From NCBI RefSeq assembly GCF_900172225.1, contig NZ_FWFO01000001.1:806001-870000 (forward strand): 64,000 bases of DNA, read 5' to 3'. Under the pieces are notes generated by a model. That model saw nothing but the letters and a program-made list of their open reading frames with translations, was not told where the DNA came from and searched no databases. Position 1 is the first letter of the stretch, and the number at the start of each line of letters is the position of its first letter. This stretch comes from Falsiruegeria litorea R37. GTDB lineage: Bacteria > Pseudomonadota > Alphaproteobacteria > Rhodobacterales > Rhodobacteraceae. Of this stretch, positions 1 to 64,000 are shown one piece after another. The position numbers were made by a program, and so were the translations under genes.

Positions 1-2
1 CC

Positions 3-200
3 GGTCTGGGCATTGGCAAAGTGCCAGGAGGTGGGACCTGCGAAAGCTTCCTGGATCACCGCATCGCCATGTCGTTCATGGTGATGGGCATGGGCGCGCA
101 AGCGCCGGTCTCGGTCGATGACGGTGGCCCGATCGCCACGTCCTTCCCGATTTTTGAGCCACTGATGGCCAGCCTTGGGGCGAGTGTCGCGCGGGGTTAA
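3..200 (+). CDS. aroA: 3-phosphoshikimate 1-carboxyvinyltransferase, C-terminal part
   Basis: The window opens inside this gene; about 65 C-terminal codons are present in the frame starting at base 3 and end in TAA at 198-200. The segment contains the EPSP synthase end motif [17 protein letters not shown] followed by [13 protein letters not shown] and a closing LGA. The DHRIAMS block carries the Asp and Arg of the active site in this family. The enzyme makes 5-enolpyruvylshikimate 3-phosphate in the cytoplasm for aromatic amino acid synthesis. Its position before cmk matches the usual alphaproteobacterial order, with two extra genes between. The 5' end lies outside the window. Confidence 0.93.
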
Positions 201-210
201 CCCCCCGCGC
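189..210. terminator. Hairpin overlapping the aroA stop codon
   Basis: A perfect 8-bp inverted repeat (GCGCGGGG / CCCCGCGC, loop TTAACC) covers the aroA stop and sits between two convergent genes. There is no clear T-run on either strand, so it may only be a protective hairpin. Confidence 0.45.
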
Positions 211-216
211 TGTGGC

Positions 217-402
217 TTAGACGTAACCGAGCGACCAGATCACGGTGCCCGCACCGATCACGAACCACACCAGCAGAACGGTCCAATAGGTCCAGGGATC
301 CTCGTCTCGCACTACGGGCTCCCACAGGTATGTGTAGCCCATGAGCAGATCCTTGATCGCCCAAAGGATCAGGCCGATGCCGACGTAAAACCAGATATCC
401 AT
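217..402 (-). CDS. Small two-helix membrane protein, unknown function
   Basis: A 61-residue protein with two hydrophobic helices, roughly residues 4-24 and 40-60, joined by a charged loop (EPVVRDEDPW). It has no recognisable catalytic motif. It is convergent with aroA, ending 17 bases from the aroA stop, and divergent from the serine hydrolase gene, so the 403-558 gap must hold both promoters. Proteins of this size and shape are common unannotated inner-membrane proteins in Rhodobacterales; that family statement is from memory and not tested. Assignment as a real gene rests on the membrane-like composition and clean placement between neighbours. Confidence 0.6.
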   Translation of the reverse strand: MDIWFYVGIGLILWAIKDLLMGYTYLWEPVVRDEDPWTYWTVLLVWFVIGAGTVIWSLGYV

Positions 403-484
403 GACAGTCTCTTGAGTTGGAGTGAGTGTACGTTCTTTACAGCCTCAACATTGGGCTCGCAATCGTGCGATCAACGGGGAAATA

Positions 485-498
485 AGTGAACGATAACT
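485..498. promoter_or_regulatory. Imperfect dyad AGTGAACGATAACT upstream of serine hydrolase
   Basis: This 14-base imperfect dyad lies 60 bases before the serine hydrolase start and recurs exactly at 40957-40970, before the luciferase-like monooxygenase. The half-sites AGTGAAC and GATAACT match at 5 of 7 positions when folded, which is the look of a TetR-type operator. The cognate regulator is not identified. Confidence 0.4.
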
Positions 499-558
499 CA
501 AATTTCATGTTACACTCTGAAGGCGCCACATTGAACAGGCGCAATCAGGGAGAGATGA

Positions 559-1770
559 ATGTTCAAACAATCCATTTTCCAGGCGCTGACCATCACCGGG
601 TTTGCACTTTTGCCAACGTGGGCCACCGCCTTCGATCAGGTTGACCCGGCCGAGGCCGGCTTTGATCCGGACAAGGTGGCAGCCATTGCACAGATGCTGG
701 ACAATGATGTGGCCGAGGGGCGCATTCTGGGCGGCACCGTTTCGATCTTGCGGAATGACAAACTGGCGCTGCATCATGCAACAGGGCAGCGGGCGCCCGA
801 TGGAACTGCGCAAGAGATCGACGACATATTCCGCATCTTTTCGATGACCAAACCCATCGTCTCGGTCGCCGCCATGATGCTGGTCGAGCGGGGGCAACTG
901 GACCTCGATGCACCGCTTAGCCAATACATCCCCGAGTTTTCCGACACCAAGCTGATCGAAGTCAGCGGACTTTATGAGCCCGAGCGCGAGATCACCGTGC
1001 GTGATTTGCTGCGGCACACGTCGGGCATCGTCTATGGCTTTTTTGGCGATACATTCGCCCGCGACGAATACAAGAAACACAACCTGCTCGACACCACCGT
1101 CAGCACCGGTGACCACGCTCGTTTGATCGCGGGCCTGCCCTTGGAACATGAACCCGGCGCGGCCTGGGAATACGGACGATCAACCGATGTTCTGGGCCAT
1201 GTGATTGAGGTTGTTTCGGGCCAACGCCTCGATGTTTTTCTGAAGGTCGAGATTCTCGATCCGCTGGACATGGCCGACACCGCCTTCCATGTTCCGCAGG
1301 ACAAGGCTGATCGCGTTGCCCTGCCGGGGCAGCACGGGTTCATGTTCGATCCGATGATCGAGCCCGCCTATCACTCGGGTGGCAGCGGGTTGATGTCCAC
1401 TGCGCCCGATTACCTGCAATTTGTCGGCATGTTGCTGAACGGGGGAGAGCTGGATGGGGTCCGCATCCTGCAACCCGAGACCGTGGCTGATATGGGTGCA
1501 GATCACCTGCAGGGCGTGCGCCCTGGCAACTATGACCTGCTGGGCGACGAAAACACCTTTGGCCTCGGTTTTGCGGTCCGCCAAACCGAGGCGGGAACCG
1601 GCAAAGGCTCGGTCGGGGACATGTGGTGGGGTGGCTTTGCCGGGACGTATTTCTGGGTTGATCCGGTGCAGGACATGGCCGTCGTTTTCATGATCCAGAA
1701 CCCCGACCAGCGTGAATTCTACCGCCCGGTTTTGCGCAACGCGGTCTATGACGCCCTGACCAGCGACTAA
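559..1770 (+). CDS. Exported serine hydrolase, beta-lactamase/esterase family
   Basis: A 403-residue protein of the serine beta-lactamase / class C penicillin-binding superfamily. The catalytic SxxK tetrad is S95-M-T-K98, and a downstream tyrosine motif (Y205-G-R-S) stands where the family has YxN/S. The N-terminus (basic start, hydrophobic residues 6-23, small residues near 23-25) looks like a signal peptide, so the protein probably acts in the periplasm. Such proteins are usually esterases or peptidases rather than drug-inactivating enzymes. The ATG at 559 follows GGGAGAG at good spacing. It sits between aroA and cmk, where no gene is usually found. The substrate cannot be inferred. A second, unrelated member is at 30173-31336. 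Confidence 0.8.
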   Translation: MFKQSIFQALTITGFALLPTWATAFDQVDPAEAGFDPDKVAAIAQMLDNDVAEGRILGGTVSILRNDKLALHHATGQRAPDGTAQEIDDIFRIFSMTKPIVSVAAMMLVERGQLDLDAPLSQYIPEFSDTKLIEVSGLYEPEREITVRDLLRHTSGIVYGFFGDTFARDEYKKHNLLDTTVSTGDHARLIAGLPLEHEPGAAWEYGRSTDVLGHVIEVVSGQRLDVFLKVEILDPLDMADTAFHVPQDKADRVALPGQHGFMFDPMIEPAYHSGGSGLMSTAPDYLQFVGMLLNGGELDGVRILQPETVADMGADHLQGVRPGNYDLLGDENTFGLGFAVRQTEAGTGKGSVGDMWWGGFAGTYFWVDPVQDMAVVFMIQNPDQREFYRPVLRNAVYDALTSD

Positions 1771-1865
1771 GCCGCAGACCCCGGTGCGGAAAACTCTGTG
1801 CCGGGGATTGCCAAAGACGGGCGCAGGTCAAATAAGGTGGGGCAGACCTAAAACAGGGGGCACCC

Positions 1866-2477
1866 ATGCGTTTCACCATAGCCATCGACGGCCCGGCTGC
1901 GGCCGGCAAGGGCACGATTTCCAAGGGCGTGTCGGCCCATTTCGGCTTTGCCCATCTGGACACCGGGTTGCTTTATCGCGCCGTGGGTCGCCGCACGATG
2001 GACGGCGAGGGGGCCGAGGCAGCGGCGCTGGCTTTGACACCCGAAGATCTGGACCGGGGTGACCTTCGCACGGCCCATGTGGCCCAGGCCGCCAGCAAGG
2101 TGGCCGTCATCCCCGAGGTGCGCGCGGCATTGGTCGACTTTCAACGCAACTTTGCCCGCCGCGACGGCGGCGCCGTCCTGGACGGCCGCGATATCGGCAC
2201 CGTGATCTGCCCCGAGGCCGAGGTGAAGCTCTATGTCACCGCAACGCCCGAAGTGCGCGCCGAGCGTCGCTATCTCGAGTTGTCGGGCAAAGGCTCGGAC
2301 ATCAGCCGTGAACAGGTTCTGGCAGACGTCAAAGAGCGTGACGCCCGCGATATGGAACGCGCGCAAGCCCCGCTGATCCCGGCCAAGGATGCGGTGCTGG
2401 TGGACACCAGCGACCTGTCGATCGAAGATGCGCTGGCCACTGCGATTGCAGCCGTGCAGACCAAGCTGCCTAGGTAA
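1866..2477 (+). CDS. cmk: Cytidylate kinase
   Basis: A 203-residue (d)CMP kinase that makes (d)CDP from (d)CMP and ATP in the cytoplasm. The P-loop [13 protein letters not shown] lies at residues 5-17, followed by the CMP-binding segment [12 protein letters not shown] and the DGRDIGT motif typical of Cmk. The [14 protein letters not shown] region is the family lid. Length is slightly under the usual 210-230. In alphaproteobacteria cmk normally precedes rpsA directly; here rpsA is about 18 kb downstream on the same strand. Confidence 0.96.
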
Positions 2478-2517
2478 GGCTCAAACGATCACCAACCTGT
2501 GTATCGCTCATAAGGAT

Positions 2518-2557
2518 GCACCTCCTTAGGCTTGGGGAAACTCAATCCCGGAGGTGC
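2518..2557 (+). promoter_or_regulatory. Hairpin that sequesters the ribosome binding site of the next gene
   Basis: GCACCTCC at 2518-2525 is the exact reverse complement of GGAGGTGC at 2550-2557. The right arm contains the Shine-Dalgarno sequence of the gene starting at 2561. A second, inner stem (GGGA 2535-2538 with TCCC 2546-2549) stacks next to it. Folded RNA would block ribosome access. Confidence 0.55.
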
Positions 2558-2560
2558 GCC

Positions 2561-3100
2561 ATGTTCCGTCTTGTTCTGCTTTTGTCGATGCTATTGCTGG
2601 GAACCGCGACCTTGGCTCAGGATGCACAAGAAGAAACCCAGGCCGAAGAGCCGATGACTTATGAGCGTCTGGGAAAGATCATCTTCGCACTGGACGAAAG
2701 CGCGCAACCCCGCGGCCCGGGATTTGAGCTTTCGGTGTCGGGCGTGCCGATCATCGTGGTAACCGACCCGGTGGCTGACCGTATGCGCGCCATGGTCCCA
2801 ATCCGACGCGCGGATGAGCTGACTCAGGACGATTTGCAGCGGATGATGCAGGCAAATTTCGACAGCGCACTGGACGCGCGCTATGCCATCGCCAATGGCA
2901 CGCTTTGGGCTGCTTTCATTCACCCGCTGTCGCCGTTGGAAAAGGATCAGTTCATCTCGGGCTTGGCGCAAACCGTCAACATCGCCAAAACCTACGGCAC
3001 GCTTTATTCGGGCGGCGCCGCGCAATACGGCGGCGGGGACAGCGGCAATCTGCAACGCGCTCTGATCGAGGAACTGCTCAAGAAGGGCGAAGAGATCTAA
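2561..3100 (+). CDS. Exported protein of unknown function
   Basis: About 179 residues. The start at 2561 is chosen because it has a perfect GGAGG eight bases upstream and gives a classical signal peptide (MFRLVLLLSMLLLGTATLAQ); an upstream in-frame ATG at 2516 lies inside the hairpin. After an acidic linker (residues 20-31) comes a mixed alpha/beta domain beginning MTYERLGKIIFALDES, with alternating hydrophobics and a GGGDSG loop near the end. The overall pattern is reminiscent of YbjN / type III chaperone-like folds, but I cannot confirm this. It follows cmk and is probably periplasmic. The Shine-Dalgarno sequence is locked in a predicted hairpin. Confidence 0.6.
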   Translation: MFRLVLLLSMLLLGTATLAQDAQEETQAEEPMTYERLGKIIFALDESAQPRGPGFELSVSGVPIIVVTDPVADRMRAMVPIRRADELTQDDLQRMMQANFDSALDARYAIANGTLWAAFIHPLSPLEKDQFISGLAQTVNIAKTYGTLYSGGAAQYGGGDSGNLQRALIEELLKKGEEI

Positions 3101-3309
3101 GCCGACGCAAGCGGGTTGTCGGCGCTTGTTGTCGGCGTTGCATATCTGCAGAGCAAAACATGGCGTCGCGCAGGCGTTGTTTGTACCGGTGTCTCTAATT
3201 CTCCAGGGTGGGTAACGGCCCCGAAAGAGACCGCATTTTGCGAAACCCGATCAAAAGGGCATACTTGGACGCAGCTTTATTTCTGAATTTCCCCCAAGGA
3301 ATTCTTCCC

Positions 3310-4827
3310 ATGGTGGCCAAACAACCCAATGTTCTGACCCGATGCGTTGCAGCGATTGGGCTGTCGATCCGCTCCAAACTGCTGATCGCATTCATGGGCA
3401 TCACCGGTCTGCTTGTCGCCCTGGCGCTCTTTGGGCTCTATTCTCTGCAACAGTCAAACGCCCGCACCCAAGCATTGATCCGAGATCAGGAGCGCATCGA
3501 ATATTTCACCCAGATCCACGCATATGTCGGCGATCTGATCGCGATGACCTTGGGGCAATACACACCCTATGAGCTCAACAATGCCGGGGCAGGTGGATTT
3601 TTTGGCGCCCCGGTTGATGCCCGTGTTGGCGACCTTCAATTGTTTGTTGCCAAGGGCGTTCGACACTTCGGCCAAACTGGCATGCAGGACGCGGACCTTG
3701 TTGCGCGCCTTCGGTCTGAATTGGCCATTCTCCGGCCACATGCCATCGAGGTGCAACGCCTGCGTCGCGAAGAGGGCAAGCCGGTCGCAGCCCCATTCGC
3801 CATGGAAAAACTGTTTGAACCGCTGCGCGGCATTCAGCGCGATGTTTATACCGTTGTGCAAGGCATCGAAAGAGACATGGCCGCCCGGGCCAGGTCGACG
3901 GCTGTGGCCTATCAGGCCTCGCGCCAATTGGTGGTCACTTCGGCACTGGTCGCCGTTGGCATATCGCTCTTGCTGGGCTATGCCATCTCGTCCTCTCTGG
4001 TCTGGCCGGTTCGTCGGATCGGACATGCGTTGGATACAGTTGCCAAAGGGGGCTTCGACGCCCGTGTCTCAGTTCCAAACCGGGATGAGCTCGGTGAATT
4101 GGCCGGCAATGTCAACGCCACGAGTGAGCAGCTTGGTGATCTTTATCAAGAGGTCGAAAGCCAGCGCGCAGAGCTGGCAAAAGAGCATGCCAAGTCCGAG
4201 GCGCTTTTGTACAATCTGTTGCCTGCCGACATAGCAGCCCGCCTGAAGCTTGAACCGGACAGCACAATCGCCGACAGCCTGCCCAGGGTGGCGATCCTGT
4301 TTGCCGACATCGTGGATTTCACGCCCAGGGCCGTTTCTCTGCCGCCTGAGGATGTCGTGGGCTTTCTGAACAAGATATTCAGCGCCTTTGATGAGCTGGC
4401 GGAAAAACACGGGCTGGAAAAGGTCAAGACCATCGGGGACGCGTATATGGTTGCCGCTGGAATGCCGTCCCCGGTTGGGGACCCGGTCCATCGGGTGGCA
4501 GAGATGGCCCTGGACATGCAGCATGTCGTGACCGAGATGTCTGGCGAGTTTCCCGAGGGTCTGGAGGTTCGCATCGGGCTTCACGCAGGTCCGGCCGTGG
4601 CTGGTGTTATCGGGAACCGAAAGTTGTTCTACGATGTTTGGGGCGAGACCGTGAACACGGCCTCCAGAATGGAAAGCCTCGGGGAACCGGGCCGTATTCA
4701 AGTCACTGCAGAGGTCAAAGCAGAGCTGGAACCGGGGTACCAATTTGTTCGACGCGGGCAGGTCGACGTCAAAGGCCTCGGCGAGGTAGAGACCTGGTGG
4801 TTGTCTGGAAAGCAGGCTGCAACTTAG
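3310..4827 (+). CDS. Membrane adenylate cyclase, HAMP plus class III catalytic domain
   Basis: About 505 residues. The start at 3310 (AAGGA nine bases upstream) is preferred to 3208. A first membrane helix (about residues 15-40) is followed by a roughly 180-residue sensory domain, a second helix (about 215-235), a HAMP linker (WPVRRIGHALDTVAKGGFDARV), a coiled coil and a class III cyclase domain. Both metal aspartates are visible in LFADIVDFT, the ATP-selecting Lys and Asp in KVKTIGDAYM, and the transition-state Asn and Arg in VWGETVNTASRMES, so the enzyme should be active and make cAMP from ATP. The ligand of the sensory region is unknown. It stands alone between cmk and rpsA and faces the sulfatase gene. 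Confidence 0.88.
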   Translation: MVAKQPNVLTRCVAAIGLSIRSKLLIAFMGITGLLVALALFGLYSLQQSNARTQALIRDQERIEYFTQIHAYVGDLIAMTLGQYTPYELNNAGAGGFFGAPVDARVGDLQLFVAKGVRHFGQTGMQDADLVARLRSELAILRPHAIEVQRLRREEGKPVAAPFAMEKLFEPLRGIQRDVYTVVQGIERDMAARARSTAVAYQASRQLVVTSALVAVGISLLLGYAISSSLVWPVRRIGHALDTVAKGGFDARVSVPNRDELGELAGNVNATSEQLGDLYQEVESQRAELAKEHAKSEALLYNLLPADIAARLKLEPDSTIADSLPRVAILFADIVDFTPRAVSLPPEDVVGFLNKIFSAFDELAEKHGLEKVKTIGDAYMVAAGMPSPVGDPVHRVAEMALDMQHVVTEMSGEFPEGLEVRIGLHAGPAVAGVIGNRKLFYDVWGETVNTASRMESLGEPGRIQVTAEVKAELEPGYQFVRRGQVDVKGLGEVETWWLSGKQAAT

Positions 4828-4894
4828 CGCTTGTCTGACATACGAAAGTGTTGGCAACCAACGCGGCCTGATCCGAGCGTGATGTTCTTGTCAA

Positions 4895-4933
4895 AAAGAG
4901 AGGAGGCCGGAGCAACCTTTCGGCGCTCCGGCC
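4895..4933 (-). terminator. Terminator between convergent genes
   Basis: A perfect 9-bp stem (GGCCGGAGC 4905-4913, GCTCCGGCC 4925-4933). Read on the minus strand the stem is followed by TCCTCTCTTTTT, so it would terminate transcription coming from the sulfatase gene. The rest of 4828-5172 shows no convincing gene. Confidence 0.6.
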
Positions 4934-5172
4934 CAACCCGCCGTTCGTGAGTGATGGCAGGACGTCAAAGTCCACGGCGGGTGTATCTGATCCTTGCAGT
5001 GCAAAGACCGTGCCGCCGTCGGAACATCGTCAAAATCCAGTCCGGGGAGGCAATCTGCCGGACGTACCTATGTCCCCGGAACGAAGGGTTCAATTAAGGT
5101 TTTCCATAGTCCAAAGCGGAAAAGGCGCTTGCAAACAGCCCGAACTGGCGATTTCCCACTCATGACCCTACG

Positions 5173-6651
5173 TCAATGCGTGTTCTTTTGCCTGTTCAAC
5201 TCCGCTTGCTCAACGGGTGTTGGCGTGTGGTTGAACACAAAGGCCGTGCGACAGGCCTCTTCGCCACCAAGTTCTGCGATCTTGAGACGCTGATCATCAA
5301 AGGCGCGGGCGTTGACGTCGTCGGGATCACATATCTCGCGCAGGCGCCGTTCGCCTTCGATCAGGGCTGCCTGGACCTCGGGGTCATTGACGCCGTCCAT
5401 GGCGCGGTTCACCTGTTCATGCGGGTCCGTGTTCAAATCAAAAAGCTGCGGTGAATGGCCCACGTAATGCACGTATTTCCAGTGTCCCCACCGCACCATG
5501 AACGTGCCAGTCTTGGAGCCGCCGTCGTGATATTCGCTGAATCCGGTGCGATCCAAATCATCCGGCGCATTGGCAACTGCGCGCAGGGATATGCCTGGCA
5601 GTGCCGCGCTGGCCTCGTCCTCGGGCACCGCGCAGACCTCGCGCGCGGTGGCCGCGATATCGACCAGGTTGGTGCAGGTTGCCACCCGGTGCCCGGCGGG
5701 AACTCCGGGTCCGGCAGCGATCATCGGCACGCCGGCGCTGGCCTCGTACATCACCTGTTTGGTCCAGAACCCCTGATCCCCCATCATGTCGCCGTGGTCC
5801 GAAACATACAGGACCACCGTGTTTTCCAGCTGCCCGCTCTCTTCCAGCGCTTTCAACACGCGACCGACGCAGTCATCCATGAAGGACGTCAGACCGTAGT
5901 AGGCAACCTTGGCCTCGCGCATCTTCTGCTCGTCGAAATAGTCGTCGTAGTGGAAGAAGTCCTTGATGTTGCGCAGTTCGGGGTGGTCGGGGATGCCTTT
6001 GCCATAGCCCACCGGAACATCCATATCGGCAGGGTCATACATTGCCGACCATTCTTCTGGGCAGGTGAGGGGGTAGTGTGGGCTGACCAGCGAAACAAAA
6101 GCCGCCCAGGGCTGGTCTTGTCGCACAGGATCGGTCAGCCAAGCCTCGGTCGCATCGGTGATTGCAAGGTCATAGTCGGTGTAGGTCGACGATCCCACAC
6201 CCACGTCGCCCGCCAGTTCGGCGGCTGAATCATAAGGCGGCGGGTTCTCTCGCAGCAGCCCCACGGCCCAGCCGACGCCGCCCACCACATGCATCGGCAG
6301 GATTTCCTCGGAAAACCCGTTGTCATCCTCGCCCGAGCGGAAATGCAGCTTGCCGATGCTGACCACCTCGCGCCCGGCATCTCGTAAATGCCCCATCCAG
6401 CTGCGTGGGTGTCCCGCATAGGGTGTTGCGCTGTCCCAATGACCCGTCTTGTGGACCCAATCACCGCTGGCCAGGGCGGCCCGTGTCGGCACGCACATGG
6501 GAGAGGGGGTGTAGGCCGCATCAAACATTGTGCCCCGTGCAGCCAAGGCGTCCAGGTTAGGCGTCTTTACGATTGGGTGGCCCGCACAGCCCATCGCATC
6601 CTTGCGATGCTCGTCCGAGATGATGACCAGGAAATTGGTGTGCTCGTTCAT
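5173..6651 (-). CDS. Type I (formylglycine) sulfatase, arylsulfatase/choline-sulfatase-like
   Basis: About 492 residues, start at 6651 because GGAGGG lies seven bases upstream. The protein opens MNEHTNFLVIISDEHRKDAMGC, with the metal-binding Asp-Glu pair, and carries the sulfatase signature C53-V-P-T-R, whose Cys becomes formylglycine. Later YVSDHGDMMGDQGFWTK supplies the second metal-site Asp-His. It has no signal peptide, so it is probably cytoplasmic and hydrolyses an imported sulfate ester. It lies 80 bases downstream of an acyl-CoA ligase on the same strand, but a strong terminator separates them. The exact substrate is unknown; choline-O-sulfate is possible but not shown. Confidence 0.85.
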   Translation of the reverse strand: MNEHTNFLVIISDEHRKDAMGCAGHPIVKTPNLDALAARGTMFDAAYTPSPMCVPTRAALASGDWVHKTGHWDSATPYAGHPRSWMGHLRDAGREVVSIGKLHFRSGEDDNGFSEEILPMHVVGGVGWAVGLLRENPPPYDSAAELAGDVGVGSSTYTDYDLAITDATEAWLTDPVRQDQPWAAFVSLVSPHYPLTCPEEWSAMYDPADMDVPVGYGKGIPDHPELRNIKDFFHYDDYFDEQKMREAKVAYYGLTSFMDDCVGRVLKALEESGQLENTVVLYVSDHGDMMGDQGFWTKQVMYEASAGVPMIAAGPGVPAGHRVATCTNLVDIAATAREVCAVPEDEASAALPGISLRAVANAPDDLDRTGFSEYHDGGSKTGTFMVRWGHWKYVHYVGHSPQLFDLNTDPHEQVNRAMDGVNDPEVQAALIEGERRLREICDPDDVNARAFDDQRLKIAELGGEEACRTAFVFNHTPTPVEQAELNRQKNTH

Positions 6652-6673
6652 GCTGCTGCCCTCCGCGTTGCGC

Positions 6674-6700
6674 AAAAAAGCAGGCCCTGAACGGGCCTGC
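6674..6700 (-). terminator. Rho-independent terminator after the CoA ligase
   Basis: On the minus strand a perfect 8-bp stem (GCAGGCCC / GGGCCTGC, 6693-6700 with 6680-6687) is followed by six T. It lies between the CoA ligase stop and the sulfatase start. Confidence 0.85.
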
Positions 6701-6731
6701 CCGATCTTTTCCAATCCCTAGCACGCAGGGG

Positions 6732-8282
6732 TTACAGGCGGTCCTTCAAAAAACGACGTAGAATCTTGCCCGACGGCGATTTTGGCACTTCGTCGATCAC
6801 CTCGAGCACGCGGACCTGTTTGTAATGCGCCAACCGGTCGCCCAGATAGGTCTGCACGGCCGCTAGATCGGGGGCAGCCTTGCCCGGAGCGGCTACGACA
6901 AAGGCCATCGGCAACTCTCCGACGGCATCATCGGGTTTGCCAATCACAGCGGCGTCCACGATGTCGGGATGGGTGAGCAACTCGGCCTCCAGCTCTGCCG
7001 GGGCGACTTGAAACCCGTTGTACTTGATCAGCTCTTTCAAGCGATCGGTGATGTAAACATATCCTTCGTCATCGAAATGCGCGATGTCCCCGGTACGCAG
7101 CCAGCCACCGTCAACAATGGTCTCGGCTGTGGCGGTGGGGTTGTTCAGGTATCCCTTCATCACCTGCGGCCCGCGGATCCACAGTTCGCCATCCTCGCCG
7201 TCTGCAGCATCCTCCATCGTGTCGATGTTGACGATCCGGCATTCGGTGCTGGGGATGGTCACGCCCGAGGCGCCGGATTTGCCCACCCCGTTGGGAGAGA
7301 TATGACTGACCGGGCTCAGCTCGGTCATGCCATACCCCTGATTGACCCGCGCGTCCAACCGCCCGGCCAAAGCATCCCCCACATCCGCGCCCAAGGGGGC
7401 GGCGGCGCAAAAGATCTGATCGGTGAACGACAGGTCATATTTGTCGATGAGCGGATGCATCGCCAGCGCCAGTGCCACCGGTGGTACGATCCACAGGCGC
7501 GGCGTTTTGTGTTCGCTGATCAGGTCAAGATACTGCTCCAGATCGAACCTGGGCATGGTGACCAGCGCACCACCTGCGGCCAGGTAGATGTTCATCATCA
7601 CCTGCAGGCCGTAGATATGGAAGAACGGCAGAAACACCACCGTCCGTTCGCCGTTGGTCAGGTCCGATGGCACCAGTGTCTGATCGGTGTTCACCACCAG
7701 GTTCTGGTGGGTCAGCATCACTCCCTTGGGTAGACCGGTCGTGCCAGAAGAATAAGGCAGCGCCACCACATGTTCGGCCGCATCCACCGGGGCCTGCTCG
7801 GCCATGGGCGCGCCCATCAGGTCGGAGAACGCCACCGTGCCCTCGGGCGCGTCACCTATCACCACGATCTGGGTCACGCCTGTGCCTTTGATCGCCTCGC
7901 GCGCGGTGTCCAGAAACATCTCGATCGTGACCAGCGTATCCGCCGAGGCATCGCGCAGCTGATGGTTCACCTCATGCGCGGTGTAGGTCGGGTTGATCGT
8001 GGTCACCGTGCCCCCGGCCCAGGCCACGCCGTGAAAGGCGATGCAGTATTCCGGGATGTTGGGCAGCATCAGTGCCACGCATTTGCCCGCACCCATGCCG
8101 CGCGCGTCTAGGCCCCCGGCCAGGGATTTGACGGCTCCCATGAACTGCGCGCCCGTGTAGCTGCGCTCGGTTGGACCGTCGATCAGAATGGTCATTTCGG
8201 GGTCGATCCCCGCAAACACCCGTTGCGTGATGGTCTGATCGGACAAGGCCACGTCCGGGAATGAACTGGTGATGATACCCAC
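6732..8282 (-). CDS. AMP-dependent acyl-CoA ligase, 4-coumarate-CoA-ligase-like
   Basis: About 516 residues from a GTG start at 8282, chosen because GGGAG lies about seven bases upstream; an ATG at 8342 has no such site. The AMP-binding motif YSSGTTGLPKG is at residues 177-187, with YGMTELSP, GELWIRGPQVMKGY and WLRTGDIAHFDDEGY as later adenylate-forming motifs, and PKSPSGKILRR near the C-terminus holds the catalytic Lys. It activates a carboxylic acid with ATP and CoA in the cytoplasm. The family resembles plant and bacterial 4-coumarate-CoA ligases, but the acid cannot be read from the sequence. The HxlR regulator gene lies directly upstream on the same strand. Confidence 0.86.
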   Translation of the reverse strand: MGIITSSFPDVALSDQTITQRVFAGIDPEMTILIDGPTERSYTGAQFMGAVKSLAGGLDARGMGAGKCVALMLPNIPEYCIAFHGVAWAGGTVTTINPTYTAHEVNHQLRDASADTLVTIEMFLDTAREAIKGTGVTQIVVIGDAPEGTVAFSDLMGAPMAEQAPVDAAEHVVALPYSSGTTGLPKGVMLTHQNLVVNTDQTLVPSDLTNGERTVVFLPFFHIYGLQVMMNIYLAAGGALVTMPRFDLEQYLDLISEHKTPRLWIVPPVALALAMHPLIDKYDLSFTDQIFCAAAPLGADVGDALAGRLDARVNQGYGMTELSPVSHISPNGVGKSGASGVTIPSTECRIVNIDTMEDAADGEDGELWIRGPQVMKGYLNNPTATAETIVDGGWLRTGDIAHFDDEGYVYITDRLKELIKYNGFQVAPAELEAELLTHPDIVDAAVIGKPDDAVGELPMAFVVAAPGKAAPDLAAVQTYLGDRLAHYKQVRVLEVIDEVPKSPSGKILRRFLKDRL

Positions 8283-8300
8283 GCGAAAATCTCCCTGAAT

Positions 8301-8354
8301 TATTCTTTTGATTGCGACCACTGTAGGAGCGTCCGCGCGCAAACCAAAAGAATA
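8301..8354. promoter_or_regulatory. Widely spaced 10-bp inverted repeat before the CoA ligase
   Basis: TATTCTTTTG at 8301-8310 and CAAAAGAATA at 8345-8354 are exact reverse complements. They flank the gap between the HxlR gene and the CoA ligase start, a plausible two-site operator or looping arrangement. Confidence 0.45.
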
Positions 8355-8366
8355 TTCTCTGTGGGG

Positions 8367-8741
8367 TTATGCGTCTTCCACTGCGACCTCGGCATCATAT
8401 GCTGCGCGGGCCTTGTCGATGGCGCCCAGGTTCTCCAACGCCCAGAGGCCCATGACCTCGACCGGCTTGCGGAACGATTGACCCAGCGGGGTCAGGGAAT
8501 ACTCCACCTTGGGCGGAATGGTCGGGTGATAGGTGCGGTTGACCAACCCGTCCCGCTCCAAAGCACGCAACGTCAGGCTGAGCATGCGCTGCGAAATCCC
8601 AAGATGCCGCTTGAGCTCATTGAACCGCAGCGTACCGTATTGCGCCAGAGAGATCACGATCAGCACGCTCCAGCGATCACCGACGCGGCCCAGAACCTCG
8701 TTGATGCGACCACATTCGGGGCATTGATTGGCTTTGTTCAT
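8367..8741 (-). CDS. HxlR-family transcriptional regulator
   Basis: A 124-residue winged-helix protein. The N-terminal CPECGRINEVLGRVGDRWSVL, the recognition region RFNELKRHLGISQRMLSLTLRALERDGLV and the wing ending VEYSLTPLG are typical of HxlR regulators. The family often senses reactive aldehydes, quinones or disulfide stress through cysteines; the CPEC pair here could do this, which is inference. It is divergent from a nitroreductase gene (8871) and upstream of the CoA ligase, so it probably controls the nitroreductase and itself. Confidence 0.9.
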   Translation of the reverse strand: MNKANQCPECGRINEVLGRVGDRWSVLIVISLAQYGTLRFNELKRHLGISQRMLSLTLRALERDGLVNRTYHPTIPPKVEYSLTPLGQSFRKPVEVMGLWALENLGAIDKARAAYDAEVAVEDA

Positions 8742-8758
8742 GGCAGTGGTTCCCTCTG

Positions 8759-8825
8759 TGTAACCGGGGCTCAGAGATGTGCCTTCTTGCGGGTCTTTAT
8801 GGTGTTACATATATCGTCGGTTACA
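8759..8825. promoter_or_regulatory. Three GTTACA repeats in the HxlR/nitroreductase gap
   Basis: The hexamer GTTACA occurs at 8804-8809 and 8820-8825 (direct, 16 bases apart) and as its reverse complement at 8759-8764. They lie in the divergent promoter region and are candidate binding sites for the HxlR protein. Confidence 0.5.
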
Positions 8826-8870
8826 AAATTATACCACCCCGGGGCGGGTGCCCCACAAAGGACGCAAGAT

Positions 8871-9512
8871 ATGACCAAAAGCACACTGATCGACAAGCTG
8901 AACTGGCGCTACGCAACCAAGAAGATGGACCCCGCCAAACCGGTTGAGCAAGACAAGGTCGACCAGATCGTCGAGGCCGTTCGCATGACCCCCACCTCGA
9001 GCGGCACCCAGCCGTTCGAGCTGTTTGTTGTGACCAACCCCGACATTCGCGCCCAGATCCGCCCGCACGCCTGGGATCAGGCGCAGATCACCGAAGGCTC
9101 GCATCTGTTGGTGTTTGCGGCTTGGGACAACTACTCGGCTGATCGCATCGACGCGGTGACCCAGCAGATGACGGACGAGCGCGGTGAGATCCCGATGCTG
9201 AACCAGTACTACGAGAACCTCAAAGCCAACTACCTGCCGCGCGACGAACAGGTGAATCACGACCACGCCGCCCGTCAGGCCTATATCGCGCTGGGCTTTG
9301 CCATGGCTGCGGCGGCCGAACTGGACGTGGACTGCTGTCCGATGGAAGGTTTTGATCCCGCCAAGGTCGACGAAATTCTGGGCCTGAGCGAAAAAGGCCT
9401 GCGCTCGGTCGTGCTGTTGCCACTGGGCTACCGTCAGGAAGATGCCGACTGGCTGCTGCCGATGAAAAAGGTCCGTAAATCGAAAGAGACCTTTGTGACA
9501 GAAATCGCCTGA
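8871..9512 (+). CDS. NAD(P)H-dependent nitroreductase/oxidoreductase
   Basis: About 213 residues, starting at the ATG at 8871. The N-terminus MTKSTLIDKLNWRYATKKMDP and later MTPTSSGTQPFELFVV are the FMN-binding elements of NfsB-type nitroreductases (RxxTKxxD and PSSxNxQPW regions); the LGLSEKGLRSVVLLPLGYR segment is the C-terminal dinucleotide contact. These homodimeric flavoproteins reduce nitro compounds, quinones or flavins. Divergence from an HxlR gene is a recurrent arrangement for such detoxifying reductases. An Old Yellow Enzyme follows 68 bases downstream, suggesting one electrophile-response unit. Confidence 0.88.
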   Translation: MTKSTLIDKLNWRYATKKMDPAKPVEQDKVDQIVEAVRMTPTSSGTQPFELFVVTNPDIRAQIRPHAWDQAQITEGSHLLVFAAWDNYSADRIDAVTQQMTDERGEIPMLNQYYENLKANYLPRDEQVNHDHAARQAYIALGFAMAAAAELDVDCCPMEGFDPAKVDEILGLSEKGLRSVVLLPLGYRQEDADWLLPMKKVRKSKETFVTEIA

Positions 9513-9580
9513 TCTGGCGGTTGACAGGGCGGTCCGTTTGGCCGCCCTCTTTCTTTGACACACCTTGCAGGATCACAGAC

Positions 9581-10690
9581 ATGACCCAGGCCGACGCCTT
9601 GTTCCGCCCGCTGGAAAGCGAGAAATTGACCCTAAAAAACCGTGTCGTGATGGCCCCCATGACCCGCACCATGTCGCCCGGCAATGTGCCAAATGACGAG
9701 GTGGTCGATTACTATCGCCGCCGGGCCGAGGGCGGCGTTGGCCTGATCATTACCGAGGGCACCTTTGTCGATCACCCCGCCGCCATCGCCTATCCGAACG
9801 TGCCCGCCTTCTTTGGGAACGAGGCGCTGGCTGGATGGAAGCGGGTTGTCGAGGCCGTCCACGAAGCAGGCGGCAAGATCGCGCCCCAGATCTGGCACGT
9901 GGGCGCCATCCGTCGCCCTGGTGTGAACCCTGGTGGCGACACACCGGGCTACAGCCCCAGCGGCATGGCCGTGCCGGGCAAGGTCCGGGGCCACGCCATG
10001 ACCCAGGACGACATCAACGACGTTGTTGCCGCCTTTGCCAAGGCCGCCAAAGACGCCGAAGAGATCGGTTTCGATGCAGTCGAAATCCACGGCGCACACG
10101 GCTATCTGATCGACCAGTTCTTCTGGGACGGCACCAACCAGCGTGACGATGCCTATGGTGGTGACCTTGCTGCGCGCTCAAAGTTTGCGCTCGAGGTGGT
10201 GCAGGCCGTCCGCGCCGCCGTCAGCCCCGATTTTCCGGTGATCTTCCGCTTTTCACAGTGGAAACAACAGGATTATGGCGCACGCCTGTGCGAAACGCCC
10301 GAAGAACTGGGCGCCTTCCTGCAACCGCTGGCCGAGGCCGGTGTGGACATCTTCCATTGCTCGACCCGTCGGTTTTGGGAGCCCGAGTTTGACGGTTCTG
10401 ATCTGAACCTGGCCGGTTGGGCCCGCAAGCTGACCGGCAAGCCCTGCATCACTGTGGGTTCGGTGGGCCTGAATGCCGACTTCCTGCCCGAAGACGGCAC
10501 AGCCGACTTCAAGGCCGCAGAACCCGCCAGCATCGACAATCTGGTCGACCGTATGGACCGCGACGAGTTCGACATGGTCGCCGTCGGCCGCGCCCTGATC
10601 GCCAACCCTGACTGGGCCAATCAGGTGCAGGCCGGCAAACTCGCCGACCTGGCGGCCTTTGAAAAAGAGATGCTGCACAAGCTCTACTGA
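9581..10690 (+). CDS. NADH:flavin oxidoreductase, Old Yellow Enzyme family
   Basis: About 369 residues from the ATG at 9581. The FMN barrel opens LFRPLESEKLTLKNRVVMAPMTRT, with the family's NRVVMAPMTR motif; FDAVEIHGAHGYLIDQFFWDGTNQRDDAYGG supplies the substrate-binding HGAH and the following NxRxDxYGG, and FDMVAVGRALIANPDW ends the barrel. OYE enzymes reduce activated C=C bonds with NAD(P)H. Together with the upstream nitroreductase it probably handles electrophilic or nitro compounds. The 12-oxophytodienoate-reductase type is the closest named relative by motif. Confidence 0.9.
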   Translation: MTQADALFRPLESEKLTLKNRVVMAPMTRTMSPGNVPNDEVVDYYRRRAEGGVGLIITEGTFVDHPAAIAYPNVPAFFGNEALAGWKRVVEAVHEAGGKIAPQIWHVGAIRRPGVNPGGDTPGYSPSGMAVPGKVRGHAMTQDDINDVVAAFAKAAKDAEEIGFDAVEIHGAHGYLIDQFFWDGTNQRDDAYGGDLAARSKFALEVVQAVRAAVSPDFPVIFRFSQWKQQDYGARLCETPEELGAFLQPLAEAGVDIFHCSTRRFWEPEFDGSDLNLAGWARKLTGKPCITVGSVGLNADFLPEDGTADFKAAEPASIDNLVDRMDRDEFDMVAVGRALIANPDWANQVQAGKLADLAAFEKEMLHKLY

Positions 10691-10720
10691 CGGCTTTGCT
10701 TTGATTGCCGATGCCGAATT

Positions 10721-10746
10721 CCGGGGCCCGCGCAAAAGGGTCCCGG
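10721..10746. terminator. Hairpin between convergent OYE and racemase genes
   Basis: CCGGGGCCC (10721-10729) pairs with GGGTCCCGG (10738-10746) through nine pairs with one G-T wobble. No strong T-run follows. Confidence 0.4.
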
Positions 10747-10841
10747 AAAGCCAAAGACAGCTAGGCGCCTGAGCCTGGTGGCTATTCATTGGCCAAGTTC
10801 GCCAAGGGTTGAATTGCAATGAAATGTCTCTTGCCGTGCAA

Positions 10842-11525
10842 TCAATGGCGCGAATAGGCCCCAATTTTCGAAGTGCCCAGCCGGTTGTTCACCAGCGCCT
10901 CGGCAAATGTGACACCTGCTGCGACGCCATCGATCACTGGTAACCCGAATTCCTCGCTGAGTTGCGCCATGAGATCCGCCATTCCGGCACACCCCAAAAC
11001 GATTGCTTCGGTATTGTCTTGCTCAATTGAATCGCGGATTTCGGACTTGATCTTGAACATTGTTGCCGGGTCGCCCTCTTCCAGTTTGAGGACAGGAATG
11101 TCTGTTGCTCGGACGCGCGCGCATTTTTGAGCAAGCCCATAGCGCATCAGGTTGTGCTCCAGCCCAGGAACCGAACGTGAGAGCGTTGTGATGACACTGA
11201 ACTTGTTGGCAATCATGGTGGCTGCATGATAGGCGGCCTCGCCAATACCCAAGACTGGTACGTTGACCAGAGACCGCACTGCATCCACGCCGGTATCATC
11301 GAAACAGGCAATCACAATAGCATCAACATCCTGATGTCGCGAAACCTCGGCCAGCAGGCCGGGGATGCAGTTGGCGACATCCAGATAGCCCTGAATACTG
11401 GCGGGGCCATCTTGCGAGTTGGTGGCCACAATCTCTGTATCCGGACGGGCAACAGCCTTTGCTGCGATCCCAATTTTTTCTGTCATAGAGGTAGTCGTGT
11501 TCGGGTTGATAACCAAGATTTTCAT
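10842..11525 (-). CDS. Asp/Glu/hydantoin racemase family protein
   Basis: A 227-residue cofactor-independent racemase-like protein. It opens MKILVINPNTTTSMTEKI, the signature of hydantoin racemases. The two expected catalytic cysteines are present in VIACFDDTG and VLGCAGMADL. Members include hydantoin racemase, aspartate/glutamate racemase and maleate isomerase. It is the last gene of a six-gene minus-strand operon behind a Liv-type ABC importer, with a six-base gap to the upstream ATPase gene, so it probably acts on the imported compound or an early intermediate, perhaps an amino acid amide or hydantoin. That substrate is inference. Confidence 0.88.
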   Translation of the reverse strand: MKILVINPNTTTSMTEKIGIAAKAVARPDTEIVATNSQDGPASIQGYLDVANCIPGLLAEVSRHQDVDAIVIACFDDTGVDAVRSLVNVPVLGIGEAAYHAATMIANKFSVITTLSRSVPGLEHNLMRYGLAQKCARVRATDIPVLKLEEGDPATMFKIKSEIRDSIEQDNTEAIVLGCAGMADLMAQLSEEFGLPVIDGVAAGVTFAEALVNNRLGTSKIGAYSRH

Positions 11526-11531
11526 ATCAAT

Positions 11532-12254
11532 TCACACCTCACCGCCAAGGTAGGCGGCCTTGATCCGGTCATCGTGCAACAGGTCCCTGGAGTTGCCTTC
11601 GATGACAACGTTCCCTGTCGCCATGGCGTAGGCACGGTGCGAAATACTCAACGCCATGCGAGAGTTTTGTTCCACCAACAGAACCGACACGCCTTCGTCA
11701 CGATTGATTGCGACGATTGAACGGGCAATGTCCTGCACCAGCTTGGGGGCGATCCCGAGGCTTGGTTCATCCAGCAACAAGAGCTTGGGTTTTGCCATCA
11801 ACGCACGCCCGATCACCATCATCTGTTGCTCACCGCCCGACAACGTTCCGGCGGCTTGACTGTAGCGTTCTTTCAGGCGTGGAAAGCGGTTCAGGATGCT
11901 GTCCAAAGTGTTCTGGATCTCCGCCTTGTCGTTGCGGGTGAAGGCCCCCATCATCAGGTTGTCTTTGACCGACATGAACGGGAATACGCGGCGACCTTCT
12001 GGCACCATAGCGATACCGCTTTTGACGATGTCCGAAGGGTCCACGCCGTCTACGCGCGCGCCCTCGAAGGTCACAGAGCCGCTTTTCGGCTTGGCCAAAC
12101 CGGTGATGGCGCGCAAAATTGACGATTTGCCTGCGCCATTCGCCCCGATCAGGGCAACGGTTTCACCTTGGTTCACGTTCAGGGACACGCCTTTCAGCGC
12201 GTAAACATGATCGTAGTAAAGTTCGACGTCTTTGAAATCCAACATGGCTGTCAT
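11532..12254 (-). CDS. Liv-type ABC transporter ATP-binding protein (LivF-like)
   Basis: A 240-residue ATPase. Walker A is GANGAGKSS, the signature is LSGGEQQMM and Walker B is LLLLDEPSLG, followed by the switch region LVEQNS. The order and length match LivF of branched-chain amino-acid-type importers. It is the second ATPase of the operon, three bases from its partner upstream. It acts with the partner ATPase on the cytoplasmic side of the two permeases. Confidence 0.93.
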   Translation of the reverse strand: MTAMLDFKDVELYYDHVYALKGVSLNVNQGETVALIGANGAGKSSILRAITGLAKPKSGSVTFEGARVDGVDPSDIVKSGIAMVPEGRRVFPFMSVKDNLMMGAFTRNDKAEIQNTLDSILNRFPRLKERYSQAAGTLSGGEQQMMVIGRALMAKPKLLLLDEPSLGIAPKLVQDIARSIVAINRDEGVSVLLVEQNSRMALSISHRAYAMATGNVVIEGNSRDLLHDDRIKAAYLGGEV

Positions 12255-12257
12255 GGT

Positions 12258-13040
12258 TTACATCCCGATCTCATCGTCGACGCTGCCAAGATAGGCCTCG
12301 ATGACTTTTTCATTGCTCTGGATTTCGGAAGGTGTGCCCTCGGCGATCTTTTCGCCAAAGTTCAAAACCACAATCCTGTCCGAGATATTCATGACCGCAG
12401 GCATATCGTGTTCTACCAGCATGACCGTAACACCGCGTTCATCGCGTACAGAGCGCACCAGATTGACCATATTCATGGTTTCATCGTGGTTCATTCCCGC
12501 GAACGGCTCGTCCAACAGCAGCACCTTCGGGTCGGTCGCGAGGCCGATCGCAATACCAAGCGTGCGCAGACTGCCTTGTGGCAGATTGCTGGCCTGTTCA
12601 TTGCTGATCTGAGACATGCCAAGGAACTCCAGCAACTCGTCCGCGTATTTTTCAAAGGCAGTCACATCATCCTTGGCCGTTTTCGACCCCCAGAAATATC
12701 CCGCAAGCGACGCCTTGGCGCGCAAGTGCTGCGCGACCACAACGCTTTCACGCACGGTCATATTCTTGAAGATCGTAGTTTCCTGAAACGTGCGCACGAC
12801 CCCTTTGCGCGCCACGATATGTGGCTTGAGGTTCGAAATGCGCTCTCCCTGATAGATGACTTCGCCCGAGGTTGTGGGTGTAAAGGAGGAGATCATCTTA
12901 AACAGCGTGGATTTGCCCGCGCCGTTCGGGCCAATCACCGACAGGATTTCGTTCTCGGCCACATCAAAGCTGATCGCATTGTTTGCCGTCAGACCACCAT
13001 ATTTTTTGGTGACGTTGTTGATTTGAAGAAGCGGGCTCAT
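12258..13040 (-). CDS. Liv-type ABC transporter ATP-binding protein (LivG-like)
   Basis: A 260-residue ATPase with Walker A GPNGAGKST and Walker B VLLLDEPFAG. The signature position reads LPQGSLRTLGIA rather than the usual LSGGQQ, so the second Gly-containing LSGG is altered, as happens in LivG proteins (LPYGxQR). The C-terminal switch is LVEHDM. Its start overlaps the end of the upstream permease gene by four bases (ATGA type), implying coupled translation. Confidence 0.93.
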   Translation of the reverse strand: MSPLLQINNVTKKYGGLTANNAISFDVAENEILSVIGPNGAGKSTLFKMISSFTPTTSGEVIYQGERISNLKPHIVARKGVVRTFQETTIFKNMTVRESVVVAQHLRAKASLAGYFWGSKTAKDDVTAFEKYADELLEFLGMSQISNEQASNLPQGSLRTLGIAIGLATDPKVLLLDEPFAGMNHDETMNMVNLVRSVRDERGVTVMLVEHDMPAVMNISDRIVVLNFGEKIAEGTPSEIQSNEKVIEAYLGSVDDEIGM

Positions 13041-14017
13041 TTGTCACCTCCTTTGCCGAAACGGATGCTCAGCAGGCCATTGGGAAGGAAGCGGATGATG
13101 ATGATCAGGATCGTTGAATAGATCAGCATCTGGTATTTGCCGAACTCGAACAACAAGTCCCAGCCAAAATAGAGCACCAGCGTGCCAAGCATCGGACCAA
13201 AGACATAGCCGAGCCCTCCAAGGAAACAGTTCAGCATGAAGTTGACCGAGTCTGCGACCTGAAAACTGGAAGGGTAGACCGACTGTGCGATGGATCCGAA
13301 CATGGCCCCACCAAGCCCACCAAAGAAGCTGGAGATGGCAAAGATCAGGATGCGGATGTAGGCGATGTTGACCCCGATGGAGCTGGCAAGTTCTTCGTTC
13401 TGCTGCATGGAGCGGCACAGATGCCCGAGGCGCGAGTTCACCAGCCGGTAAAGCGCGGCATAGGTCAAGACCATGATGATACAGGCGGTGTAATAGAACG
13501 CCAACTTGGTGTTCCCCATCTCGGCAAAGTCAGGCAGGATTGGAATGCCAAACAACGAGATGCCCGAGGGCAGCGGGATGTTCGAGATGCCCTTTGCCCC
13601 GTTGGTTATGGGCAGCGCCAGGGCTGTCAGCGTGACAACCTGTGTCAGAACCAGCGTGATCATTGCGAAATAGACGCCGCGAAGGCGCAGTATTGGCAGG
13701 CCGATCAAGATCGCCACTACTGCTGCGAACAGCCCGGCCGCAGGGAGTGATATCCAAAAGGACCAGCCCGCCTTTACCACCAGAATGGCCGAGACATAGG
13801 CACCGATCAATGCGAAGGCGCCTTGGCCGATATTGATCCGGCCGATGTAGAAAGTCAGCCAGACCCCGGCGCTTGCTATGGCCAGAAGGGCGACAGAGGT
13901 TAGCGTGAAATAGAAGTCCCAGCGGCCTGTTGCGCCAATAATCAGCGGCACGCCGATGAAGATCGCAAACAAGAAAATCCCGACACTGACAAGCTGTTTT
14001 GAAGTAAATCCCAACAT
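13037..14017 (-). CDS. Liv-type ABC transporter permease (LivM-like)
   Basis: A 326-residue integral membrane protein with about nine to ten hydrophobic helices. The motif GRINIGQGAFALIGAYVSA near residue 60 and the cytoplasmic loop with SRLGHLCRSMQQNEELASSIGVN (the coupling segment that contacts the ATPases) identify the LivM family. It pairs with the LivH-like permease encoded four bases upstream. It forms the membrane channel of the importer. Confidence 0.92.
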   Translation of the reverse strand: MLGFTSKQLVSVGIFLFAIFIGVPLIIGATGRWDFYFTLTSVALLAIASAGVWLTFYIGRINIGQGAFALIGAYVSAILVVKAGWSFWISLPAAGLFAAVVAILIGLPILRLRGVYFAMITLVLTQVVTLTALALPITNGAKGISNIPLPSGISLFGIPILPDFAEMGNTKLAFYYTACIIMVLTYAALYRLVNSRLGHLCRSMQQNEELASSIGVNIAYIRILIFAISSFFGGLGGAMFGSIAQSVYPSSFQVADSVNFMLNCFLGGLGYVFGPMLGTLVLYFGWDLLFEFGKYQMLIYSTILIIIIRFLPNGLLSIRFGKGGDK

Positions 14018-14021
14018 CAGA

Positions 14022-14891
14022 TCAACCCCACGGCTTGCCCATCAGTCCTTGCGGTCTGATGGCGAGGAAAATCATCAAGGAAACGAAGATCAGCAGATAG
14101 GTGATGTCGCCGTACTGATAGAGCAGCGCGAGGCCGATTGCCTCCATAAACCCCAGAATGATACCGCCCCAAATCGCGCCGGAGATCACACCTGCGCCGC
14201 CAATCATCACCATCATAAAGGCTTTGATCGATGTGGGACCGCCCATGCCAAGGTTAACGCCCGTGATCGTGACCAACAGGCCGCCGACCAAACCGGCGAG
14301 CATCGCGCCAAGTGCAAATCCGATCATTGAATAGCGGCCGACATTCACGCCCATCAACTGGGCTGCTGTCCGATCCTGGGCCAGGGCGCGCAGGGCGCGG
14401 CCCGTCTTTGTGTATTGCATCAGGCCGACAAAGGCGACGATCGACAGGATCGCCAGCACACAGATCAGGATGCGGTCGTAGGGCATTATGATCCGGAAAT
14501 CCCAGTTGAACACGCCGTCGATGATCTTGGGAACACCGCGCTGCTTCTCACCGAAGATCAGCAGGATCAATGCATCGAGGAAGAAGGCGATGCCAGCGGC
14601 CAGCAGCATCGTGCTTTCCTCGCGCGCCGATCCTTTGATCACCGGCGCGAATAGAAATTTCTCGATCAATGCACCAAGGATGGCCAGCGTGACGCAAGAC
14701 ATCACGAGCGCCAAGACAAACGGGACGCCCCATTGACCGTAGAAAGTGTAAGTGACGAAGCCGCCGATCACATACATCTGCCCATGGGCAAAGTTAAGGA
14801 CGTTCATCAGGGCAAAGATCAGGGTCAGACCAAGCGCGATCATCGCATACTGGGACCCTAGATAGACGCCATTGGCCAATATCTGTTCCAT
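14022..14891 (-). CDS. Liv-type ABC transporter permease (LivH-like)
   Basis: A 289-residue permease with about eight membrane helices. The N-terminal ALMNVLNFAHGQMYVIGG and the coupling loop TKTGRALRALAQDRTAAQLMGVN are LivH signatures. It is the first permease of the operon, separated from the binding-protein gene by an 89-base gap holding a strong hairpin, so the binding protein is probably made in excess. Confidence 0.93.
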   Translation of the reverse strand: MEQILANGVYLGSQYAMIALGLTLIFALMNVLNFAHGQMYVIGGFVTYTFYGQWGVPFVLALVMSCVTLAILGALIEKFLFAPVIKGSAREESTMLLAAGIAFFLDALILLIFGEKQRGVPKIIDGVFNWDFRIIMPYDRILICVLAILSIVAFVGLMQYTKTGRALRALAQDRTAAQLMGVNVGRYSMIGFALGAMLAGLVGGLLVTITGVNLGMGGPTSIKAFMMVMIGGAGVISGAIWGGIILGFMEAIGLALLYQYGDITYLLIFVSLMIFLAIRPQGLMGKPWG

Positions 14892-14910
14892 CGTGGTGCT
14901 CTTTCTTGGA

Positions 14911-14938
14911 AAAGCCCCGGGCCAAATGCGGCCCGGGG
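14911..14938 (-). terminator. Intercistronic attenuator hairpin
   Basis: A perfect 9-bp stem CCCCGGGCC / GGCCCGGGG with loop AAATGC (plus-strand 14915-14938). Read on the minus strand it is followed by CTTTTCC. It lies between the binding-protein gene and the permeases, the usual place for partial termination in ABC importer operons. Confidence 0.7.
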
Positions 14939-14980
14939 AGGTTCTGCTCAGGAACTGGTCACAGGCAGAAAAGGACGTCT

Positions 14981-16168
14981 TTAGTCGACTTCAGCGACAA
15001 ACAGCGTTTCGAACGCGCCATCCTGATAGACGTTTACCACCAAAGGCACTGCAACCTGACGGCGCTGACCAAAGGATGTCATGCCGACATAGCGGAGTGT
15101 TGCGTCACCATTCATATAGGGATTTGGTGCCTCGAAAGTGTCCATGGTGGCCTGGAAGGTGTCCACGTCGTCGATGGCGGCAGGATTGGCTTTCAGGGTC
15201 TCGAGAATGTATTCCAACGCATAGACCTTGGTATTGGACTCGTCGTTATACTCTCCGAACATCTCGGTGTAGCGCGCAACGAATTCATTCATCAACGGCG
15301 ACGCAAGCTCTGGTGTGGATGCACCACCAACAGAGATGAAGCCGTTAGCAAGATCACCAGCTCCCTCGGCTAGAACGCCGGCGTCTTGTGCTGTTTCTGT
15401 AGAGATGAGGCCCTGGAACCCAAGTTCACGCGCAGATCGAATGAGCTGCGGTGCATTGGCAGGCGACACGCCCGACAACACCAGCAAATCTGGCTGCGCG
15501 CGCATCACGGGTGTCAGCACCGGCGTGAAATCCGTGGTATCGACCTGATAAGTGACGCTGGAAGAGACAACCTCCAGACCAAGAGCTTCGGCCGCGGCTA
15601 CGCCACCGTCACGCTGGCTCAGCGGGTCAGATTCGTTGGCCGCAATGAACGCAACCGTTTCCACGCCTTCGCTTTCCATCAGATGTTTGTAGATCGCCGG
15701 ACCGGATTGGTAGTTGGCAACCATACCAAGGACGGCGTTCGAAGCGGGCGCTTGATAGAGCTCTTTCGGGAACGCGTATGGGAAGTACATGATCCCGTTG
15801 GCTTCGGCCACCGGGCGAACAGCCGCAGCGCCGTCGTCGACGTTCGGACCCACGACATAGTGGATGCCCTCTTGCGCCATTTTCTCCATGCCCGCGATTG
15901 CGCGCTTGGGGTCTTTCTGGTCATCAAAGGAAACGATTTCAATGTCATAGGTCGTGTCGCCGATGGTGTAACCGCCGGTCTCATTGATCCAGTCTGCACG
16001 CACCTCCATTGAACGCTGGTTGGAAATTCCCCAAGCGGCGGCAGGGCCACTGGTCACGCCAACAAAGCCAATTTTGAGAACCGGGTTCTCTGCAAAGGCC
16101 GCGGTTGCCCCAAGTGCTGTCAATGTTGCAGCAGTCAGGGCAGTCTTCATGAGTGATCTTCGATGCAT
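14981..16168 (-). CDS. Liv/urea-amide-type ABC transporter substrate-binding protein
   Basis: A 395-residue type I periplasmic binding protein. The start at 16168 has GGGAG seven bases upstream. A signal peptide runs to about residue 26 (MKTALTAATLTALGATAAFA). The mature part begins NPVLKIGFVGVTSGPAAAWG, the typical ligand-binding start of the family, and continues with DDQKDPKRAIAGMEKMAQEG and YVVGPNVDDGAAAVRPVAE. It captures the substrate in the periplasm for the LivH/LivM/LivG/LivF importer. The ligand is unknown; the racemase at the operon end suggests an amino acid derivative. It is probably repressed by the divergent GntR protein through sites at 16265-16310. Confidence 0.9.
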   Translation of the reverse strand: MHRRSLMKTALTAATLTALGATAAFAENPVLKIGFVGVTSGPAAAWGISNQRSMEVRADWINETGGYTIGDTTYDIEIVSFDDQKDPKRAIAGMEKMAQEGIHYVVGPNVDDGAAAVRPVAEANGIMYFPYAFPKELYQAPASNAVLGMVANYQSGPAIYKHLMESEGVETVAFIAANESDPLSQRDGGVAAAEALGLEVVSSSVTYQVDTTDFTPVLTPVMRAQPDLLVLSGVSPANAPQLIRSARELGFQGLISTETAQDAGVLAEGAGDLANGFISVGGASTPELASPLMNEFVARYTEMFGEYNDESNTKVYALEYILETLKANPAAIDDVDTFQATMDTFEAPNPYMNGDATLRYVGMTSFGQRRQVAVPLVVNVYQDGAFETLFVAEVD

Positions 16169-16264
16169 TTTTAACTCCCGTTGAATTCAATTTCGACGCA
16201 TTTCGCGCCTTTCTTGGCTGACAGTTTGATGGGCCCCCCATGCTTGCCGCGTGGTCAGTTCACA

Positions 16265-16310
16265 ATTGTTAACAATCTTTGTCAACACTTTTAAAAATCT
16301 TTGTCGACAC
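16265..16310. promoter_or_regulatory. Three FadR/GntR-type operators in the liv/gntR gap
   Basis: Three sites fit the TNGTNNNACNA-like pattern of FCD-type GntR regulators: the perfect palindrome ATTGTTAACAAT (16265-16276), TTGTCAACA and TTGTCGACA. The last two sit in a 15-base direct repeat (16274-16288 and 16296-16310, one mismatch) with a 22-base period, about two helical turns. Confidence 0.7.
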
Positions 16311-16397
16311 ACTCTGTTGCTTGGCCTTACACTGATTGAAGGCTATGTTTTTCCAGCGAAAGAATTCGCCAAGTAAATTAACCCTGAAAGTAGTCTC

Positions 16398-17117
16398 GTG
16401 CCCTCCATTCCTCAGAAAAGCAGCATTGGCAAAACGGACCCAAGCCCAGAAGTAGATGAGAATTTTATCGTTGAGCGCATCTACAAGGCCATCATGGAAC
16501 AACGCTTGGCGCCCAATACCAAACTGAGTGAAGGCCGATTGTGTGAGACCTTTGGCGTTGGCCGTATGCGGGTTCGACGGGCACTTCTGCTGCTCTCAAG
16601 CCAAGGGCTCATTGAGCTTCAGTCAAATCGTGGTGCCTATGTTGCTTGTCCTGACAAGTCTGAGGCGAACGATGTATTTGCAGCTCGGATGTTGATTGAG
16701 CCACCTCTTGTTCGACAATTGGCCCAAAGCGCTGGTGAAATTGATCTGACGGTTCTCATCGAACACATCGCGCTGGAGGATAGGGCCCGCGAAAAGAACG
16801 AGCGAACCGAGATCATTCGTCTGTCCGGCGAATTCCATACGAAACTCGCTGAGGCGACGGGCAACAAGTTCATTTTCCGTATGACGCGCGAGTTGGTCAC
16901 GCGGACGTCCCTCATCGTCGGTCTCTTTGGATCGTCAGAGAATGCGAGCTGTCCAGATGATGAGCACAGCAACATCTTAAAGGCGATCCAATCAAAGGAC
17001 GCAGAGATGTCTGAGCAGCTTCTGATATCTCACCTGAACCACATTCAGAGCGGTCTTGACATGGAAGCGCGGCAAAAGCCTCAGGATGATCTGGCTGCTA
17101 TTCTCGGTTCGGATTGA
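16398..17117 (+). CDS. GntR-family regulator (FCD type)
   Basis: A 239-residue regulator from a GTG start at 16398. The winged helix spans roughly residues 25-85 (VERIYKAIMEQRLAPNTKLSE, LCETFGVGRMRVRRALLLL, GLIELQSNRGAYVA). The C-terminal all-helical FCD domain includes metal- or ligand-binding histidines in FHTKLAEATGN and ISHLNHI. It is divergent from the Liv/racemase operon and very likely represses it and itself through the TTGTCRACA sites in the gap, with an imported metabolite as inducer. Confidence 0.9.
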   Translation: MPSIPQKSSIGKTDPSPEVDENFIVERIYKAIMEQRLAPNTKLSEGRLCETFGVGRMRVRRALLLLSSQGLIELQSNRGAYVACPDKSEANDVFAARMLIEPPLVRQLAQSAGEIDLTVLIEHIALEDRAREKNERTEIIRLSGEFHTKLAEATGNKFIFRMTRELVTRTSLIVGLFGSSENASCPDDEHSNILKAIQSKDAEMSEQLLISHLNHIQSGLDMEARQKPQDDLAAILGSD

Positions 17118-17406
17118 TCAGGTTGCCAGTGGTTCTCGGGAACGAAAGGCATTTGGAAATCGTTCAGTGTAGTTAGGTTGCCCGCTCAGGGTTCAGGGTC
17201 CCAGGTGACTGCGGCCAGTCCTGCAGATCCCAGTATCCGATAAGATGGGCTCAAAGCAGAAATCTGCATCAGCACTTCAAGAGATCATGTTTGGCTGTTT
17301 TGGACTACCACGACAGTGGCCCCGCGGATGAAAGTGGGATTTCCACTTGATCTCAAGCTAGGTTGAGCCTGCATCCTTGTCTTTGACACGCAACTTGAGG
17401 GCCGCA

Positions 17407-18024
17407 ATGCACGTACTCACCGTTCTGGACCATCCTGACCCCGCCTCCTTCAGTGCCGCCGCTGCAAGGCAGTTCATGGCGGGCGCGCAAGCTGCGGGGC
17501 ATACAAGCGAATTGGCCGATCTGCACGCCGAAGGCTTCGACCCCCGTTGGACGCTCGCGGACGCAAACGGCGAGACCTCCTCTGACGTTCTGGCCGAACA
17601 GGATCGCATCGCCCGCGCCGATGCCATCTGCCTGGTGTTTCCGCTGTTCTGGTGGGGGATGCCTTCGATGACCAAAGGCTGGGTCGATCGCGTCTGGAGC
17701 TGGGGTTGGGCCTATGATCAGCTTGATGACCGCGAGGTGTCCCTGCAAAGGCCCCGTACCGGTGTTTTGCTGATCCCGGCAGGTGCCCGCTCGGACGAGA
17801 TCGAAGATAAGGGTTATGGGCAATCGCTAGATACGGCATGGACCAAGGGCACGTTCGGCTATTTCGGCTGGTCGCCGCGCCATATGGAGCTGCTTTGCGG
17901 GGCGACCGGGTCGTTTGAACGGCGTCGCGCTCTGCTGGATAGATGCCATCACATCGGCCTGACCTTGCCAACGCCGACTTGCGCAACACGGCAAGTGGTT
18001 CGCACGCAGCCGGTGCAAAATTAG
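17407..18024 (+). CDS. NAD(P)H dehydrogenase (quinone)/flavodoxin-fold oxidoreductase
   Basis: About 205 residues, start at the ATG at 17407, giving the typical N-terminus MHVLTVLDHPDPASFSAA. The flavodoxin-like fold contains LVFPLFWWGMPSMTKGWVDRV, the FMN/FAD-binding signature of the NQO1/MdaB/KefF family, and later TGVLLIPAGA. These enzymes reduce quinones by two electrons. The C-terminal tail (after residue 185) is short and low in similarity to what I expect. It stands alone after a 290-base gap in which I see no gene, and before a 10-bp hairpin at 18055-18085. Confidence 0.82.
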   Translation: MHVLTVLDHPDPASFSAAAARQFMAGAQAAGHTSELADLHAEGFDPRWTLADANGETSSDVLAEQDRIARADAICLVFPLFWWGMPSMTKGWVDRVWSWGWAYDQLDDREVSLQRPRTGVLLIPAGARSDEIEDKGYGQSLDTAWTKGTFGYFGWSPRHMELLCGATGSFERRRALLDRCHHIGLTLPTPTCATRQVVRTQPVQN

Positions 18025-18054
18025 TGGGTCCTGACATCAGCGCCACAAACAGAA

Positions 18055-18085
18055 CCGGGCCACGATGTCTACTGCCGTGGCCCGG
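18055..18085. terminator. Hairpin after the quinone reductase gene
   Basis: CCGGGCCACG (18055-18064) pairs perfectly with CGTGGCCCGG (18076-18085). It sits between convergent genes; there is no T-run. Confidence 0.4.
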
Positions 18086-18171
18086 AACCGGCCGTTCACC
18101 CGTGAGTGGGATTGCGGGTCGCAATCGTCGGGAACGGCAATCTTTGTGCACCGGTATGAGGCGCCTTGTTT

Positions 18172-18831
18172 CTATTCTGTATCGTTGTTCCAGCCGTTGG
18201 TCGTTTTGCTGTGGTCACAGCGTGCGATCGTTACATTCTTTTTGAGCCCCGGGGTGTAGCGAAACAGCATCGCCAGGACGCCCAGCACCACAAAAAGTCC
18301 GATCAGGTATCCAATCGCATTGAGCAGCACGATTTGCGCTGTATGCGCGCAGCTCACCGAGTGGTTCTCTTCGATGCTGTGCACCAGCAGTGAAATTAAC
18401 AATGATGCCACAAATCCACCAAACAGCAGCAACCTCCAGGCGCGTGAGTGCATCATGTCTTCACGGCGATTGCACAGTGTTGTCCAATCCAGGACGCAGA
18501 ACACGATGGATGCGGTGCAGATGTTCACTACCAGAATTGCGAAAAAATCAATGTTCGGCATTGCCGGGTCGAAGTAAGTTAATTGGCTGAGCAACGCGCC
18601 CGGCACCAAGAACAATGGCGCCTGTTTACCTTCGAAAAAACTGACAATCACAATGATGCCCAGCGGCAAAAGCACTACGGTCGAATCTGAAAGGGGGCCA
18701 AACAGATATTTGTGTTTCAAGGGAGTAATGAGCTCGGCCTTCACGGCGGTTACAAGAAACAACACCGAACTATAGGTCAGGGTTCTCAGGGCAAAGTCCG
18801 AGCGTCCAATTTTCAATAAGCCACTGGTCAT
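18172..18831 (-). CDS. Multi-pass membrane protein, unknown function
   Basis: About 219 residues from an ATG at 18831 (an in-frame ATG at 18870 is the alternative; neither has a clear Shine-Dalgarno). Roughly six hydrophobic helices can be seen, including SVLFLVTAVKAEL, TVVLLPLGIIVIVSFF, FFAILVVNICTASIVFCVL, LLLFGGFVASLLISLLV and YLIGLFVVLGVLAMLF. The arrangement resembles MASE1-like sensory membrane domains but no output domain follows. It lies with two other minus-strand orphan genes in a less GC-rich patch between cmk and rpsA. Confidence 0.55.
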   Translation of the reverse strand: MTSGLLKIGRSDFALRTLTYSSVLFLVTAVKAELITPLKHKYLFGPLSDSTVVLLPLGIIVIVSFFEGKQAPLFLVPGALLSQLTYFDPAMPNIDFFAILVVNICTASIVFCVLDWTTLCNRREDMMHSRAWRLLLFGGFVASLLISLLVHSIEENHSVSCAHTAQIVLLNAIGYLIGLFVVLGVLAMLFRYTPGLKKNVTIARCDHSKTTNGWNNDTE

Positions 18832-18963
18832 TGGTCTGGGCCAGAGGCGTAGTCCGATCCTTTGGAACACTGAGCGTGACCGTGGGGGACGGGCTGTGCA
18901 GCAGGCGCCGACGGTCCGGCCATGGGCGCCGCCAGAGGGGCCGCTCCAAAAAGGCGCCAGATC

Positions 18964-19269
18964 CTAACTTTTCGGGAGTGCATACAAGCCCGCACCAAGC
19001 GAGCGGTCTTGCAGGACCAAACCTTTCTCCACCAGTTTTTTGAGGGTCCTGTGGAAGGTTGGTTGGGAAATACGCTGTATGGTCGGATGTTCTCGCACAA
19101 CATCTGTTGTGCAGACGGGGCGGTCGTCGCCATCACACCAAGCATTGGCATAGAAGGCAAGCAACACATCCCTTTCATTGGGTGAAAGCTTGTCAATCCC
19201 AAGGTCTCGCTCCATCGTGTTAAGCAAATCTCGCAGTTGTGCGATTTGGGCAAAAATGCCTGCGCTCAT
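18964..19269 (-). CDS. MarR-like winged-helix regulator
   Basis: About 101 residues from the ATG at 19269, which has GGGA eight bases upstream; an upstream ATG at 19308 would overlap a putative operator. The sequence LSPNERDVLLAFYANA, then CTTDVVREHPTIQRISQPTFHRTLKKLVEKGLVLQD and GLYALPKS reads as a helix-turn-helix with a short wing, MarR-like. A 7-bp inverted repeat (TTTGTAC / GTACAAA) immediately upstream suggests autoregulation. Targets are unknown. Confidence 0.6.
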   Translation of the reverse strand: MSAGIFAQIAQLRDLLNTMERDLGIDKLSPNERDVLLAFYANAWCDGDDRPVCTTDVVREHPTIQRISQPTFHRTLKKLVEKGLVLQDRSLGAGLYALPKS

Positions 19270-19284
19270 AACCAAATCCCGTGC

Positions 19285-19309
19285 TTTGTACCGACGAAGT
19301 AAGTACAAA
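19285..19309. promoter_or_regulatory. Inverted repeat TTTGTAC-N11-GTACAAA
   Basis: Perfect 7-bp half-sites at 19285-19291 and 19303-19309, just upstream of the MarR-like gene start at 19269. Candidate autoregulatory operator. Confidence 0.5.
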
Positions 19310-19400
19310 CACGGTATTTTAGATCGAAAGCCCAGTCAACTTGATTGTCTCTGGTGGGCTGGCTTAACGTTGGGGTAGATAGTCCCTAACAGTTGTCAAG

Positions 19401-20033
19401 TCAACTGGTTGTATCCATGTGAGACGCATTTGTGAAGTCTTCGAACGTTGTGTATCGACGTGCAAGAGCGTTACTTCGAGCAGCGCCAATTGCAAGGCCA
19501 AGTGTCATAGTCGTCGTCGGTAACCTTAACGAGCAATCCGCAATGGCCTGACGCACTATGGAGAAGTCATTGCGTGCAAAAGTTGTAGACAATATGACTA
19601 TGCTGAGATCAGGCTTTTTCTGCCTTAGGGACAGCAGTTTATCGACAACGTTGACGGTTTCCTCGAATGTGTCGATGTCAACAAAAAGCACAGTCAATTT
19701 GGGCTCCAGCTGATCAACTCGCAACCACGCTTGATCCGGATGCATGCAGTAACTTATGGACCGTGCGTAGGGGTGCAATGTTGTCACCTGTGCCCTGAAT
19801 TCAAAGTTTTCTGAAGTCATTATGACTAAGTCTAGATTTCTGCAATCGGGTGAAACCGGATGCCCAGCCTCGGTCGCCTTTTCATCGCACATCCTTGAAA
19901 GCCTATTGGCCAAGGAACTGTTCCTGGGGCGTTCACAAGTTTCTGTTCCCTGCTTTGAAAAACGGGAAAACAACCCGGTGTAAAGCAGGCTCAACAACGA
20001 TGTGGACTGCTCATAGGATCTGGTCGAGTTCAT
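19401..20033 (-). CDS. Receiver-like regulatory protein, unknown
   Basis: About 210 residues from the ATG at 20033, chosen because GGGGAG lies six to seven bases upstream. The C-terminal half reads like a degenerate response-regulator receiver: KLTVLFVDIDTFEETVNVVDKLLSLRQKKPDLSIVILSTTFARNDF, with hydrophobic strand-helix alternation and a possible phospho-acceptor Asp in FVDID. The usual output domain and the conserved Lys-Pro pair are not evident. The N-terminal 60 residues are Ser/Arg rich and non-descript. No partner kinase is nearby. Codon use is less GC-biased than the surrounding core genes, suggesting acquisition. Confidence 0.5.
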   Translation of the reverse strand: MNSTRSYEQSTSLLSLLYTGLFSRFSKQGTETCERPRNSSLANRLSRMCDEKATEAGHPVSPDCRNLDLVIMTSENFEFRAQVTTLHPYARSISYCMHPDQAWLRVDQLEPKLTVLFVDIDTFEETVNVVDKLLSLRQKKPDLSIVILSTTFARNDFSIVRQAIADCSLRLPTTTMTLGLAIGAARSNALARRYTTFEDFTNASHMDTTS

Positions 20034-20227
20034 TTTGCTCCCCTCAAAATGTATGTGCCACACAATAATCAATATGACTAATCAAAATGAATATCAAGAA
20101 AAATTGTCATTTCATCTCAAAAGGGCAGTGTCGATTGTAAAATGGGACGAGACCGAGCGAAGTCTTTTCAGGGGACCAGAACTTCAGGGACGTTGCTTCG
20201 CATTATGAGCAAGACCGTTGCTTTCTC

Positions 20228-20256
20228 TTGCGCACATGGGGGAATCTGTCTATATC
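20228..20256 (+). promoter_or_regulatory. Candidate rpsA promoter
   Basis: TTGCGC and TATATC are separated by exactly 17 bases in the 410-base gap before rpsA. Each box matches the sigma-70 consensus at four of six positions. This would give a leader of about 180 nt; rpsA in other bacteria is autoregulated through its leader. AT-rich sequence lies at 20034-20110; no gene is seen in the gap. Confidence 0.4.
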
Positions 20257-20443
20257 GCGCGTTGTCTGTACATGGGCGGTCAACGTCCGGATGACATATC
20301 TGAGCAGGGCTGGGGTACACCTCGGCCCTTTGTGTTTGTTTGATCAGATGTGTCCCGGTCCACGTGCTGGACAGGCTTAACCAAGACCGGCGGAGACAAC
20401 CGCACGGCCAGAAAAAAACCGTTGTAAAGGACACACACGCCAC

Positions 20444-22120
20444 ATGGCTGATACATCCATGGAGGAATTCGAAGCCCTCCTGCAAGAAAGCTTCGAAATG
20501 GACACCCCCGAAGAGGGTTCGGTTGTCAAAGGCAAGGTCATCGCGATTGAAGCAGGCCAAGCCATCATCGACGTCGGCTACAAAATGGAAGGCCGCGTCG
20601 AGCTGAAAGAATTCGCAAATCCTGGCGAAGCCCCTGAAATCGCTGTTGGCGATGAAGTTGAGGTTTACCTGCGCGCGGCTGAAAACGCCCGCGGCGAAGC
20701 TGTTATCTCGCGCGAGATGGCCCGCCGTGAAGAAGCATGGGACCGCCTGGAAAAAGCATACGCAGACGACCAGCGCGTCGAAGGCGCGATCTTTGGTCGT
20801 GTCAAAGGTGGCTTCACCGTCGATCTGGGTGGCGCAGTTGCGTTCCTGCCCGGCTCGCAGGTTGACGTTCGCCCCGTGCGCGACGCTGGCCCGCTGATGG
20901 GTCTCAAGCAGCCGTTCCAGATCCTGAAAATGGACCGCCGCCGTGGCAACATCGTTGTGTCGCGTCGCGCCATTCTGGAAGAATCGCGTGCCGAACAGCG
21001 CGCCGAAGTCATTGGCAACCTGTCCGAAGGTCAGGCAGTCGACGGCGTGGTCAAGAACATCACCGAATACGGTGCGTTTGTTGACCTGGGCGGCGTAGAC
21101 GGCCTGCTGCACGTCACCGACATGGCATGGCGCCGTGTGAACCACCCGTCCGAGATCCTGTCGATCGGCGAAACCGTCAAGGTTCAGGTCATCAAGATCA
21201 ACAAAGAGACCCACCGTATCTCCTTGGGCATGAAGCAGCTGCAAGAAGATCCGTGGGATCTGGTTGCTGCCAAGTATCCGCTGGAATCGGTACACAAGGG
21301 CCGCGTCACCAACATCACCGACTACGGTGCGTTTGTTGAGCTGGAGCCGGGCGTCGAAGGTCTGGTTCACGTGTCCGAGATGTCCTGGACCAAGAAAAAC
21401 GTCCACCCCGGCAAGATCGTTTCGACCAGCCAGGAAGTCGACGTCATGGTTCTGGAAATCGACGGCGCCAAGCGTCGCGTTTCCCTGGGCCTCAAGCAGA
21501 CCATGCGCAACCCGTGGGAAGTGTTTGCAGAAACACACCCCGAGGGCACTCAGGTCGAAGGCGAAGTCAAGAACATCACCGAGTTCGGTCTGTTCATCGG
21601 CCTCGACGGCGACATCGACGGCATGGTTCACCTGTCCGACCTGTCGTGGGACGAGCGTGGCGAAGATGCGATCCAGAACTACCGCAAAGGCGACATGGTT
21701 TCGGCCGTTGTCTCCGAGGTTGACGTCGACAAAGAGCGTATCTCGCTGTCGATCAAAAACCTGGGCGGTGACAAGTTCGCCGAAGCCGTTGGCGGCGTGA
21801 AGCGTGGTTCGATCGTGACCGTCGAAGTGACCGCAATCGAAGATGGCGGCATCGAGGTGGAATACGAAGGCATGAAATCCTTCATCCGCCGCTCCGACCT
21901 GTCGCGTGACCGTGCCGAGCAGCGCCCTGAGCGTTTCTCGGTCAGCGACAAGATCGACGTCCGCGTCACCAACGTCGACAGCAAGACCCGCCGTCTGGGC
22001 CTGTCGATCAAGGCACGCGAGATCGCGGAAGAGAAAGAAGCAGTGGAACAGTATGGCTCCTCGGATTCCGGCGCATCGCTGGGCGACATCCTGGGCGCAG
22101 CTCTGAAATCGGGCGACTGA
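20444..22120 (+). CDS. rpsA: 30S ribosomal protein S1
   Basis: A 558-residue protein with six S1 RNA-binding repeats. Repeat boundaries are visible at GSVVKGKVIAIEAG, GAIFGRVKGGFTVDLGG, GVVKNITEYGAFVDLGGVDGLLHVTDM, GRVTNITDYGAFVELEPGVEGLVHVSEM, GEVKNITEFGLFIGLDGDIDGMVHLSDL and VEVTAIEDGGIEVEYEG. S1 binds mRNA leaders and unwinds them on the 30S subunit. Length equals the usual Gram-negative S1. An AAGGA lies 12 bases before ATG. Normally it follows cmk directly; here 18 kb intervene. It is separated from ihfB by two non-canonical genes. Confidence 0.97.
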   Translation: MADTSMEEFEALLQESFEMDTPEEGSVVKGKVIAIEAGQAIIDVGYKMEGRVELKEFANPGEAPEIAVGDEVEVYLRAAENARGEAVISREMARREEAWDRLEKAYADDQRVEGAIFGRVKGGFTVDLGGAVAFLPGSQVDVRPVRDAGPLMGLKQPFQILKMDRRRGNIVVSRRAILEESRAEQRAEVIGNLSEGQAVDGVVKNITEYGAFVDLGGVDGLLHVTDMAWRRVNHPSEILSIGETVKVQVIKINKETHRISLGMKQLQEDPWDLVAAKYPLESVHKGRVTNITDYGAFVELEPGVEGLVHVSEMSWTKKNVHPGKIVSTSQEVDVMVLEIDGAKRRVSLGLKQTMRNPWEVFAETHPEGTQVEGEVKNITEFGLFIGLDGDIDGMVHLSDLSWDERGEDAIQNYRKGDMVSAVVSEVDVDKERISLSIKNLGGDKFAEAVGGVKRGSIVTVEVTAIEDGGIEVEYEGMKSFIRRSDLSRDRAEQRPERFSVSDKIDVRVTNVDSKTRRLGLSIKAREIAEEKEAVEQYGSSDSGASLGDILGAALKSGD

Positions 22121-22141
22121 TCCATCCGCTTGGAAGGTACG

Positions 22142-22177
22142 GGGCCTCGCAACGCAAGTTGCGGGGCCCTTTTTTTG
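22142..22177 (+). terminator. Rho-independent terminator of rpsA
   Basis: A 12-bp stem (22142-22153 with 22158-22169, one G-T wobble, loop GCAA) followed by a run of eight T. Confidence 0.93.
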
Positions 22178-23704
22178 TCAACGATTTGAGATGTTTTCGA
22201 CGTCGCCCAGCATCCAGTTCTTGAACCAATCTTTGGATTCAGGACGATAGAGGCGGAACAGGAAGAACCAGTCGTTGGCGTTTGTCGCACTCTGGGTGGT
22301 CACCCAATTTGCCTCATAGCCTTCGGGCACCTCGTCCAGGTTCGGGGCGTAATACACGTCGACAGAGCCGTCGTCGTTCTTGACCATATTATCCAGGTCT
22401 TTGGTCGACGCGCCCACGCGATCGACGCCGCGATTGAAGTTTTTGGTTTCCATGTTGTAGACGATGGCCGACCAGAAATCCTTGGCCGGGACATCGGCAG
22501 GCACGTTGAGCTTGTAGGTGTCGGTGCCGTTCAGCATGTTGCCATCGGAATCGCGCAGACCGGTCAGATAGAACGTTGCACCGCCCAGTTTGTTCGGCAG
22601 GAAAGTGACGTAGAAATAGGTCGCGGCGCGTTTGTCGATCAGGATCTCGTCGCCATCTTCGAATGGAAAGCCCATCTGCGCCTGGGGGCCGAAGTTCCAG
22701 AACGACCACTCGGACAGCTTTTCGCCATCCTTGACCCAAAGCGGGGCAACGGTCTCACCTTCGGTGATGAACTTGTTCTGCATGTAGGCGTAGGCGAGTT
22801 CCAGACCCTCGAGCGCGGCTTTCTTCTGGATGTCGGTCGGCTCGAACGCCTGGCCTTTCTGGATGCCGATGCTTTGGAGCATGGAATAGATGGCGCGGTC
22901 TTTCTCGCGCACCGGGTTGTTCTGCACCACGTCGTTGATGTCTTCGATGAAGGTCATGTTGTAGTAGGGCAGGCAGTCGTAGGGCAGGTCGGTGGCATCC
23001 AGATAGTGCGTCGGCTCGATGTCTCCAGTGACATCCTCTTCCAAGGTATAGACCTTGATGCCCTTGGCATGTTCGCCAGCCTCGGCATGGGTGGCCCCGT
23101 TCAGGAGCGTCGGGCGGAATGAGTAAGACACATCATGCGTGTCCAATCCGGGCACGATGATATACCCCTGCGCCTCCAACTCGGCTGCCGTGCCAAAGGC
23201 GTTGTCGTAGCCCGGCGGCAGAAACAGGTATTTGCCGCCCTTGCCCTGGTCCGCACCTTTGGAGCCAACATCCACCATGGGCACGTGCCAGGCCGAGATG
23301 AAGGACCCGAAATAGTCCACCTTGTCATTCATCGGGGGAACCTCGACCACCATCGGACCGGTCTTGGTCGAGATGGAGCCCCAGGCGTAGGCGGTTGTAT
23401 CATTGGCGGTCAGGAACCCTTTCTCTGACCCAAACGGTTTGGTCACGAAATTGACCGTATCGTAATCCCCGCCCGCGCGCAGGGTGGCCTTGATGAAGTC
23501 AACCTGGGCAACTGCAGGCATATAGTAGATCGCGGCCTGTGTCGCGCGCTGTAGCATGATGTCATAGTCGATGTCGGTGTGCTGCGCAGAGCGCGCCAGG
23601 ATGTCGCCGGTATCGCTAAATTCCGAGTCCGTGGGCGAGACAGCCAAAGCAGCGCCAGCCACAAGAGAGAAAGCGAGAGCAGTTGAGCCAAGTAGATTCT
23701 TCAT
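22178..23704 (-). CDS. Exported DUF1254/DUF1214 protein
   Basis: A 508-residue protein with a clear signal peptide (MKNLLGSTALAFSLVAGAALA). The body has DUF1254 features (MLQRATQAAIYYMPAVAQVDF, VNFVTKPFGSEKGFLTANDTTAYAWGSIS) followed by a DUF1214 C-terminal half (YFYVTFLPNKLGGATFYLTGLRDSDGN, FWSAIVYNMETKNF, WFLFRLYRPESKDWF). The biochemical role of this pair of domains is not established. It lies convergent to rpsA in the place where ihfB is normally found, so it is probably an insertion into the rpsA-ihfB neighbourhood. The terminator at 22142-22177 separates it from rpsA. Confidence 0.85.
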   Translation of the reverse strand: MKNLLGSTALAFSLVAGAALAVSPTDSEFSDTGDILARSAQHTDIDYDIMLQRATQAAIYYMPAVAQVDFIKATLRAGGDYDTVNFVTKPFGSEKGFLTANDTTAYAWGSISTKTGPMVVEVPPMNDKVDYFGSFISAWHVPMVDVGSKGADQGKGGKYLFLPPGYDNAFGTAAELEAQGYIIVPGLDTHDVSYSFRPTLLNGATHAEAGEHAKGIKVYTLEEDVTGDIEPTHYLDATDLPYDCLPYYNMTFIEDINDVVQNNPVREKDRAIYSMLQSIGIQKGQAFEPTDIQKKAALEGLELAYAYMQNKFITEGETVAPLWVKDGEKLSEWSFWNFGPQAQMGFPFEDGDEILIDKRAATYFYVTFLPNKLGGATFYLTGLRDSDGNMLNGTDTYKLNVPADVPAKDFWSAIVYNMETKNFNRGVDRVGASTKDLDNMVKNDDGSVDVYYAPNLDEVPEGYEANWVTTQSATNANDWFFLFRLYRPESKDWFKNWMLGDVENISNR

Positions 23705-23933
23705 AAGTTTATCCCAATGGTTTCAATCAGGTGGTCAATTCAACGTCACGGTAAAGCTAGTGTTACCAAGGCTATCAAATAATCTTGATTGCAAAAGGGC
23801 AATGATGTTGCAGGGTACATGACGTATTGCACCGGGACGAAGGTGACCGGTTGCTGCGCTTGCGGAAACGGCAATTCCGATCTGGCGACGCCTGCGGAAC
23901 AGGACAATTGGCGGTGTCCTCATCCGCAAAGCT

Positions 23934-24006
23934 CTCCCGCCCGTCGTCAATTTTTCTGGCGAAAAACCTCCTCCCGTTGGGCCGGGCGCCGGGCTGCGCC
24001 CGGCGC
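23934..24006 (+). repeat. Structured repeat with CCTCCTCCC linker, copy 1
   Basis: A composite element: CTCCCGCCCGTCGTC, a short variable hairpin (TTTTTC-TGGC-GAAAAA), the constant linker ACCTCCTCCCGTTGGGCC (23966-23983), and a second variable hairpin (GCGCCGGGC / GCCCGGCGC, 23986-24006). The same plan recurs at 31461-31546 with different stem sequences. The linker is anti-Shine-Dalgarno-like. The rest of 23705-24134 shows no gene. Confidence 0.65.
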
Positions 24007-24134
24007 AGCACCGCTTGACGCAGGTCTTTCCTGTCCGCGGCACCGGGGCAGTGGAACATCTTGCCAGGACATACCCCGTTTCGCGGGGAACGTGCTATTC
24101 ACGAGAGCGGGGCGCGCGCAGAAGGAGACAGCAT

Positions 24135-24503
24135 ATGACCAAGGTTACCGGCGGATGCCTGTGCGGCGAAGTTCGATTTGAGGCTCAAGGCGAGCCGCTC
24201 CGGATCGGCCTGTGCCATTGTATGGACTGTCGCAAGCATCACGGTGCGGTGTTTCATGCGTCTGCGATCTATCCCCAAGACGTCGCCACCGTGACGGGGC
24301 AGACGCAACACTACGAGGGGAGGCATTTCTGCCCGCGCTGTGGATCTTCGGTGTTCTCTGTCTCAGACGATGAAATCGAAGTTCATCTGGGCGCGATGGA
24401 CGAACCGAACCAATTTGCGCCGACTTACGAGCTCTGGACCAAACGGCGCGAGTATTGGCTGCCCTCTGTTGTCGGGGCGGTGCTCTTTACAGAGAACCGG
24501 TGA
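24135..24503 (+). CDS. GFA-family zinc protein (CENP-V/GFA domain)
   Basis: A 122-residue protein whose ATG at 24135 follows GAAGGAG. The zinc ligands of the GFA fold are all present: CLCGEV (residues 8-13), CHCMDC (about 32-37) and CPRCGS (about 65-70). The family is named after glutathione-dependent formaldehyde activation, but most members have no demonstrated activity. It stands between rpsA and ihfB, divergent from the DUF1254 gene. It is probably cytoplasmic. Confidence 0.88.
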   Translation: MTKVTGGCLCGEVRFEAQGEPLRIGLCHCMDCRKHHGAVFHASAIYPQDVATVTGQTQHYEGRHFCPRCGSSVFSVSDDEIEVHLGAMDEPNQFAPTYELWTKRREYWLPSVVGAVLFTENR

Positions 24504-24705
24504 ACAAGACGTTGGAAAGAGCCAGGAACCGGGTTTCCGCTCCAAGCTGATTGAGCGGCGCATGATGACGCAACGGCACCGAATCATCTGTCGCCGTCCC
24601 TGTGGCGCGAGCCAATTGCGGCGATGCAGCACGACTGCCAGTTGAAAATCTCGGAAATTCGTGGTCGAATTTCGGGCGTCAATCCCAATTTTTCCCATCA
24701 AGTCT

Positions 24706-24734
24706 TTGACTTAACGTTCCCCATCCCCTTAATT
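24706..24734 (+). promoter_or_regulatory. Candidate ihfB promoter
   Basis: TTGACT (24706-24711) and TTAATT (24729-24734) are 17 bases apart, about 60 bases before the ihfB start. The -35 box is strong, the -10 box weak. Nothing else is seen in the 24504-24795 gap. Confidence 0.35.
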
Positions 24735-24795
24735 TTCCTGTACGATCACAAAAATAGCTACGCGCCACCATGTTGCCTTGGGAGGGGAACTGACC

Positions 24796-25077
24796 ATGAT
24801 CCGTTCGGAACTGATCCAGAAAATCGCCGATGAGAACCCGCATCTGTATCAACGGGATGTGGAACGGATCGTAAATACAGTATTCGAAGAGGTGACCGGC
24901 GCCATGGCGCGGGGCGACCGGGTCGAACTGCGTGGCTTTGGCGCCTTTTCGGTGAAAAAGCGCGACGCGCGGATTGGTCGCAATCCAAGAACCGGCGAAA
25001 CAGTGCATGTCGAAGAAAAGCACGTGCCGTTCTTCAAGACCGGCAAGTTGCTACGGGATCGATTGAACGGAAAGTAA
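24796..25077 (+). CDS. ihfB: Integration host factor subunit beta
   Basis: A 93-residue DNA-bending protein. It opens [19 protein letters not shown] and contains [29 protein letters not shown], the beta arm that inserts into the minor groove (family GRNPxTG motif). It pairs with IHF alpha to bend DNA at promoters, attachment sites and replication origins. The ATG at 24796 follows GGGAGGGGA. The downstream lapA gene starts four bases after its stop, so the two form an operon, as in related genomes. Confidence 0.96.
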
Positions 25078-25081
25078 CAAC

Positions 25082-25438
25082 ATGCGCTACCTTCGCTACG
25101 CGTTTCTGGGGGCTTTGGCCATCATTCTGGTGTCCGTGTCCGTGGCCAACCGGGACTTTGTGACCCTTAGACTTGTGCCAGAAGATCTGGCCGGGGTTCT
25201 GGGCTTCAATTTCGCGATTTCTCTGCCACTGTTCGTGGTGGTCCTGGGTGGAATTGCGGCAGGTGTCATTATCGGCTTTGTGTGGGAATGGCTGCGCGAG
25301 CACAAACACCGGAAAGAGGCCACGGTGAAACACCGCGAGGTTCGCAAGCTCGAGCGTGAAGTGACCAAGCTCAAGGACAAGACAAACGAGGGCAAGGACG
25401 AGGTGCTGGCCATCCTGGATGAGGCCACAGCCAAGTAA
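25082..25438 (+). CDS. LapA-domain inner membrane protein
   Basis: A 118-residue protein with two N-terminal membrane helices (about residues 3-21 and 42-62) and a charged coiled-coil tail rich in Lys/Glu ([29 protein letters not shown] segment). The [14 protein letters not shown] loop between the helices is typical of LapA (DUF1049) proteins, which in E. coli assist lipopolysaccharide assembly factor LapB. It lies between ihfB and trpF in one transcription unit. Confidence 0.85.
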
Positions 25439-25442
25439 GCCG

Positions 25443-26090
25443 ATGTCGCAAGCTGTCAGTGCAAAGATTTGCGGGGTCAAGGCGCCCGCAGACATCGCGG
25501 CTGCCGCCGAGGCGGGTGCGCGCTATGTCGGATTTGTCTTTTTTCCAAAGTCCCCGCGGTGCCTGACGGTTGAACAGGCCGCAACCCTGGCGGCCGAGGT
25601 GCCCCTTGGCGTAGCCAAAGTCGCTTTGACGGTGAATGCCACCGACGCAGAGCTGGATGAAATCACGCGCGCCGTGCCGCTGGACATGTTGCAGTTGCAC
25701 GGCACGGAAAGCCCCGAACGCGTGGCCGAGGTCAAGGCCCGCTATGGCTTGCCGGTGATGAAGGCGATCGGGATTGCCGACGCCGAGGATTTGCCACAGA
25801 TCGAGCTATACTCGGATGTCGCCGACCAACTGCTGATCGACGCCAAACCACCCAAAAACGCCGACCTTCCGGGGGGCAATGGATTGGCCTTTGACTGGCG
25901 CCTGCTGGCGGGCCGCAAGTATTGGCAAAAGCCCTGGATGCTGGCAGGTGGCTTGACGCCCGACAATGTGGCCGAGGCGATCCGGATGACCGGCGCGCGT
26001 CAGGTGGATGTCTCTTCGGGTGTTGAAAGCGCGCCCGGGGTCAAGGACCCAGAGCGCATTGCGGCCTTTGTGAAATCGACAACAGCCTGA
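25443..26090 (+). CDS. trpF: Phosphoribosylanthranilate isomerase
   Basis: A 215-residue TIM-barrel enzyme of tryptophan synthesis that isomerises phosphoribosylanthranilate to CdRP. The start at 25443 gives [15 protein letters not shown]; the catalytic Cys is in KICG, and the catalytic Asp in [17 protein letters not shown] and [10 protein letters not shown] are phosphate-binding segments, and [15 protein letters not shown] is the C-terminal signature. It starts four bases after lapA and is followed, after two unrelated genes, by trpB. Confidence 0.95.
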
Positions 26091-26205
26091 ACCCAAAAGA
26101 CAAATCTTTTGCGCGTCATGGCGCGGAAGGATGGCGGCATGTGATCAAGTGATCCAATGTCGGGATGACCGCGTATTCCTGTTATTCCAACATGGAGGAC
26201 ATGGA

Positions 26206-26691
26206 ATGTTTCGTCGTATGTTTTTGAGCATGACCGCAGGCGCCGCGATCGCGGCCTCGGTGATGACCCCCGCAACTGCTGCCGGCCAGGATATCGTAGA
26301 CACTGCCGTGGGCGCAGGCACATTCGGAACGCTGGTCGCAGCCGTGCAGGCCGCAGGGTTGGTGCCGACGCTGAAAGGACATGGCCCGTTTACCGTTTTT
26401 GCACCCACGGACGAGGCATTCGCGGCGCTGCCTGAAGGCACGGTCGAAAGCCTGCTTCTGCCTGAAAACAAGGACCAACTGGTTGCTATTCTGACCTATC
26501 ATGTTGTCCCGGCCAAGGTGATGGCAGGTGACATCGCAGGCAAAAAGGCCAAGGTCCTGACGGTTCAGGGCGACCGTTTGGACGTGAACGCCCGCAATGG
26601 CGTAAAGGTTGATGGGGCCAAAGTTGTTGCTGCAGATATCGAGGCATCCAATGGTGTGATCCACGTGATCGACAAGGTGCTGCTGCCCTAA
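26206..26691 (+). CDS. Exported fasciclin (FAS1) domain protein
   Basis: About 161 residues; the ATG at 26206 follows GGAGG. A signal peptide ends near ATAAG. The single FAS1 domain shows its H1 motif [17 protein letters not shown] and H2 motif [11 protein letters not shown], plus the YH-containing [17 protein letters not shown]1 proteins mediate adhesion or ligand binding outside the cytoplasm. It is inserted between trpF and trpB, with its own terminator. Confidence 0.9.
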
Positions 26692-26714
26692 GCGCGAATG
26701 CAAATAAGCAGCCA

Positions 26715-26751
26715 AACACCCAAGCGCATCGCTTGGGTGTTTTTCTTTTTT
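26715..26751 (+). terminator. Rho-independent terminator of the fasciclin gene
   Basis: A perfect 12-bp stem (AACACCCAAGCG / CGCTTGGGTGTT, loop CAT) followed by TTTCTTTTTT. Confidence 0.93.
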
Positions 26752-26821
26752 GGAAACAGGTTGCTACATGTGATCCGCCACACGCGCCACATCGTAGCCA
26801 CTATGACAGGAGGGCAGAGTG

Positions 26822-27157
26822 ATGATCGCGGCGATTGGCGGAGTTAGGTTGAAAAGCTGGTTTACTGCGCCTGAATTCTTCTGGCGCGCGCGGCAGGCGC
26901 TGCAGCAGGCCAAGGACAGCCCCGGATGCAGTCACGCACTCGTATTCCCCCGAGATGGTATCTATTTTTCACTCACCGTCTGGGACAGACCAGAGGATAT
27001 GATGTCCTATGCGCACAGCGGTCCCCACGCGCGTCTGCTCAAGGTCACACCGCGCCTTGCGCATGTGCTCTACTTCCACCACTTCCCTTGCACCAAGATC
27101 CCGAACCCCGACGTCGCGTGGCAGCTGTGGCGACAACAGGGGCAATCCGCAGCCTGA
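26822..27157 (+). CDS. Small dimeric alpha/beta-barrel-like protein, possibly monooxygenase-related
   Basis: About 111 residues; the ATG at 26822 has AGGAGGG upstream. The sequence FFWRARQALQQAKDSPGCSHALVFPRDGIYFSLTVWDRPEDMMSYAHSGPHARLLK has the strand-helix-strand pattern, WDRPEDMxxYAxSGxHxR loop and single His seen in ABM-type or spheroidene-monooxygenase-like ferredoxin folds. No cofactor motif is visible. It precedes trpB by 68 bases and could be cotranscribed with it. A second ABM-like gene lies just beyond trpB. Confidence 0.6.
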   Translation: MIAAIGGVRLKSWFTAPEFFWRARQALQQAKDSPGCSHALVFPRDGIYFSLTVWDRPEDMMSYAHSGPHARLLKVTPRLAHVLYFHHFPCTKIPNPDVAWQLWRQQGQSAA

Positions 27158-27225
27158 TGCCTTTTTTGCATGGCAAATCCGGCGCGCACCTCCTATGAAC
27201 ATCTGGCACGACGACGGAGACTCTC

Positions 27226-28473
27226 ATGGCCAACGACCTTTTCAACTCCTTCATGTCCGGCCCCGACGAAAGCGGGCGCTTCGGTATCTTTGGCGGACGG
27301 TTCGTCAGCGAAACCCTGATGCCGCTGATCCTGTCGCTGGAAGAGGAATATGAAAAGGCCAAGGACGACCCCACATTCTGGGCCGAGATGGACGATCTCT
27401 GGGCGAACTACGTGGGCCGCCCCTCGCCGCTCTATTTTGCCGAACGCCTGACCGAGCACCTGGGCGGGGCCAAGATCTATCTCAAGCGGGATGAGCTGAA
27501 CCACACCGGCGCGCATAAGATCAACAACGTTCTGGGCCAGATCATCCTGGCGCGGCGCATGGGTAAGACCCGCATCATCGCCGAAACCGGTGCTGGTCAG
27601 CACGGCGTTGCCACCGCCACCGTCTGCGCCAAGTTCGGTCTGAAATGCGTGGTCTACATGGGCGCGCACGACGTGCAGCGCCAGGCCCCCAACGTCTTCC
27701 GCATGCGCCTGCTGGGCGCCGAGGTGATCCCGGTCACATCCGGCCGCGGCACGCTCAAGGACGCCATGAACGACGCTCTGCGCGACTGGGTGACCAACGT
27801 CCGCGACACTTTTTATTGCATCGGCACCGTTGCCGGTCCGCACCCGTATCCGGCGATGGTCCGCGATTTCCAGTCGATCATTGGTAAAGAGGCCAAAGAG
27901 CAGATGCAAAAGGCTGAGGGCCGTCTGCCCGACACGCTGATTGCCGCCATCGGCGGGGGTTCGAACGCCATGGGCCTGTTCTACCCCTTCCTTGACGACA
28001 AGGACGTCAACATCATCGGGGTCGAGGCAGGCGGCAAGGGCGTCAACGAAAAGATGGAGCACTGCGCCTCACTCACCGGTGGCCGCCCGGGCGTGCTGCA
28101 CGGCAACCGCACCTATCTGCTGCAGGACGACGACGGTCAGATTCTCGAAGGATATTCGATCTCGGCGGGCCTCGACTATCCCGGCATCGGCCCCGAACAC
28201 GCCTGGCTGAACGACATCGGCCGCGCGCAATATGTCTCGATCACCGATATGGAGGCGCTGGAGGCGTTCCAGCTGTGCTGCGCGACCGAGGGCATCATTC
28301 CCGCGCTGGAGCCGTCCCATGCGCTGGCGCATGTGATGAAGATCGCGCCCGAACTGCCCGCTGACCACCTGATCTGCATGAACATGTGCGGCCGTGGCGA
28401 CAAGGACGTGCAGACCGTCGCAAATTACCTTGGTTTCGACATGTCCGACACCGAAGGTCGGACCGCAGGCTAG
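27226..28473 (+). CDS. trpB: Tryptophan synthase beta chain
   Basis: A 415-residue PLP enzyme that joins indole and L-serine. The PLP lysine lies in [18 protein letters not shown], the phosphate loop is GGGSNAMG, and the indole tunnel region [17 protein letters not shown] and the C-terminal CGRGDKD are typical. It forms the alpha2beta2 complex with TrpA, whose gene is about 9 kb away on the other strand, while trpF lies upstream on this strand. Length is normal. Confidence 0.97.
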
Positions 28474-28503
28474 ACCCGCCTCCAGGTCCCTGTTTTTGAA
28501 TGG

Positions 28504-28540
28504 AAACCCCGGCAGATTGTGTTCTGCCGGGGTTTCTCGT
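28504..28540. terminator. Terminator of trpB
   Basis: A perfect 12-bp stem (AAACCCCGGCAG / CTGCCGGGGTTT, loop of eight) lies 30 bases after the trpB stop, followed by CTCGTT. It sits between convergent genes and can act both ways. Confidence 0.8.
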
Positions 28541-28558
28541 TGGGCGGCGACGCCCGGT

Positions 28559-28879
28559 TCACGCCTCGTGCAGAACCGTCTCGAACCCTTCGAACTGAGG
28601 ATGACCCAGGATCGGGCTTTCACCCTCGCGCTTGCCTGCGTTCTTGTGGGCATCGCGGAACTGCTGCGATTTGGTCCAAGCCTCGAAATCGTCACGGCTG
28701 TCCCAGATCACATGACTGGAATAGAGCGTATGCTCGTCGCTGGACGGCCCCTTGAGCAGGCGAAACTCGCGAAAGCCCTTGAGCTCCTTCAAGCGGCTTT
28801 CCCGCGAGGCCCAGATGGTTTCAAACTCCGCTTCCGACCCCGGGCGGATCTTGAAACGGTTCATGGCAATAAAGCTCAT
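28559..28879 (-). CDS. ABM-family monooxygenase-like protein (heme-degrading type possible)
   Basis: About 106 residues from the ATG at 28879 (ATG at 28864 is the alternative). MSFIAMNRFKIRPGSEAEFETIWASRES, then GFREFRLLKGPSSDEHTLYSSHVIWDSRDDFEAWTKSQQFRDAH, is a typical antibiotic-biosynthesis-monooxygenase / IsdG-like fold, with the conserved WxSxxxFxxWxxSxxF signature and a candidate heme-ligand His near the end of that helix. Function could be heme degradation or a stress-related monooxygenase. Convergent with trpB. Confidence 0.75.
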   Translation of the reverse strand: MSFIAMNRFKIRPGSEAEFETIWASRESRLKELKGFREFRLLKGPSSDEHTLYSSHVIWDSRDDFEAWTKSQQFRDAHKNAGKREGESPILGHPQFEGFETVLHEA

Positions 28880-29173
28880 CGGCTGTGCTTTCTTCTGAGA
28901 GTGCAAGAGGGTTGGCGCACGGCGGACCTCTGCCCCTCACCGCTGGCTGCGGCTGATTAGACCGAAAGTTGCGGGCGGGCGCAAGCGGAGAGATCTGTCG
29001 CCAATCCGAGTTGATCATTCGCATCCTTTGACCCGGTGGCTGCGTAGTATCGGCGTGATCCTTCTTATTTCTGACCAATCCGGTTGCAACGGTATTGCAG
29101 TTCGCTACGCTGATTCTGAATATGTCGTGACTGCAAGCCACTGCAATGCGACCCGACAAAAGAGGAGAGCTAG

Positions 29174-29407
29174 TTGAACACCTTCGTTAAAATATCGGTC
29201 GTACTGGGGGTGGTCGCCGCCTCAGTTGCATGTACCCCGACAACACCTACACAACATGAAGTGGCATGCGTCGGCGGAACACTCGCTGGGGCTGCAATTG
29301 GTGGTGCAATTGGTAACCGGTTTGGTGGGGGCACCGGGCAGACCATAGCCACTGCCGCAGGCGCGTTCACCGGCGGTTTAACGACCGCGCGAACCATGGG
29401 GTGCTGA
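29174..29407 (+). CDS. Glycine-zipper lipoprotein
   Basis: A 77-residue protein from a TTG start at 29174 with AGAGGAGAG just upstream. It has a lipoprotein signal with lipobox VAASVAC (Cys at residue 20), then a Gly/Ala-rich zipper GGTLAGAAIGGAIGNRFGGGTGQTIATAAGAFTGG, like OmpA/SlyB-type 17-kDa surface antigen segments. It is anchored in a membrane and probably oligomerises there. It precedes the EF-hand gene by about 11 bases. The 295-base gap upstream (28880-29173) shows no gene and should contain the promoter. Confidence 0.8.
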   Translation: MNTFVKISVVLGVVAASVACTPTTPTQHEVACVGGTLAGAAIGGAIGNRFGGGTGQTIATAAGAFTGGLTTARTMGC

Positions 29408-29418
29408 GGATGAAAACC

Positions 29419-29760
29419 ATGAAAATTTCCGCACTGTCCGCCTCTGCCATTTTCGCTCTTTCCTCAGTTGCATTCGCTGAAACGATGCCTGGTGAGGCAT
29501 TGCTGCTCCTCGATGGCGACAGAGACGGTTTGGTCACTTATGAAGAGTATTCAAACCAGATGGACACGCTGTTTGGGGGCATGGACACAAATCAGAATGG
29601 TCGGCTCGAACGCGGCGAAGTCGATAGCTTCATGAGCGGGGACGTGTTCGATGGAGCTGACAGCAACCGGGACGGCAGAATTTCTAAGGCCGAGTATGAC
29701 GCACAGGTCCGGAAGGATTTTGAGGGTGCAGACCGGGACGGTGATGGATCGCTGGATTGA
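29419..29760 (+). CDS. Exported EF-hand calcium-binding protein
   Basis: About 113 residues; the ATG at 29419 has AGGA eight bases upstream. A signal peptide (MKISALSASAIFALSSVAFA) is followed by four EF-hand loops: DGDRDGLVTYEE, DTNQNGRLERGE, DSNRDGRISKAE and a terminal DRDGDGSLD cut off at its ninth position by the stop codon. The protein should bind calcium in the periplasm. It forms a pair with the lipoprotein gene upstream. Confidence 0.85.
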   Translation: MKISALSASAIFALSSVAFAETMPGEALLLLDGDRDGLVTYEEYSNQMDTLFGGMDTNQNGRLERGEVDSFMSGDVFDGADSNRDGRISKAEYDAQVRKDFEGADRDGDGSLD

Positions 29761-29794
29761 TTGATCCGAAGGTCCAAGGCCGAAATCCGCGACC

Positions 29795-30163
29795 TCACTC
29801 CGCACAGTCCTGCAACACCTCCAACCGCACAATCTCCAGCGCGCGCTGGTGCGTGGCCTCCAGCGACACCTTGGGCGCGCAGCCCTCGTCGTGGGCCTGC
29901 ATGAAGCGGGCCGCACACAGGCACCAGCGGTCTCCAGGCTTCAATCCGGCAAAGTTGAACTCAGGCCGGGGTGTGCTCAGGTCGTTGCCGACGTATTTGG
30001 AATAGGCCAGGAACTCGGCCGTCATCACCGCACATACCGTATGGCTGCCCTGATCGGCGGCACATGTGTTGCAATGCCCGTCGCGAAAGAACCCGGTCAC
30101 CGGGTCCATCGAGCAGGGCGCCAGCGCCCCGCCCAGTACATTCACACTCTCGTCGCGGTCCAT
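29795..30163 (-). CDS. DUF2237 family protein
   Basis: A 122-residue protein that matches the DUF2237 pattern closely: NVLGGALAPCSMDPVTGFFRDG, HTVCAVMTAEFLAYSKYVGNDLSTPRPEFNF, GLKPGDRWCLCAARF and APKVSLEATHQRALEIV. Seven cysteines, several in conserved positions, suggest metal binding, but no function is known. It starts nine bases after the serine hydrolase stop on the same strand and is probably its operon partner. Confidence 0.85.
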   Translation of the reverse strand: MDRDESVNVLGGALAPCSMDPVTGFFRDGHCNTCAADQGSHTVCAVMTAEFLAYSKYVGNDLSTPRPEFNFAGLKPGDRWCLCAARFMQAHDEGCAPKVSLEATHQRALEIVRLEVLQDCAE

Positions 30164-30172
30164 GGGGCCAGC

Positions 30173-31336
30173 TTACAGGCTCTGCGCGATTTTGCGGAAC
30201 ATTTCTATGTTCTGGGCGCTCACGCCCTCGTCGCGGAACTTGCGGTCGGCGCCCGTCGTCATGATCAGCACACCGCGCGGCTGGTCGAAATAAAGGTATT
30301 GGCCGTAAACCCCGCGTCCCATGAACTCGCCCTCATGCGCGTCCATGGGGATCCACCACTGATAGCCATAGCCGATCTTGCCGGGGGCCGTAGGGGCCGA
30401 GGCGGCGGTGGATTCTGCGATCCAATCTGCGGGCACCACCTGCTGTCCGCCGTATGCGCCGTCCTGCAGAATCATCTGGCCAAAGCGCGCAAAGTCCCGC
30501 GTGGTGAAGTTCAGCCCGCCCAACACAAAGGCCACGCCCGCGCCGTCGGTGATGTAGTACCCATCCCGCTCCAGGCCGAGCGGTGCCAGGACCTTCTCGC
30601 TCAACAGCTCGGAGACAGAGCGCCCGGTGGCACCGCGGATCACCATGCCGACCACATGGGTGTCGATCGAGACATATTGCCAGGTGTCACCCGGAGGGGC
30701 GAAGCTGTCCTTGAGCGAGGCCGCGAAATCATCCAGCTCGCCCCCCAATGCGACGACACGACCCATGCGGTTGATGTCGGAATTGTAGTCCAGATAATCC
30801 TCGTCAAAGACCACGCCGCTGGCCATGTTCAGCACGTTGCGGATGGTGGCATGCTCATAGGCGCTGCCCTCAAGCTCGGGCGCGTATTTGGTGACCTTGT
30901 CGTCAAGCGAGGCAATCGCTCCTTCCTCCAGCAGAATGCCGAACAAGGCGGATAGATAGCTTTTGGCGATCGACCATGAAATGCGACGGTCGTCCGGTCC
31001 GGTGCCAAGGAAATACTGTTCATAGCGGATCTGGCCGTCTTGCATGATCAGCAAGGATGTGACGGCACGTTCCTCAATCCACTGATCCACACCCGTTGGC
31101 AGATCGTATTCCGGCCCATAGGTCAGTTCTGAGGTGGGCCCATTTCCACGCGGCAAAGAGACGGTCAAAAAGGCCGCGTCCATGTTCGAGAAGTTGTTCA
31201 CGATGTTCTCTTCGGAAAACAGCGAATTCACAGCCAACAAGCGCGTGAGCTCTTCGCGCTTCCAAACGCCGACGACCGCCGCCGCCAGGATCAACGCCAG
31301 TAGAATTCGACCCAACCATTTCCCGAAAGTGCGCAT
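30173..31336 (-). CDS. Membrane-anchored serine hydrolase, beta-lactamase family
   Basis: About 387 residues from the ATG at 31336, which has AGGAGG seven bases upstream (the reading frame is open further upstream without a good start). An N-terminal membrane helix (LLALILAAAVVGVW) anchors it. The catalytic tetrad is SIAK in DRRISWSIAKSYLSALFG; YVSIDTHVVG follows in the place of the YxN motif, and ITTGADRKF may hold the third motif. Family members are esterases, amidases or 6-aminohexanoate-dimer hydrolase relatives. Substrate unknown. Confidence 0.82.
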   Translation of the reverse strand: MRTFGKWLGRILLALILAAAVVGVWKREELTRLLAVNSLFSEENIVNNFSNMDAAFLTVSLPRGNGPTSELTYGPEYDLPTGVDQWIEERAVTSLLIMQDGQIRYEQYFLGTGPDDRRISWSIAKSYLSALFGILLEEGAIASLDDKVTKYAPELEGSAYEHATIRNVLNMASGVVFDEDYLDYNSDINRMGRVVALGGELDDFAASLKDSFAPPGDTWQYVSIDTHVVGMVIRGATGRSVSELLSEKVLAPLGLERDGYYITDGAGVAFVLGGLNFTTRDFARFGQMILQDGAYGGQQVVPADWIAESTAASAPTAPGKIGYGYQWWIPMDAHEGEFMGRGVYGQYLYFDQPRGVLIMTTGADRKFRDEGVSAQNIEMFRKIAQSL

Positions 31337-31460
31337 GTTCGAAACCTCCTCGATTACAAGTATCCTGAGGGCGAGACCGAGCAAGCACAATGGGAACGTC
31401 ACGGAAACGAAATCCAATCGTTCGCTCCCAGCTGGAGCGACTCTAATCGGCTCAAAGGAA

Positions 31461-31546
31461 CTCCCGCCCGTCGTCGATGCCCCTTGCGGGACACCTCCTC
31501 CCGTTGGGCCAGGCTCATGCGGGCTTTGCCCGCATGAGCCTGGCCC
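31461..31546 (+). repeat. Structured repeat with CCTCCTCCC linker, copy 2
   Basis: CTCCCGCCCGTCGTC (31461-31475), a short variable hairpin (CCCC-TTGC-GGG), the constant linker ACCTCCTCCCGTTGGGCC (31493-31510), and a perfect 19-bp hairpin with loop TTT (31506-31524 with 31528-31546). It has the same layout as 23934-24006 but with unrelated stem sequences. It lies upstream of the serine hydrolase and downstream of pth. Confidence 0.65.
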
Positions 31547-31616
31547 CCTGCCGTCCGCAGGACGCAAGGCCGACAGGCCGCGCAGGTGTCAAACGTCGTG
31601 GAGTTCTACAGAAAAC

Positions 31617-32306
31617 TCAGCTGAAACGATCCAAGAGCTTCTGTATCGGCGAGCGGGCATCCTCTTCAGGCTTCGCTTCCCCTTTATCGGTTATTGCAGC
31701 GGTTTCAGATTTGGGGGCCTTAGACTTTGACGAACGCGGCGGAGCCGTGCGTAACGCCACCGCGTTCATGAACTTTCCGCCATCCCCATCTGCCAGATGC
31801 GCTGCCCCGTCCGAGATGCCGCGCAATACGTTGTCCAACCACTCTTCGTCTGCCTTGGCAAAGTCGTGCAGCACGTATCCTGCCACCAGTTCCTTGCGGC
31901 CTGGATGGCCGATGCCAAGACGCACCCGATCATAAGTCGCCCCGATGTGATCATGGATCGACCGCAGCCCATTGTGCCCGGCGTGACCGCCACCTGCCTT
32001 GACCCGCACTTTGCCCGGCGCCAGGTCCAACTCGTCGTGCAGGACCGTTACATCGCTGCTGTCGAGCTTATAGAACCGCATCGCCTCGCCCACGGATTGG
32101 CCTGAGCGGTTCATGAAGGTCTCGGGTTTCAAAAGCAGTACCTTTTCACGGCCCAAGCGCCCTTCGGAAACCTGGCCTTGAAATTTGCTTTTCCAGGGAC
32201 CGAACCCGTGATCCCGCGCGATCTCGTCCAGGGCCATGAAGCCGATGTTGTGCCGGTTGCGGGCGTATTTGCCGCCCGGGTTGCCCAATCCAACAAAGAG
32301 TTTCAT
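31617..32306 (-). CDS. pth: Peptidyl-tRNA hydrolase
   Basis: A 229-residue enzyme that frees tRNA from peptidyl-tRNA dropped by ribosomes. [27 protein letters not shown] carries the conserved Asn and catalytic His, [12 protein letters not shown] and [29 protein letters not shown] the substrate-binding Asn residues. After residue 190 there is a 38-residue Lys/Ala/Glu-rich tail ([11 protein letters not shown] and onward), longer than the standard enzyme and common in this group. rplY lies upstream as usual, but with a 475-base gap. Confidence 0.95.
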
Positions 32307-32311
32307 GGCGC

Positions 32312-32614
32312 GCCTCGCAGATCTGTCACGGTTTGGGGTCTAGATGCACCGAAACAGTCCGAATTGCCAGCAATCCTCTCGCAAATTCGCAAAGACAAAG
32401 GCACGCTCACTCAAGACCATTGGGATCTGTCGCTGACGGGTGTCTGGAAGAATGGGCAGTACAAGGCAGCCTCCTGCGTGTTCTTGTTTCACATGCACAA
32501 ACCCTGCGATTGCGGCCGGGTGACATCTTTCACGCACAGAATGGCGACGAGCATGTGGCCCACCCGGATGGACCGGTTCGCGCTCTGGTCATCGAAAAAT
32601 CCGGCTGTGTCTGA
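32312..32614 (+). pseudogene. Possible frameshifted gene remnant between pth and rplY
   Basis: The pth-rplY gap carries plus-strand coding-like sequence in two frames. The first half reads KQSELPAILSQIRKDKGTLT then HWDLSLTGVWKNGQYKA; near 32465 the sensible frame shifts to RVLVSHAQTLRLRPGDIFHA then QNGDEHVAHPDGPVRALVIE and ends with TGA at 32612-32614. Neither half has a good start or ribosome site. I do not recognise the family; the second half resembles a short beta-rich domain. Could also be chance. Confidence 0.3.
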
Positions 32615-32705
32615 GCGACGCGGGCATTCATGACTGGTGGAGCTGGGTTGCTCATCAATCAACCTGATCCTGGGTTCGATCACCCCGCCTATCACTCATG
32701 CGCAT

Positions 32706-32739
32706 AAGAAAACACCCCCCGACCAACGGTCGAGGGGTG
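32706..32739 (-). terminator. Rho-independent terminator of rplY
   Basis: On the minus strand a 12-bp stem (plus-strand 32713-32724 with 32728-32739, one G-U wobble, three-base loop) is followed by TTTTC. It separates rplY from pth. Confidence 0.88.
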
Positions 32740-32781
32740 CCTAAAGCTTGCGATCCGGAAAGGGACCGGCACTGCGGAAGA

Positions 32782-33426
32782 TTACTCTTCTGCGGCTGCT
32801 TCGACTTCGGCTTCTTCACCTTCACCTTCGCCTTCTTCATCATCCGACGAAGCCAGACCCGACGGAGCCGAGATGTTGGCGATCACGAAGTCGCGGTCGA
32901 TGGTCGGCTTGGCACCGCTGGGCAGGTCGATGGACGAGATGGTGACAACGTCGCCAATGGCCAGACCGGTCAGATCAACAGTGATCTTCTCGGGGATCTC
33001 GCCCGCGGTGACCATCAGTTCAACTTCGGGACGCACAACAGTCAGAACACCGCCGCGCTTGATGCCGGGGGCTTCGTCTTCGTTCACGAACTCAACCGGA
33101 ACAAACAGGTTGATGCGGGTGGTGCGGCGCAGGCGCATCAGGTCGAAGTGGGTCGGCAGGTCCTTGACCACGTCACGCTGAACGTCACGGCAGATGACGC
33201 GGACGTCTTCCTGGCCTTCGACTTTCAGGTTGAACAGGGTCGACTTGAACCGGCCTGCTTTCAGTTTCTTCAACAGAACGTTGAAGGGGATCTGGATTGC
33301 CAGCGGATCTACGTCACCGCCAAAAACAACACCCGGAACCATGCCAGCGCGACGCGCTGCGCGAGCGGCGCCCTTGCCTGTCCCCGCACGTTCCTGGCAC
33401 TCAAGATCAGGAATCTGACCAGCCAT
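32782..33426 (-). CDS. rplY: 50S ribosomal protein L25/general stress protein Ctc
   Basis: About 214 residues from the ATG at 33426 (GGAG upstream). The N-terminal L25 domain ([24 protein letters not shown], then [36 protein letters not shown]) binds 5S rRNA; the C-terminal TL5 domain contains [20 protein letters not shown] and [14 protein letters not shown]. It ends in a Glu-rich tail typical of the long L25 forms. Upstream of pth, as in many alphaproteobacteria. Confidence 0.95.
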
Positions 33427-33558
33427 ATGAATTCTCCATAAGTTAGGGCGGGAATCCTCCAAGGCTGTATTCCCGCGTGAAGCCGCGCTCATAGACCAGA
33501 TCGGGGGAATTGAAAAGGGCTGAATCGTGGTCTCGCCAGACCGAGACCCCTCATAGCG

Positions 33559-34710
33559 TCATATTATCATGTCCGCTGTCGCTTTGGGATGGTCGGTGAT
33601 CTGCTCATAACCCTCCTCAGTGATGATGAAACTGTCGCCCACCTGCGCCCGGAACGTATCCGTCGTGACCGAGCCATCGACGGCAAAGACCATGCCGGGC
33701 TGCAACACGGTGGTATCGCCGGTCACCAGCTGCGGATGCTCCAGATAGCTGAAACCCGTGGCCCGCCCACATCGGAACGGGTATTCGAACCCGGCGCCCT
33801 GGATTACGTCGGCGTATTCCGCGTGCACGCTTTCAGCGGTCACTCCGGGTCGCAAGGCGCGCAGGGCAGCTGCCTGGCTCTCGACCGCGATTTCATAGAC
33901 GCGTTCCTGCGTCGGGTCACCGATCTCTCCGATCCAGAAGGTGCGATCGAACCCCAGCTTGAAGCGGTGGAAGTTGGTCATGCCGCAAAAACACAGGAAC
34001 ACCGGCTCGCCCAGCCGCATGATCCGGGTCGAGGCGCGGTGATGGGTTTTGGTGATTTCACGCCCCGACGCCATGATCTGCAGGAAATGGGTGTTGGGTG
34101 ACATGTCGGCGTCATCGTAATGCGCAGCTAACAGTTCTGCCGCCTTGCGGGTTCCGGCCTGCGATGTGGCAATCGCCACCTCGAACTCGGGCACCCCGTC
34201 GCCAATGGCCGCGCGGCCTGCAGCCATCATCGCACCCGCAACCTGTCCCGCGTGGCGCGCCAGTTGCAGCTCTTGCGCCGATTTGATCATGCGCATGTCG
34301 GCAAGCAGGGAAGAGACTGATGTGATGCGCTCGATCGAAACCAATTCATCAACATAAGCCCGCACCAAAGGCGGCATGTGATCCGGCTCGATGCCGACCC
34401 GGCCAACGCTGCCAAGCGCACCCGGCAACTCGGCCCGCCATTCCGCACCCATCCCGTCGTTCCAGGCCGCGATCCGATCCACATGCGCCGCCGCTTGCGC
34501 CGCGTTCAAGTCGATGGTCGGGGTGATCAGCAGGCTGTCGCCATGTCTTGACACCACCAGGATCGTAGGTCGCCCAAATTCCATATGCAGATAGTCATAG
34601 TATCCGGTCAGGTAATAGACGTTGTCGTCATCCGTCACCAACGCCACGTCGATTCCCGCTTCGGTCAAACGCTCGCAAAAGCTGTTCAAACGGTGTGCAT
34701 ATTGGCTCAT
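33559..34710 (-). CDS. M24 (pita-bread) family protein lacking the metal ligands, creatinase/prolidase-like
   Basis: A 383-residue protein with the creatinase/prolidase architecture: N-terminal domain (residues 1-130; VTDDDNVYYLTGYYDY, GRVGIEPDHM) and a catalytic-like domain. The five metal ligands of aminopeptidase P/prolidase appear replaced: the Asp-Asp region reads FLCFCGMTNFHRFKLGFDRTF, the GHG histidine motif reads GRATG, and the two glutamates fall in FAVDGS and AQVGDS. It is therefore probably a metal-free hydrolase like creatinase, or not a peptidase at all. Cytoplasmic. Divergent from an exported dioxygenase-like gene. Confidence 0.8.
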   Translation of the reverse strand: MSQYAHRLNSFCERLTEAGIDVALVTDDDNVYYLTGYYDYLHMEFGRPTILVVSRHGDSLLITPTIDLNAAQAAAHVDRIAAWNDGMGAEWRAELPGALGSVGRVGIEPDHMPPLVRAYVDELVSIERITSVSSLLADMRMIKSAQELQLARHAGQVAGAMMAAGRAAIGDGVPEFEVAIATSQAGTRKAAELLAAHYDDADMSPNTHFLQIMASGREITKTHHRASTRIMRLGEPVFLCFCGMTNFHRFKLGFDRTFWIGEIGDPTQERVYEIAVESQAAALRALRPGVTAESVHAEYADVIQGAGFEYPFRCGRATGFSYLEHPQLVTGDTTVLQPGMVFAVDGSVTTDTFRAQVGDSFIITEEGYEQITDHPKATADMII

Positions 34711-34951
34711 CTTGTTCGCTGTCTCTCTGGCTGCGTCGTCACGGGTGAATGTGGTCGTCCAGTGTCAAGTTACATGATCGAGACGCTTTCGGGCGTTCAT
34801 TCGCGACACGTGAATGGCCGGATTTCAAAAGCGAACCTGCTGCTTCCAGGACCAGGAAGTTGAAAAAATGGGGTCGGACCGACGGAAATGCAAAAGATGT
34901 GCGTTCTATTCCACACTCAAACAGACAACATTCGATGATGGGAGCGGCACT

Positions 34952-35746
34952 ATGCGTAACGGTTTCACGGCTATGTCTTCGCGGTTGGCGTGGCGGGGTG
35001 CGCTGGCTTGTACAATGGGTCTCACGCAGGTTCTGTTCGCGCCACCCTTGGCATCAGAAAGCGCTTCCGCCGACCAGACCTGCGTGGGTAAGTCGCTGGC
35101 CGACTTGGGGTTCAAGGACCTTGTGTCGGCTGAGGACCGCTTGGCGCTTGAGGCAAAGGGTCTTCCCAAAGCGGTCTACACCTGCTTCTTCACCGATCCC
35201 GAAATGAACGAAACGGAACACTGCGGGTTCACGGATGAAACCTCGTCCGGACCCTATTTCGTCGCCAACACCCCGGTTGCTCTTGATGGAAACATCAACC
35301 CCACGAGCGAGCCCGGCGATCCGATGCAGCTGACCATCCGGGTGTTTGATGGCGAAACAGGGAAACCCATTTCAGGCGCCAGGATCGAACCCTACACCGT
35401 CGATGCGAAAGGTGAATATTATCCCTATGCGCCGGGGTTTGCCGAAGATTTTGATGACATTCGCATGCGCGCAACCCTATTGGCCGACACGGTCGGCGTT
35501 GCCGTCGCCCATTCGATTGTTCCAGCTCCCTATGAAAACCGGCGGCGGCACATACACTATTATTTTTCGGCCCCGGGCTATCTGCCCTTTTTCACGCAGA
35601 GCTATTGGGCCGATGATCCGGCGGCGGCTGGCGATCCGATTGACCGGAACACGGAACCGTGCCGAACCATAGAATTCATCGACATCGACGGTGTTTCAAC
35701 GGGCACATTCGATGTGTACATGCGCCCGGACACCGGGACGAACTAG
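34952..35746 (+). CDS. Exported intradiol ring-cleavage dioxygenase-like protein
   Basis: About 264 residues; the ATG at 34952 has GGGAG at good distance and gives a signal-like N-terminus (residues 1-36, hydrophobic around LACTMGLTQVLFA). The core SGPYFVANTPVALDGNINPTSEPGDPMQLTIRVFD, TGKPISGARIEPYTVDAKGEYYPY and RRRHIHYYFSAPGY is the protocatechuate 3,4-dioxygenase-like fold, with the HxH and Tyr iron ligands visible. Classic members are cytoplasmic and cleave catechols; exported ones are known but their substrates mostly are not. Divergent from the M24 gene across a 240-base gap with no other gene. Confidence 0.75.
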   Translation: MRNGFTAMSSRLAWRGALACTMGLTQVLFAPPLASESASADQTCVGKSLADLGFKDLVSAEDRLALEAKGLPKAVYTCFFTDPEMNETEHCGFTDETSSGPYFVANTPVALDGNINPTSEPGDPMQLTIRVFDGETGKPISGARIEPYTVDAKGEYYPYAPGFAEDFDDIRMRATLLADTVGVAVAHSIVPAPYENRRRHIHYYFSAPGYLPFFTQSYWADDPAAAGDPIDRNTEPCRTIEFIDIDGVSTGTFDVYMRPDTGTN

Positions 35747-35750
35747 GGAC

Positions 35751-36914
35751 TTAACTCCAGCGTCCGCCAAAGCCCTCGGGCACCAGCAGATTGTCACGGT
35801 TCAAACCCGCGACCGACCGCTCGCCGCACAGCGCCATGGTGGTGTCCAGCTCCTTGTGGATGACCTCCAACGCCGAGGTGACCCCGGCCTGTCCCATCGC
35901 CCCCAGACCATAAACAAAGGCGCGCCCGATATAGGTGCCCTTGGCCCCCATCGCCATCGCCTTGAGCACGTCCTGGCCCGAGCGGATGCCGCTGTCCAGA
36001 TGCACTTCGACCTGATCGCCGACCGCATCGAGGATCTCGGGCAGCATGCGGATCGAGCTCAGCGCGCCATCAAGTTGCCGCCCTCCGTGGTTCGACACCA
36101 CGATGGCATCCGCACCCAGTTTGGCAGCCATCTTGGCGTCTTCGGCGTCCAAGATCCCTTTCAGGATCACCTTGCCGCCCCATTCGTTCATGAGCTTCTC
36201 GATCTTGCCCCAATCCAGGCTTGGGTCGAACTGTTCAGCGGTCCATGCCCCCAGGGACGAGGCGTCGGAGATCCCCTCGACATGGCCCACGATGTTGCCA
36301 AACTCGCGCCGATGCGCGCGGGCCATCCCGGCCAGCCAGCCCCATTTCGTGGCCAGATTGAGCAGGGTCGATGGCGTCAGCTTCGGCGGAGCGGACAACC
36401 CGTTCTTCAGATCCTTGTGCCGCTGACCCAGGATCTGCAGATCCAGCGTGATCACCAGGGCCGAGCATTTCGCGTCCTTGGCCCGCTGGATCAACCGGCT
36501 GACATAATCGGTGTCTTTCATCGTGTAGAGCTGAAACCAGAACGGCTTGGTTGTGTAACTCGCCACATCCTCGATCGAGTTGATCGACATGGTCGACAGC
36601 GTAAATGGCACACCAAAGTCTTCGGCCGCCTTGGCTGCTTTCATCTCGCCATCTGCATGTTGCATGCCGGTCAGACCAACAGGGGCGAGCGCCACGGGCA
36701 TGGCGACATCTTCGCCGATCATCTGCGTCGCGGTGCTGCGCCCGGTCATGTCCACGGCCACGCGCTGACGCAGGCGGATCTGGTCGAAATCGGAAGTGTT
36801 CTCGCGGAACGTCTGCTCGGTCCAGCTGCCGCTTTCGGCATAGTCATAGAACATCCGCGGCACACGCCGCTGATACAGACGCTTGAGGTCGTCGATGTTG
36901 GTAATCACGGGCAT
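35751..36914 (-). CDS. lldD: FMN-dependent alpha-hydroxy-acid dehydrogenase, L-lactate dehydrogenase type
   Basis: A 387-residue FMN barrel. MFYDYAESGSWTEQTFRENT binds substrate, VALAPVGLTGMQHADGE and PFTLSTMSINSIEDVA bind FMN, the catalytic His-Gly pair lies in IVVSNHGGRQLDG, and LDSGIRSGQDVLKAMAMGAKGTYIGRAFVYGLGAMGQ binds the FMN phosphate. The protein oxidises L-lactate (or another 2-hydroxy acid) at the inner face of the membrane, feeding quinones. It stands alone; mandelate dehydrogenase or glycolate-type specificity cannot be excluded. Confidence 0.9.
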   Translation of the reverse strand: MPVITNIDDLKRLYQRRVPRMFYDYAESGSWTEQTFRENTSDFDQIRLRQRVAVDMTGRSTATQMIGEDVAMPVALAPVGLTGMQHADGEMKAAKAAEDFGVPFTLSTMSINSIEDVASYTTKPFWFQLYTMKDTDYVSRLIQRAKDAKCSALVITLDLQILGQRHKDLKNGLSAPPKLTPSTLLNLATKWGWLAGMARAHRREFGNIVGHVEGISDASSLGAWTAEQFDPSLDWGKIEKLMNEWGGKVILKGILDAEDAKMAAKLGADAIVVSNHGGRQLDGALSSIRMLPEILDAVGDQVEVHLDSGIRSGQDVLKAMAMGAKGTYIGRAFVYGLGAMGQAGVTSALEVIHKELDTTMALCGERSVAGLNRDNLLVPEGFGGRWS

Positions 36915-37059
36915 TGCAGACTCCGATCCGGAATTGGTTAGAAGTTTTTACCAATTCTTATTTTGTTGCGCAAGTGGCCTAAATCTTCGCCACCAGAACG
37001 CAACAAGGCGCCAGAGTGACCTCTCGCGCCTTGCGTAAAACAAACATGAAAGCAGTGGT

Positions 37060-37851
37060 TTACGCCGCGTGTGCGCCATCCGCCAGCGACTTCACGAAGT
37101 CCAGCACTTCACCCACTGGTTTGCCCGCGCCAATCTGGCTGACGATGGCAGACCCCACCACAGCCCCGTCCGCGACACTGGCGATGGCCTGCGATTTTGC
37201 AGGCGTGTTGATGCCGAACCCCACGATGACCGGCAGGTCGGTGGCGGCTTTGATCCGCGCCACTTCGGGGCCAACATCGGTGGCTTCGGCCTCGGCCGCG
37301 CCGGTGATGCCGGTGATCGAAACGTAGTAGACGAAGCCGGATGTGTTCTGCAGTACACGTGGCAGGCGCTTGTCGTCGGTGGTTGGCGTCGCCAGACGGA
37401 CAAAGTTCAGACCGGCGGCTTGCGCGGGAATGCACAGCTCATCATCCTCTTCGGGCGGCAGGTCCACCACAATCAGACCGTCGATGCCTGCGGCCTTGGC
37501 CTGGCTCAGGAACGTCTCGACCCCACGGCTGTAGATCGGGTTGTAATAGCCCATCAGCACGATTGGGGTGGTGTTGTCTGCCTTGCGAAACTCAGTCGCC
37601 AGCTCCAGCGTGCGGTCCAACGTCATGCCCGCCTCAAGCGCGCGCTGACCGGCCAGCTGAATGGTTGGGCCATCGGCCATCGGATCGGTAAAGGGCAGGC
37701 CCAGCTCGATCACATCCACGCCCGCACCCGGCAGGCCCTTGACCAGCTCCAAAGAGCTGTCGAAATCGGGGTCGCCCGCCATGACATAAGACACGAACGC
37801 CTTTTTACCTTGGGCGTTCAACTCTGCGAATTTGGCGTCGATACGGGTCAT
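37060..37851 (-). CDS. trpA: Tryptophan synthase alpha chain
   Basis: About 263 residues from the ATG at 37851. The catalytic Glu lies in [18 protein letters not shown] and the catalytic Asp in [36 protein letters not shown] and [14 protein letters not shown] are the substrate loop and phosphate site. It cleaves indole-3-glycerol phosphate to indole. Its gene is about 9 kb from trpB and on the opposite strand, so the two subunits are not cotranscribed. Confidence 0.96.
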
Positions 37852-37943
37852 CGGGCGTCCTTGAAACTGTGGGTTACGCCCGATGTGCAGAAACTTGGGC
37901 GGAAAATCAATCCCGCTTGGTGCGCTTGGGTCAGAATGGGGTG

Positions 37944-38432
37944 TCAAAACGCAACGTGATAGCGCAAAAGCACCGCGTTAACGCCGGGGTTGAAGCTTGA
38001 CACCGAGGCGTTGGATTTATGGGTGATCGCCAATGACAGCGCATCGCCCCGCTCGAACCGATAACCCAGGCCCAACAGGCTGCGTACTTCGAACTTGCTG
38101 CCCAGATCGTTGTTGCTGTCGGCCTCAATGAACGCGCCCGGCAAAACGCTGGCCTCGATGAACCAATGCTGGTTCAGCTTGTATTCCGCCGCGATCCCGA
38201 CACCCAGATGAACGTCGCCATTGGCATGAATTGACGCGGCCCCGGCAAAGGCAGCGCTGAACCGCTCGCGTTGGTGAAAGGGCGCGTGTTGATATTCGAT
38301 GGACGCCAGCGCCTGATCGGATGAGTCTGCAAATTCGAAATCCGCATATCCCAGGCCCAGGATCAGGGATTGCGCGTGCAAAGGGGCGGCCGTCGACATG
38401 GCCAGAGAGAGTGCAACTGCGAGGTGTTTCAT
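37944..38432 (-). CDS. PagL-like lipid A 3-O-deacylase / acyloxyacyl hydrolase
   Basis: A 162-residue outer-membrane beta-barrel candidate. Signal peptide [20 protein letters not shown], then alternating beta-strand-like segments. The catalytic His-Ser of PagL is in [19 protein letters not shown] (HxSN motif) and the protein ends in Phe (RYHVAF), as barrel proteins do. It would remove the 3-O acyl chain of lipid A in the outer membrane. Upstream lies a perfect palindrome TACCGATCGGTA, suggesting TetR control. It is followed 92 bases later by trpA. Confidence 0.78.
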
Positions 38433-38472
38433 GGTGGTCTTCCAGTGATCTTTTGGTACTGATCCAAATGTT

Positions 38473-38484
38473 TACCGATCGGTA
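38473..38484. promoter_or_regulatory. Perfect 12-bp palindrome TACCGATCGGTA
   Basis: It lies in the divergent gap between the PagL-like gene (start 38432) and ychF (start 38614), 40 bases from the former. The sequence is TetR-operator-like. Confidence 0.5.
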
Positions 38485-38613
38485 CACTTACAATGAGCTG
38501 CGGGTCACAAAACCGTTGTCTGATTGTGATCTGACCCGGTCAGAACCGGTGCGGCTTGCCAATTTGGGTCTGCGCAAATAGAAGGCCCACTGGAATGACA
38601 GCAGGAGTCGGTC

Positions 38614-39711
38614 ATGGGCTTTAAAATGGGTATCGTGGGTCTGCCGAACGTGGGCAAATCGACCCTGTTCAACGCGCTGACCAAAACAGCAGCGGCACAG
38701 GCAGCGAACTTTCCGTTCTGCACCATTGAACCCAACGTGGGCGAAGTGGGCGTACCAGACGCGCGTCTGGACAAGCTGGCCGCGATTGCAAGCTCCAAGC
38801 AGATCATCCCGACCCGCATGACCTTTGTGGACATCGCCGGTCTGGTCAAAGGTGCCTCCAAGGGCGAAGGGCTGGGCAACCAGTTCCTGGCCAACATCCG
38901 CGAAACAGATGCCATCGCCCATGTGCTGCGCTGCTTTGAGGACGGCGATGTGACCCACGTGGATGGTCGTGTTGATCCGGTGGCCGACGCCGAAACCATT
39001 GAGACCGAGCTGATGCTGGCCGACCTGGAAAGCATCGAAAAGCGCCGCGCCAACCTGGTGCGCAAGCTCAAGGGCAACGACAAAGAAGCACAGCAGCAGG
39101 ACCGCCTGCTGGCGGATGCCCAGGCGATGCTCGAAGACGGCAAGCCCGCCCGTCTGGTCGAGGTGGATGCCGAAGATCTCAAAGCCTGGAAGATGCTGCA
39201 ACTGCTCAGCACCAAGCCCGTGCTTTATGTCTGCAACGTTGGCGAATCCGAAGCGGCAGAGGGCAACGCGCATTCTGCCAAAGTGGCGGACATGGCCGCA
39301 GCGCAAGGCAACAGCCACGTCATCATTTCGGCCCAGATCGAAGAAGAGATCAGCCAGTTGGAGGACGACGAGGCCGAGATGTTCCTGTCCGAGATGGGCC
39401 TGGAAGAGGCAGGCCTCGACCGCCTGATCAAGGCGGGCTACGAGCTGCTGCACCTGGAAACATATTTCACCGTCGGCCCGAAAGAGGCGCGCGCCTGGAC
39501 CATCCGTCAGGGCACCGCAGCCCCGCAGGCCGCGGGCGTCATTCACGGGGATTTCGAAAAGGGCTTCATCCGCGCCGAAACCATCGCTTATGACGACTAC
39601 ATCGCTTGCAACGGCGAAAGCGGCGCCAAAGATGCGGGCAAGATGCGGGCCGAAGGCAAGGGCTACGTCGTCAAGGACGGCGATGTGATGCACTTCCTGT
39701 TCAACACCTGA
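38614..39711 (+). CDS. ychF: Redox-regulated ATPase/GTPase YchF (OLA1 family)
   Basis: A 365-residue P-loop protein. Walker A is GLPNVGKST (residues 9-17), the switch region is [25 protein letters not shown], and the specificity motif N-M/V-x-E reads as YVCNVGES. A coiled-coil domain (residues 130-200) and a C-terminal TGS domain ([34 protein letters not shown]) complete the family layout. It binds ribosomes and prefers ATP. GGAG precedes the ATG at 38614. Confidence 0.96.
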
Positions 39712-39747
39712 TACGACTGTCCCCGGACCTGGACAGGGCGAGGGGAC

Positions 39748-40524
39748 ATGACCATCGACAGCTACATCATCTGTACCAACCCCCGGTCAGGCAGCACCTT
39801 GCTCTGTGGGTTGCTGTCGCAAACCGGAGTGGCTGGAAGCCCGGATTCCTTTTTTCGCGGCCCGTCTCGGCAATGGTGGGCCGATCACCTGCAGGTGCCC
39901 CAGGCGGTTGATCTGAACAACCCCACCTTTTGCACGTCCTTTCTGTCTGCGGCTGTGGCCGAGGGGACAGGCGCTGGCGAATTCTTTGGATGTCGCCTCA
40001 TGCACGAAAGCCTACCTGATCTGATGGCGATGACCGCGTGCCTGCATCCCGACGCACAGGATGACCTTGCTCGGATCAAAGCGGTCTTTGGGCACACTGC
40101 CTTTGTCCATCTGATCCGCGAGGACAAGGTGGATCAGGCAATCTCCTACGTGCGGGCGGAACAGACGGGCACGTGGCACGTCGCGCCCAATGGCGAGGCG
40201 GTCGAACAAAAAGGCCCACCACAACCACCACGTTATGACTTTGCCCGCATCCATGAAAAGGCGGTGGAGTTCGAAGCGCATGACGCGGCTTGGGCCCGGT
40301 GGTTCGAGCAGACCGGCGTGCGCCCGCTCAAGGTTCGATATTCGGATCTTGCCGAAAACCCCAAGCACGAATTGCGCCGCATCCTATCTCACCTCGACCA
40401 GCCGACCGAAGCCGCAGAGCGGGCGACCCCGGGTGTGCGCAAACTGGCCGATGAGATGAACGAAAAATGGGCCGCGCAGTACCGGGGGGACCGGGAACAG
40501 CACGCGGCCCATTCTCTATCCTAG
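39748..40524 (+). CDS. Stf0-family sulfotransferase
   Basis: A 258-residue protein. The N-terminal SYIICTNPRSGSTLLCGLLSQTGVAGSPDSFF is the Stf0 PAPS-binding loop; VHLIREDKVDQAISYVRAEQTGTWH is its 3'-phosphate-binding region, and LKVRYSDLAENPKHELRRILSHL closes the fold. Stf0 (in mycobacteria) sulfates trehalose; here the acceptor is unknown but is likely a sugar or polyol. It lies 36 bases after ychF on the same strand with its own GAGGGG ribosome site. A second, different sulfotransferase lies in the island at 57 kb. Confidence 0.85.
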   Translation: MTIDSYIICTNPRSGSTLLCGLLSQTGVAGSPDSFFRGPSRQWWADHLQVPQAVDLNNPTFCTSFLSAAVAEGTGAGEFFGCRLMHESLPDLMAMTACLHPDAQDDLARIKAVFGHTAFVHLIREDKVDQAISYVRAEQTGTWHVAPNGEAVEQKGPPQPPRYDFARIHEKAVEFEAHDAAWARWFEQTGVRPLKVRYSDLAENPKHELRRILSHLDQPTEAAERATPGVRKLADEMNEKWAAQYRGDREQHAAHSLS

Positions 40525-40537
40525 GCGAGGCTGATCC

Positions 40538-40774
40538 TCAGCGCCGCCCGGATTCGAAATTCCGCTCAACAGGTCCGCCGTATTCAATGCGCACCAGTTT
40601 CGAATAAGACCGCCCCGCCTGAGTTTCAGGCGCATGCGGCCAGTTCGACCAGCGCGGGTCATTGTCCGGCACACTCTTGTGCGCTTTGGTGCTCGTCTGC
40701 GCATCGCCCTCTGCCACGGCAACCGCCGGCAGGGTCAGGGCGGCAATCGCCAGGATAGTTTTCAGTCGTGTCAT
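40538..40774 (-). CDS. Small exported protein, unknown
   Basis: A 78-residue protein from the ATG at 40774 with GGAGG eight bases upstream. A signal peptide (MTRLKTILAIAALTLPAVAVA) is followed by a polar tail of about 55 residues (KAHKSVPDNDPRWSNWPHAP, then ETQAGRSYSKLVRIEYGGPV). No family is recognised. It is convergent with the Stf0 gene. Confidence 0.55.
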   Translation of the reverse strand: MTRLKTILAIAALTLPAVAVAEGDAQTSTKAHKSVPDNDPRWSNWPHAPETQAGRSYSKLVRIEYGGPVERNFESGRR

Positions 40775-40956
40775 GTATTGAACCTCCGATACGGGCCATT
40801 GGGCCGGTTTAGTGCTGTTGGTCTTGATGAACGTCTGTGTCTTGAACCTGCGCCTGTGGGGGGCTTTCGGCAAATCAACGGCATTCACTGCTGCGTGAGG
40901 CGTGGGATTTGACTCAGGTCAAATACGCGAGCCATACGCTGTGACATCAAAAATTA

Positions 40957-40970
40957 GTGAACGATAACTA
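40957..40970. promoter_or_regulatory. Second copy of AGTGAACGATAACT
   Basis: Identical to 485-498. Here it ends 16 bases before the luciferase-like monooxygenase ATG and overlaps a possible -10 region (TATATT). Flanking T and A extend the dyad by one pair. Confidence 0.45.
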
Positions 40971-40986
40971 TATTTGGAGTGACACA

Positions 40987-42123
40987 ATGAAAGTCCACGT
41001 GCTGGTACAGCCGTATATGCGCAGCAAGGGAGAGGATGTGGTTCTGCCGGGGTCGGACCCGGATCGTTATGCGACCCTGCTGGACCGCACGACCGAACAG
41101 ATGAAGTTTGCGGATGAAAACGGCTATGCGGGCTTTTGCATGACCGAGCATCACTTTCAGGTCGAAGGCATTGAGACCACGACCAACCCGCTGCTCTGGA
41201 ACATGCACATTGCCGCCAACACCAAGAACCTGATGGTGGGGCAGGTGGGCATGGCGCTCACCGCGCATCACCCCATGCGCTTGGCCGAAGACATGGCGAT
41301 GATCGACCACATGTCCGGCGGGCGGCTGTTCTGTGGCTTTGTGCGGGGCAACACGCCGCGCTGGTTGAACACTCTGGCGCAGCATCTGGACATCACCACC
41401 ACGCAGTCTGACCGTTCTAAAGAAGACGCCCGCAACCGCCGCCTGATGGAGGAAAGCTGGGCCGTGGTCAAAAAAGCCTGGACCCAAGAGACATTCAGCC
41501 ACCATGGCGAGTTCTGGAACATCCCGGCCGACAACATCACCTGGCCTTTCCCGCCAACAGCCGAGTATGGCGGCAAAGGCGCGGTGGATGACAACGGCAC
41601 CCTGCGTAAGATGGGCATCGTCCCGCGTCCGCGCAAACGCACCGACGGGCGCGATTTCCCGCCGCTCTACGTGCCGTTCTCGTGGTCGATGGAAACGGCC
41701 AAGTTCTGGGCCAAAGAGGGGGCCAAACTGGTGTCTTTCGTCAACAAGGACGAGTTCATGGACATGACCATGCCGATCTACCTGGAAGAGGCGCACCACC
41801 ACGGCCACACCGACCTGACCGTTGGCAACACGCTGGTCCTGGGCGGGCATCTCACGATTGGCTCGACCGAAGCGCAGGCCGAGCAGCATTATCGCGACTT
41901 CGAAGAGCTGTTCAATTTTGCCTACAACGCGCCGCCCTATCACGTACCCATGGGTCGCGTCTGGAAAGGCACCGTCAATCAGGTGATCGATCAGGTTGGC
42001 GTTCTGAAAGAGAAATACGGGACCGAGGAATTCGTGGTCTGGCATCACGTTGGCTATTTCGAGCAGGAAGAAGAGCTTGAGATGCTCGAGAATTATTCAA
42101 AGGTCATCAAAGCCTTTTCTTAA
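40987..42123 (+). CDS. Luciferase-like flavin-dependent monooxygenase
   Basis: About 378 residues; the ATG at 40987 follows GGAG. TEHHFQVEGIETTTNPLLWNMHIAANTKNLMVGQVGMALTAHHPMRLAEDMAMIDHMSGGRLFCGFVRGN is the typical bacterial-luciferase / alkanal-monooxygenase barrel with its conserved His residues and GG-x-G turn. These enzymes use FMNH2 and O2 from a partner reductase. The downstream FAD-dependent siderophore-interacting protein is separated by a terminator, so it is not clearly the reductase. An AGTGAACGATAACT dyad sits at the promoter. Confidence 0.88.
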   Translation: MKVHVLVQPYMRSKGEDVVLPGSDPDRYATLLDRTTEQMKFADENGYAGFCMTEHHFQVEGIETTTNPLLWNMHIAANTKNLMVGQVGMALTAHHPMRLAEDMAMIDHMSGGRLFCGFVRGNTPRWLNTLAQHLDITTTQSDRSKEDARNRRLMEESWAVVKKAWTQETFSHHGEFWNIPADNITWPFPPTAEYGGKGAVDDNGTLRKMGIVPRPRKRTDGRDFPPLYVPFSWSMETAKFWAKEGAKLVSFVNKDEFMDMTMPIYLEEAHHHGHTDLTVGNTLVLGGHLTIGSTEAQAEQHYRDFEELFNFAYNAPPYHVPMGRVWKGTVNQVIDQVGVLKEKYGTEEFVVWHHVGYFEQEEELEMLENYSKVIKAFS

Positions 42124-42145
42124 GCCCGATCTGGCGGCGAACCTG

Positions 42146-42190
42146 CACCTGCGCACATCCCTCGTGCGCAGGTGTTCTTCATGTTTTTCT
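42146..42190 (+). terminator. Terminator of the luciferase-like gene
   Basis: A perfect 11-bp stem (CACCTGCGCAC / GTGCGCAGGTG, 42146-42156 with 42164-42174) followed by TTCTTCATGTTTTTC. Confidence 0.8.
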
Positions 42191-42207
42191 TGCGCAAATT
42201 ATAAATA

Positions 42208-42222
42208 TGACTAAATCACTCA
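42208..42222 (+). promoter_or_regulatory. TGA-N9-TCA box, candidate iron-responsive (RirA/iron-Rhodo) site
   Basis: TGACTAAATCACTCA lies 37 bases before the siderophore-interacting gene and fits the TGA-N9-TCA pattern described for iron-responsive boxes in alphaproteobacteria. Confidence 0.55.
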
Positions 42223-42258
42223 GGTAATGATAGCAGCGATGAATGCAGGAGTGAAAGA

Positions 42259-43050
42259 ATGGCGCAAGCAGAAGGACGCAAATTGCAGGTTCTGGACGCA
42301 TGGAACCTGACCCCGAATATGCGCCGCATTGTTCTGGCGGGCGATGACCTGCACGGGTTTCCCGAAGACAGCGAAAGCGGCTACATCAAGCTGATCTTTC
42401 CTGATGCCCCACGCCCGCGCCCCGATCGTCCGGCGATGCGAACCTTCACGGTGCGCGCCTTTGATGAAGCGCAAAACCGCCTGACCGTCGACTTTGCCCT
42501 GCACGACGACCTTGATGGGACCACAAGCGGGCCCGCGGCTGTCTGGGCCCGAAACGCCAAGGTAGGTGATGACATCCTGATCGCCGGTCCGGGTAAAATC
42601 AAATGGATCGACACCTCGTCCGACTGGTTGCTGCTGGCCGGAGATATGACCGCGCTGCCTGCGCTTCTGTGCAACCTCGAGGCTCTGCCTGCAGACGCCA
42701 AAGGTGAGGTGATCATGGAAGTCACCAGCGCCGAGGACGCGCCAGAGGTCACCCTGCCCGGCGGCATGAACTTGCACGTGATCCTCAACCCGCACCCGGA
42801 TGGCACCTCGACCGCTTTTGTCGATCACATCCAGTCGCTCACCTGGCGTGACGGCACAGTGTCTGTATGGGCGGCGTGTGAGTTCAAATCCATGCAACAG
42901 TTGCGGACCTACTTCCGAAACGAACGCGGAGTGGACCGCACCAAGATCTACCTCTCCAGCTATTGGAAGGCAGGCGTGGCCGAGGACGAGCACAAGAAGA
43001 TCAAGGGAGAGGACGCAGCCCGCCTGCAAGAATTGGAAGCAGCAGGCTGA
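42259..43050 (+). CDS. Siderophore-interacting FAD protein (ferric-siderophore reductase)
   Basis: A 263-residue protein of the SIP/ViuB family. RPAMRTFTVRAFDEAQNRLTVDFALH is the FAD-binding RxYTxR-like segment, GPAAVWARNAKVGDDILIAGP the isoalloxazine side, and WLLLAGDMTALPALLCNLEALPADAKGEV the NAD(P)H-binding part; WAACEFKSMQQLRTYFRNERGVDRTKIYLSSYWKAG ends it. It reduces ferric siderophores in the cytoplasm and releases iron. The TGA-N9-TCA box upstream fits iron repression. No siderophore importer is adjacent. Confidence 0.9.
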   Translation: MAQAEGRKLQVLDAWNLTPNMRRIVLAGDDLHGFPEDSESGYIKLIFPDAPRPRPDRPAMRTFTVRAFDEAQNRLTVDFALHDDLDGTTSGPAAVWARNAKVGDDILIAGPGKIKWIDTSSDWLLLAGDMTALPALLCNLEALPADAKGEVIMEVTSAEDAPEVTLPGGMNLHVILNPHPDGTSTAFVDHIQSLTWRDGTVSVWAACEFKSMQQLRTYFRNERGVDRTKIYLSSYWKAGVAEDEHKKIKGEDAARLQELEAAG

Positions 43051-43170
43051 AATAGAGCCAACAGTAGCCGGGGCAGGGGCGTCCCGCCGGGGTGGCGTCA
43101 GACCGTGCCGTAACACGCTTTATGCCCGCAAAACACATTGCATTTTGAACACCTGATGCAACGTCGGCAA

Positions 43171-43200
43171 AGCGCCGCCCCGAGGGGGCGGGACGGCGCT
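43171..43200 (-). terminator. Hairpin terminator downstream of the thiolase operon
   Basis: AGCGCCG and CGGCGCT pair over 7 bp with a GC-rich inner stem; on the minus strand TTTGCC follows. The rest of 43051-43240 shows no gene. Confidence 0.5.
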
Positions 43201-43240
43201 GGCACGGCGGCCTTCGGCCTTGATTCCGTGCCTAATGAGT

Positions 43241-44389
43241 TCAGAGTGCGGCTTCGCTGCCCAGAACGGCAGTGTACTCGTTCGAGAAGGTGCCGCCGTT
43301 GCCGTGCGCGATGGCGATGTTCACGTCGTCGATCTGACGCTTGCCACCATCCCCACGGATCTGCGTTGCTGCCTCGATCAGGCAGAACAACCCGTACATG
43401 CCCGGATGCACACAGCTGAGGCCACCGCCATTGGTGTTCACCGGCAACGAGCCACCGGGTGCGATGTTGCCATCGGCCACAAAGGCGCCAGCCTCCCCTT
43501 TCTTCACAAAACCCATGTCCTCAAGGAACAGCAGAGTGTTGATGGTGAACGCGTCATACAGCTCGACCACATCCACATCCTGGGTGGTGATCCCGGCCAT
43601 GTCGAATGCCCGCTTGGAGCTTTCCGCCGCGCAAGTGGTGGTCAGCCTCGCGGCCTGCGCGATCTCGCGGTGCGAGATGGCGTTGCCACCGCCCAGGAAG
43701 TAGGCGGGCTTTTCCTGATAATCCTTGGCGCGGTCGGCGGAGGTCACGATGATCGCCGCACCGCCATCCGACATCAGGCAGCAATCCAGAACCGTCAGCG
43801 GGTCGGCCACACTGGGCGAGGCCAGGTATTCTTCCATCGTCAGCTCTGTCTGCATGGTCGCATCAGGGTTCAGCTGCGCCCATTTGCGCGCCGAAATGGC
43901 GACATGGCCAAAGTGCTCTTTCGGCACGCCATACTCATGCATGTACCGCTGAGCAGTAAAGGCATAGCCCGGAACCGGAACCATCGGCTCATAGGCGCGC
44001 TCCCACTGCGGTGTCTCGATCAGACCGTTCAGATCACGCGCCGATTTCGCGTTCGAGCCATAGCAGATCAGCACGTTCTTACACAGACCCGCCTGGATCG
44101 CCATGGTCGCCTCGACCAGGTAGGACATGAAGGACGAGCCGCCCACCATGTCCGAGTTCGCCCAGGTCGGCTTGACGCCCAGATACTCGGCAATCGAAAG
44201 GGTGGGGAAGAAGTGATAGAAGGTGCCGCCACAGATGCCGTCAATCTCGGACAGGTCCATGCCCGCGTCATCCAGCGCGTTCTTGGTCGCCTTGGCGATC
44301 AGTTCCATGGGCGAGGTGTTGGGCGTCTTGCCCAGACCCCAATAGCCCTTGCCAACAATTGCGGATTTGCCGCGCAGTGCGTGTGCCAT
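43241..44389 (-). CDS. Thiolase-family acyltransferase (SCP-x-like)
   Basis: A 382-residue thiolase-fold protein. The start MAHALRGKSAIVGKGYWGLGKTPNTSPMELIAKATKNALDDAGMDLSEIDGICGG is that of the SCP-x/lipid-transfer-type thiolases; the catalytic His-containing SCVHPGMYGL and AHGNGGTFSNEYTAVLG are at the C-terminus. In this subfamily the usual N-terminal Cys is often replaced and the partner is a small DUF35 protein, which is encoded 12 bases upstream here. Together they probably cleave or condense acyl-CoA chains. Confidence 0.88.
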   Translation of the reverse strand: MAHALRGKSAIVGKGYWGLGKTPNTSPMELIAKATKNALDDAGMDLSEIDGICGGTFYHFFPTLSIAEYLGVKPTWANSDMVGGSSFMSYLVEATMAIQAGLCKNVLICYGSNAKSARDLNGLIETPQWERAYEPMVPVPGYAFTAQRYMHEYGVPKEHFGHVAISARKWAQLNPDATMQTELTMEEYLASPSVADPLTVLDCCLMSDGGAAIIVTSADRAKDYQEKPAYFLGGGNAISHREIAQAARLTTTCAAESSKRAFDMAGITTQDVDVVELYDAFTINTLLFLEDMGFVKKGEAGAFVADGNIAPGGSLPVNTNGGGLSCVHPGMYGLFCLIEAATQIRGDGGKRQIDDVNIAIAHGNGGTFSNEYTAVLGSEAAL

Positions 44390-44401
44390 GTGTCTAACTC
44401 C

Positions 44402-44812
44402 TTACGCGGGCTTGAAAAATACGGCGGGTTCGCCGGATTTGGCGTTGGGGCCGAAATCGGGGGTCATGACAACGGCCTGAACCTTCATGCCGATCTCGAT
44501 CGCCTCGTTGTCGCAGTCGATGATCCGGGTGAACAGGCGCGGGCCTTCGTCCAGATCGACCAGAACGTTGTTGATGTCGCCGCCGTATTTGGCGGGACGG
44601 CGGATGATGGTGCTGGCGTAAACGGTGCCTTTGCCCGACGCCTCGACCCACTCCAGATCGTCGGCGCCCGTGGTGGGCGACAGCGCGCGGGGGTAGAAGT
44701 TGTATGCGCCGGTGGTCGTGGACCGCTGGATCAGGAACTTGCCAGCAGCCAGGCCTGCGCGGAACGCCGCGTCGGCCTGTGGGCTGGCTTCGGGGAGTGC
44801 AAAGTCAGTCAT
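44402..44812 (-). CDS. DUF35 OB-fold acyl-CoA-binding protein, zinc ribbon degenerate
   Basis: A 136-residue partner of SCP-x-type thiolases. The OB-fold part (GKGTVYASTIIRRPAKYGGDINNVLVDLDEGPRLFTRII, IGMKVQAVVMTPDFG) is clear. The N-terminal rubredoxin-like ribbon, normally CxxCG...YPR-x-CxxC, here reads TTTGAYNFYPRALSPTTGAD and contains no cysteine, so zinc is probably not bound. It likely forms a complex with the thiolase encoded next. Confidence 0.85.
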   Translation of the reverse strand: MTDFALPEASPQADAAFRAGLAAGKFLIQRSTTTGAYNFYPRALSPTTGADDLEWVEASGKGTVYASTIIRRPAKYGGDINNVLVDLDEGPRLFTRIIDCDNEAIEIGMKVQAVVMTPDFGPNAKSGEPAVFFKPA

Positions 44813-44826
44813 GTTGCTTCCTTGGA

Positions 44827-46455
44827 TTAAGCGGCAAACAGCGCCGCGTCATGTGTGGGTTCGGGGCTCAGAATGCGCCGTCGCAGCAGCGCGGATTCCG
44901 GCAACAGGCGGCTGCGCACATGGGCAGCAGCAGCCCGCAGCAAAGCGGGTTCAGGGGCGTTGTCAGCGGCGGCTTCCATGTCCGCCCAAACACGCCCGAA
45001 ATAGACAAGGCCGGTCAGGCGCATGTAGTCGTTGACCGATGGGCCGATGTCGCCACGTGTCTGCATCGCGGCGGTGGCCTGACGCCAATCCTCGATCGCG
45101 TCGGCCAGTTCCATTGACGTCTCGCCGGTTGACACCAACTCGTCGAACGCGGTCACAGCTGCGCCATCATTTGCCCGGATGGCGCGGCGCGCCACGCCGG
45201 TGGCCAGCACGCCATTGGTGCCTTCATAAATCGCCATGATCCGTGCATCACGCATGATCTGCTCGACCCGGTATTCCTTGCAAAAGCCGTATCCGCCGTG
45301 GATCTGCACCGCGAGGCTGCTGGTCGCATTCACCGCATCCGTGGCAAAGGCCTTGCAGGTCGGGGTCAGGATATCAAGCAGACCCTGATCGGCCCCCAGA
45401 TCCATATCCACAAAGGTCTTATAGACCATCGCGCGGCAGCCCATGGCGTGGGCGTAGATGTCCAAAAGCATCCGCTGCACATCGCCATGTTCGGTGATCA
45501 GCGCGGTGCCCTCGGACGTGGTGCCCTGACGACGACCTGCGGCATGTGCGCGGGCGCGTTGGAATGCGACATCCATCTGCCCTACGGCCTGCAGCGAGAC
45601 GTCCAGACGCTCGGCGTTCATCATGGTGAACATGGCCGCCAGGCCTTTGCCTTCTTTGCCGAGCAACTCGCCGCGCGCGCCATCAAATGCCATCTGGCAA
45701 GTGGGCGAGCCATGCATGCCCATCTTGTCCTCAAGCCGCACGGTCTGCACCGTGTTGCGGGTGCCATCGGGCAGCACAGCGGGGCAGGCAAAGAGGCTCA
45801 GCCCCCGCACACCCGGTGCCGCATCCGGCGTCCGCGCCAGCACCAGGTGCATCACATTGTCGGTGTAATCGTGATCGCCGCCCGAGATGAAAATCTTGGC
45901 CCCGCTGACCGCATAACCATCACCATCCGGAACAGCCATGGTCTTGATCCGTCCCAGATCTGAACCCGCATCCGGTTCCGTCAGGCACATCGACGCCATC
46001 CATTCGCCCGACACCAACGGCGGCAACAGCCGCGCCTTTTGCTCGTCCGAGCCAGAGGCCTTGATCGTACGAATGCAACCCTGCGCCAAGCTCAGCACCA
46101 TCTCATACGAGATACACGCACCCGCCAGCATATCCGCCAGCACTGCGCCAAAGACATGTGGCAGGTCCATGCCGCCGAACTCTTCGGGTGCACACAGCCC
46201 CGGCCATCCGGCCTCGGCATACCGTTTGTAAGCCGTCACCATCTCTGGCGGCATCCGCACCCGGCCGTTTTCCAGCTTGGCCCCCACCTCATCCCCGATC
46301 ACATCCAATGGCGCGATCTCGGCGTTGATGAATTTCGCCAGCGCCGGGATCAAATCTTCGGCCAGATCGTCGCTCCACTCGGGCAGACGCTCGGGCCGCC
46401 CGATCTGTTTCAGGACAAAGGCAATTTCCGCCTCGGACGCGGTATAGTCGATCAT
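44827..46455 (-). CDS. Acyl-CoA dehydrogenase
   Basis: A 542-residue flavoprotein. MCLTEPDAGSDLGRIKTMA and GDGYAVSGAKIFISGGDHD are the FAD-binding strands; VQIHGGYGFCKEYRVEQIMRDARIMAIYEGTNGVLA contains the signature and the probable catalytic Glu in YEGTNG. The protein is longer than classical acyl-CoA dehydrogenases by a C-terminal domain, as in FadE-type or phenylpropanoid-CoA dehydrogenases. Its start overlaps the stop of the ligase gene by four bases. Role: dehydrogenation of the CoA thioester made by the ligase. Confidence 0.92.
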   Translation of the reverse strand: MIDYTASEAEIAFVLKQIGRPERLPEWSDDLAEDLIPALAKFINAEIAPLDVIGDEVGAKLENGRVRMPPEMVTAYKRYAEAGWPGLCAPEEFGGMDLPHVFGAVLADMLAGACISYEMVLSLAQGCIRTIKASGSDEQKARLLPPLVSGEWMASMCLTEPDAGSDLGRIKTMAVPDGDGYAVSGAKIFISGGDHDYTDNVMHLVLARTPDAAPGVRGLSLFACPAVLPDGTRNTVQTVRLEDKMGMHGSPTCQMAFDGARGELLGKEGKGLAAMFTMMNAERLDVSLQAVGQMDVAFQRARAHAAGRRQGTTSEGTALITEHGDVQRMLLDIYAHAMGCRAMVYKTFVDMDLGADQGLLDILTPTCKAFATDAVNATSSLAVQIHGGYGFCKEYRVEQIMRDARIMAIYEGTNGVLATGVARRAIRANDGAAVTAFDELVSTGETSMELADAIEDWRQATAAMQTRGDIGPSVNDYMRLTGLVYFGRVWADMEAAADNAPEPALLRAAAAHVRSRLLPESALLRRRILSPEPTHDAALFAA

Positions 46456-48299
46456 GCGTGCACCTTGACCGAGGCAATGACGCGCTCGGACCCTTCATAA
46501 AGTTCGCTCACCGCCCCGTCGCGCAATTCCAGCGCCAGACGCTGGTTGATATAGCCCTTGTCGGTGATCTCGTTTTTCTCGACCGACGGCGCGTCGGTCT
46601 GGACCAACACCCGCTTCACGCGCGTGGCGCTGCCGGTCTGGCCTGCGTTATAGGCGCTCAGCCGTTCCTCGATGAACGCGCGCACCGCCGGGTCACTGGC
46701 ATAGCCCGCCAGATCATCAACCCGACCCGCCAGCGACTTGCATTCATCCGCATTCAGGAACAGCAGCGCACCGATGTCATTGCGGTTGTGCCCGGCGATG
46801 ACCGCATCCGAAACAATGGGCTTCAACGCATCCAAAAGCGCCACCCGCAGGTTGCCCACGGCCACCCAGGTCCCGGTCATCAACTTGAAATTCTCGGACG
46901 TGCGCCCGTCGAAATAGATGCCCTTGCTCAGGTCACCCTGATCCACCAGACGCCCGGCATCCCCGGTCAGATAGAACCCATCCTCGTCAAACGCCTCGGC
47001 CGTCTTTTCGGCATTGTTCATATAGCCCGGTGTCACATGCGGCCCGCGAACGCGCATCTCCAGCTTGCCACCATTGGGCAGGAATTTCAGCTCATAGCCC
47101 GGCGTCGGCAAGCCGATCACATCCGCGCTTGGCACCGGGAAGTGCACGCAGGTGATCAACATCGCCTCGGTCGCGCCCCAGGCACTGACAAAGGGCACCT
47201 TTTCGCCTCGCTCGGCCACGCCCAACTCTTCCAGCCCTTCCCACAGGTGATCCGGCAGACCGGCGCCCGAGAAAAAGATCAGCTGCAACCGTTCAAAGAA
47301 TGCCTTGCGCAGGGCGGCATCCTCGCGCATCACCGGCAGCATCATGTCGAACCCTTTGGGCACGTTGAAATAGAGCGTCGGCGACACATCGCGGATGTTG
47401 CGCATGGTCTTTTCGATCTCACCCGGCACCGGCTTGCCATCGTCGATATAAAACGTGCCACCGTTCCACAGGATCTGGTTGAAGTTGAAATTGCCGCCGA
47501 ATGTGTGGTTCCACGGCAGCCAATCCACGATCACTGGCGGCTCGACCTCCAGAAACGGCCAGATCTGCACCAGCGCCTGCTGGCTGGCCAGCATCATTTC
47601 CTGGTTCACGATCACACCCTTGGGCATGCCGGTCGAACCGGATGTGAACAGGATTTTACCAACGGTCTGATGGTCCACTTTGGCGGCCTCGACGGCCACC
47701 GCATCGCTGACCGGGGTTTGCAGCGCTGCGTCATAGGTCAGGGCGCCATCGTCCGATAGCAGCGTGATGCCCTCGCCGCCCAGGTAGTCAAACGCATTGG
47801 CAAAGGCCTGCGAATCCGCCGCATAGGCCATGCCCGGGGACGTCACGGAAACGATGTGGCGCAGCTTGGCCAGCGTCTGATCATGCAGGGAATAGGGGAC
47901 AGATACTGGCACCACCGGAATGCCCACATGCATCGCGGCCAGCATCAGCACCCCATGACGCACCGAATTTGCCGACAGAATCAACAGCGGCTTGTTCGGC
48001 CCCAACCCTTGCGCCAGCAGAAACGCCGCCAATGACTGCACCTGCGCGTGCGCCTCGCCATAGCTTACGCCCTGCCACACATCATCATCCTGACTGCGCT
48101 CCATCAGGTAGGGACGGTCAGGGACCTCGCTGGCCCAACGATCCAGCAGAGCGGACAGGTTCTTGACCTTGATGTCGAACAGCTGCGGGCTGCGCAGCGT
48201 AAAGGCTCCATTGCCCAGGTCTTCGCGCACAACTTCGGCGGGGGCAAATTTGGTGGCTGGGTAGGCCGATGTCATCGTCTCGCGACCCTCTGTGGTCAT
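46452..48299 (-). CDS. Feruloyl-CoA-synthase-like acyl-CoA ligase
   Basis: A 615-residue adenylate-forming enzyme. KILFTSGSTGMPKGVIVNQEMM is the P-loop, VSAWGATEAMLITCVHFP the A5 motif, and YLTGDAGRLVDQGDLSKGIYFDGRTSENFKLMTGTWVAVGNLR the TGD and hinge region. The long insertions and VDWLPWNHTFGGNFNFN segment are characteristic of feruloyl-CoA synthases, which activate hydroxycinnamates. It is the first gene of the operon ligase - acyl-CoA dehydrogenase - DUF35 - thiolase. Another aryl or bulky acyl acid is possible. Confidence 0.88.
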   Translation of the reverse strand: MTTEGRETMTSAYPATKFAPAEVVREDLGNGAFTLRSPQLFDIKVKNLSALLDRWASEVPDRPYLMERSQDDDVWQGVSYGEAHAQVQSLAAFLLAQGLGPNKPLLILSANSVRHGVLMLAAMHVGIPVVPVSVPYSLHDQTLAKLRHIVSVTSPGMAYAADSQAFANAFDYLGGEGITLLSDDGALTYDAALQTPVSDAVAVEAAKVDHQTVGKILFTSGSTGMPKGVIVNQEMMLASQQALVQIWPFLEVEPPVIVDWLPWNHTFGGNFNFNQILWNGGTFYIDDGKPVPGEIEKTMRNIRDVSPTLYFNVPKGFDMMLPVMREDAALRKAFFERLQLIFFSGAGLPDHLWEGLEELGVAERGEKVPFVSAWGATEAMLITCVHFPVPSADVIGLPTPGYELKFLPNGGKLEMRVRGPHVTPGYMNNAEKTAEAFDEDGFYLTGDAGRLVDQGDLSKGIYFDGRTSENFKLMTGTWVAVGNLRVALLDALKPIVSDAVIAGHNRNDIGALLFLNADECKSLAGRVDDLAGYASDPAVRAFIEERLSAYNAGQTGSATRVKRVLVQTDAPSVEKNEITDKGYINQRLALELRDGAVSELYEGSERVIASVKVHA

Positions 48300-48403
48300 T
48301 TCGTCTCACTCCCTGGCGTCTTCTGCCGGAATCACGCCTGTGTTTCCGGTTTTGTCAGAATTAGACTACCCAAGAGATTGTTAGTATGCAAATGTATTAT
48401 TGA

Positions 48404-48413
48404 GCGTTCACTT
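48404..48413. promoter_or_regulatory. Half-site related to AGTGAACG dyad
   Basis: AGCGTTCACT (reverse complement AGTGAACGCT) shares the 8-base half AGTGAACG with the dyads at 485 and 40957. It lies in the divergent promoter region of the aromatic-CoA cluster. Only one half-site is intact. Confidence 0.3.
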
Positions 48414-48436
48414 AGGTTCGCAAATCGAGATAAATC

Positions 48437-48489
48437 GCCCAAGGGCATGACGCAAGCCGATGGCAGATGTGCCGTTGCGTACCTTGGGC
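48437..48489 (+). promoter_or_regulatory. Nested inverted repeats in the leader of the SDR gene
   Basis: Three nested stems: GCCCAAGG / CCTTGGGC (48437-48444 with 48482-48489), ACGCAA / TTGCGT (48450-48455 with 48475-48480) and GGC / GCC. The structure ends just before the ribosome site of the gene at 48510. Confidence 0.5.
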
Positions 48490-48509
48490 CGGGATATGAG
48501 GAGTTCGAA

Positions 48510-49271
48510 ATGAAAATCGAAAACGCATCCGCGATCGTAACAGGCGGGGCTTCGGGGCTGGGCTTTGCCACCGCCAAGGTGCTGGCCGAAAAGGGCGCCA
48601 AAGTGGCCCTGTTCGACCTGCCGGGCGACAAGCTGGAGGCCTCTGCCAAGGAACTGGGCGCGGTTGCCGCCCCCTGTGACGTCACCAGCGCCGATGGCGT
48701 TGCCGCCGCGCTGGAAACTGCCATCGCCGCCAACGGCCTGCCGCGCATCGCCGTCAACTGCGCCGGTGTCACCCATGGCGAGCGCATCGTCGGGCGCAAT
48801 GGCGCGGCCTCGCTCGAAGCATTCTCCCGCACGGTTCAGATCAACCTGATCGGCACCTTCAACGTGATGCGTCTGGTGGCCGAGAAGATGGCCCAGAACG
48901 ACGCACTCGACGACAACGAACGCGGCGTGATCATCAACACCTCGTCGGCTGCGGCGTTCGAGGGCCAGATCGGCCAGGCGGCCTATGCTGCGTCCAAGGG
49001 CGGTGTCGCCAGCCTCACCCTGCCAGCCGCGCGCGAGTTCGCCCGTTCCGGCATCCGCGTGCTGGCGATTGCGCCGGGCATCTTCTCGACCCCGATGATG
49101 GATCTGTTGCCGCAGGACATTCAGGACAGCCTTGGCGCCAAGGTGCCGTTCCCCTCGCGCCTTGGCAAACCCGCCGAATTCGCGCAGCTTGCAGGCCATA
49201 TGATCGAGAACACCATGCTCAACGGGGAATGCGTGCGCCTTGACGGTGCCATCCGCCTTGAGCCGAAGTAA
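48510..49271 (+). CDS. SDR family 3-hydroxyacyl-CoA dehydrogenase-like
   Basis: About 253 residues; the ATG at 48510 is preceded by GAGGAG. An in-frame ATG at 48449 would extend it by 20 residues but lies inside the leader hairpin. [10 protein letters not shown] (cofactor loop), NCAGVTHGE, the Ser in [12 protein letters not shown] and the YAASK catalytic motif are intact. The sequence matches the type 2 3-hydroxyacyl-CoA dehydrogenase (HSD10-like) group. It fits with the ligase, dehydrogenase, hydratase and thiolase around it as the oxidation step of beta-oxidation-like side-chain shortening. Confidence 0.9.
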
Positions 49272-49283
49272 GGGACGCCCGCA

Positions 49284-50054
49284 ATGGAATATACCCACAT
49301 CACCAGCGAGACCGACGGCAATATCGGTATCCTGACGCTTGACCGCCCGGCCAAATTCAACGCCATCAACCAAGGGCTGCTTTACGAGATCGAGCACTAT
49401 TTCGACACCCTGCCGGATGAGGTGGGCGCGGTGGTGATCCGCTCGTCGGGACAGCATTTCTGCGCGGGTCTCGACCTGCTGGAACACTCCATGCGCGACG
49501 CCGCGGGCGCGATGCACGAATGCCGCCTCTGGCATCGGATTTTCGACAAGATCGAATACGGCCGGGTGCCAGTTGTGGCTGCCATGAACGGCGGCGTCTT
49601 GGGCGGTGGGATGGAACTGGCCATGACCGCCCATATCCGGGTGAGCCAAGAGGACACCTTCTATGAACTCCCCGAAGGCCGCCGCGCGATCTTTGTCGGC
49701 GGTGGCGCCACTGTGCGCGTGGGTCGCATCATCGGCGCAAGTCGGATGATGGAGATGATGCTGACCGGTCGCCGCTATCTGGCGCAGCAGGGCCTGGATC
49801 TTGGGCTAGCCCACTACGTCGAACCCAACGGCACCGCCTTTGACAAGGCGATGGAGCTGGCCCGCCGCGTGACCGAAAATGCGCCGCTGTCGAACTACAT
49901 GATGATGCAGGCCATCACCCGCATCAACGACATGTCCGCCAGCGACGGTCTGTTCACCGAAAGCCTGGCTGCCGCCATCGCCCAATCTTCGCCCGAAGCG
50001 CGCGCCGGGATGGAGGCCTTCCTGGCCAAGACAGGCAAACGGGACAATCAGTAA
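49284..50054 (+). CDS. Enoyl-CoA hydratase/isomerase family protein
   Basis: A 256-residue crotonase-fold protein. VVIRSSGQHFCAGLDLLEHS and AAMNGGVLGGGMELAMTAHIRVSQEDTFYELPEGRRAIFVGGGATVRVGRIIG form the CoA oxyanion hole and active site; the hydratase glutamates fall near FYELPEGR. It could be a hydratase, an isomerase or, with a feruloyl-CoA ligase in the cluster, a hydroxycinnamoyl-CoA hydratase-lyase. It follows the SDR gene by 12 bases. Confidence 0.9.
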   Translation: MEYTHITSETDGNIGILTLDRPAKFNAINQGLLYEIEHYFDTLPDEVGAVVIRSSGQHFCAGLDLLEHSMRDAAGAMHECRLWHRIFDKIEYGRVPVVAAMNGGVLGGGMELAMTAHIRVSQEDTFYELPEGRRAIFVGGGATVRVGRIIGASRMMEMMLTGRRYLAQQGLDLGLAHYVEPNGTAFDKAMELARRVTENAPLSNYMMMQAITRINDMSASDGLFTESLAAAIAQSSPEARAGMEAFLAKTGKRDNQ

Positions 50055-50120
50055 ACGCGCAAAGCCCTGGCAACGTCCGGATTGACCCACCTCGGGGGCC
50101 AGTCCATGCCGTAAATGTTT

Positions 50121-50153
50121 AAAAACCGCCCGCCCGTCGCTGACTTGGCGGGC
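50121..50153 (-). terminator. Minus-strand terminator-like hairpin
   Basis: GCCCGCC / GGCGGGC (50128-50134 with 50147-50153); on the minus strand GGTTTTT follows. The 50055-50421 gap shows no gene. Confidence 0.5.
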
Positions 50154-50165
50154 CTTTGCAAGTTG

Positions 50166-50192
50166 AACCCCTCGAAGGTATTTCGAGGGGTT
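50166..50192. terminator. Perfect 11-bp hairpin after the hydratase gene
   Basis: AACCCCTCGAA / TTCGAGGGGTT with a five-base loop, in the gap between the enoyl-CoA hydratase and the recombinase gene. Weak T content follows. Confidence 0.55.
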
Positions 50193-50421
50193 ACTCGTAT
50201 TCCAAAAGCAGACATTGACAGAACTCCCCTCAACCTCCGCTTGGCGGGACTTTGCTGCCTCTAGCGCAAAAGACCTCAATGACGGCTGCCAGCCCAAAGC
50301 GGACATGGCTGTCTCGCACCTCGGGCGGATTCCCGACTTTCGCTGCAGTAGCGTAGAGGACTGAACGGTTTCGTGGAAGCAGACGTTGGATTCGGGCCGC
50401 TAAAGGCAGCGGCCCTCGTGG

Positions 50422-50678
50422 TTAGATTTCAATGGCCTCTGCAATGGCAAGGGCATCCTCAAGCTCGACGCCCAAGTATCTGACCGTGCTGTCCATCTTC
50501 GTGTGACCTAGCAAAAGCTGAACCGCCCGCAGATTGCCTGTCTTCTTGTAGATCTGCGTAACTTTTGTTCTTCTCATTGAGTGCGTGCCATAAGCGCTGG
50601 CTTCCAGTCCAATCGACGTAACCCAATCGCGAACAATCCGCGCATACTGACGGGTTGAGATGTGCAAGCGTTCATGGA
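50422..50678 (-). repeat. Direct repeat DR-L (3' part of the recombinase)
   Basis: 257 bp that align without gaps to 61313-61569; by hand about 45 mismatches, roughly 82% identity, many at third codon positions. The repeats bracket the 10.6-kb TRAP/sulfatase segment. Confidence 0.85.
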
Positions 50679-51054
50679 AACGGCCTGGCCATAGGTACTC
50701 AGAGCCGACCATTAGTTCGTCTTCCATCCACTTCTCAATAGATGCGCGTGTACCCTCAGAAATCTCGAAGCGTACCGGTTTCTGAGTTTTGCTTTGCAGA
50801 ATGGAAGCGCGCTCATTGATTTGGCCCGATGCCATGACATCGACCACTTTCATCTTCACGAGATCACAACCTCTGAGTTTGCTGTCGATGGCCATGTTGA
50901 ACAATGCTAGGTCGCGATGGTTCTCGGCAAGTTCAAGCCTTACGCGGATCGCCCAGACGTGCTTTGGTTTAAGCGGACGTTTCTGGCCGACTATGCGGCC
51001 CTTGTTCCAAGCGGGGCGAAGTGCGCGAATGGCTGGTAGGTTTGGTGTTTCCAT
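50422..51054 (-). CDS. Tyrosine recombinase (site-specific integrase)
   Basis: About 210 residues from the ATG at 51054 (METPNLPAIRALRPAWNKG). All catalytic residues of the tyrosine recombinases are present: Arg in DSKLRGCDLV, the beta-strand Lys in SKTQKPVRFE, His and Arg in THSMRRT, His in LLGHTKMDS and the nucleophile Tyr in VRYLGVEL. It is short and lacks a separate N-terminal arm-binding domain, like the compact recombinases scattered in Rhodobacterales genomes. Its last 85 codons are repeated at 61313-61569 in the same orientation. It probably marks the left edge of an island. Confidence 0.9.
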   Translation of the reverse strand: METPNLPAIRALRPAWNKGRIVGQKRPLKPKHVWAIRVRLELAENHRDLALFNMAIDSKLRGCDLVKMKVVDVMASGQINERASILQSKTQKPVRFEISEGTRASIEKWMEDELMVGSEYLWPGRFHERLHISTRQYARIVRDWVTSIGLEASAYGTHSMRRTKVTQIYKKTGNLRAVQLLLGHTKMDSTVRYLGVELEDALAIAEAIEI

Positions 51055-51281
51055 GACTGATCCTCCGATCCGCCATGCCCCCCACAACGACAACCCGATG
51101 TTGACCAATGCGGGTTATCACAAAAATTCTGCGCCGCCTCCGAGGCTCACAAGTCGCCCTCCTAGATCTTTCGTCAGTGAACAATGGTCGCCTGGTTCGT
51201 AGCGTAGATCGAAGGACTGGCTTGCTGGAGCAATCTAAGTCGAACCCGGCCAGAAATTGACTGGGTTCGTGGGGTTCCGAA

Positions 51282-52259
51282 TTACTCGATCACGCCAGCC
51301 TCGCGATAGTATCGCGCGGCGCCGTGGTGGAGCTCAATCATGCCGCGGCTCTCTGACGCAAATGAGACGTCCAGAGCTTTCGCCCATGGTGCATCCGACG
51401 TCACTTGATCGAGGTTATCCCAGAACGCTTTCGTCAGATTGTAGACAGTTTCTTCGTCGACGTCTGCGCTGACGGCGATACCGACGGCTGTGTTCCAGGA
51501 TTCAATTGCGCCGTCATTAAGTTGACCGTCGTACTGACCTGGCTGGACCTGATCGCGATACCGGAACGGCCCGAGCCATTCGTCGATACCACCAGCGAAA
51601 GGTTCGGCAGGAGCAAGGAAGCGCACCTCTTCTGTCTCAGTGAATTGGATAAACTGACCACAGGGATCGAGGCAGCCGTTTACGTACATGTCGACTTTGC
51701 CGTCCAGAAATGCCTGGAAACCGGTTTGCCAGTTCGCAGCGATTGCTTCGTAGTCTTGCCCGGCAACAAGACCTGTCGTTGCCTCGATCCACCCCTTGGC
51801 TCCGTTGTATGCGCCACCGCCCTGAGGGCCGAGAAAGACGGTTGTGCCTTCAAGGTCATCCAGAACCTCGATGTCACTGTCACCCCGCACCGCGAAGTGA
51901 TACGGACCCCAAGGGAACCACATCAAAAGACGCACATTTTTTGCGGCATCCGGCGCGTCTGTCTCTTTGGCGTACATGACTTTGCCGCCCGCCATCAGGT
52001 TGTAGATAACCGGGCTGGTCATCGCCATTTCGAGGTTGCCACGGCCGACTTCCAGTTGGTGCAGAGTGGCAGCACCACCGGCGGCCACCTCGATTTCGAC
52101 CCCTTCAACATTCTCGTTCACCACATTGGCAAAAGTGGCCATCGTGATGGACGCCCCAAGGCTTGGGGCAATTGTCGCCATCTTAAGTTTCGTGTCATCG
52201 GCCTGCGCTGGAAGCGTCAAACCCGCAGCTAGTATCGCTGCAAGACCAAAGTTACGCAT
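51282..52259 (-). CDS. TAXI-family TRAP transporter substrate-binding protein
   Basis: A 325-residue periplasmic receptor with signal peptide MRNFGLAAILAAGLTLPAQA. The fold opens LKMATIAPSLGASITMATFANVVNE and continues with VEIEVAAGGAATLHQLEVGRGNLEMAMTSPVIYNLM, the TAXI pattern. It captures the ligand in the periplasm for the fused TRAP permease encoded just upstream (eight-base overlap). Neighbouring sulfatases suggest an organosulfate or similar anion as ligand. The 51055-51281 gap on its 3' side holds no other gene. Confidence 0.9.
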   Translation of the reverse strand: MRNFGLAAILAAGLTLPAQADDTKLKMATIAPSLGASITMATFANVVNENVEGVEIEVAAGGAATLHQLEVGRGNLEMAMTSPVIYNLMAGGKVMYAKETDAPDAAKNVRLLMWFPWGPYHFAVRGDSDIEVLDDLEGTTVFLGPQGGGAYNGAKGWIEATTGLVAGQDYEAIAANWQTGFQAFLDGKVDMYVNGCLDPCGQFIQFTETEEVRFLAPAEPFAGGIDEWLGPFRYRDQVQPGQYDGQLNDGAIESWNTAVGIAVSADVDEETVYNLTKAFWDNLDQVTSDAPWAKALDVSFASESRGMIELHHGAARYYREAGVIE

Positions 52260-54375
52260 GAGTTTCCTCCCTGTTTTTAGCGTTGTTCGTTTGGTTGTCG
52301 ATGGACCCAGATTGCGGCGGGCTCAAAAGCCTGTGCACGACAATCAGGGACATGGCCGCGGCAAGCGATATGGCCGCGGTAAGGGTATGGGGGATCAGAA
52401 TGGCTATGCCGACGATCGCGCGCAAAGCACGCTCCCAGCCGCGCAATTCATTGCGCTCAAAGCCGGTCAGTGCGGAAGAGATCATCCACATTGCCACGAC
52501 AAAGGCGATGAAGACCCAAGCGAGACCCAACCAAGTGACCGCGGTCAATTCGACCATTGCCTTTGATCGCGGCAGGTCTTCCCCGAACCAGACAAACAGC
52601 GTCTGCAATTTGTAGAGTGCGGCAGGGTGGTAGACGAAGACAAAGGGTATGATGAAGCCCGCGACCGACAGGCGGGCGGCTTGGAGGCCGGTTATCAAGG
52701 GGCTTGCGCCCGCTATCGGCGCTGCCGCGAAAGCTGCGAGCGCGACAGGCGGCGTGACGGCAGAGATCACCGCAAAGAACACAACGAACATGTGGAGTGT
52801 AAGGGGCGCTATTCCCACAGCTTCGATGCCCGATGACAACGCGATTACGATGATGAAGTACGTCGCACCTGGTGGAAGGCCCATGCCCAGGACGATCGCG
52901 CCGAGTGCCACAACAATGAGGGTCAGGAACAATGGGCCAGATGCCAACTGAGCAAGCAGCAACGACAGGCGCCCGGAGAAGCCAGACACTTGGATGAGCC
53001 CAACGATCAAGCCGATCGTCGCGACAATCACAACGATAGATGCGCTCATCCGACCAGCTTCTGCAAACGCGCCATAAATCTTGCGCCAAGACCGATAATT
53101 CGGGAACAGAACCAGCGCGGCAAGCAATGCAGTTACAAATCCATAAAACCCTGCTTTTTGCACTGAGGGCTGCGCGAACAGCATGTAGCTCATGACCCCA
53201 AGAGGTAGAATGAAGACTAGGCATTGTACTTTTTCGCGGGTGGTAAGTCTCGGTCGTTCGTCGCGCGGGAGAGCGCCGATGCCCTGACGGCGTGCTTCGA
53301 AATAGACGGTCAGGAAAATACCGATGTAGTAGAAGATCGCGGGCACAATCGCGGCAACCACGATGTATCGGTATTCAAGTCCGATTTGGCCAGCCACGAA
53401 AAAGGCAACAACGCCCATCACTGGCGGCATGATTTGCCCACCGGTTGAGGCAGAAGCCTCAACGGCCCCAGCAAAGCTTGGCTTGAAGCCAGAGCGTTTG
53501 ATGACCGGAATGGTCATCACGCCGGTGGATACGACATTAGAAATCGCCGCCCCGGACAGGGTCCCAAAAAGTGCCGAAGACGCGACCGCCGCGTGCGCGG
53601 CACCGCCTGTAATTCCACCGGTTAAGCGGTTTGCGATTTTCATTAAGAGCGAGCCTGCACCGCTTGCCATCAGCACCGAGCCAAACACCAAAAAGATGAG
53701 GACGTTCCCCGACACGACTTGCAGGGGTTGGCCGAACATGCCCCCGGTTTGAGACCAGAAGTTTAGAACCATAGATCTGATTGATTGGTCGAATGAACTT
53801 TCGGCACCCGCAAAGATGCCCGTCCATTCGGGCAGTGCACCGCGCACGACGAAATACACGATCCAGAACAGGCAAAACCCGACGATAAAGGCGCCAAACA
53901 GTCGCCATGTCAGGTAGATCGTCAGAACAGTGGCGATCGGAAACAGGATAAAGTCCATCGGTTTTGCCGATGGCAGGATGCCGACATCGACACCGAACAG
54001 CTTTCCGATCCACACGGCAAATACGAATGCAGAGAGCGCAGCCAAGACCCAGTTCACCCACTTTGCCTTCATCGGTAAGGCCAAAAATGAAATCACGAAG
54101 GACAACAGCAGCGGCAGCCCAAGGATCATGCCTGTCGGAAGTAAGAAGTTCCGCTCAAAAGACTTCAAGCCGGCGCCCAGCCAGTGCTCTTTGAAAAGCA
54201 CGCGTTGGTCCCGGCGGGACATGTCATCGAAGCCCGGTGTCGTCGTCTCGATAAACCATCGCACGAAGTCGGTGAGTGGCCCGGATGCCGCGTAGATCAC
54301 AATCACCAGCGTAAAGATAACGCCAACAAAACTGCCGAAACGCTGCTCTACCGATTTGGTCACCGCGTCGCTCAA
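52252..54375 (-). CDS. Fused TRAP transporter permease (4TM plus 12TM)
   Basis: A 707-residue membrane protein with about 16-18 helices. The N-terminal part holds the small-subunit-like helices; the large DctM-type part contains MASGAGSLLMKIANRLTGGITGGAAHAAVASSALFGTLSGAAISNVVSTG and EASASTGGQIMPPVMGVVAFFVAG, with a second-half repeat GMGLPPGATYFIIVIALSSGIEAVG. This fused form is the usual partner of TAXI receptors and uses an ion gradient. It is the first gene of the transporter operon, divergent from tetR. Confidence 0.92.
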   Translation of the reverse strand: MSDAVTKSVEQRFGSFVGVIFTLVIVIYAASGPLTDFVRWFIETTTPGFDDMSRRDQRVLFKEHWLGAGLKSFERNFLLPTGMILGLPLLLSFVISFLALPMKAKWVNWVLAALSAFVFAVWIGKLFGVDVGILPSAKPMDFILFPIATVLTIYLTWRLFGAFIVGFCLFWIVYFVVRGALPEWTGIFAGAESSFDQSIRSMVLNFWSQTGGMFGQPLQVVSGNVLIFLVFGSVLMASGAGSLLMKIANRLTGGITGGAAHAAVASSALFGTLSGAAISNVVSTGVMTIPVIKRSGFKPSFAGAVEASASTGGQIMPPVMGVVAFFVAGQIGLEYRYIVVAAIVPAIFYYIGIFLTVYFEARRQGIGALPRDERPRLTTREKVQCLVFILPLGVMSYMLFAQPSVQKAGFYGFVTALLAALVLFPNYRSWRKIYGAFAEAGRMSASIVVIVATIGLIVGLIQVSGFSGRLSLLLAQLASGPLFLTLIVVALGAIVLGMGLPPGATYFIIVIALSSGIEAVGIAPLTLHMFVVFFAVISAVTPPVALAAFAAAPIAGASPLITGLQAARLSVAGFIIPFVFVYHPAALYKLQTLFVWFGEDLPRSKAMVELTAVTWLGLAWVFIAFVVAMWMISSALTGFERNELRGWERALRAIVGIAILIPHTLTAAISLAAAMSLIVVHRLLSPPQSGSIDNQTNNAKNREETHA

Positions 54376-54401
54376 GACATCCTCCCAATGTCAAAAACAA
54401 A

Positions 54402-54417
54402 AATGAGAATACTCATT
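54402..54417. promoter_or_regulatory. TetR-type dyad AATGAG-AATA-CTCATT
   Basis: A perfect 6-bp inverted repeat with four central bases in the 106-base gap between the TRAP permease and tetR. It lies 4 bases upstream of the tetR -35 box, well placed to control both directions. Confidence 0.65.
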
Positions 54418-54421
54418 CTTG

Positions 54422-54450
54422 TTGACATGGCAAGCCATCCTTTGCACGAT
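54422..54450 (+). promoter_or_regulatory. Candidate promoter of the tetR-sulfatase operon
   Basis: A consensus -35 TTGACA (54422-54427) and a weak -10 CACGAT (54445-54450) are 17 bases apart, 31 bases before the GTG start of tetR. A second small palindrome, ATGGC-AA-GCCAT, lies inside the spacer. Confidence 0.5.
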
Positions 54451-54481
54451 TTGAACAAAGGCCAAACACGGGGATTGCAGC

Positions 54482-55171
54482 GTGGACACCACTCTTCTGG
54501 AACTAGTTGATCCGATCCCGGGGGTGCGGCCCGCAGAGCAGAACCGCAGCAGAGCGCTACAGGACAGGTTCGTCACCGCTGGGCGCGAGGTTCTGTTGTC
54601 GACCCGACTGGACGATCTCGCGATCCCTGCTCTTGCCAAGGCTGCGAACAGTTCGGTCGGCGGATTTTATTCGCGCTTCGAAACCAAGGACGCGTTCTTC
54701 GAATTCTTGAGGCACCGTATGCTCACCGAGCATATGACCCTTTATAGCGAACACCTATCGCCTTCTCGGTTCGACGGCAAAACCCGACAGGATGTGAGCG
54801 AAGCCTTTGTGGATGTCATGCTGATTGTCTTTTCGGGACACTGGCGTGGTGTTCTGCGCGAAGCTTACGCTCTGTTGACGCTACGGCCTGAAAGCTGGGC
54901 ACCCATGAAGGCGCGCGGTCAGTATCTTCGGCAGCGCGTAACGGAGTTGTATAGCCCTCTTGTTAGCAATCGTGTTGGGCTTGAAGAGCGGGTTTCTTTC
55001 GCCATGCAACTGCTGTTTTCGGCGCTCAACAACGAGATGATGAACCCGAACCTGTCGTTCAGCATCAAAGATGAAGCGTTTCGCCGTCATCTGATTGTCA
55101 CCTTGGATACGCTCGTCGCCGGGGATTTGACACTGCCCGTGACGGGTGGAGAGGGCAAACACGATGCATGA
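54482..55171 (+). CDS. TetR/AcrR-family regulator
   Basis: A 229-residue regulator from a GTG start at 54482. The helix-turn-helix LLSTRLDDLAIPALAKAANSSVGGFYSRFETKDAFFEFL spans about residues 38-78; the ligand-binding domain follows. It is divergent from the TRAP transporter and its last codons overlap the alkylsulfatase start by eight bases, so it is coexpressed with the catabolic genes. It most likely represses both units and is released by the imported compound. Confidence 0.9.
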   Translation: MDTTLLELVDPIPGVRPAEQNRSRALQDRFVTAGREVLLSTRLDDLAIPALAKAANSSVGGFYSRFETKDAFFEFLRHRMLTEHMTLYSEHLSPSRFDGKTRQDVSEAFVDVMLIVFSGHWRGVLREAYALLTLRPESWAPMKARGQYLRQRVTELYSPLVSNRVGLEERVSFAMQLLFSALNNEMMNPNLSFSIKDEAFRRHLIVTLDTLVAGDLTLPVTGGEGKHDA

Positions 55172-57050
55172 CCTGAGTGCCCTAGAGGAACGGCTATTGG
55201 CGTCCACTGAAGCCGCCAACAGTTCTGTCGCCACGCGCCTGCCACTCAACGATCTTGCGGATTTCGACGCAGCCCAAAGAGGGAAGATCGCGGACCTTCC
55301 GTTCGGCGGGGTCATGAATGCGCATAGGAGCAAAGCTTGGGATATGGCGCAATACGATTTCCTTAGGGAAGAGTGCCCTGTCACGGTCAATCCGTCGCTC
55401 TGGCGCATGGCGCAGTTGAACGCGATCGGCGGGCTGTTTGAGGTGACGCGAGGTGTTTGGCAGGCGCGCGGCTTTGACTATGCGAACATGACGATCATCC
55501 AAGGTGACACCGGCTGGATTCTTGTCGATCCGCTTATGACCGCCGAAACGTCCGCATCTGCATTGCAAGTCGTCAACGATACATTGGGCGCGCGCGACGT
55601 GAGTGCCGTGATCATAACGCACACGCACCCTGATCATTTTGGTGGCTTGCGTGGTGTGGTCGATGCTGCAGCACCACCGCCGATCTATGCCCCCGAAGGC
55701 TTTATGGACTACGCCGCTTCAGAAGGCGTGCTGGGCGGCAACCATACATCACGGCGGGCGATTTATCAGTTCGGTCTAACGTTGGGAGAAGGCGCCGAAG
55801 GCACCGTCGATGGGGGCATTGGAAAAACCGTCGGCAAAGGCAGCCGCACCTTTGTGCCGCCAACAGAGTTCGTCGGCGAAACCGGCGCAGAACGCATTAT
55901 CGACGGCGTGCGCTTTGTCTTTGCGATGGCAAGCGGAACAGAAGCACCGGCCGAATTCACGTTTCTATTGCCGGATCATCGAGTGATGTGCATGGCCGAG
56001 GTTTGTACGCAAACACAGCATAACATTCTGACCCCGCGCGGCGCGCAGGTGCGCGATGCTCTGCTTTGGGCCCGGTGCATCGACGAGGCGGCCACTTTGT
56101 TTGCCGATCAGGCGGACGTACTCATCAATTGCCACAACTGGCCCGTTTGGGGGCAAGACAATCTGCGAGCTTATCTTGCGGAGCAGCGGGACATTTACAA
56201 ATACATCCACGACCAGACTCTGCGGCTCGCCAATCTTGGGCACACACCAAATGAGATTGCTGAGAAGATCGCAGAGCCGGACTGGCTCAGCACTAAGTTC
56301 CATGCGCGCGGTTATTACGGAACGCTCAAGTTCAATGCACGTGCCGTATACCAGTACTACTATGGATTCTTCGATGGCAACCCGGTCAACATTGATCCGC
56401 TAGCGCCAACTGCTTTGGGGACGCGGTTGACAGAGGCCTTGGGCGGGCCTGATCGCGTCATGGAACTAGCGCAAAAGGCCATTGAAGACGACGACCTGCA
56501 ATGGGCCGCGACGCTGCTTTCCGGCCTTGCCTTTGCAAAAGAAGGTGGAGCACGTGCCAAGCGCCTGCTTGCCCTCGTATATCGGCATCAAGGCTTCCGC
56601 GATGAAAGCGGCATTATGCGCAACATCTACCTGATGGGCGCAAAGGAGCTTGAGGAAGGCGTCACGCCTGTGCCTGCAGCCGGTGGGCGTAACGCAGATC
56701 TTGCCGCGACACTCAGCGCAAAAGATTGGTTTGACGCTTACGCCCTACGGCTGAATGCCGACAAAGCAAGAGATGTGAACCTTGTCTTGAACTTCAACGT
56801 TGATGGGCAAGACCTATGCGTCACGGTTCTGCGACAAGTCGAATTCGCGCGCATGAACGTGCTACATCCGAACCCGGATGCCGAAATCACCGTGTCCTTG
56901 CCGCTTCTGGAGGGTCTCGCAAATGGAGATCTGTCCTTCGAGGATGCCCAATCCAAAGGCGCCTTGATCAAAGGGAACTCAGAAGCCTTGAAACATTGGC
57001 TGGCGCTGCATGACACGTTCGACCTTTGGTTCGACATTGTGACGCCATGA
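55164..57050 (+). CDS. Metallo-beta-lactamase-type alkylsulfatase
   Basis: About 628 residues from the ATG at 55164. The zinc motif THTHPDHFGG (HxHxDH) and EVCTQTQHNILTPRGAQVRDALLW are those of the SdsA1/BDS1 alkylsulfatases; a dimerisation domain (MELAQKAIEDDDLQWAATLLSGLAF) and a C-terminal SCP2-like domain (LVLNFNVDGQDLCVTVLRQVEFARMNVL, ISLPLLEGL-like segment) complete the layout. Unlike secreted SdsA1 it has no signal peptide, so it should act on an imported alkyl sulfate. These enzymes cleave the C-O bond with inversion. Its stop overlaps the next start (ATGA). Confidence 0.9.
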   Translation: MHDLSALEERLLASTEAANSSVATRLPLNDLADFDAAQRGKIADLPFGGVMNAHRSKAWDMAQYDFLREECPVTVNPSLWRMAQLNAIGGLFEVTRGVWQARGFDYANMTIIQGDTGWILVDPLMTAETSASALQVVNDTLGARDVSAVIITHTHPDHFGGLRGVVDAAAPPPIYAPEGFMDYAASEGVLGGNHTSRRAIYQFGLTLGEGAEGTVDGGIGKTVGKGSRTFVPPTEFVGETGAERIIDGVRFVFAMASGTEAPAEFTFLLPDHRVMCMAEVCTQTQHNILTPRGAQVRDALLWARCIDEAATLFADQADVLINCHNWPVWGQDNLRAYLAEQRDIYKYIHDQTLRLANLGHTPNEIAEKIAEPDWLSTKFHARGYYGTLKFNARAVYQYYYGFFDGNPVNIDPLAPTALGTRLTEALGGPDRVMELAQKAIEDDDLQWAATLLSGLAFAKEGGARAKRLLALVYRHQGFRDESGIMRNIYLMGAKELEEGVTPVPAAGGRNADLAATLSAKDWFDAYALRLNADKARDVNLVLNFNVDGQDLCVTVLRQVEFARMNVLHPNPDAEITVSLPLLEGLANGDLSFEDAQSKGALIKGNSEALKHWLALHDTFDLWFDIVTP

Positions 57051-58063
57051 AGCAAGGTGTCTGGTCTGTCGATGACGCGCGTTCTCTCCGTTTTCAAGAT
57101 GGCGCGCGACGGTCTGAGTGGCACAATCGATACGGACGCCACGTGCAACATCTCGTCCAAGCGGCATTTCACGCGTCTGGCACAGTTTTCGGCGACCGCG
57201 TTTACTCGCCGGTATTGCGACGTGCATCCGCGCGAATGAACGCAAATCGCGAAACCGCGTACAATGGATACGACCCGAAACCAACCGACATTATCTGCTC
57301 GGCTTACTTCAAGGCCGGGACAAACTGGATCATGCATGTGTGCTATCAGATTGCCCATCTGGGCCAAGGTGAGTTCGCACATGTTCAAGACGAAATCGCG
57401 TGGCCGGACGCCGCTCAACCCAAGTACTGGCGCGCGCTGTCGGATGACAACGCAAGCGCATCGCCAACAGGCTATCGTGTTGTTAAATCTCACCTCTCAG
57501 CCGATCGCACGCCCATCTATAGCCCGGCAAAGTTCATCGCCATGACGCGCGATCCCGTGGATTGCGCGGCGTCTGGGTATCATTTCTTTGCCAAGCTCTA
57601 CTTTGGTCCGATGACACCGCCGCCTGACGTCTGGCTTCGGTTTTTCGGGTCGGAACATGCGTTCTGGGGGCCATGGTGCGATTTCACCGCGTCGTGGTGG
57701 GCCGAGCGGCATCGCAAGAATGTGCTGTTCCTGCGCTTCGAAGACATGAAATCTGCACCGGAAAATACCGTTGCGCAGATCGCTGGCTTTCTGGGTGTAG
57801 ACCTTTCGACAGGCCAAATCGAGCGCGTGCTAGAGCGGACATCGTTCAAGGCCATGAAGGCGCAAAATGAAAAGTTCTATCCCGTACGGCAAACAATCTG
57901 GAGTGCGCCCAAGGGGGAGATCATCCGCAAAGGCGCCGTGGGTGATGGCGACGCCCTGTTCTCAGATGCTGCCATCCGAAACTACCGCGCGTCCATGTCC
58001 GAAGGCCTCAACCGAGCCGGATCGGATTTTCCCTTCTATGACCTCCTTGAGGGCACTTCATGA
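57047..58063 (+). CDS. PAPS-dependent sulfotransferase
   Basis: About 338 residues if the ATG at 57047 is used, which overlaps the alkylsulfatase stop; a second ATG at 57236 gives 275 residues and starts nearer the usual N-terminus (NGYDPKPTDIICSAYFKAGTNWI). The PAPS 5' loop FKAGTNW, the 3' site RDPVDCAASGYHFF and the C-terminal RKGAVGDG are intact. It transfers sulfate from PAPS to an alcohol or amine in the cytoplasm. A sulfotransferase inside a sulfatase operon is unexpected. The stop overlaps the GMC start (ATGA). See the finding on its N-terminus. Confidence 0.85.
   Translation: MKQGVWSVDDARSLRFQDGARRSEWHNRYGRHVQHLVQAAFHASGTVFGDRVYSPVLRRASARMNANRETAYNGYDPKPTDIICSAYFKAGTNWIMHVCYQIAHLGQGEFAHVQDEIAWPDAAQPKYWRALSDDNASASPTGYRVVKSHLSADRTPIYSPAKFIAMTRDPVDCAASGYHFFAKLYFGPMTPPPDVWLRFFGSEHAFWGPWCDFTASWWAERHRKNVLFLRFEDMKSAPENTVAQIAGFLGVDLSTGQIERVLERTSFKAMKAQNEKFYPVRQTIWSAPKGEIIRKGAVGDGDALFSDAAIRNYRASMSEGLNRAGSDFPFYDLLEGTS
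57072..57239 (+). CDS. Small overlapping ORF or displaced N-terminus of the sulfotransferase
   Basis: A 55-codon frame (MTRVLSVFKMARDGLSGTID, then ISSKRHFTRLAQFSA) whose TGA at 57237-57239 overlaps the ATG at 57236 in ATGA fashion. Third positions are strongly G/C, better than in the competing 57047 frame over the same bases. It may be a translated leader peptide or the true N-terminus separated from the sulfotransferase by a frameshift. No ribosome site is obvious. Residues like RHFTRL and YCDVHPRE look protein-like. Confidence 0.35.
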   Translation: MTRVLSVFKMARDGLSGTIDTDATCNISSKRHFTRLAQFSATAFTRRYCDVHPRE

Positions 58064-59667
58064 AGAAACTCGAATTCGATTATGTGATTGTCGGCGGAGG
58101 GTCGGCGGGATGCGTGGTTGCCGCACGCCTTGCGGCCGAAAGCGGCGGCACAGTTGCCCTGATCGAACGCGGACGCACGGACAGCAACCGTTGGATCCAA
58201 ATCCCCGCCACGTTTTTCAAAGCCCTGCAAAGTCAGGATGCAGAGGCAATTATTTCCGAACCCGACGACAGCCTTGGTGGATTGAAGTTTCCGGTGCCGC
58301 AAGCGCGTGTGCTGGGTGGGGGATCGTCCGTCAACGGCATGCTTTATATGCGTGGCCAGGCTCAGGATTATGATGACTGGGCCGAAGTGCATGGCTGCGA
58401 CGGATGGCGCTATCAGGACGTTTTGCCTGTTTTCAAGCGCCAAGAGGCCAATCGGCAGTTTGTGAACGAATACCACGGAACAAAGGGGCCGCTTGTCGTT
58501 GATGGGCCATCTGCGCCCCATCCGGTCTCTGAGCGTCTGATTGATGCCACGGTTTCAGCGGGTGTGCCGCGAACCGACGACTTCAACGGCGCACGTCAAG
58601 AAGGTGCTGGCTGGTATCAGGTCACAGCGAGCAAAGGGCAGCGTCAGTCCGCTGCCTATTGTTTTTTGGCGCCAGAGCTGTCCCGTGAGACCCTAACCGT
58701 TTTGACGGGTCATATTGTACAGCGCGTGAGGATTGAAAACAGACGCGCCGTCGCCATCGAGGCAAAGGGCTCAGATGGCAATGACATTCTGATCCGGTCG
58801 AGACGGGAAATCGTGTTGACCGCTGGCAGCTTCCAGACACCAAAACTCCTGATGCTATCGGGCATCGGACCGCGGGATGAACTTGATCGGCACGGCATCG
58901 ACATCGTGCACGAAGCAGATGAGGTCGGACGCAATTATCAGGATCATGTCGGCGCACCGGTCACCCGGCGACTGCTGAAGCCCGTTGGTCTTCACGGATC
59001 AGACAAGGGATTGAAGGCGCTCAAACATGGCTTGGACTACTTCGTGTTTCGGCGCGGTTTGCTGACGTCAAACCTGCTGGACGCCGGTGCTTGCGTCGAT
59101 ACCGACGGAGATGGCAGGCCGGATGTGCAATACAACCTTGCGCCTTTCGCGCCGGGTGCTCCCGGGCAACCACCGCTCAATTTTCATGCGGTGCAAATTC
59201 ACCCGATGACGATGAGACCGAAGTCGCGAGGCCGTCTCGGATTGACGTCGCGCGACCCGCTAGAACCTCCAAAATTCGTGTCCGACGCGCTGCGCGAAGA
59301 GGCCGATATGGACACACTGCGGCGTGGCGTCCGGCTTGCTCAGGATATATTTTCTCAACCTGAACTACGGGACCTTGTTGGCGAAGAGATCTGGCCAGGG
59401 CCGGATGTCAGCACTGCGGTCGGCTCTAACACGTTCGATGACGCGATCCGCTCCCAGGCGCGTACAATCTACCATCCTGCCGGTACATGTCGCATGGGCC
59501 CGACTGAAGCGTCTGTCGTGGACACCCAACTGCGCGTATATGGCATCGAAGGCCTTCGAGTGGCGGATTGTTCGGTCATGCCGGCACTCGTGTCTGGAAA
59601 CACCAACGCACCCACGATGATGATTGCCGGATGTGCCGCCCAACTCATTCTTGCGGACGCACGATAG
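58060..59667 (+). CDS. GMC-family FAD oxidoreductase (choline-dehydrogenase-like)
   Basis: A 535-residue flavoprotein. The dinucleotide fold FDYVIVGGGSAGCVVAARLAAE is at residues 6-27, the FAD-binding VLGGGSSVNGMLYMRGQAQDYDDWAE and VLTAGSFQTPKLLMLSGIGP follow, and the catalytic His and Asn lie in YHPAGTCRMG and SGNTNAPTMMIAG. It oxidises a primary or secondary alcohol, plausibly the alcohol released by the sulfatases. No signal peptide. Seventeen bases separate it from the sulfatase gene. Confidence 0.92.
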   Translation: MKKLEFDYVIVGGGSAGCVVAARLAAESGGTVALIERGRTDSNRWIQIPATFFKALQSQDAEAIISEPDDSLGGLKFPVPQARVLGGGSSVNGMLYMRGQAQDYDDWAEVHGCDGWRYQDVLPVFKRQEANRQFVNEYHGTKGPLVVDGPSAPHPVSERLIDATVSAGVPRTDDFNGARQEGAGWYQVTASKGQRQSAAYCFLAPELSRETLTVLTGHIVQRVRIENRRAVAIEAKGSDGNDILIRSRREIVLTAGSFQTPKLLMLSGIGPRDELDRHGIDIVHEADEVGRNYQDHVGAPVTRRLLKPVGLHGSDKGLKALKHGLDYFVFRRGLLTSNLLDAGACVDTDGDGRPDVQYNLAPFAPGAPGQPPLNFHAVQIHPMTMRPKSRGRLGLTSRDPLEPPKFVSDALREEADMDTLRRGVRLAQDIFSQPELRDLVGEEIWPGPDVSTAVGSNTFDDAIRSQARTIYHPAGTCRMGPTEASVVDTQLRVYGIEGLRVADCSVMPALVSGNTNAPTMMIAGCAAQLILADAR

Positions 59668-59684
59668 CCAAGAAAGGCTTAAAA

Positions 59685-61154
59685 TTGAAACGACCGAATA
59701 TCCTGTTGTTCATGTCTGATAATCAGCCAGCGGACCTTTTGGGGTGTTATGGAAATGACGAAGTCATAACGCCGCATTTGAATGGACTCGCAGCGCGCGG
59801 TGTTCGGTTTTCAAATGCCTATTGCGTCAACGCGATGTGTTCGCCCTGCCGCGCATCCGTGCTGACTGGCCTCATGCCCAGTCAGCACGGCATTCATAAC
59901 TGGCTCGATGATCGATTGATTGATCATTGGCCAGAAAACTGGTCCGCCATTGGGGGCTTCGCCAACATCCCCACCATCATGAAACAGGCCGGGTACACGA
60001 CCGCGTTGATTGGCAAGTTTCACCTCGGCGTCCCGTTTACTCCACAACTGGCCTTTGATCACTGGGTGACTTTCCCGCACGGACACACGACGAGTTTTTA
60101 CGACAATGAGGTAATCGACCAGGAACAACGCTACAGGTTCGCTGGGCACACCGTTGACTTCTTCACGGATAAAACCATCGAGTTCCTCGAAGGTCAGGCC
60201 GGACAAGACGACCCTTTCTTTGCGTTTGTGCCATACAACGGTCCTTACGGTCATTGGCCGTCGATCAAGGGTCGCGCAAAGACGGAATTTGCAGATCTCT
60301 ATGATGACGCCGACATGCATTCGATCCCGCGTGAGGGTCTGTCGATCGATGTGATCGAGCGGTTTGGACTTCGGGTTGTCGAGGGCGGTGTGCGCGAGCA
60401 ACTCAAGGGCCCGCTTCTTTTGCCCAACAATATTGAGTCGCTCCGCAATTACTTTGCGCAGGTCAGTTTGATCGATCATGGGGTAGGGCGCATTCTGTCG
60501 GCACTGGATCGGTTGGACCTCGATCAAGACACCATTGTGATCTACACCGCCGATCACGGATTTTCGCTGGGCCACAATGGTGTCTGGGGACATGGCGCCG
60601 CCGCGTTCCCCGCCACAGGGCACCGGCCATCCTACAACATCCCACTGATCTTCAGCGGCGGCGGGACCACAAATGGCCATCTGTGCGAAGATCTCGTCAG
60701 CCAGATTGATCTGTTTCCAACGTTGGCTAGCTTAGCTGGTGTAAATAACGCCACACCCAGCCATCCGAGTGCTGCGAAGGATCTTGCGCCTGCCTTGGCT
60801 GGAGATGATTTGGCAGGGACAGATGCGGTCTTCTATGAGCAGGAAGAAACGCGGGTCGTACGGACAGAGGAGTGGCTCTATGTCAGTCGCTTCAAAGATG
60901 CGCCGTCTTACACTTTGAGCGACGAGCTGTATCACATTGCAAGCGATCCGAACGAACGCAACAACCTGATTGACGATCCAACACAGTCTGAGACAGTTGC
61001 CAAGCTAACTAAAAAAATCTGTGCATACTTCGACGCATTCTCGTCCGAAAAGTACGACTTGTGGAAGGGTGGTTCAGCGGCATCGAATGTCAGCTTTGAC
61101 AAGTTTTGGAAAGACGCATGGGGTGAAGACTGGTCGCCTGAGTACAGCGCATGA
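59685..61154 (+). CDS. Formylglycine-dependent sulfatase
   Basis: About 489 residues from a TTG start at 59685 with AGAAAGG seven bases upstream; it gives MKRPNILLFMSDNQPADLLGC, the expected start of a sulfatase. The FGly signature is C-S-P-C-R in NAMCSPCRASVLTG, the second metal site YTADHGFSLGHNGVWGHG. The Cys-type signature needs a formylglycine-generating enzyme, not seen in this window. No signal peptide, so cytoplasmic. It cleaves the S-O bond, unlike the alkylsulfatase in the same operon. It is the last gene before the recombinase remnant. Confidence 0.9.
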   Translation: MKRPNILLFMSDNQPADLLGCYGNDEVITPHLNGLAARGVRFSNAYCVNAMCSPCRASVLTGLMPSQHGIHNWLDDRLIDHWPENWSAIGGFANIPTIMKQAGYTTALIGKFHLGVPFTPQLAFDHWVTFPHGHTTSFYDNEVIDQEQRYRFAGHTVDFFTDKTIEFLEGQAGQDDPFFAFVPYNGPYGHWPSIKGRAKTEFADLYDDADMHSIPREGLSIDVIERFGLRVVEGGVREQLKGPLLLPNNIESLRNYFAQVSLIDHGVGRILSALDRLDLDQDTIVIYTADHGFSLGHNGVWGHGAAAFPATGHRPSYNIPLIFSGGGTTNGHLCEDLVSQIDLFPTLASLAGVNNATPSHPSAAKDLAPALAGDDLAGTDAVFYEQEETRVVRTEEWLYVSRFKDAPSYTLSDELYHIASDPNERNNLIDDPTQSETVAKLTKKICAYFDAFSSEKYDLWKGGSAASNVSFDKFWKDAWGEDWSPEYSA

Positions 61155-61287
61155 ACGGCACACATCGGAAACATCGGTCCGGTTCGTTTGTATTTAACAT
61201 AAGACAGACTCTACTCCGTCGGGCAACCTCCGCTTTCGGAAAGCTGCGCCGCGGCATCGCAGGCGGCAACCGGCGTCGGCTCCGGGC

Positions 61288-61312
61288 CGTCTGTGTAGAC
61301 GGCCCGGAGACG
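61288..61312. terminator. Hairpin at the 3' end of the recombinase remnant
   Basis: A perfect 11-bp stem CCGGGCCGTCT / AGACGGCCCGG with loop GTGT lies at about 61283-61308. The intact recombinase copy has a hairpin in the same place (GGGCCGCT / AGCGGCCC near 50397-50418) with a different stem. Confidence 0.55.
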
Positions 61313-61569
61313 TTAGATTTCAATGGCTTCAGCAATGGCCAAGGCATCTTCAAGTTCAACGCCAAGATATCTGACCGTGCTGTCCATTTTTGTGTGCCCC
61401 AACAGAAGCTGAACGGCGCGAAGGTTGCCTGTTTTCTTGTAGATCTGAGTGACCTTCGTGCGCCGCATTGAGTGTGTGCCGTAAGCACTGGCTTCCAGTC
61501 CGATCGACGTGACCCAGTCCCGAACAATCCGCGCATACTGGCGTGTCGAAATGTGAAGTCGCTCGTGGA
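61313..61569 (-). pseudogene. Truncated tyrosine recombinase (last 85 codons)
   Basis: The minus strand encodes the recombinase C-terminus from about HERLH through RYLGVELEDALAIAEAIE, including the HSMRR, LLGHT and nucleophile Tyr motifs, then stops with TAA. It aligns without gaps with 50422-50678 at about 82% identity, mostly silent changes, so it derives from a distinct, once-functional paralogue. At 61570 the homology ends abruptly; the first Arg and Lys motifs are missing. It is also the right direct repeat (DR-R) of the island. Confidence 0.85.
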
Positions 61570-61696
61570 CCTCATACCACAGGATGCCGCGCCGCCTCCG
61601 ATGTCAGGAACGAGCCCTAAGTGCCCGATGTTGCGGAATGCATGAAAGCCTGCCAATTTGCCAAAGCAGACCTCGGCAGATAGATATCTAAGAGGT

Positions 61697-62635
61697 CTAT
61701 TCAGTTGTAGAAATGAGCTCAGGCAGGTCTTTTACGAGAGAGTTCGAACTGCATCGGATGCTCTTCATGAGTTTCTTAACAAACGCTGAGGGTCGCGCCT
61801 GCGGGTGGTGGATCAGTTGACAGGAGCGCCATCCGATACTCGCGTTGATCGGTCGGAATTTCAGCCCGGAATGGGCGCTTAAGCGTGCAGACAGTGCCGG
61901 TAGGATCAAGAGACCCAGACCAGAACGCGCCATCACCTCCATCGTCATGAGGCGCGAGGCTTCTGCGGTAAAGCTGAATTCCCGGTTCAGTTCGCGTTCG
62001 AACACCTCGATCATACGGTTGGCGGATGTGTCCCGCGGCGGGCGGATGAAATCGAATGTTGCGATGGAGTCTAACTCAACAGGTCCATCACCGGTCAGTG
62101 GATGGCCTGCGGGGAAGACAACGCAGGGGCAATCACTCAGTAGGAACTCACAGGATAGTGCGGCGTCATTCCCAGTCATTGAGGTTAGTGCGAAGTCGAC
62201 TTCTTTCGCACGCACCATGTCATAAACCCGATGATCATCGACTTCGCGGAATATTGGGAAAGCATTTGCGCCTTCTTTCCTAAGCTCCGCAAATAGAGGA
62301 GCAAGCAGGTATGTGACCAGGGACGTCGGTGTCGCGATCTGAACAATCTCGCGATCCGCCCGCGGCAGGGTCCGCACTTTGTCGAAAATCAGGCTGACGG
62401 ATCGTTCAAGCTGTTCAAAATCAGGCATCAAGGTTTGCGCGTGATTGGTCGGCAACACCACGCCCCGGCTACGTTCGATCAGCTTGACGCCCAGAAGTTC
62501 TTCCAGACGTGCGACGTGTTGGGTGACGGCGGGTTGGGTCAGGTTCAAGGACTGTGCGGCCTTGGTGAAGCTTTGCATGCGCAGCACCGTGAGAAAGCTT
62601 TGAACCAGTTTTGGGGGCAAGTCGGAACGACGCAT
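61697..62635 (-). CDS. LysR-family transcriptional regulator
   Basis: A 312-residue regulator. The N-terminal helix-turn-helix LVQSFLTVLRMQSFTKAAQSLNLTQPAVTQHVARLEELLGVKLIERS is typical, followed by a periplasmic-binding-protein-like sensor domain from about residue 90. It is divergent from the nitrilase-family gene with a 93-base gap containing an AAAGAT-N5-ATCTTT dyad. It should activate the nitrilase/enolase-superfamily unit in response to its substrate. Confidence 0.92.
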   Translation of the reverse strand: MRRSDLPPKLVQSFLTVLRMQSFTKAAQSLNLTQPAVTQHVARLEELLGVKLIERSRGVVLPTNHAQTLMPDFEQLERSVSLIFDKVRTLPRADREIVQIATPTSLVTYLLAPLFAELRKEGANAFPIFREVDDHRVYDMVRAKEVDFALTSMTGNDAALSCEFLLSDCPCVVFPAGHPLTGDGPVELDSIATFDFIRPPRDTSANRMIEVFERELNREFSFTAEASRLMTMEVMARSGLGLLILPALSARLSAHSGLKFRPINASIGWRSCQLIHHPQARPSAFVKKLMKSIRCSSNSLVKDLPELISTTE

Positions 62636-62650
62636 AAGGAAGGGCCTGTA

Positions 62651-62667
62651 AAGATAACGAATCTTTA
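62651..62667. promoter_or_regulatory. LysR-type dyad AAAGAT-N5-ATCTTT
   Basis: A perfect 6-bp inverted repeat with five central bases, 16 bases upstream of the LysR start in the divergent gap. Fits the size of LysR recognition sites. Confidence 0.55.
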
Positions 62668-62728
62668 TTGGACAGCCTTAGGATAACATTGAACGATGGC
62701 CCCGACGCAATGGTCGTATCGGTGAAAG

Positions 62729-63526
62729 ATGAAAGTCACGGTTCTACAAATTGATGCCGGTCGGACCGGCGCAAACCAGCGTTGGTCCTTGCTGGAATCC
62801 CAAGCGCGCGCGCATGCGATGGACGGAAGCGATCTGCTGGTTTGGCCCGAGTTGTTCCTGTCAGGCTACAACGTGGGTGATGCTTTGCATGCCCATGCCG
62901 AACCCTCAGACGGTGTGTTTGCCGAACGGGTGCAGGCCTTGGCGCAAGAATTGGGCGTTGCGATCCTCTACGGCTACCCCGAACGCGCGGGCGGACAGGT
63001 CTACAATTCGGCCCTGCTGGTCGATAGCACCGGCGAGGTTCTGATCAATCATCGCAAAACCGTTCTGCCTGATGGAATTGAGCCGGATCGGTTTGGCACA
63101 GGCTCGGATTTCACATTGGTCAGATTGGGCGCGGCAATCGTCGCAGTGATGATCTGCTATGAAAGTGAATTCCCGGAAGCGGTGCGGCAGGTATCGGCGA
63201 AGGGTGCGGACGTGGTGCTTGTCGTCACCGCCTGCGCCTGGGATCAAGTGCCCAATCTGGTTGTGCCGTCACGCGCTTACGAGAACGGCGTGTTTATGGT
63301 CTACGCCAATTTCTGCGGCGTTGAGAATGGCCACGCCTTCGCAGGGCTAAGCTGTATCGTCGATCCCTACGGCAACGATCTGGCTCGTGCTGGCCGCGAA
63401 GAAGAAGCGATCACCGCCAAGCTTGATCTTGCCCTTGTGCGCGAAGCCCGTGCCCGGCTTCCGTATCTGCGCGACCACGGAAAAATTCCGCGTAACCCAA
63501 AATTTTCAAAGGACAGCCCCCGATGA
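62729..63526 (+). CDS. Carbon-nitrogen hydrolase (nitrilase superfamily amidase)
   Basis: A 265-residue enzyme with the Glu-Lys-Cys triad: Glu in LVWPELFLSGYN, Lys in NHRKTVLPDG and Cys in VMICYESEFPE. The lack of nitrilase-specific features and the length suggest an aliphatic amidase or carbamoylase-type activity. Its stop overlaps the enolase-superfamily start (ATGA), so the two act together, probably on an amide-bearing acid. Divergent from LysR. Confidence 0.88.
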   Translation: MKVTVLQIDAGRTGANQRWSLLESQARAHAMDGSDLLVWPELFLSGYNVGDALHAHAEPSDGVFAERVQALAQELGVAILYGYPERAGGQVYNSALLVDSTGEVLINHRKTVLPDGIEPDRFGTGSDFTLVRLGAAIVAVMICYESEFPEAVRQVSAKGADVVLVVTACAWDQVPNLVVPSRAYENGVFMVYANFCGVENGHAFAGLSCIVDPYGNDLARAGREEEAITAKLDLALVREARARLPYLRDHGKIPRNPKFSKDSPR

Positions 63527-64000
63527 AGATCAAAGATATCCGCGTCACGCCGTTGCGGCTGGAAACGCGCGTTCCCTACGTCTGGTCGCAGGGGGTCGAG
63601 AACGCCTTCACCGTGAACCTGATCGAGATCGAAGCCGAGGATGGAACCATCGGATATGGCGAAACCACCGCCGCCCCTGACGCCGATGCGCAGAAGATCA
63701 TCCTGCTGAAACTGGCCAAATCCTTTATCGGACGCTCGGTGTTCGACATCACCGCCGCGCGCGACGACGCCTACAAGCGCAACTTCCTTGTGTTTGGCGG
63801 GAACATGCCGCGCTATGCCAATCAGCTATTCTGTGGGTTGGAAATGGCGGCGATGGATTTGCAAGGCAAACTGCTGAACCTGCCCGTCTGGGATCTTCTG
63901 GGGGGTGAGCAACGCAAAAACGTCGGATATTTCTATTTCCTGCAAGGCGAAAGCACCGAAGAACTGGTTGCCGATGCCAAAGCCGGGGCCGAGGCGGGAC
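63523..64000 (+). CDS. Mandelate racemase/muconate lactonizing enzyme family protein, partial
   Basis: The first 159 codons of an enolase-superfamily enzyme; the gene runs off the window. The N-terminal capping domain MKIKDIRVTPLRLETRVPYVWSQGVEN and ALDxxG-like LEMAAMDLQGKLLNLPVWDLLGGEQR are typical. The catalytic barrel, which would tell whether it is a racemase, cycloisomerase or sugar acid dehydratase, lies outside. Confidence 0.88.
   Translation, partial: MKIKDIRVTPLRLETRVPYVWSQGVENAFTVNLIEIEAEDGTIGYGETTAAPDADAQKIILLKLAKSFIGRSVFDITAARDDAYKRNFLVFGGNMPRYANQLFCGLEMAAMDLQGKLLNLPVWDLLGGEQRKNVGYFYFLQGESTEELVADAKAGAEAG

Follow-up and report, generated by a model that had tools for sequence, protein, structure and literature searches.

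What does a bacterium gain from an operon that joins two unrelated sulfatases to a sulfate-adding enzyme, an alcohol oxidiser and a divergent transporter? Organosulfates are plentiful in the sea and, to our knowledge, little is known of how small organosulfates enter bacteria. The operon is located in Falsiruegeria litorea R37, in a stretch of 64,000 nucleotides (contig NZ_FWFO01000001.1, positions 806,001 to 870,000) referred to here as the window. The genomic island that carries it probably encodes the import of a small organic sulfate ester and its breakdown in the cytoplasm.

Genomic island and operon organization

The island spans ~17.1 kb, from window position 50,245 to ~67,346, with its right edge ~3.3 kb past the window end (50245..64000 within the window). 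Identity of 88–90% to three congeneric genomes (G001, G002 and G003) ends at window positions 50,054–50,247 (50,054 in G001 and 50,244/50,247 in G002/G003) and restarts at positions 873,346–873,603 of the contig (C1). The insert is absent from the same place in all three genomes, which contain 1.8–2.3 kb of other DNA between the matching flanks; the island, called probable in a preliminary description of this DNA, is therefore real. Its left end harbors a tyrosine recombinase/integrase-type gene (50422..51108, minus strand; PF00589, 6.9e-17), to which related DNA is present at several sites in G002 and G003, and a search of the island ends revealed neither a tRNA target nor a common direct repeat. 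The right part of the island encodes a LysR regulator (61697..62635, minus strand; PF00126, PF03466) and a carbon-nitrogen hydrolase (62729..63526, plus strand; PF00795). An AMP-binding ligase is encoded at 46452–48299, outside the island.

The transporter unit, on the minus strand, consists of a TAXI-family periplasmic receptor (51282..52259; TIGR02122 score 110, cut-off 84; PF16868) and a fused TRAP permease (52252..54375; TIGR02123, 448 bits, cut-off 321), which overlap by 8 bases and together place the system in the TAXI-TRAP class. The divergent unit on the plus strand starts with a weakly assigned TetR-like regulator (54482..55171; PF00440, 21.1 bits, below the cut-off of 24; best PDB match E 0.0069), which overlaps by 8 bases an MBL-type alkylsulfatase of the YjcS/Pisa1/SdsA1 family (55164..57050, ATG at 55164). 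Overlaps of 4 bases link the latter to a PAPS-dependent cytosolic-type sulfotransferase (57047..58063; PF00685, 1.4e-36; its ATG at 57047 lies inside a listed open reading frame starting at 57026) and the sulfotransferase to a choline-dehydrogenase-like GMC FAD alcohol dehydrogenase/oxidase (58060..59667; PF00732, PF05199). The last gene encodes a formylglycine (FGly)-type sulfatase (59685..61154; PF00884, 8.8e-50) and follows after a gap of 17 bases, provided that it starts at the TTG at 59685; the listed start at 59568 was taken as over-extended. These positions agree with the coordinates, the overlaps of 8, 4 and 4 bases, the 17-base gap and the tight operon of the preliminary description. 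Its statement that signal peptides are lacking also holds for the enzymes of the operon, whose N-termini, read by eye alone, contain no visible signal-like sequence; the alkylsulfatase is probably cytoplasmic.

Between the divergent units lies an inverted repeat of 28 bp with 12-bp arms, 11 of 12 positions being paired (54396..54423), which represents a candidate operator. A repeat of this quality was reached in 8 of 2000 dinucleotide shuffles. Part of it coincides with a promoter-like site for the TRAP unit, although such sites are not enriched (two found against a shuffle mean of 4.5).

Families and active sites of the operon enzymes

The alkylsulfatase possesses the motif THTHPDHFGG (152–161), E260, A278-E279 and H324, colinear with YjcS, and matches YjcS (4pdx, 498 bits) and Pisa1 (491). 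Its PF00753 domain is accompanied by a dimerization domain (PF14863, 4.8e-44) and an SCP2-like C-terminal domain (PF14864, 2.2e-17). The motif spacings of 98, 17 and 44 are close to those of the type III alkylsulfatase pattern (x102, x18 and x44), as given in the available text of PMC3346939. By these sequence features the enzyme is an alkylsulfatase of the SdsA1/Pisa1/YjcS type (type III), and C–O cleavage with inversion is predicted from its family. The CSPCR motif of the other sulfatase is invariant in 5/5 aligned sequences and fits the CxPxR of type I sulfatases. Conversion of its Cys to FGly is predicted, and four FGE-family matches (PF03781) over the cut-off in the genome represent candidate FGEs. 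The domain profiles and the CSPCR site thus bear out the earlier claim of two unrelated sulfatases, one a zinc MBL-type and one a formylglycine-type enzyme. Profiles and sites also agree with the other families and catalytic motifs proposed there, with the exception of the TetR-like gene, whose profile score falls short.

In the sulfotransferase, the motifs YFKAGTNW, RDPVDCAASGYHF, VKSH and RKGAVGD align with human SULT1C2; we take them to be the 5'-phosphosulfate loop, the 3'-phosphate motif, the catalytic His (Lys-x-His) and the RKG motif. Judged from these motifs, the enzyme should be active; the genome also encodes an APS kinase.

A sulfatase, a choline-dehydrogenase-like GMC enzyme and a TetR-type gene occur together in the bet genes for choline-O-sulfate. 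A choline sulfate pathway was rejected here, since the FGly sulfatase reached 170.8 bits with the choline-sulfatase (BetC) model TIGR03417 (cut-off 433) and the GMC enzyme 436 bits with the betA model TIGR01810 (cut-off 732).

Recurrence of gene pairs and the place of the sulfotransferase

A search for the catabolic genes together, as the preliminary description had proposed, revealed the complete five-gene set at no other locus searched, but pairs of its genes recur apart. In a genome of another family (G398), the alkylsulfatase (59% identical) and the GMC enzyme (67%) overlap by 4 bases with no sulfotransferase between them. In G001, the GMC enzyme (72%) and the FGly sulfatase (74%) are adjacent and divergent from another TAXI-TRAP. 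In G001, G002, G003 and G398, an orthologue of the FGly sulfatase lies beside another sulfatase and a TAXI-TRAP that differs from that of the window. Among alkylsulfatase relatives at 35–44% identity, TAXI genes were present at 0/8 loci opened and a GMC-type gene at 1/8; no TAXI gene was found in the stretches examined around FGly sulfatase relatives at 50–54% (G090, G273, G367 and G444), nor any sulfatase, MBL or TAXI gene in a stretch of 19.5 kb with the GMC gene of G206 (76–77%). The operon has the appearance of several modules fused together, each of which stands apart in relatives: a sulfatase-linked TAXI-TRAP, an alkylsulfatase–GMC pair and a GMC–FGly sulfatase pair.

One of these couplings is not new. 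The putative slf operon (slfRCHSL) of the Psychrobacter plasmid pP62BP1, in which an MBL alkylsulfatase adjoins a GMC alcohol oxidizer, was proposed, in the available text of PMC3346939, to turn alkyl sulfates into oxidized carbon. According to the same text, the slf alkylsulfatase carries a signal peptide, and its operon also encodes an AraC regulator, an aldehyde dehydrogenase and a CoA ligase. The window enzymes show no visible signals, and the locus adds a dedicated TAXI-TRAP importer, a TetR-like gene, a sulfotransferase and an FGly sulfatase; no aldehyde dehydrogenase, fatty-acid CoA ligase or AraC regulator is encoded among the genes of 54482–61154.

For the sulfotransferase, the searches made found no relative that exceeds 35% identity across a stretch longer than 50 residues; its best other matches were 35% in 147 relatives, 32% in 398 phylum genomes and 28% in plasmids. 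The 147 relatives also contain a 46-residue piece at 43%, interrupted by a stop. Viral contigs contained no relative, a search of genome contigs for exact peptides only found none, and a DNA-level search of plasmids revealed partial matches only. The 21 loci around distant relatives, some of them short, include one with a sulfatase-type gene (L247) and another where a TRAP permease accompanies a weak TAXI match (L034); among 11 plasmid matches, the neighborhood of one was inspected. In Sulfitobacter indolifex, a TAXI-TRAP is immediately preceded by a sulfotransferase gene.

Among solved structures, the window sulfotransferase matches retinol dehydratase, in whose mechanism an alcohol is sulfated to activate it for elimination. 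The operon might accordingly serve modification instead of catabolism, with the sulfotransferase activating an alcohol for elimination or detoxifying it and the sulfatases editing or reversing the product. That the enzyme keeps its motifs in mid-operon between overlapping genes is consistent with such a role, as are the structural match and the arrangement in S. indolifex; however, a divergent importer and an alcohol oxidizer fit catabolism better, and the alkylsulfatase–GMC pair occurs without an intervening sulfotransferase. Modification is therefore regarded as highly improbable. In the preferred model of uptake and breakdown, the sulfotransferase is an added part without an assigned use.

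The TAXI receptor and its genomic neighborhoods

The predicted fold of the TAXI receptor is nearest to solved TAXI proteins (best four, TM 0.79–0.80 on the query). The transporter resembles VcGluP in combining a TAXI receptor fold with a TRAP membrane component, but its clade lacks the aligned glutamate determinants described for VcGluP in the available text of PMC11574862. All 39/39 clade sequences have Ala/Ser and Ser, respectively, where TtGluBP has a Tyr and a Gln that were taken as Y45/Q93 of VcGluP; the alignment is weak at the N-terminus, and the equivalence of the Gln is inferred. A glutamate-type TAXI (VcGluP/TtGluBP) was rejected on the absence of both residues, with the same reservation about the N-terminal alignment. 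TAXI-TRAP substrates named in the available text of PMC11574862 are glutamate, glutamine, pyroglutamate, orthophthalate, butyrate, fumarate and acetate. No word beginning with 'sulfat' occurs in the main text of that paper or of PMC12344293, and in the collection of papers searched, none mentions 'TAXI family' together with 'sulfatase'.

Neighborhoods were compared at 80 TAXI loci, the best 80 of 81 retrieved with two peptide patterns, at 61–73% identity to the window TAXI. The set is mostly alphaproteobacterial as judged from record titles, retains loci with short flanks and includes the three loci from which the query alignment was drawn (L105, L112 and L114); its members are related (among 39 aligned, 3/741 pairs share at least 95% identity, with a median of 69%). 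Neighbor genes were called with profile HMMs made from one to seven sequences. A sulfatase-superfamily gene was found at 56/80 loci, a count that rises to 64/80 when alkylsulfatase-type MBL genes with an HMM score >200 are also accepted; of the 16 loci with neither above this score, 5 have little upstream DNA. An SDR dehydrogenase was present at 30/80 loci, and an FGly-type gene, an alkylsulfatase-type MBL gene and an SDR gene together beside the TAXI-TRAP at 19/80. The sulfotransferase and the GMC enzyme were found at 0/80. The preliminary description held that the absence of sulfatases from most related clusters would speak against it; since 56/80 loci have a sulfatase-superfamily gene, this was not the case for the transporter. 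The frequency exceeds that at the sulfotransferase-centered loci (1/21; Fisher p 4e-8), a small and non-random background, as are the background sets as a whole (these 21 loci and eight stretches of the same genome).

The clade enzymes raise the question of whether the imported anion is sulfated at all. The 70 aligned sulfatase-type enzymes from TAXI loci carry CxAxR (44), CxPxR (15), CxGxR (6) or CxSxR (5), and for two members tested the best NCBIfam model was PehA (phosphoric/sulfuric ester hydrolase), below its cut-off. Because most are CxAxR-like and not CxPxR, a phosphoester ligand stays a candidate: the transporter might import a phosphate diester, a phosphonate or another non-sulfated anion beside PehA-like enzymes, the window sulfatases having joined it by chance. 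Against this, structure prediction gives the short MBL neighbors an alkylsulfatase fold, the two window hydrolases carry canonical alkylsulfatase and FGly-sulfatase sites, and the second, different TAXI-TRAP adjoins a window-type CSPCR sulfatase in four genomes. In the alignment, the short MBL enzymes retain the first Glu ligand and have Asp in place of the second. A non-sulfated ligand is thus given a small chance.

Sulfatase genes were also found near 5/13 loci of other TAXI-TRAPs (HMM score >200) and at 1/8 loci of distant plasmid TAXIs. Together with the two chemically different sulfatases in one operon, the former count is consistent with broad sulfur scavenging, in which the sulfatases would act on different imported esters for their sulfate, not their carbon, and the oxidoreductase would clear the alcohol. 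The alkylsulfatase–GMC and GMC–sulfatase pairs, which recur once each, point instead to use of the alcohol, and for a cell in need of sulfur it would be wasteful to encode a sulfate-adding enzyme alongside. Genes of the SulP sulfate-permease family (at 5/80, 1/13 and 2/8 TAXI loci) could dispose of sulfate near some relatives, though either direction of transport is possible. Sulfur scavenging is considered unlikely.

Discussion

In the preferred model of uptake and cytoplasmic breakdown, periplasmic capture of the anion would fall to the TAXI receptor and its transport into the cell to the fused TRAP permease. The zinc alkylsulfatase may then cleave the C–O bond and the FGly sulfatase the S–O bond of a sulfate ester, each yielding an alcohol and sulfate; these mechanisms are those of the families, and the substrate is presumed. 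The FAD-dependent GMC enzyme would oxidize the freed alcohol, and the TetR-like protein may bind the palindrome and repress transcription in both directions as long as no inducer is present. The gene pairs in G398 and G001 and the SDR genes of the TAXI clade agree with a coupling of desulfation to alcohol oxidation. The pathway of import, desulfation and oxidation put forward in the preliminary description is partly supported, by this pairing and by the link between the transporter clade and sulfatase-superfamily genes; its double desulfation of a single substrate and its sulfated TAXI ligand stay hypothetical. The absence of the sulfotransferase and the GMC enzyme from all 80 loci and of the five-gene set elsewhere counts against it, as do the relatives of the alkylsulfatase, the GMC enzyme and the FGly sulfatase that lack such linkage.

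MBL-type and FGly-type sulfatases perform the same step of acesulfame degradation in different strains (PMC11500405, available text), each strain having one type or the other with an amidase partner, whereas the window has both types; TRAP and TAXI have 0 occurrences in the main text of that paper. An inverting MBL alkylsulfatase was paired with a retaining FGly sulfatase in the one-pot deracemization of sec-alkyl sulfates with Pisa1 and PAS (available text of PMC3743160). That was a laboratory combination of enzymes, whereas the window encodes both types in one operon. A bolder reading, which must be called a long shot, is a natural enantioconvergent operon: each of the two sulfatases would take one enantiomer of a secondary alkyl sulfate brought in by the transporter, both would arrive at the same alcohol, the sole GMC substrate, and the sulfotransferase would re-sulfate the wrong-handed alcohol for inversion, a sulfate-driven epimerization. 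If so, the wider clade with FGly-type, MBL and SDR genes (19/80 loci) would be a family of enantioconvergent import operons.

The operon unites, in a rare combination, sulfatases of the inverting and the retaining type with an alcohol oxidizer and a sulfotransferase. The link between its TAXI clade and sulfatase-type genes predicts sulfate esters as ligands in a receptor family whose known substrates are few, and suggests an overlooked uptake route for sulfated compounds.

Two divergent units on a genomic island

ORF and family profile searches resolved two divergent units at the right end of the window. The leftward unit encodes a TAXI receptor (51282–52259, minus strand) and a fused TRAP permease (52252–54375, minus strand), and the rightward unit comprises, on the plus strand, a TetR-like gene (54482–55171), an MBL alkylsulfatase (55164–57050), a sulfotransferase (57047–58063), a GMC oxidoreductase (58060–59667) and a formylglycine-type (FGly) sulfatase (59685–61154). 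Given starts at ATG 55164, ATG 57047, ATG 58060 and TTG 59685, the overlaps of 8, 4 and 4 bases and the 17-base gap of the preliminary description stand. The tetR gene it described is present at its place, but the TetR family assignment is weak. The 106-bp gap between the units contains a 28-bp inverted repeat (54396–54423; 11 of 12 arm positions paired), which was equalled in 8 of 2000 dinucleotide shuffles of this gap. The repeat overlaps a promoter-like site of the TRAP unit, of a type no commoner than in shuffles.

The probable island was borne out. Identity of 88–90% between the window and three congeneric genomes extends to 50,054–50,247, the match resumes from contig position 873,346–873,603 (window 67,346 and beyond), and 1.8–2.3 kb of other DNA occupies this place in all three; the breaks at both edges therefore delimit an insert of ~17.1 kb. 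At its left start lies an integrase-type gene, to which DNA at several positions in two of the congeneric genomes (G002 and G003) is related, and its right part encodes LysR, a carbon-nitrogen hydrolase, an enolase-superfamily enzyme, an Ldh_2 dehydrogenase and an M24 peptidase. Neither a tRNA gene nor a shared direct repeat was found at the island ends. A 22-residue stretch in genome G016 (locus L035, 14883–14948), ~5 kb from a sulfotransferase relative, shares 95% identity with the C-terminal portion of the island's integrase.

Just outside the island, genes for an AMP-binding ligase, an SDR and an enoyl-CoA hydratase (46452–50054) are conserved at 88–90% in the three congeneric genomes. Another sulfatase-superfamily ORF (5173–6714, minus strand; CVPTR motif, home-made HMM score 250) adjoins an ORF reading like an AMP-binding ligase (6732–8342), and a 3456-codon ORF lies upstream of the window on the same contig (L188, 2719–13089). 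Elsewhere in the genome (L091, G000:C2:527000-546500; 4258–11237 for the whole group), a CMPNR sulfatase gene directly follows tripartite tricarboxylate transporter-like genes, and convergent to this sulfatase gene is another alkylsulfatase, whose N-terminus is leader-like; this is another receptor-dependent transporter adjoining sulfatases.

Domains and location of the operon enzymes

The MBL, dimerisation and C-terminal domains of the alkylsulfatase are all present and its metal motif is kept; the nearest solved structures by sequence are those of YjcS from E. coli and of Pisa1, an inverting enzyme. The FGly sulfatase site, CSPCR, is invariant against four relatives, and the genome holds four FGE-family matches. 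The sulfotransferase aligned with human SULT1C2 across both phosphosulfate motifs and the Lys-x-His segment, its single match in its own genome was itself, and an APS kinase is encoded there for PAPS supply. Catalytic domains of the GMC oxidoreductase and FGly sulfatase start a few residues after the start codon, and no hydrophobic leader was seen in the alkylsulfatase or sulfotransferase; on these features, read by eye from the sequence, all four enzymes look cytoplasmic.

A TAXI clade linked to sulfatase-type genes

Four aligned TAXI proteins were used to scan one genome per species, the best 80 of 81 loci (61–73% identity) were kept, and neighbours were called by home-made profile HMMs. At scores >200, an FGly-type sulfatase gene was found at 56 of the 80 loci, an alkylsulfatase-type MBL gene at 32 (34 without the score limit) and at least one of the two at 64. 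An SDR dehydrogenase gene was present at 30 and accompanied both hydrolases at 19; by these home-made HMMs, sulfotransferase and GMC genes were each found at 0/80. Most commonly the sulfatase came first, followed on the same strand by the MBL gene where present, the permease and TAXI; the SDR lay upstream or downstream. Sixteen loci had neither hydrolase, 5 of them with little upstream DNA. As background, such a sulfatase gene occurred at 1/21 sulfotransferase-centred loci and 0/8 own-genome stretches (Fisher p = 4e-8 for 56/80 versus 1/21, the loci being related and some controls short). SulP, present at 5/80 loci, could handle sulfate freed inside the cell. SulP sulfate-permease-family genes were seen in the fetched stretches of TAXI loci L149, L151, L153, L160, L173, L208, L231 and L237. 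C196 and C200 of the receptor (NGCxDPC) are invariant in 39/39 aligned clade proteins.

Other TAXI loci, from relatives at 28–42% identity, had a sulfatase gene at 5 of 13 (score >200), with two more weaker. A plasmid search for TAXI gave 129 records. Of 12 loci opened, 4 carried a sulfatase-type gene, namely those of Marinovum, Paroceanicella, strain M382 and Paracoccus marcusii, with SulP also present at the P. marcusii locus; a Leisingera plasmid locus had SulP and no sulfatase. Distant TAXIs are mostly without sulfatase linkage, as expected if the linkage marks a ligand.

The Cys nucleophile is kept in 70/70 aligned sulfatase-type enzymes from TAXI loci, with sites of the types CxPxR (15), CxAxR (44), CxGxR (6) and CxSxR (5); for two such enzymes the best model was the phosphoric/sulfuric ester hydrolase PehA, at a score below the cut-off. 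The short MBL neighbours (~420 residues; one, tested by Pfam, without the C-terminal domain) align with the window alkylsulfatase with Glu at the first of two Glu positions and Asp at the second, and their predicted fold is nearest to Pisa1, SdsA1 and YjcS-type enzymes (TM 0.81–0.84 on the query).

Relatives of the catabolic genes

Orthologues of the FGly sulfatase (74–76% in congeneric G001, G002 and G003; 71–72% in G398, from another family) all have as neighbours a different TAXI-TRAP, another sulfatase and an ORF of amidohydrolase type, for which the family was tested in just G001 and G398. That TAXI is 26–28% identical to the window's and absent from the window's genome, where it matched nothing but the window's own receptor, at 28%. 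A 72% GMC gene lies directly upstream of the orthologue in G001, and on a separate contig of G398 a 59% alkylsulfatase overlaps a 67% GMC gene by 4 bases; the window operon thus joins parts whose pairs recur apart elsewhere. Two glutathione S-transferase genes lie upstream of the G398 pair (L264, 3886–9129).

As counter-evidence, no TAXI gene was found within the stretches examined around four FGly sulfatase relatives at 50–54%, a 76–77% GMC gene in genome G206, or eight alkylsulfatase loci at 35–44%, of which one had a GMC-type and two a sulfatase-type gene. The sulfotransferase is the sole operon enzyme without a close relative among the viral contigs, genome contigs (by exact peptides), plasmids, related genomes and phylum genomes searched. 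Of its distant relatives, one lies directly upstream of TAXI-TRAP in Sulfitobacter indolifex, another has a weak TAXI match ~4 kb away (L034), and for a third a sulfatase gene is ~5 kb distant (L247). On the S. indolifex plasmid (L095, 11427–15990), a weakly SnoaL-like gene, the sulfotransferase, TAXI and the TRAP permease are consecutive.

Proposed working and prior art

The preliminary description knew of no pathway with this exact set. For the alkylsulfatase-GMC combination a putative operon, slf, is already published (PMC3346939), but a TAXI-TRAP tied to sulfatases was not found in the literature searched. The search, with most subscription journals and preprints outside it, gave no joint mention of 'TAXI family' and 'sulfatase', and nothing among the matches listed was recognised as describing a sulfatase-linked TAXI-TRAP. 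Words beginning 'sulfat' number zero in the main texts of the TAXI papers PMC11574862 and PMC12344293.

Gene order, families, intact motifs, island and linkage are established. In the likeliest working, a sulfate ester would be taken up by TAXI-TRAP, sulfate would be released in the cytoplasm and the freed alcohol oxidised, with the TetR-like protein acting as a putative repressor. 'Double desulfation' is one option among several: the enzymes may remove two sulfates from a single molecule, act on two substrates, or act on both enantiomers of one substrate. The two-enantiomer option is attractive by analogy, because one enzyme type inverts and the other retains, and chemists have paired these types to convert racemic sec-alkyl sulfates to one alcohol (PMC3743160). 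For this TAXI clade, a sulfate ester is the likeliest, though not a proven, ligand.
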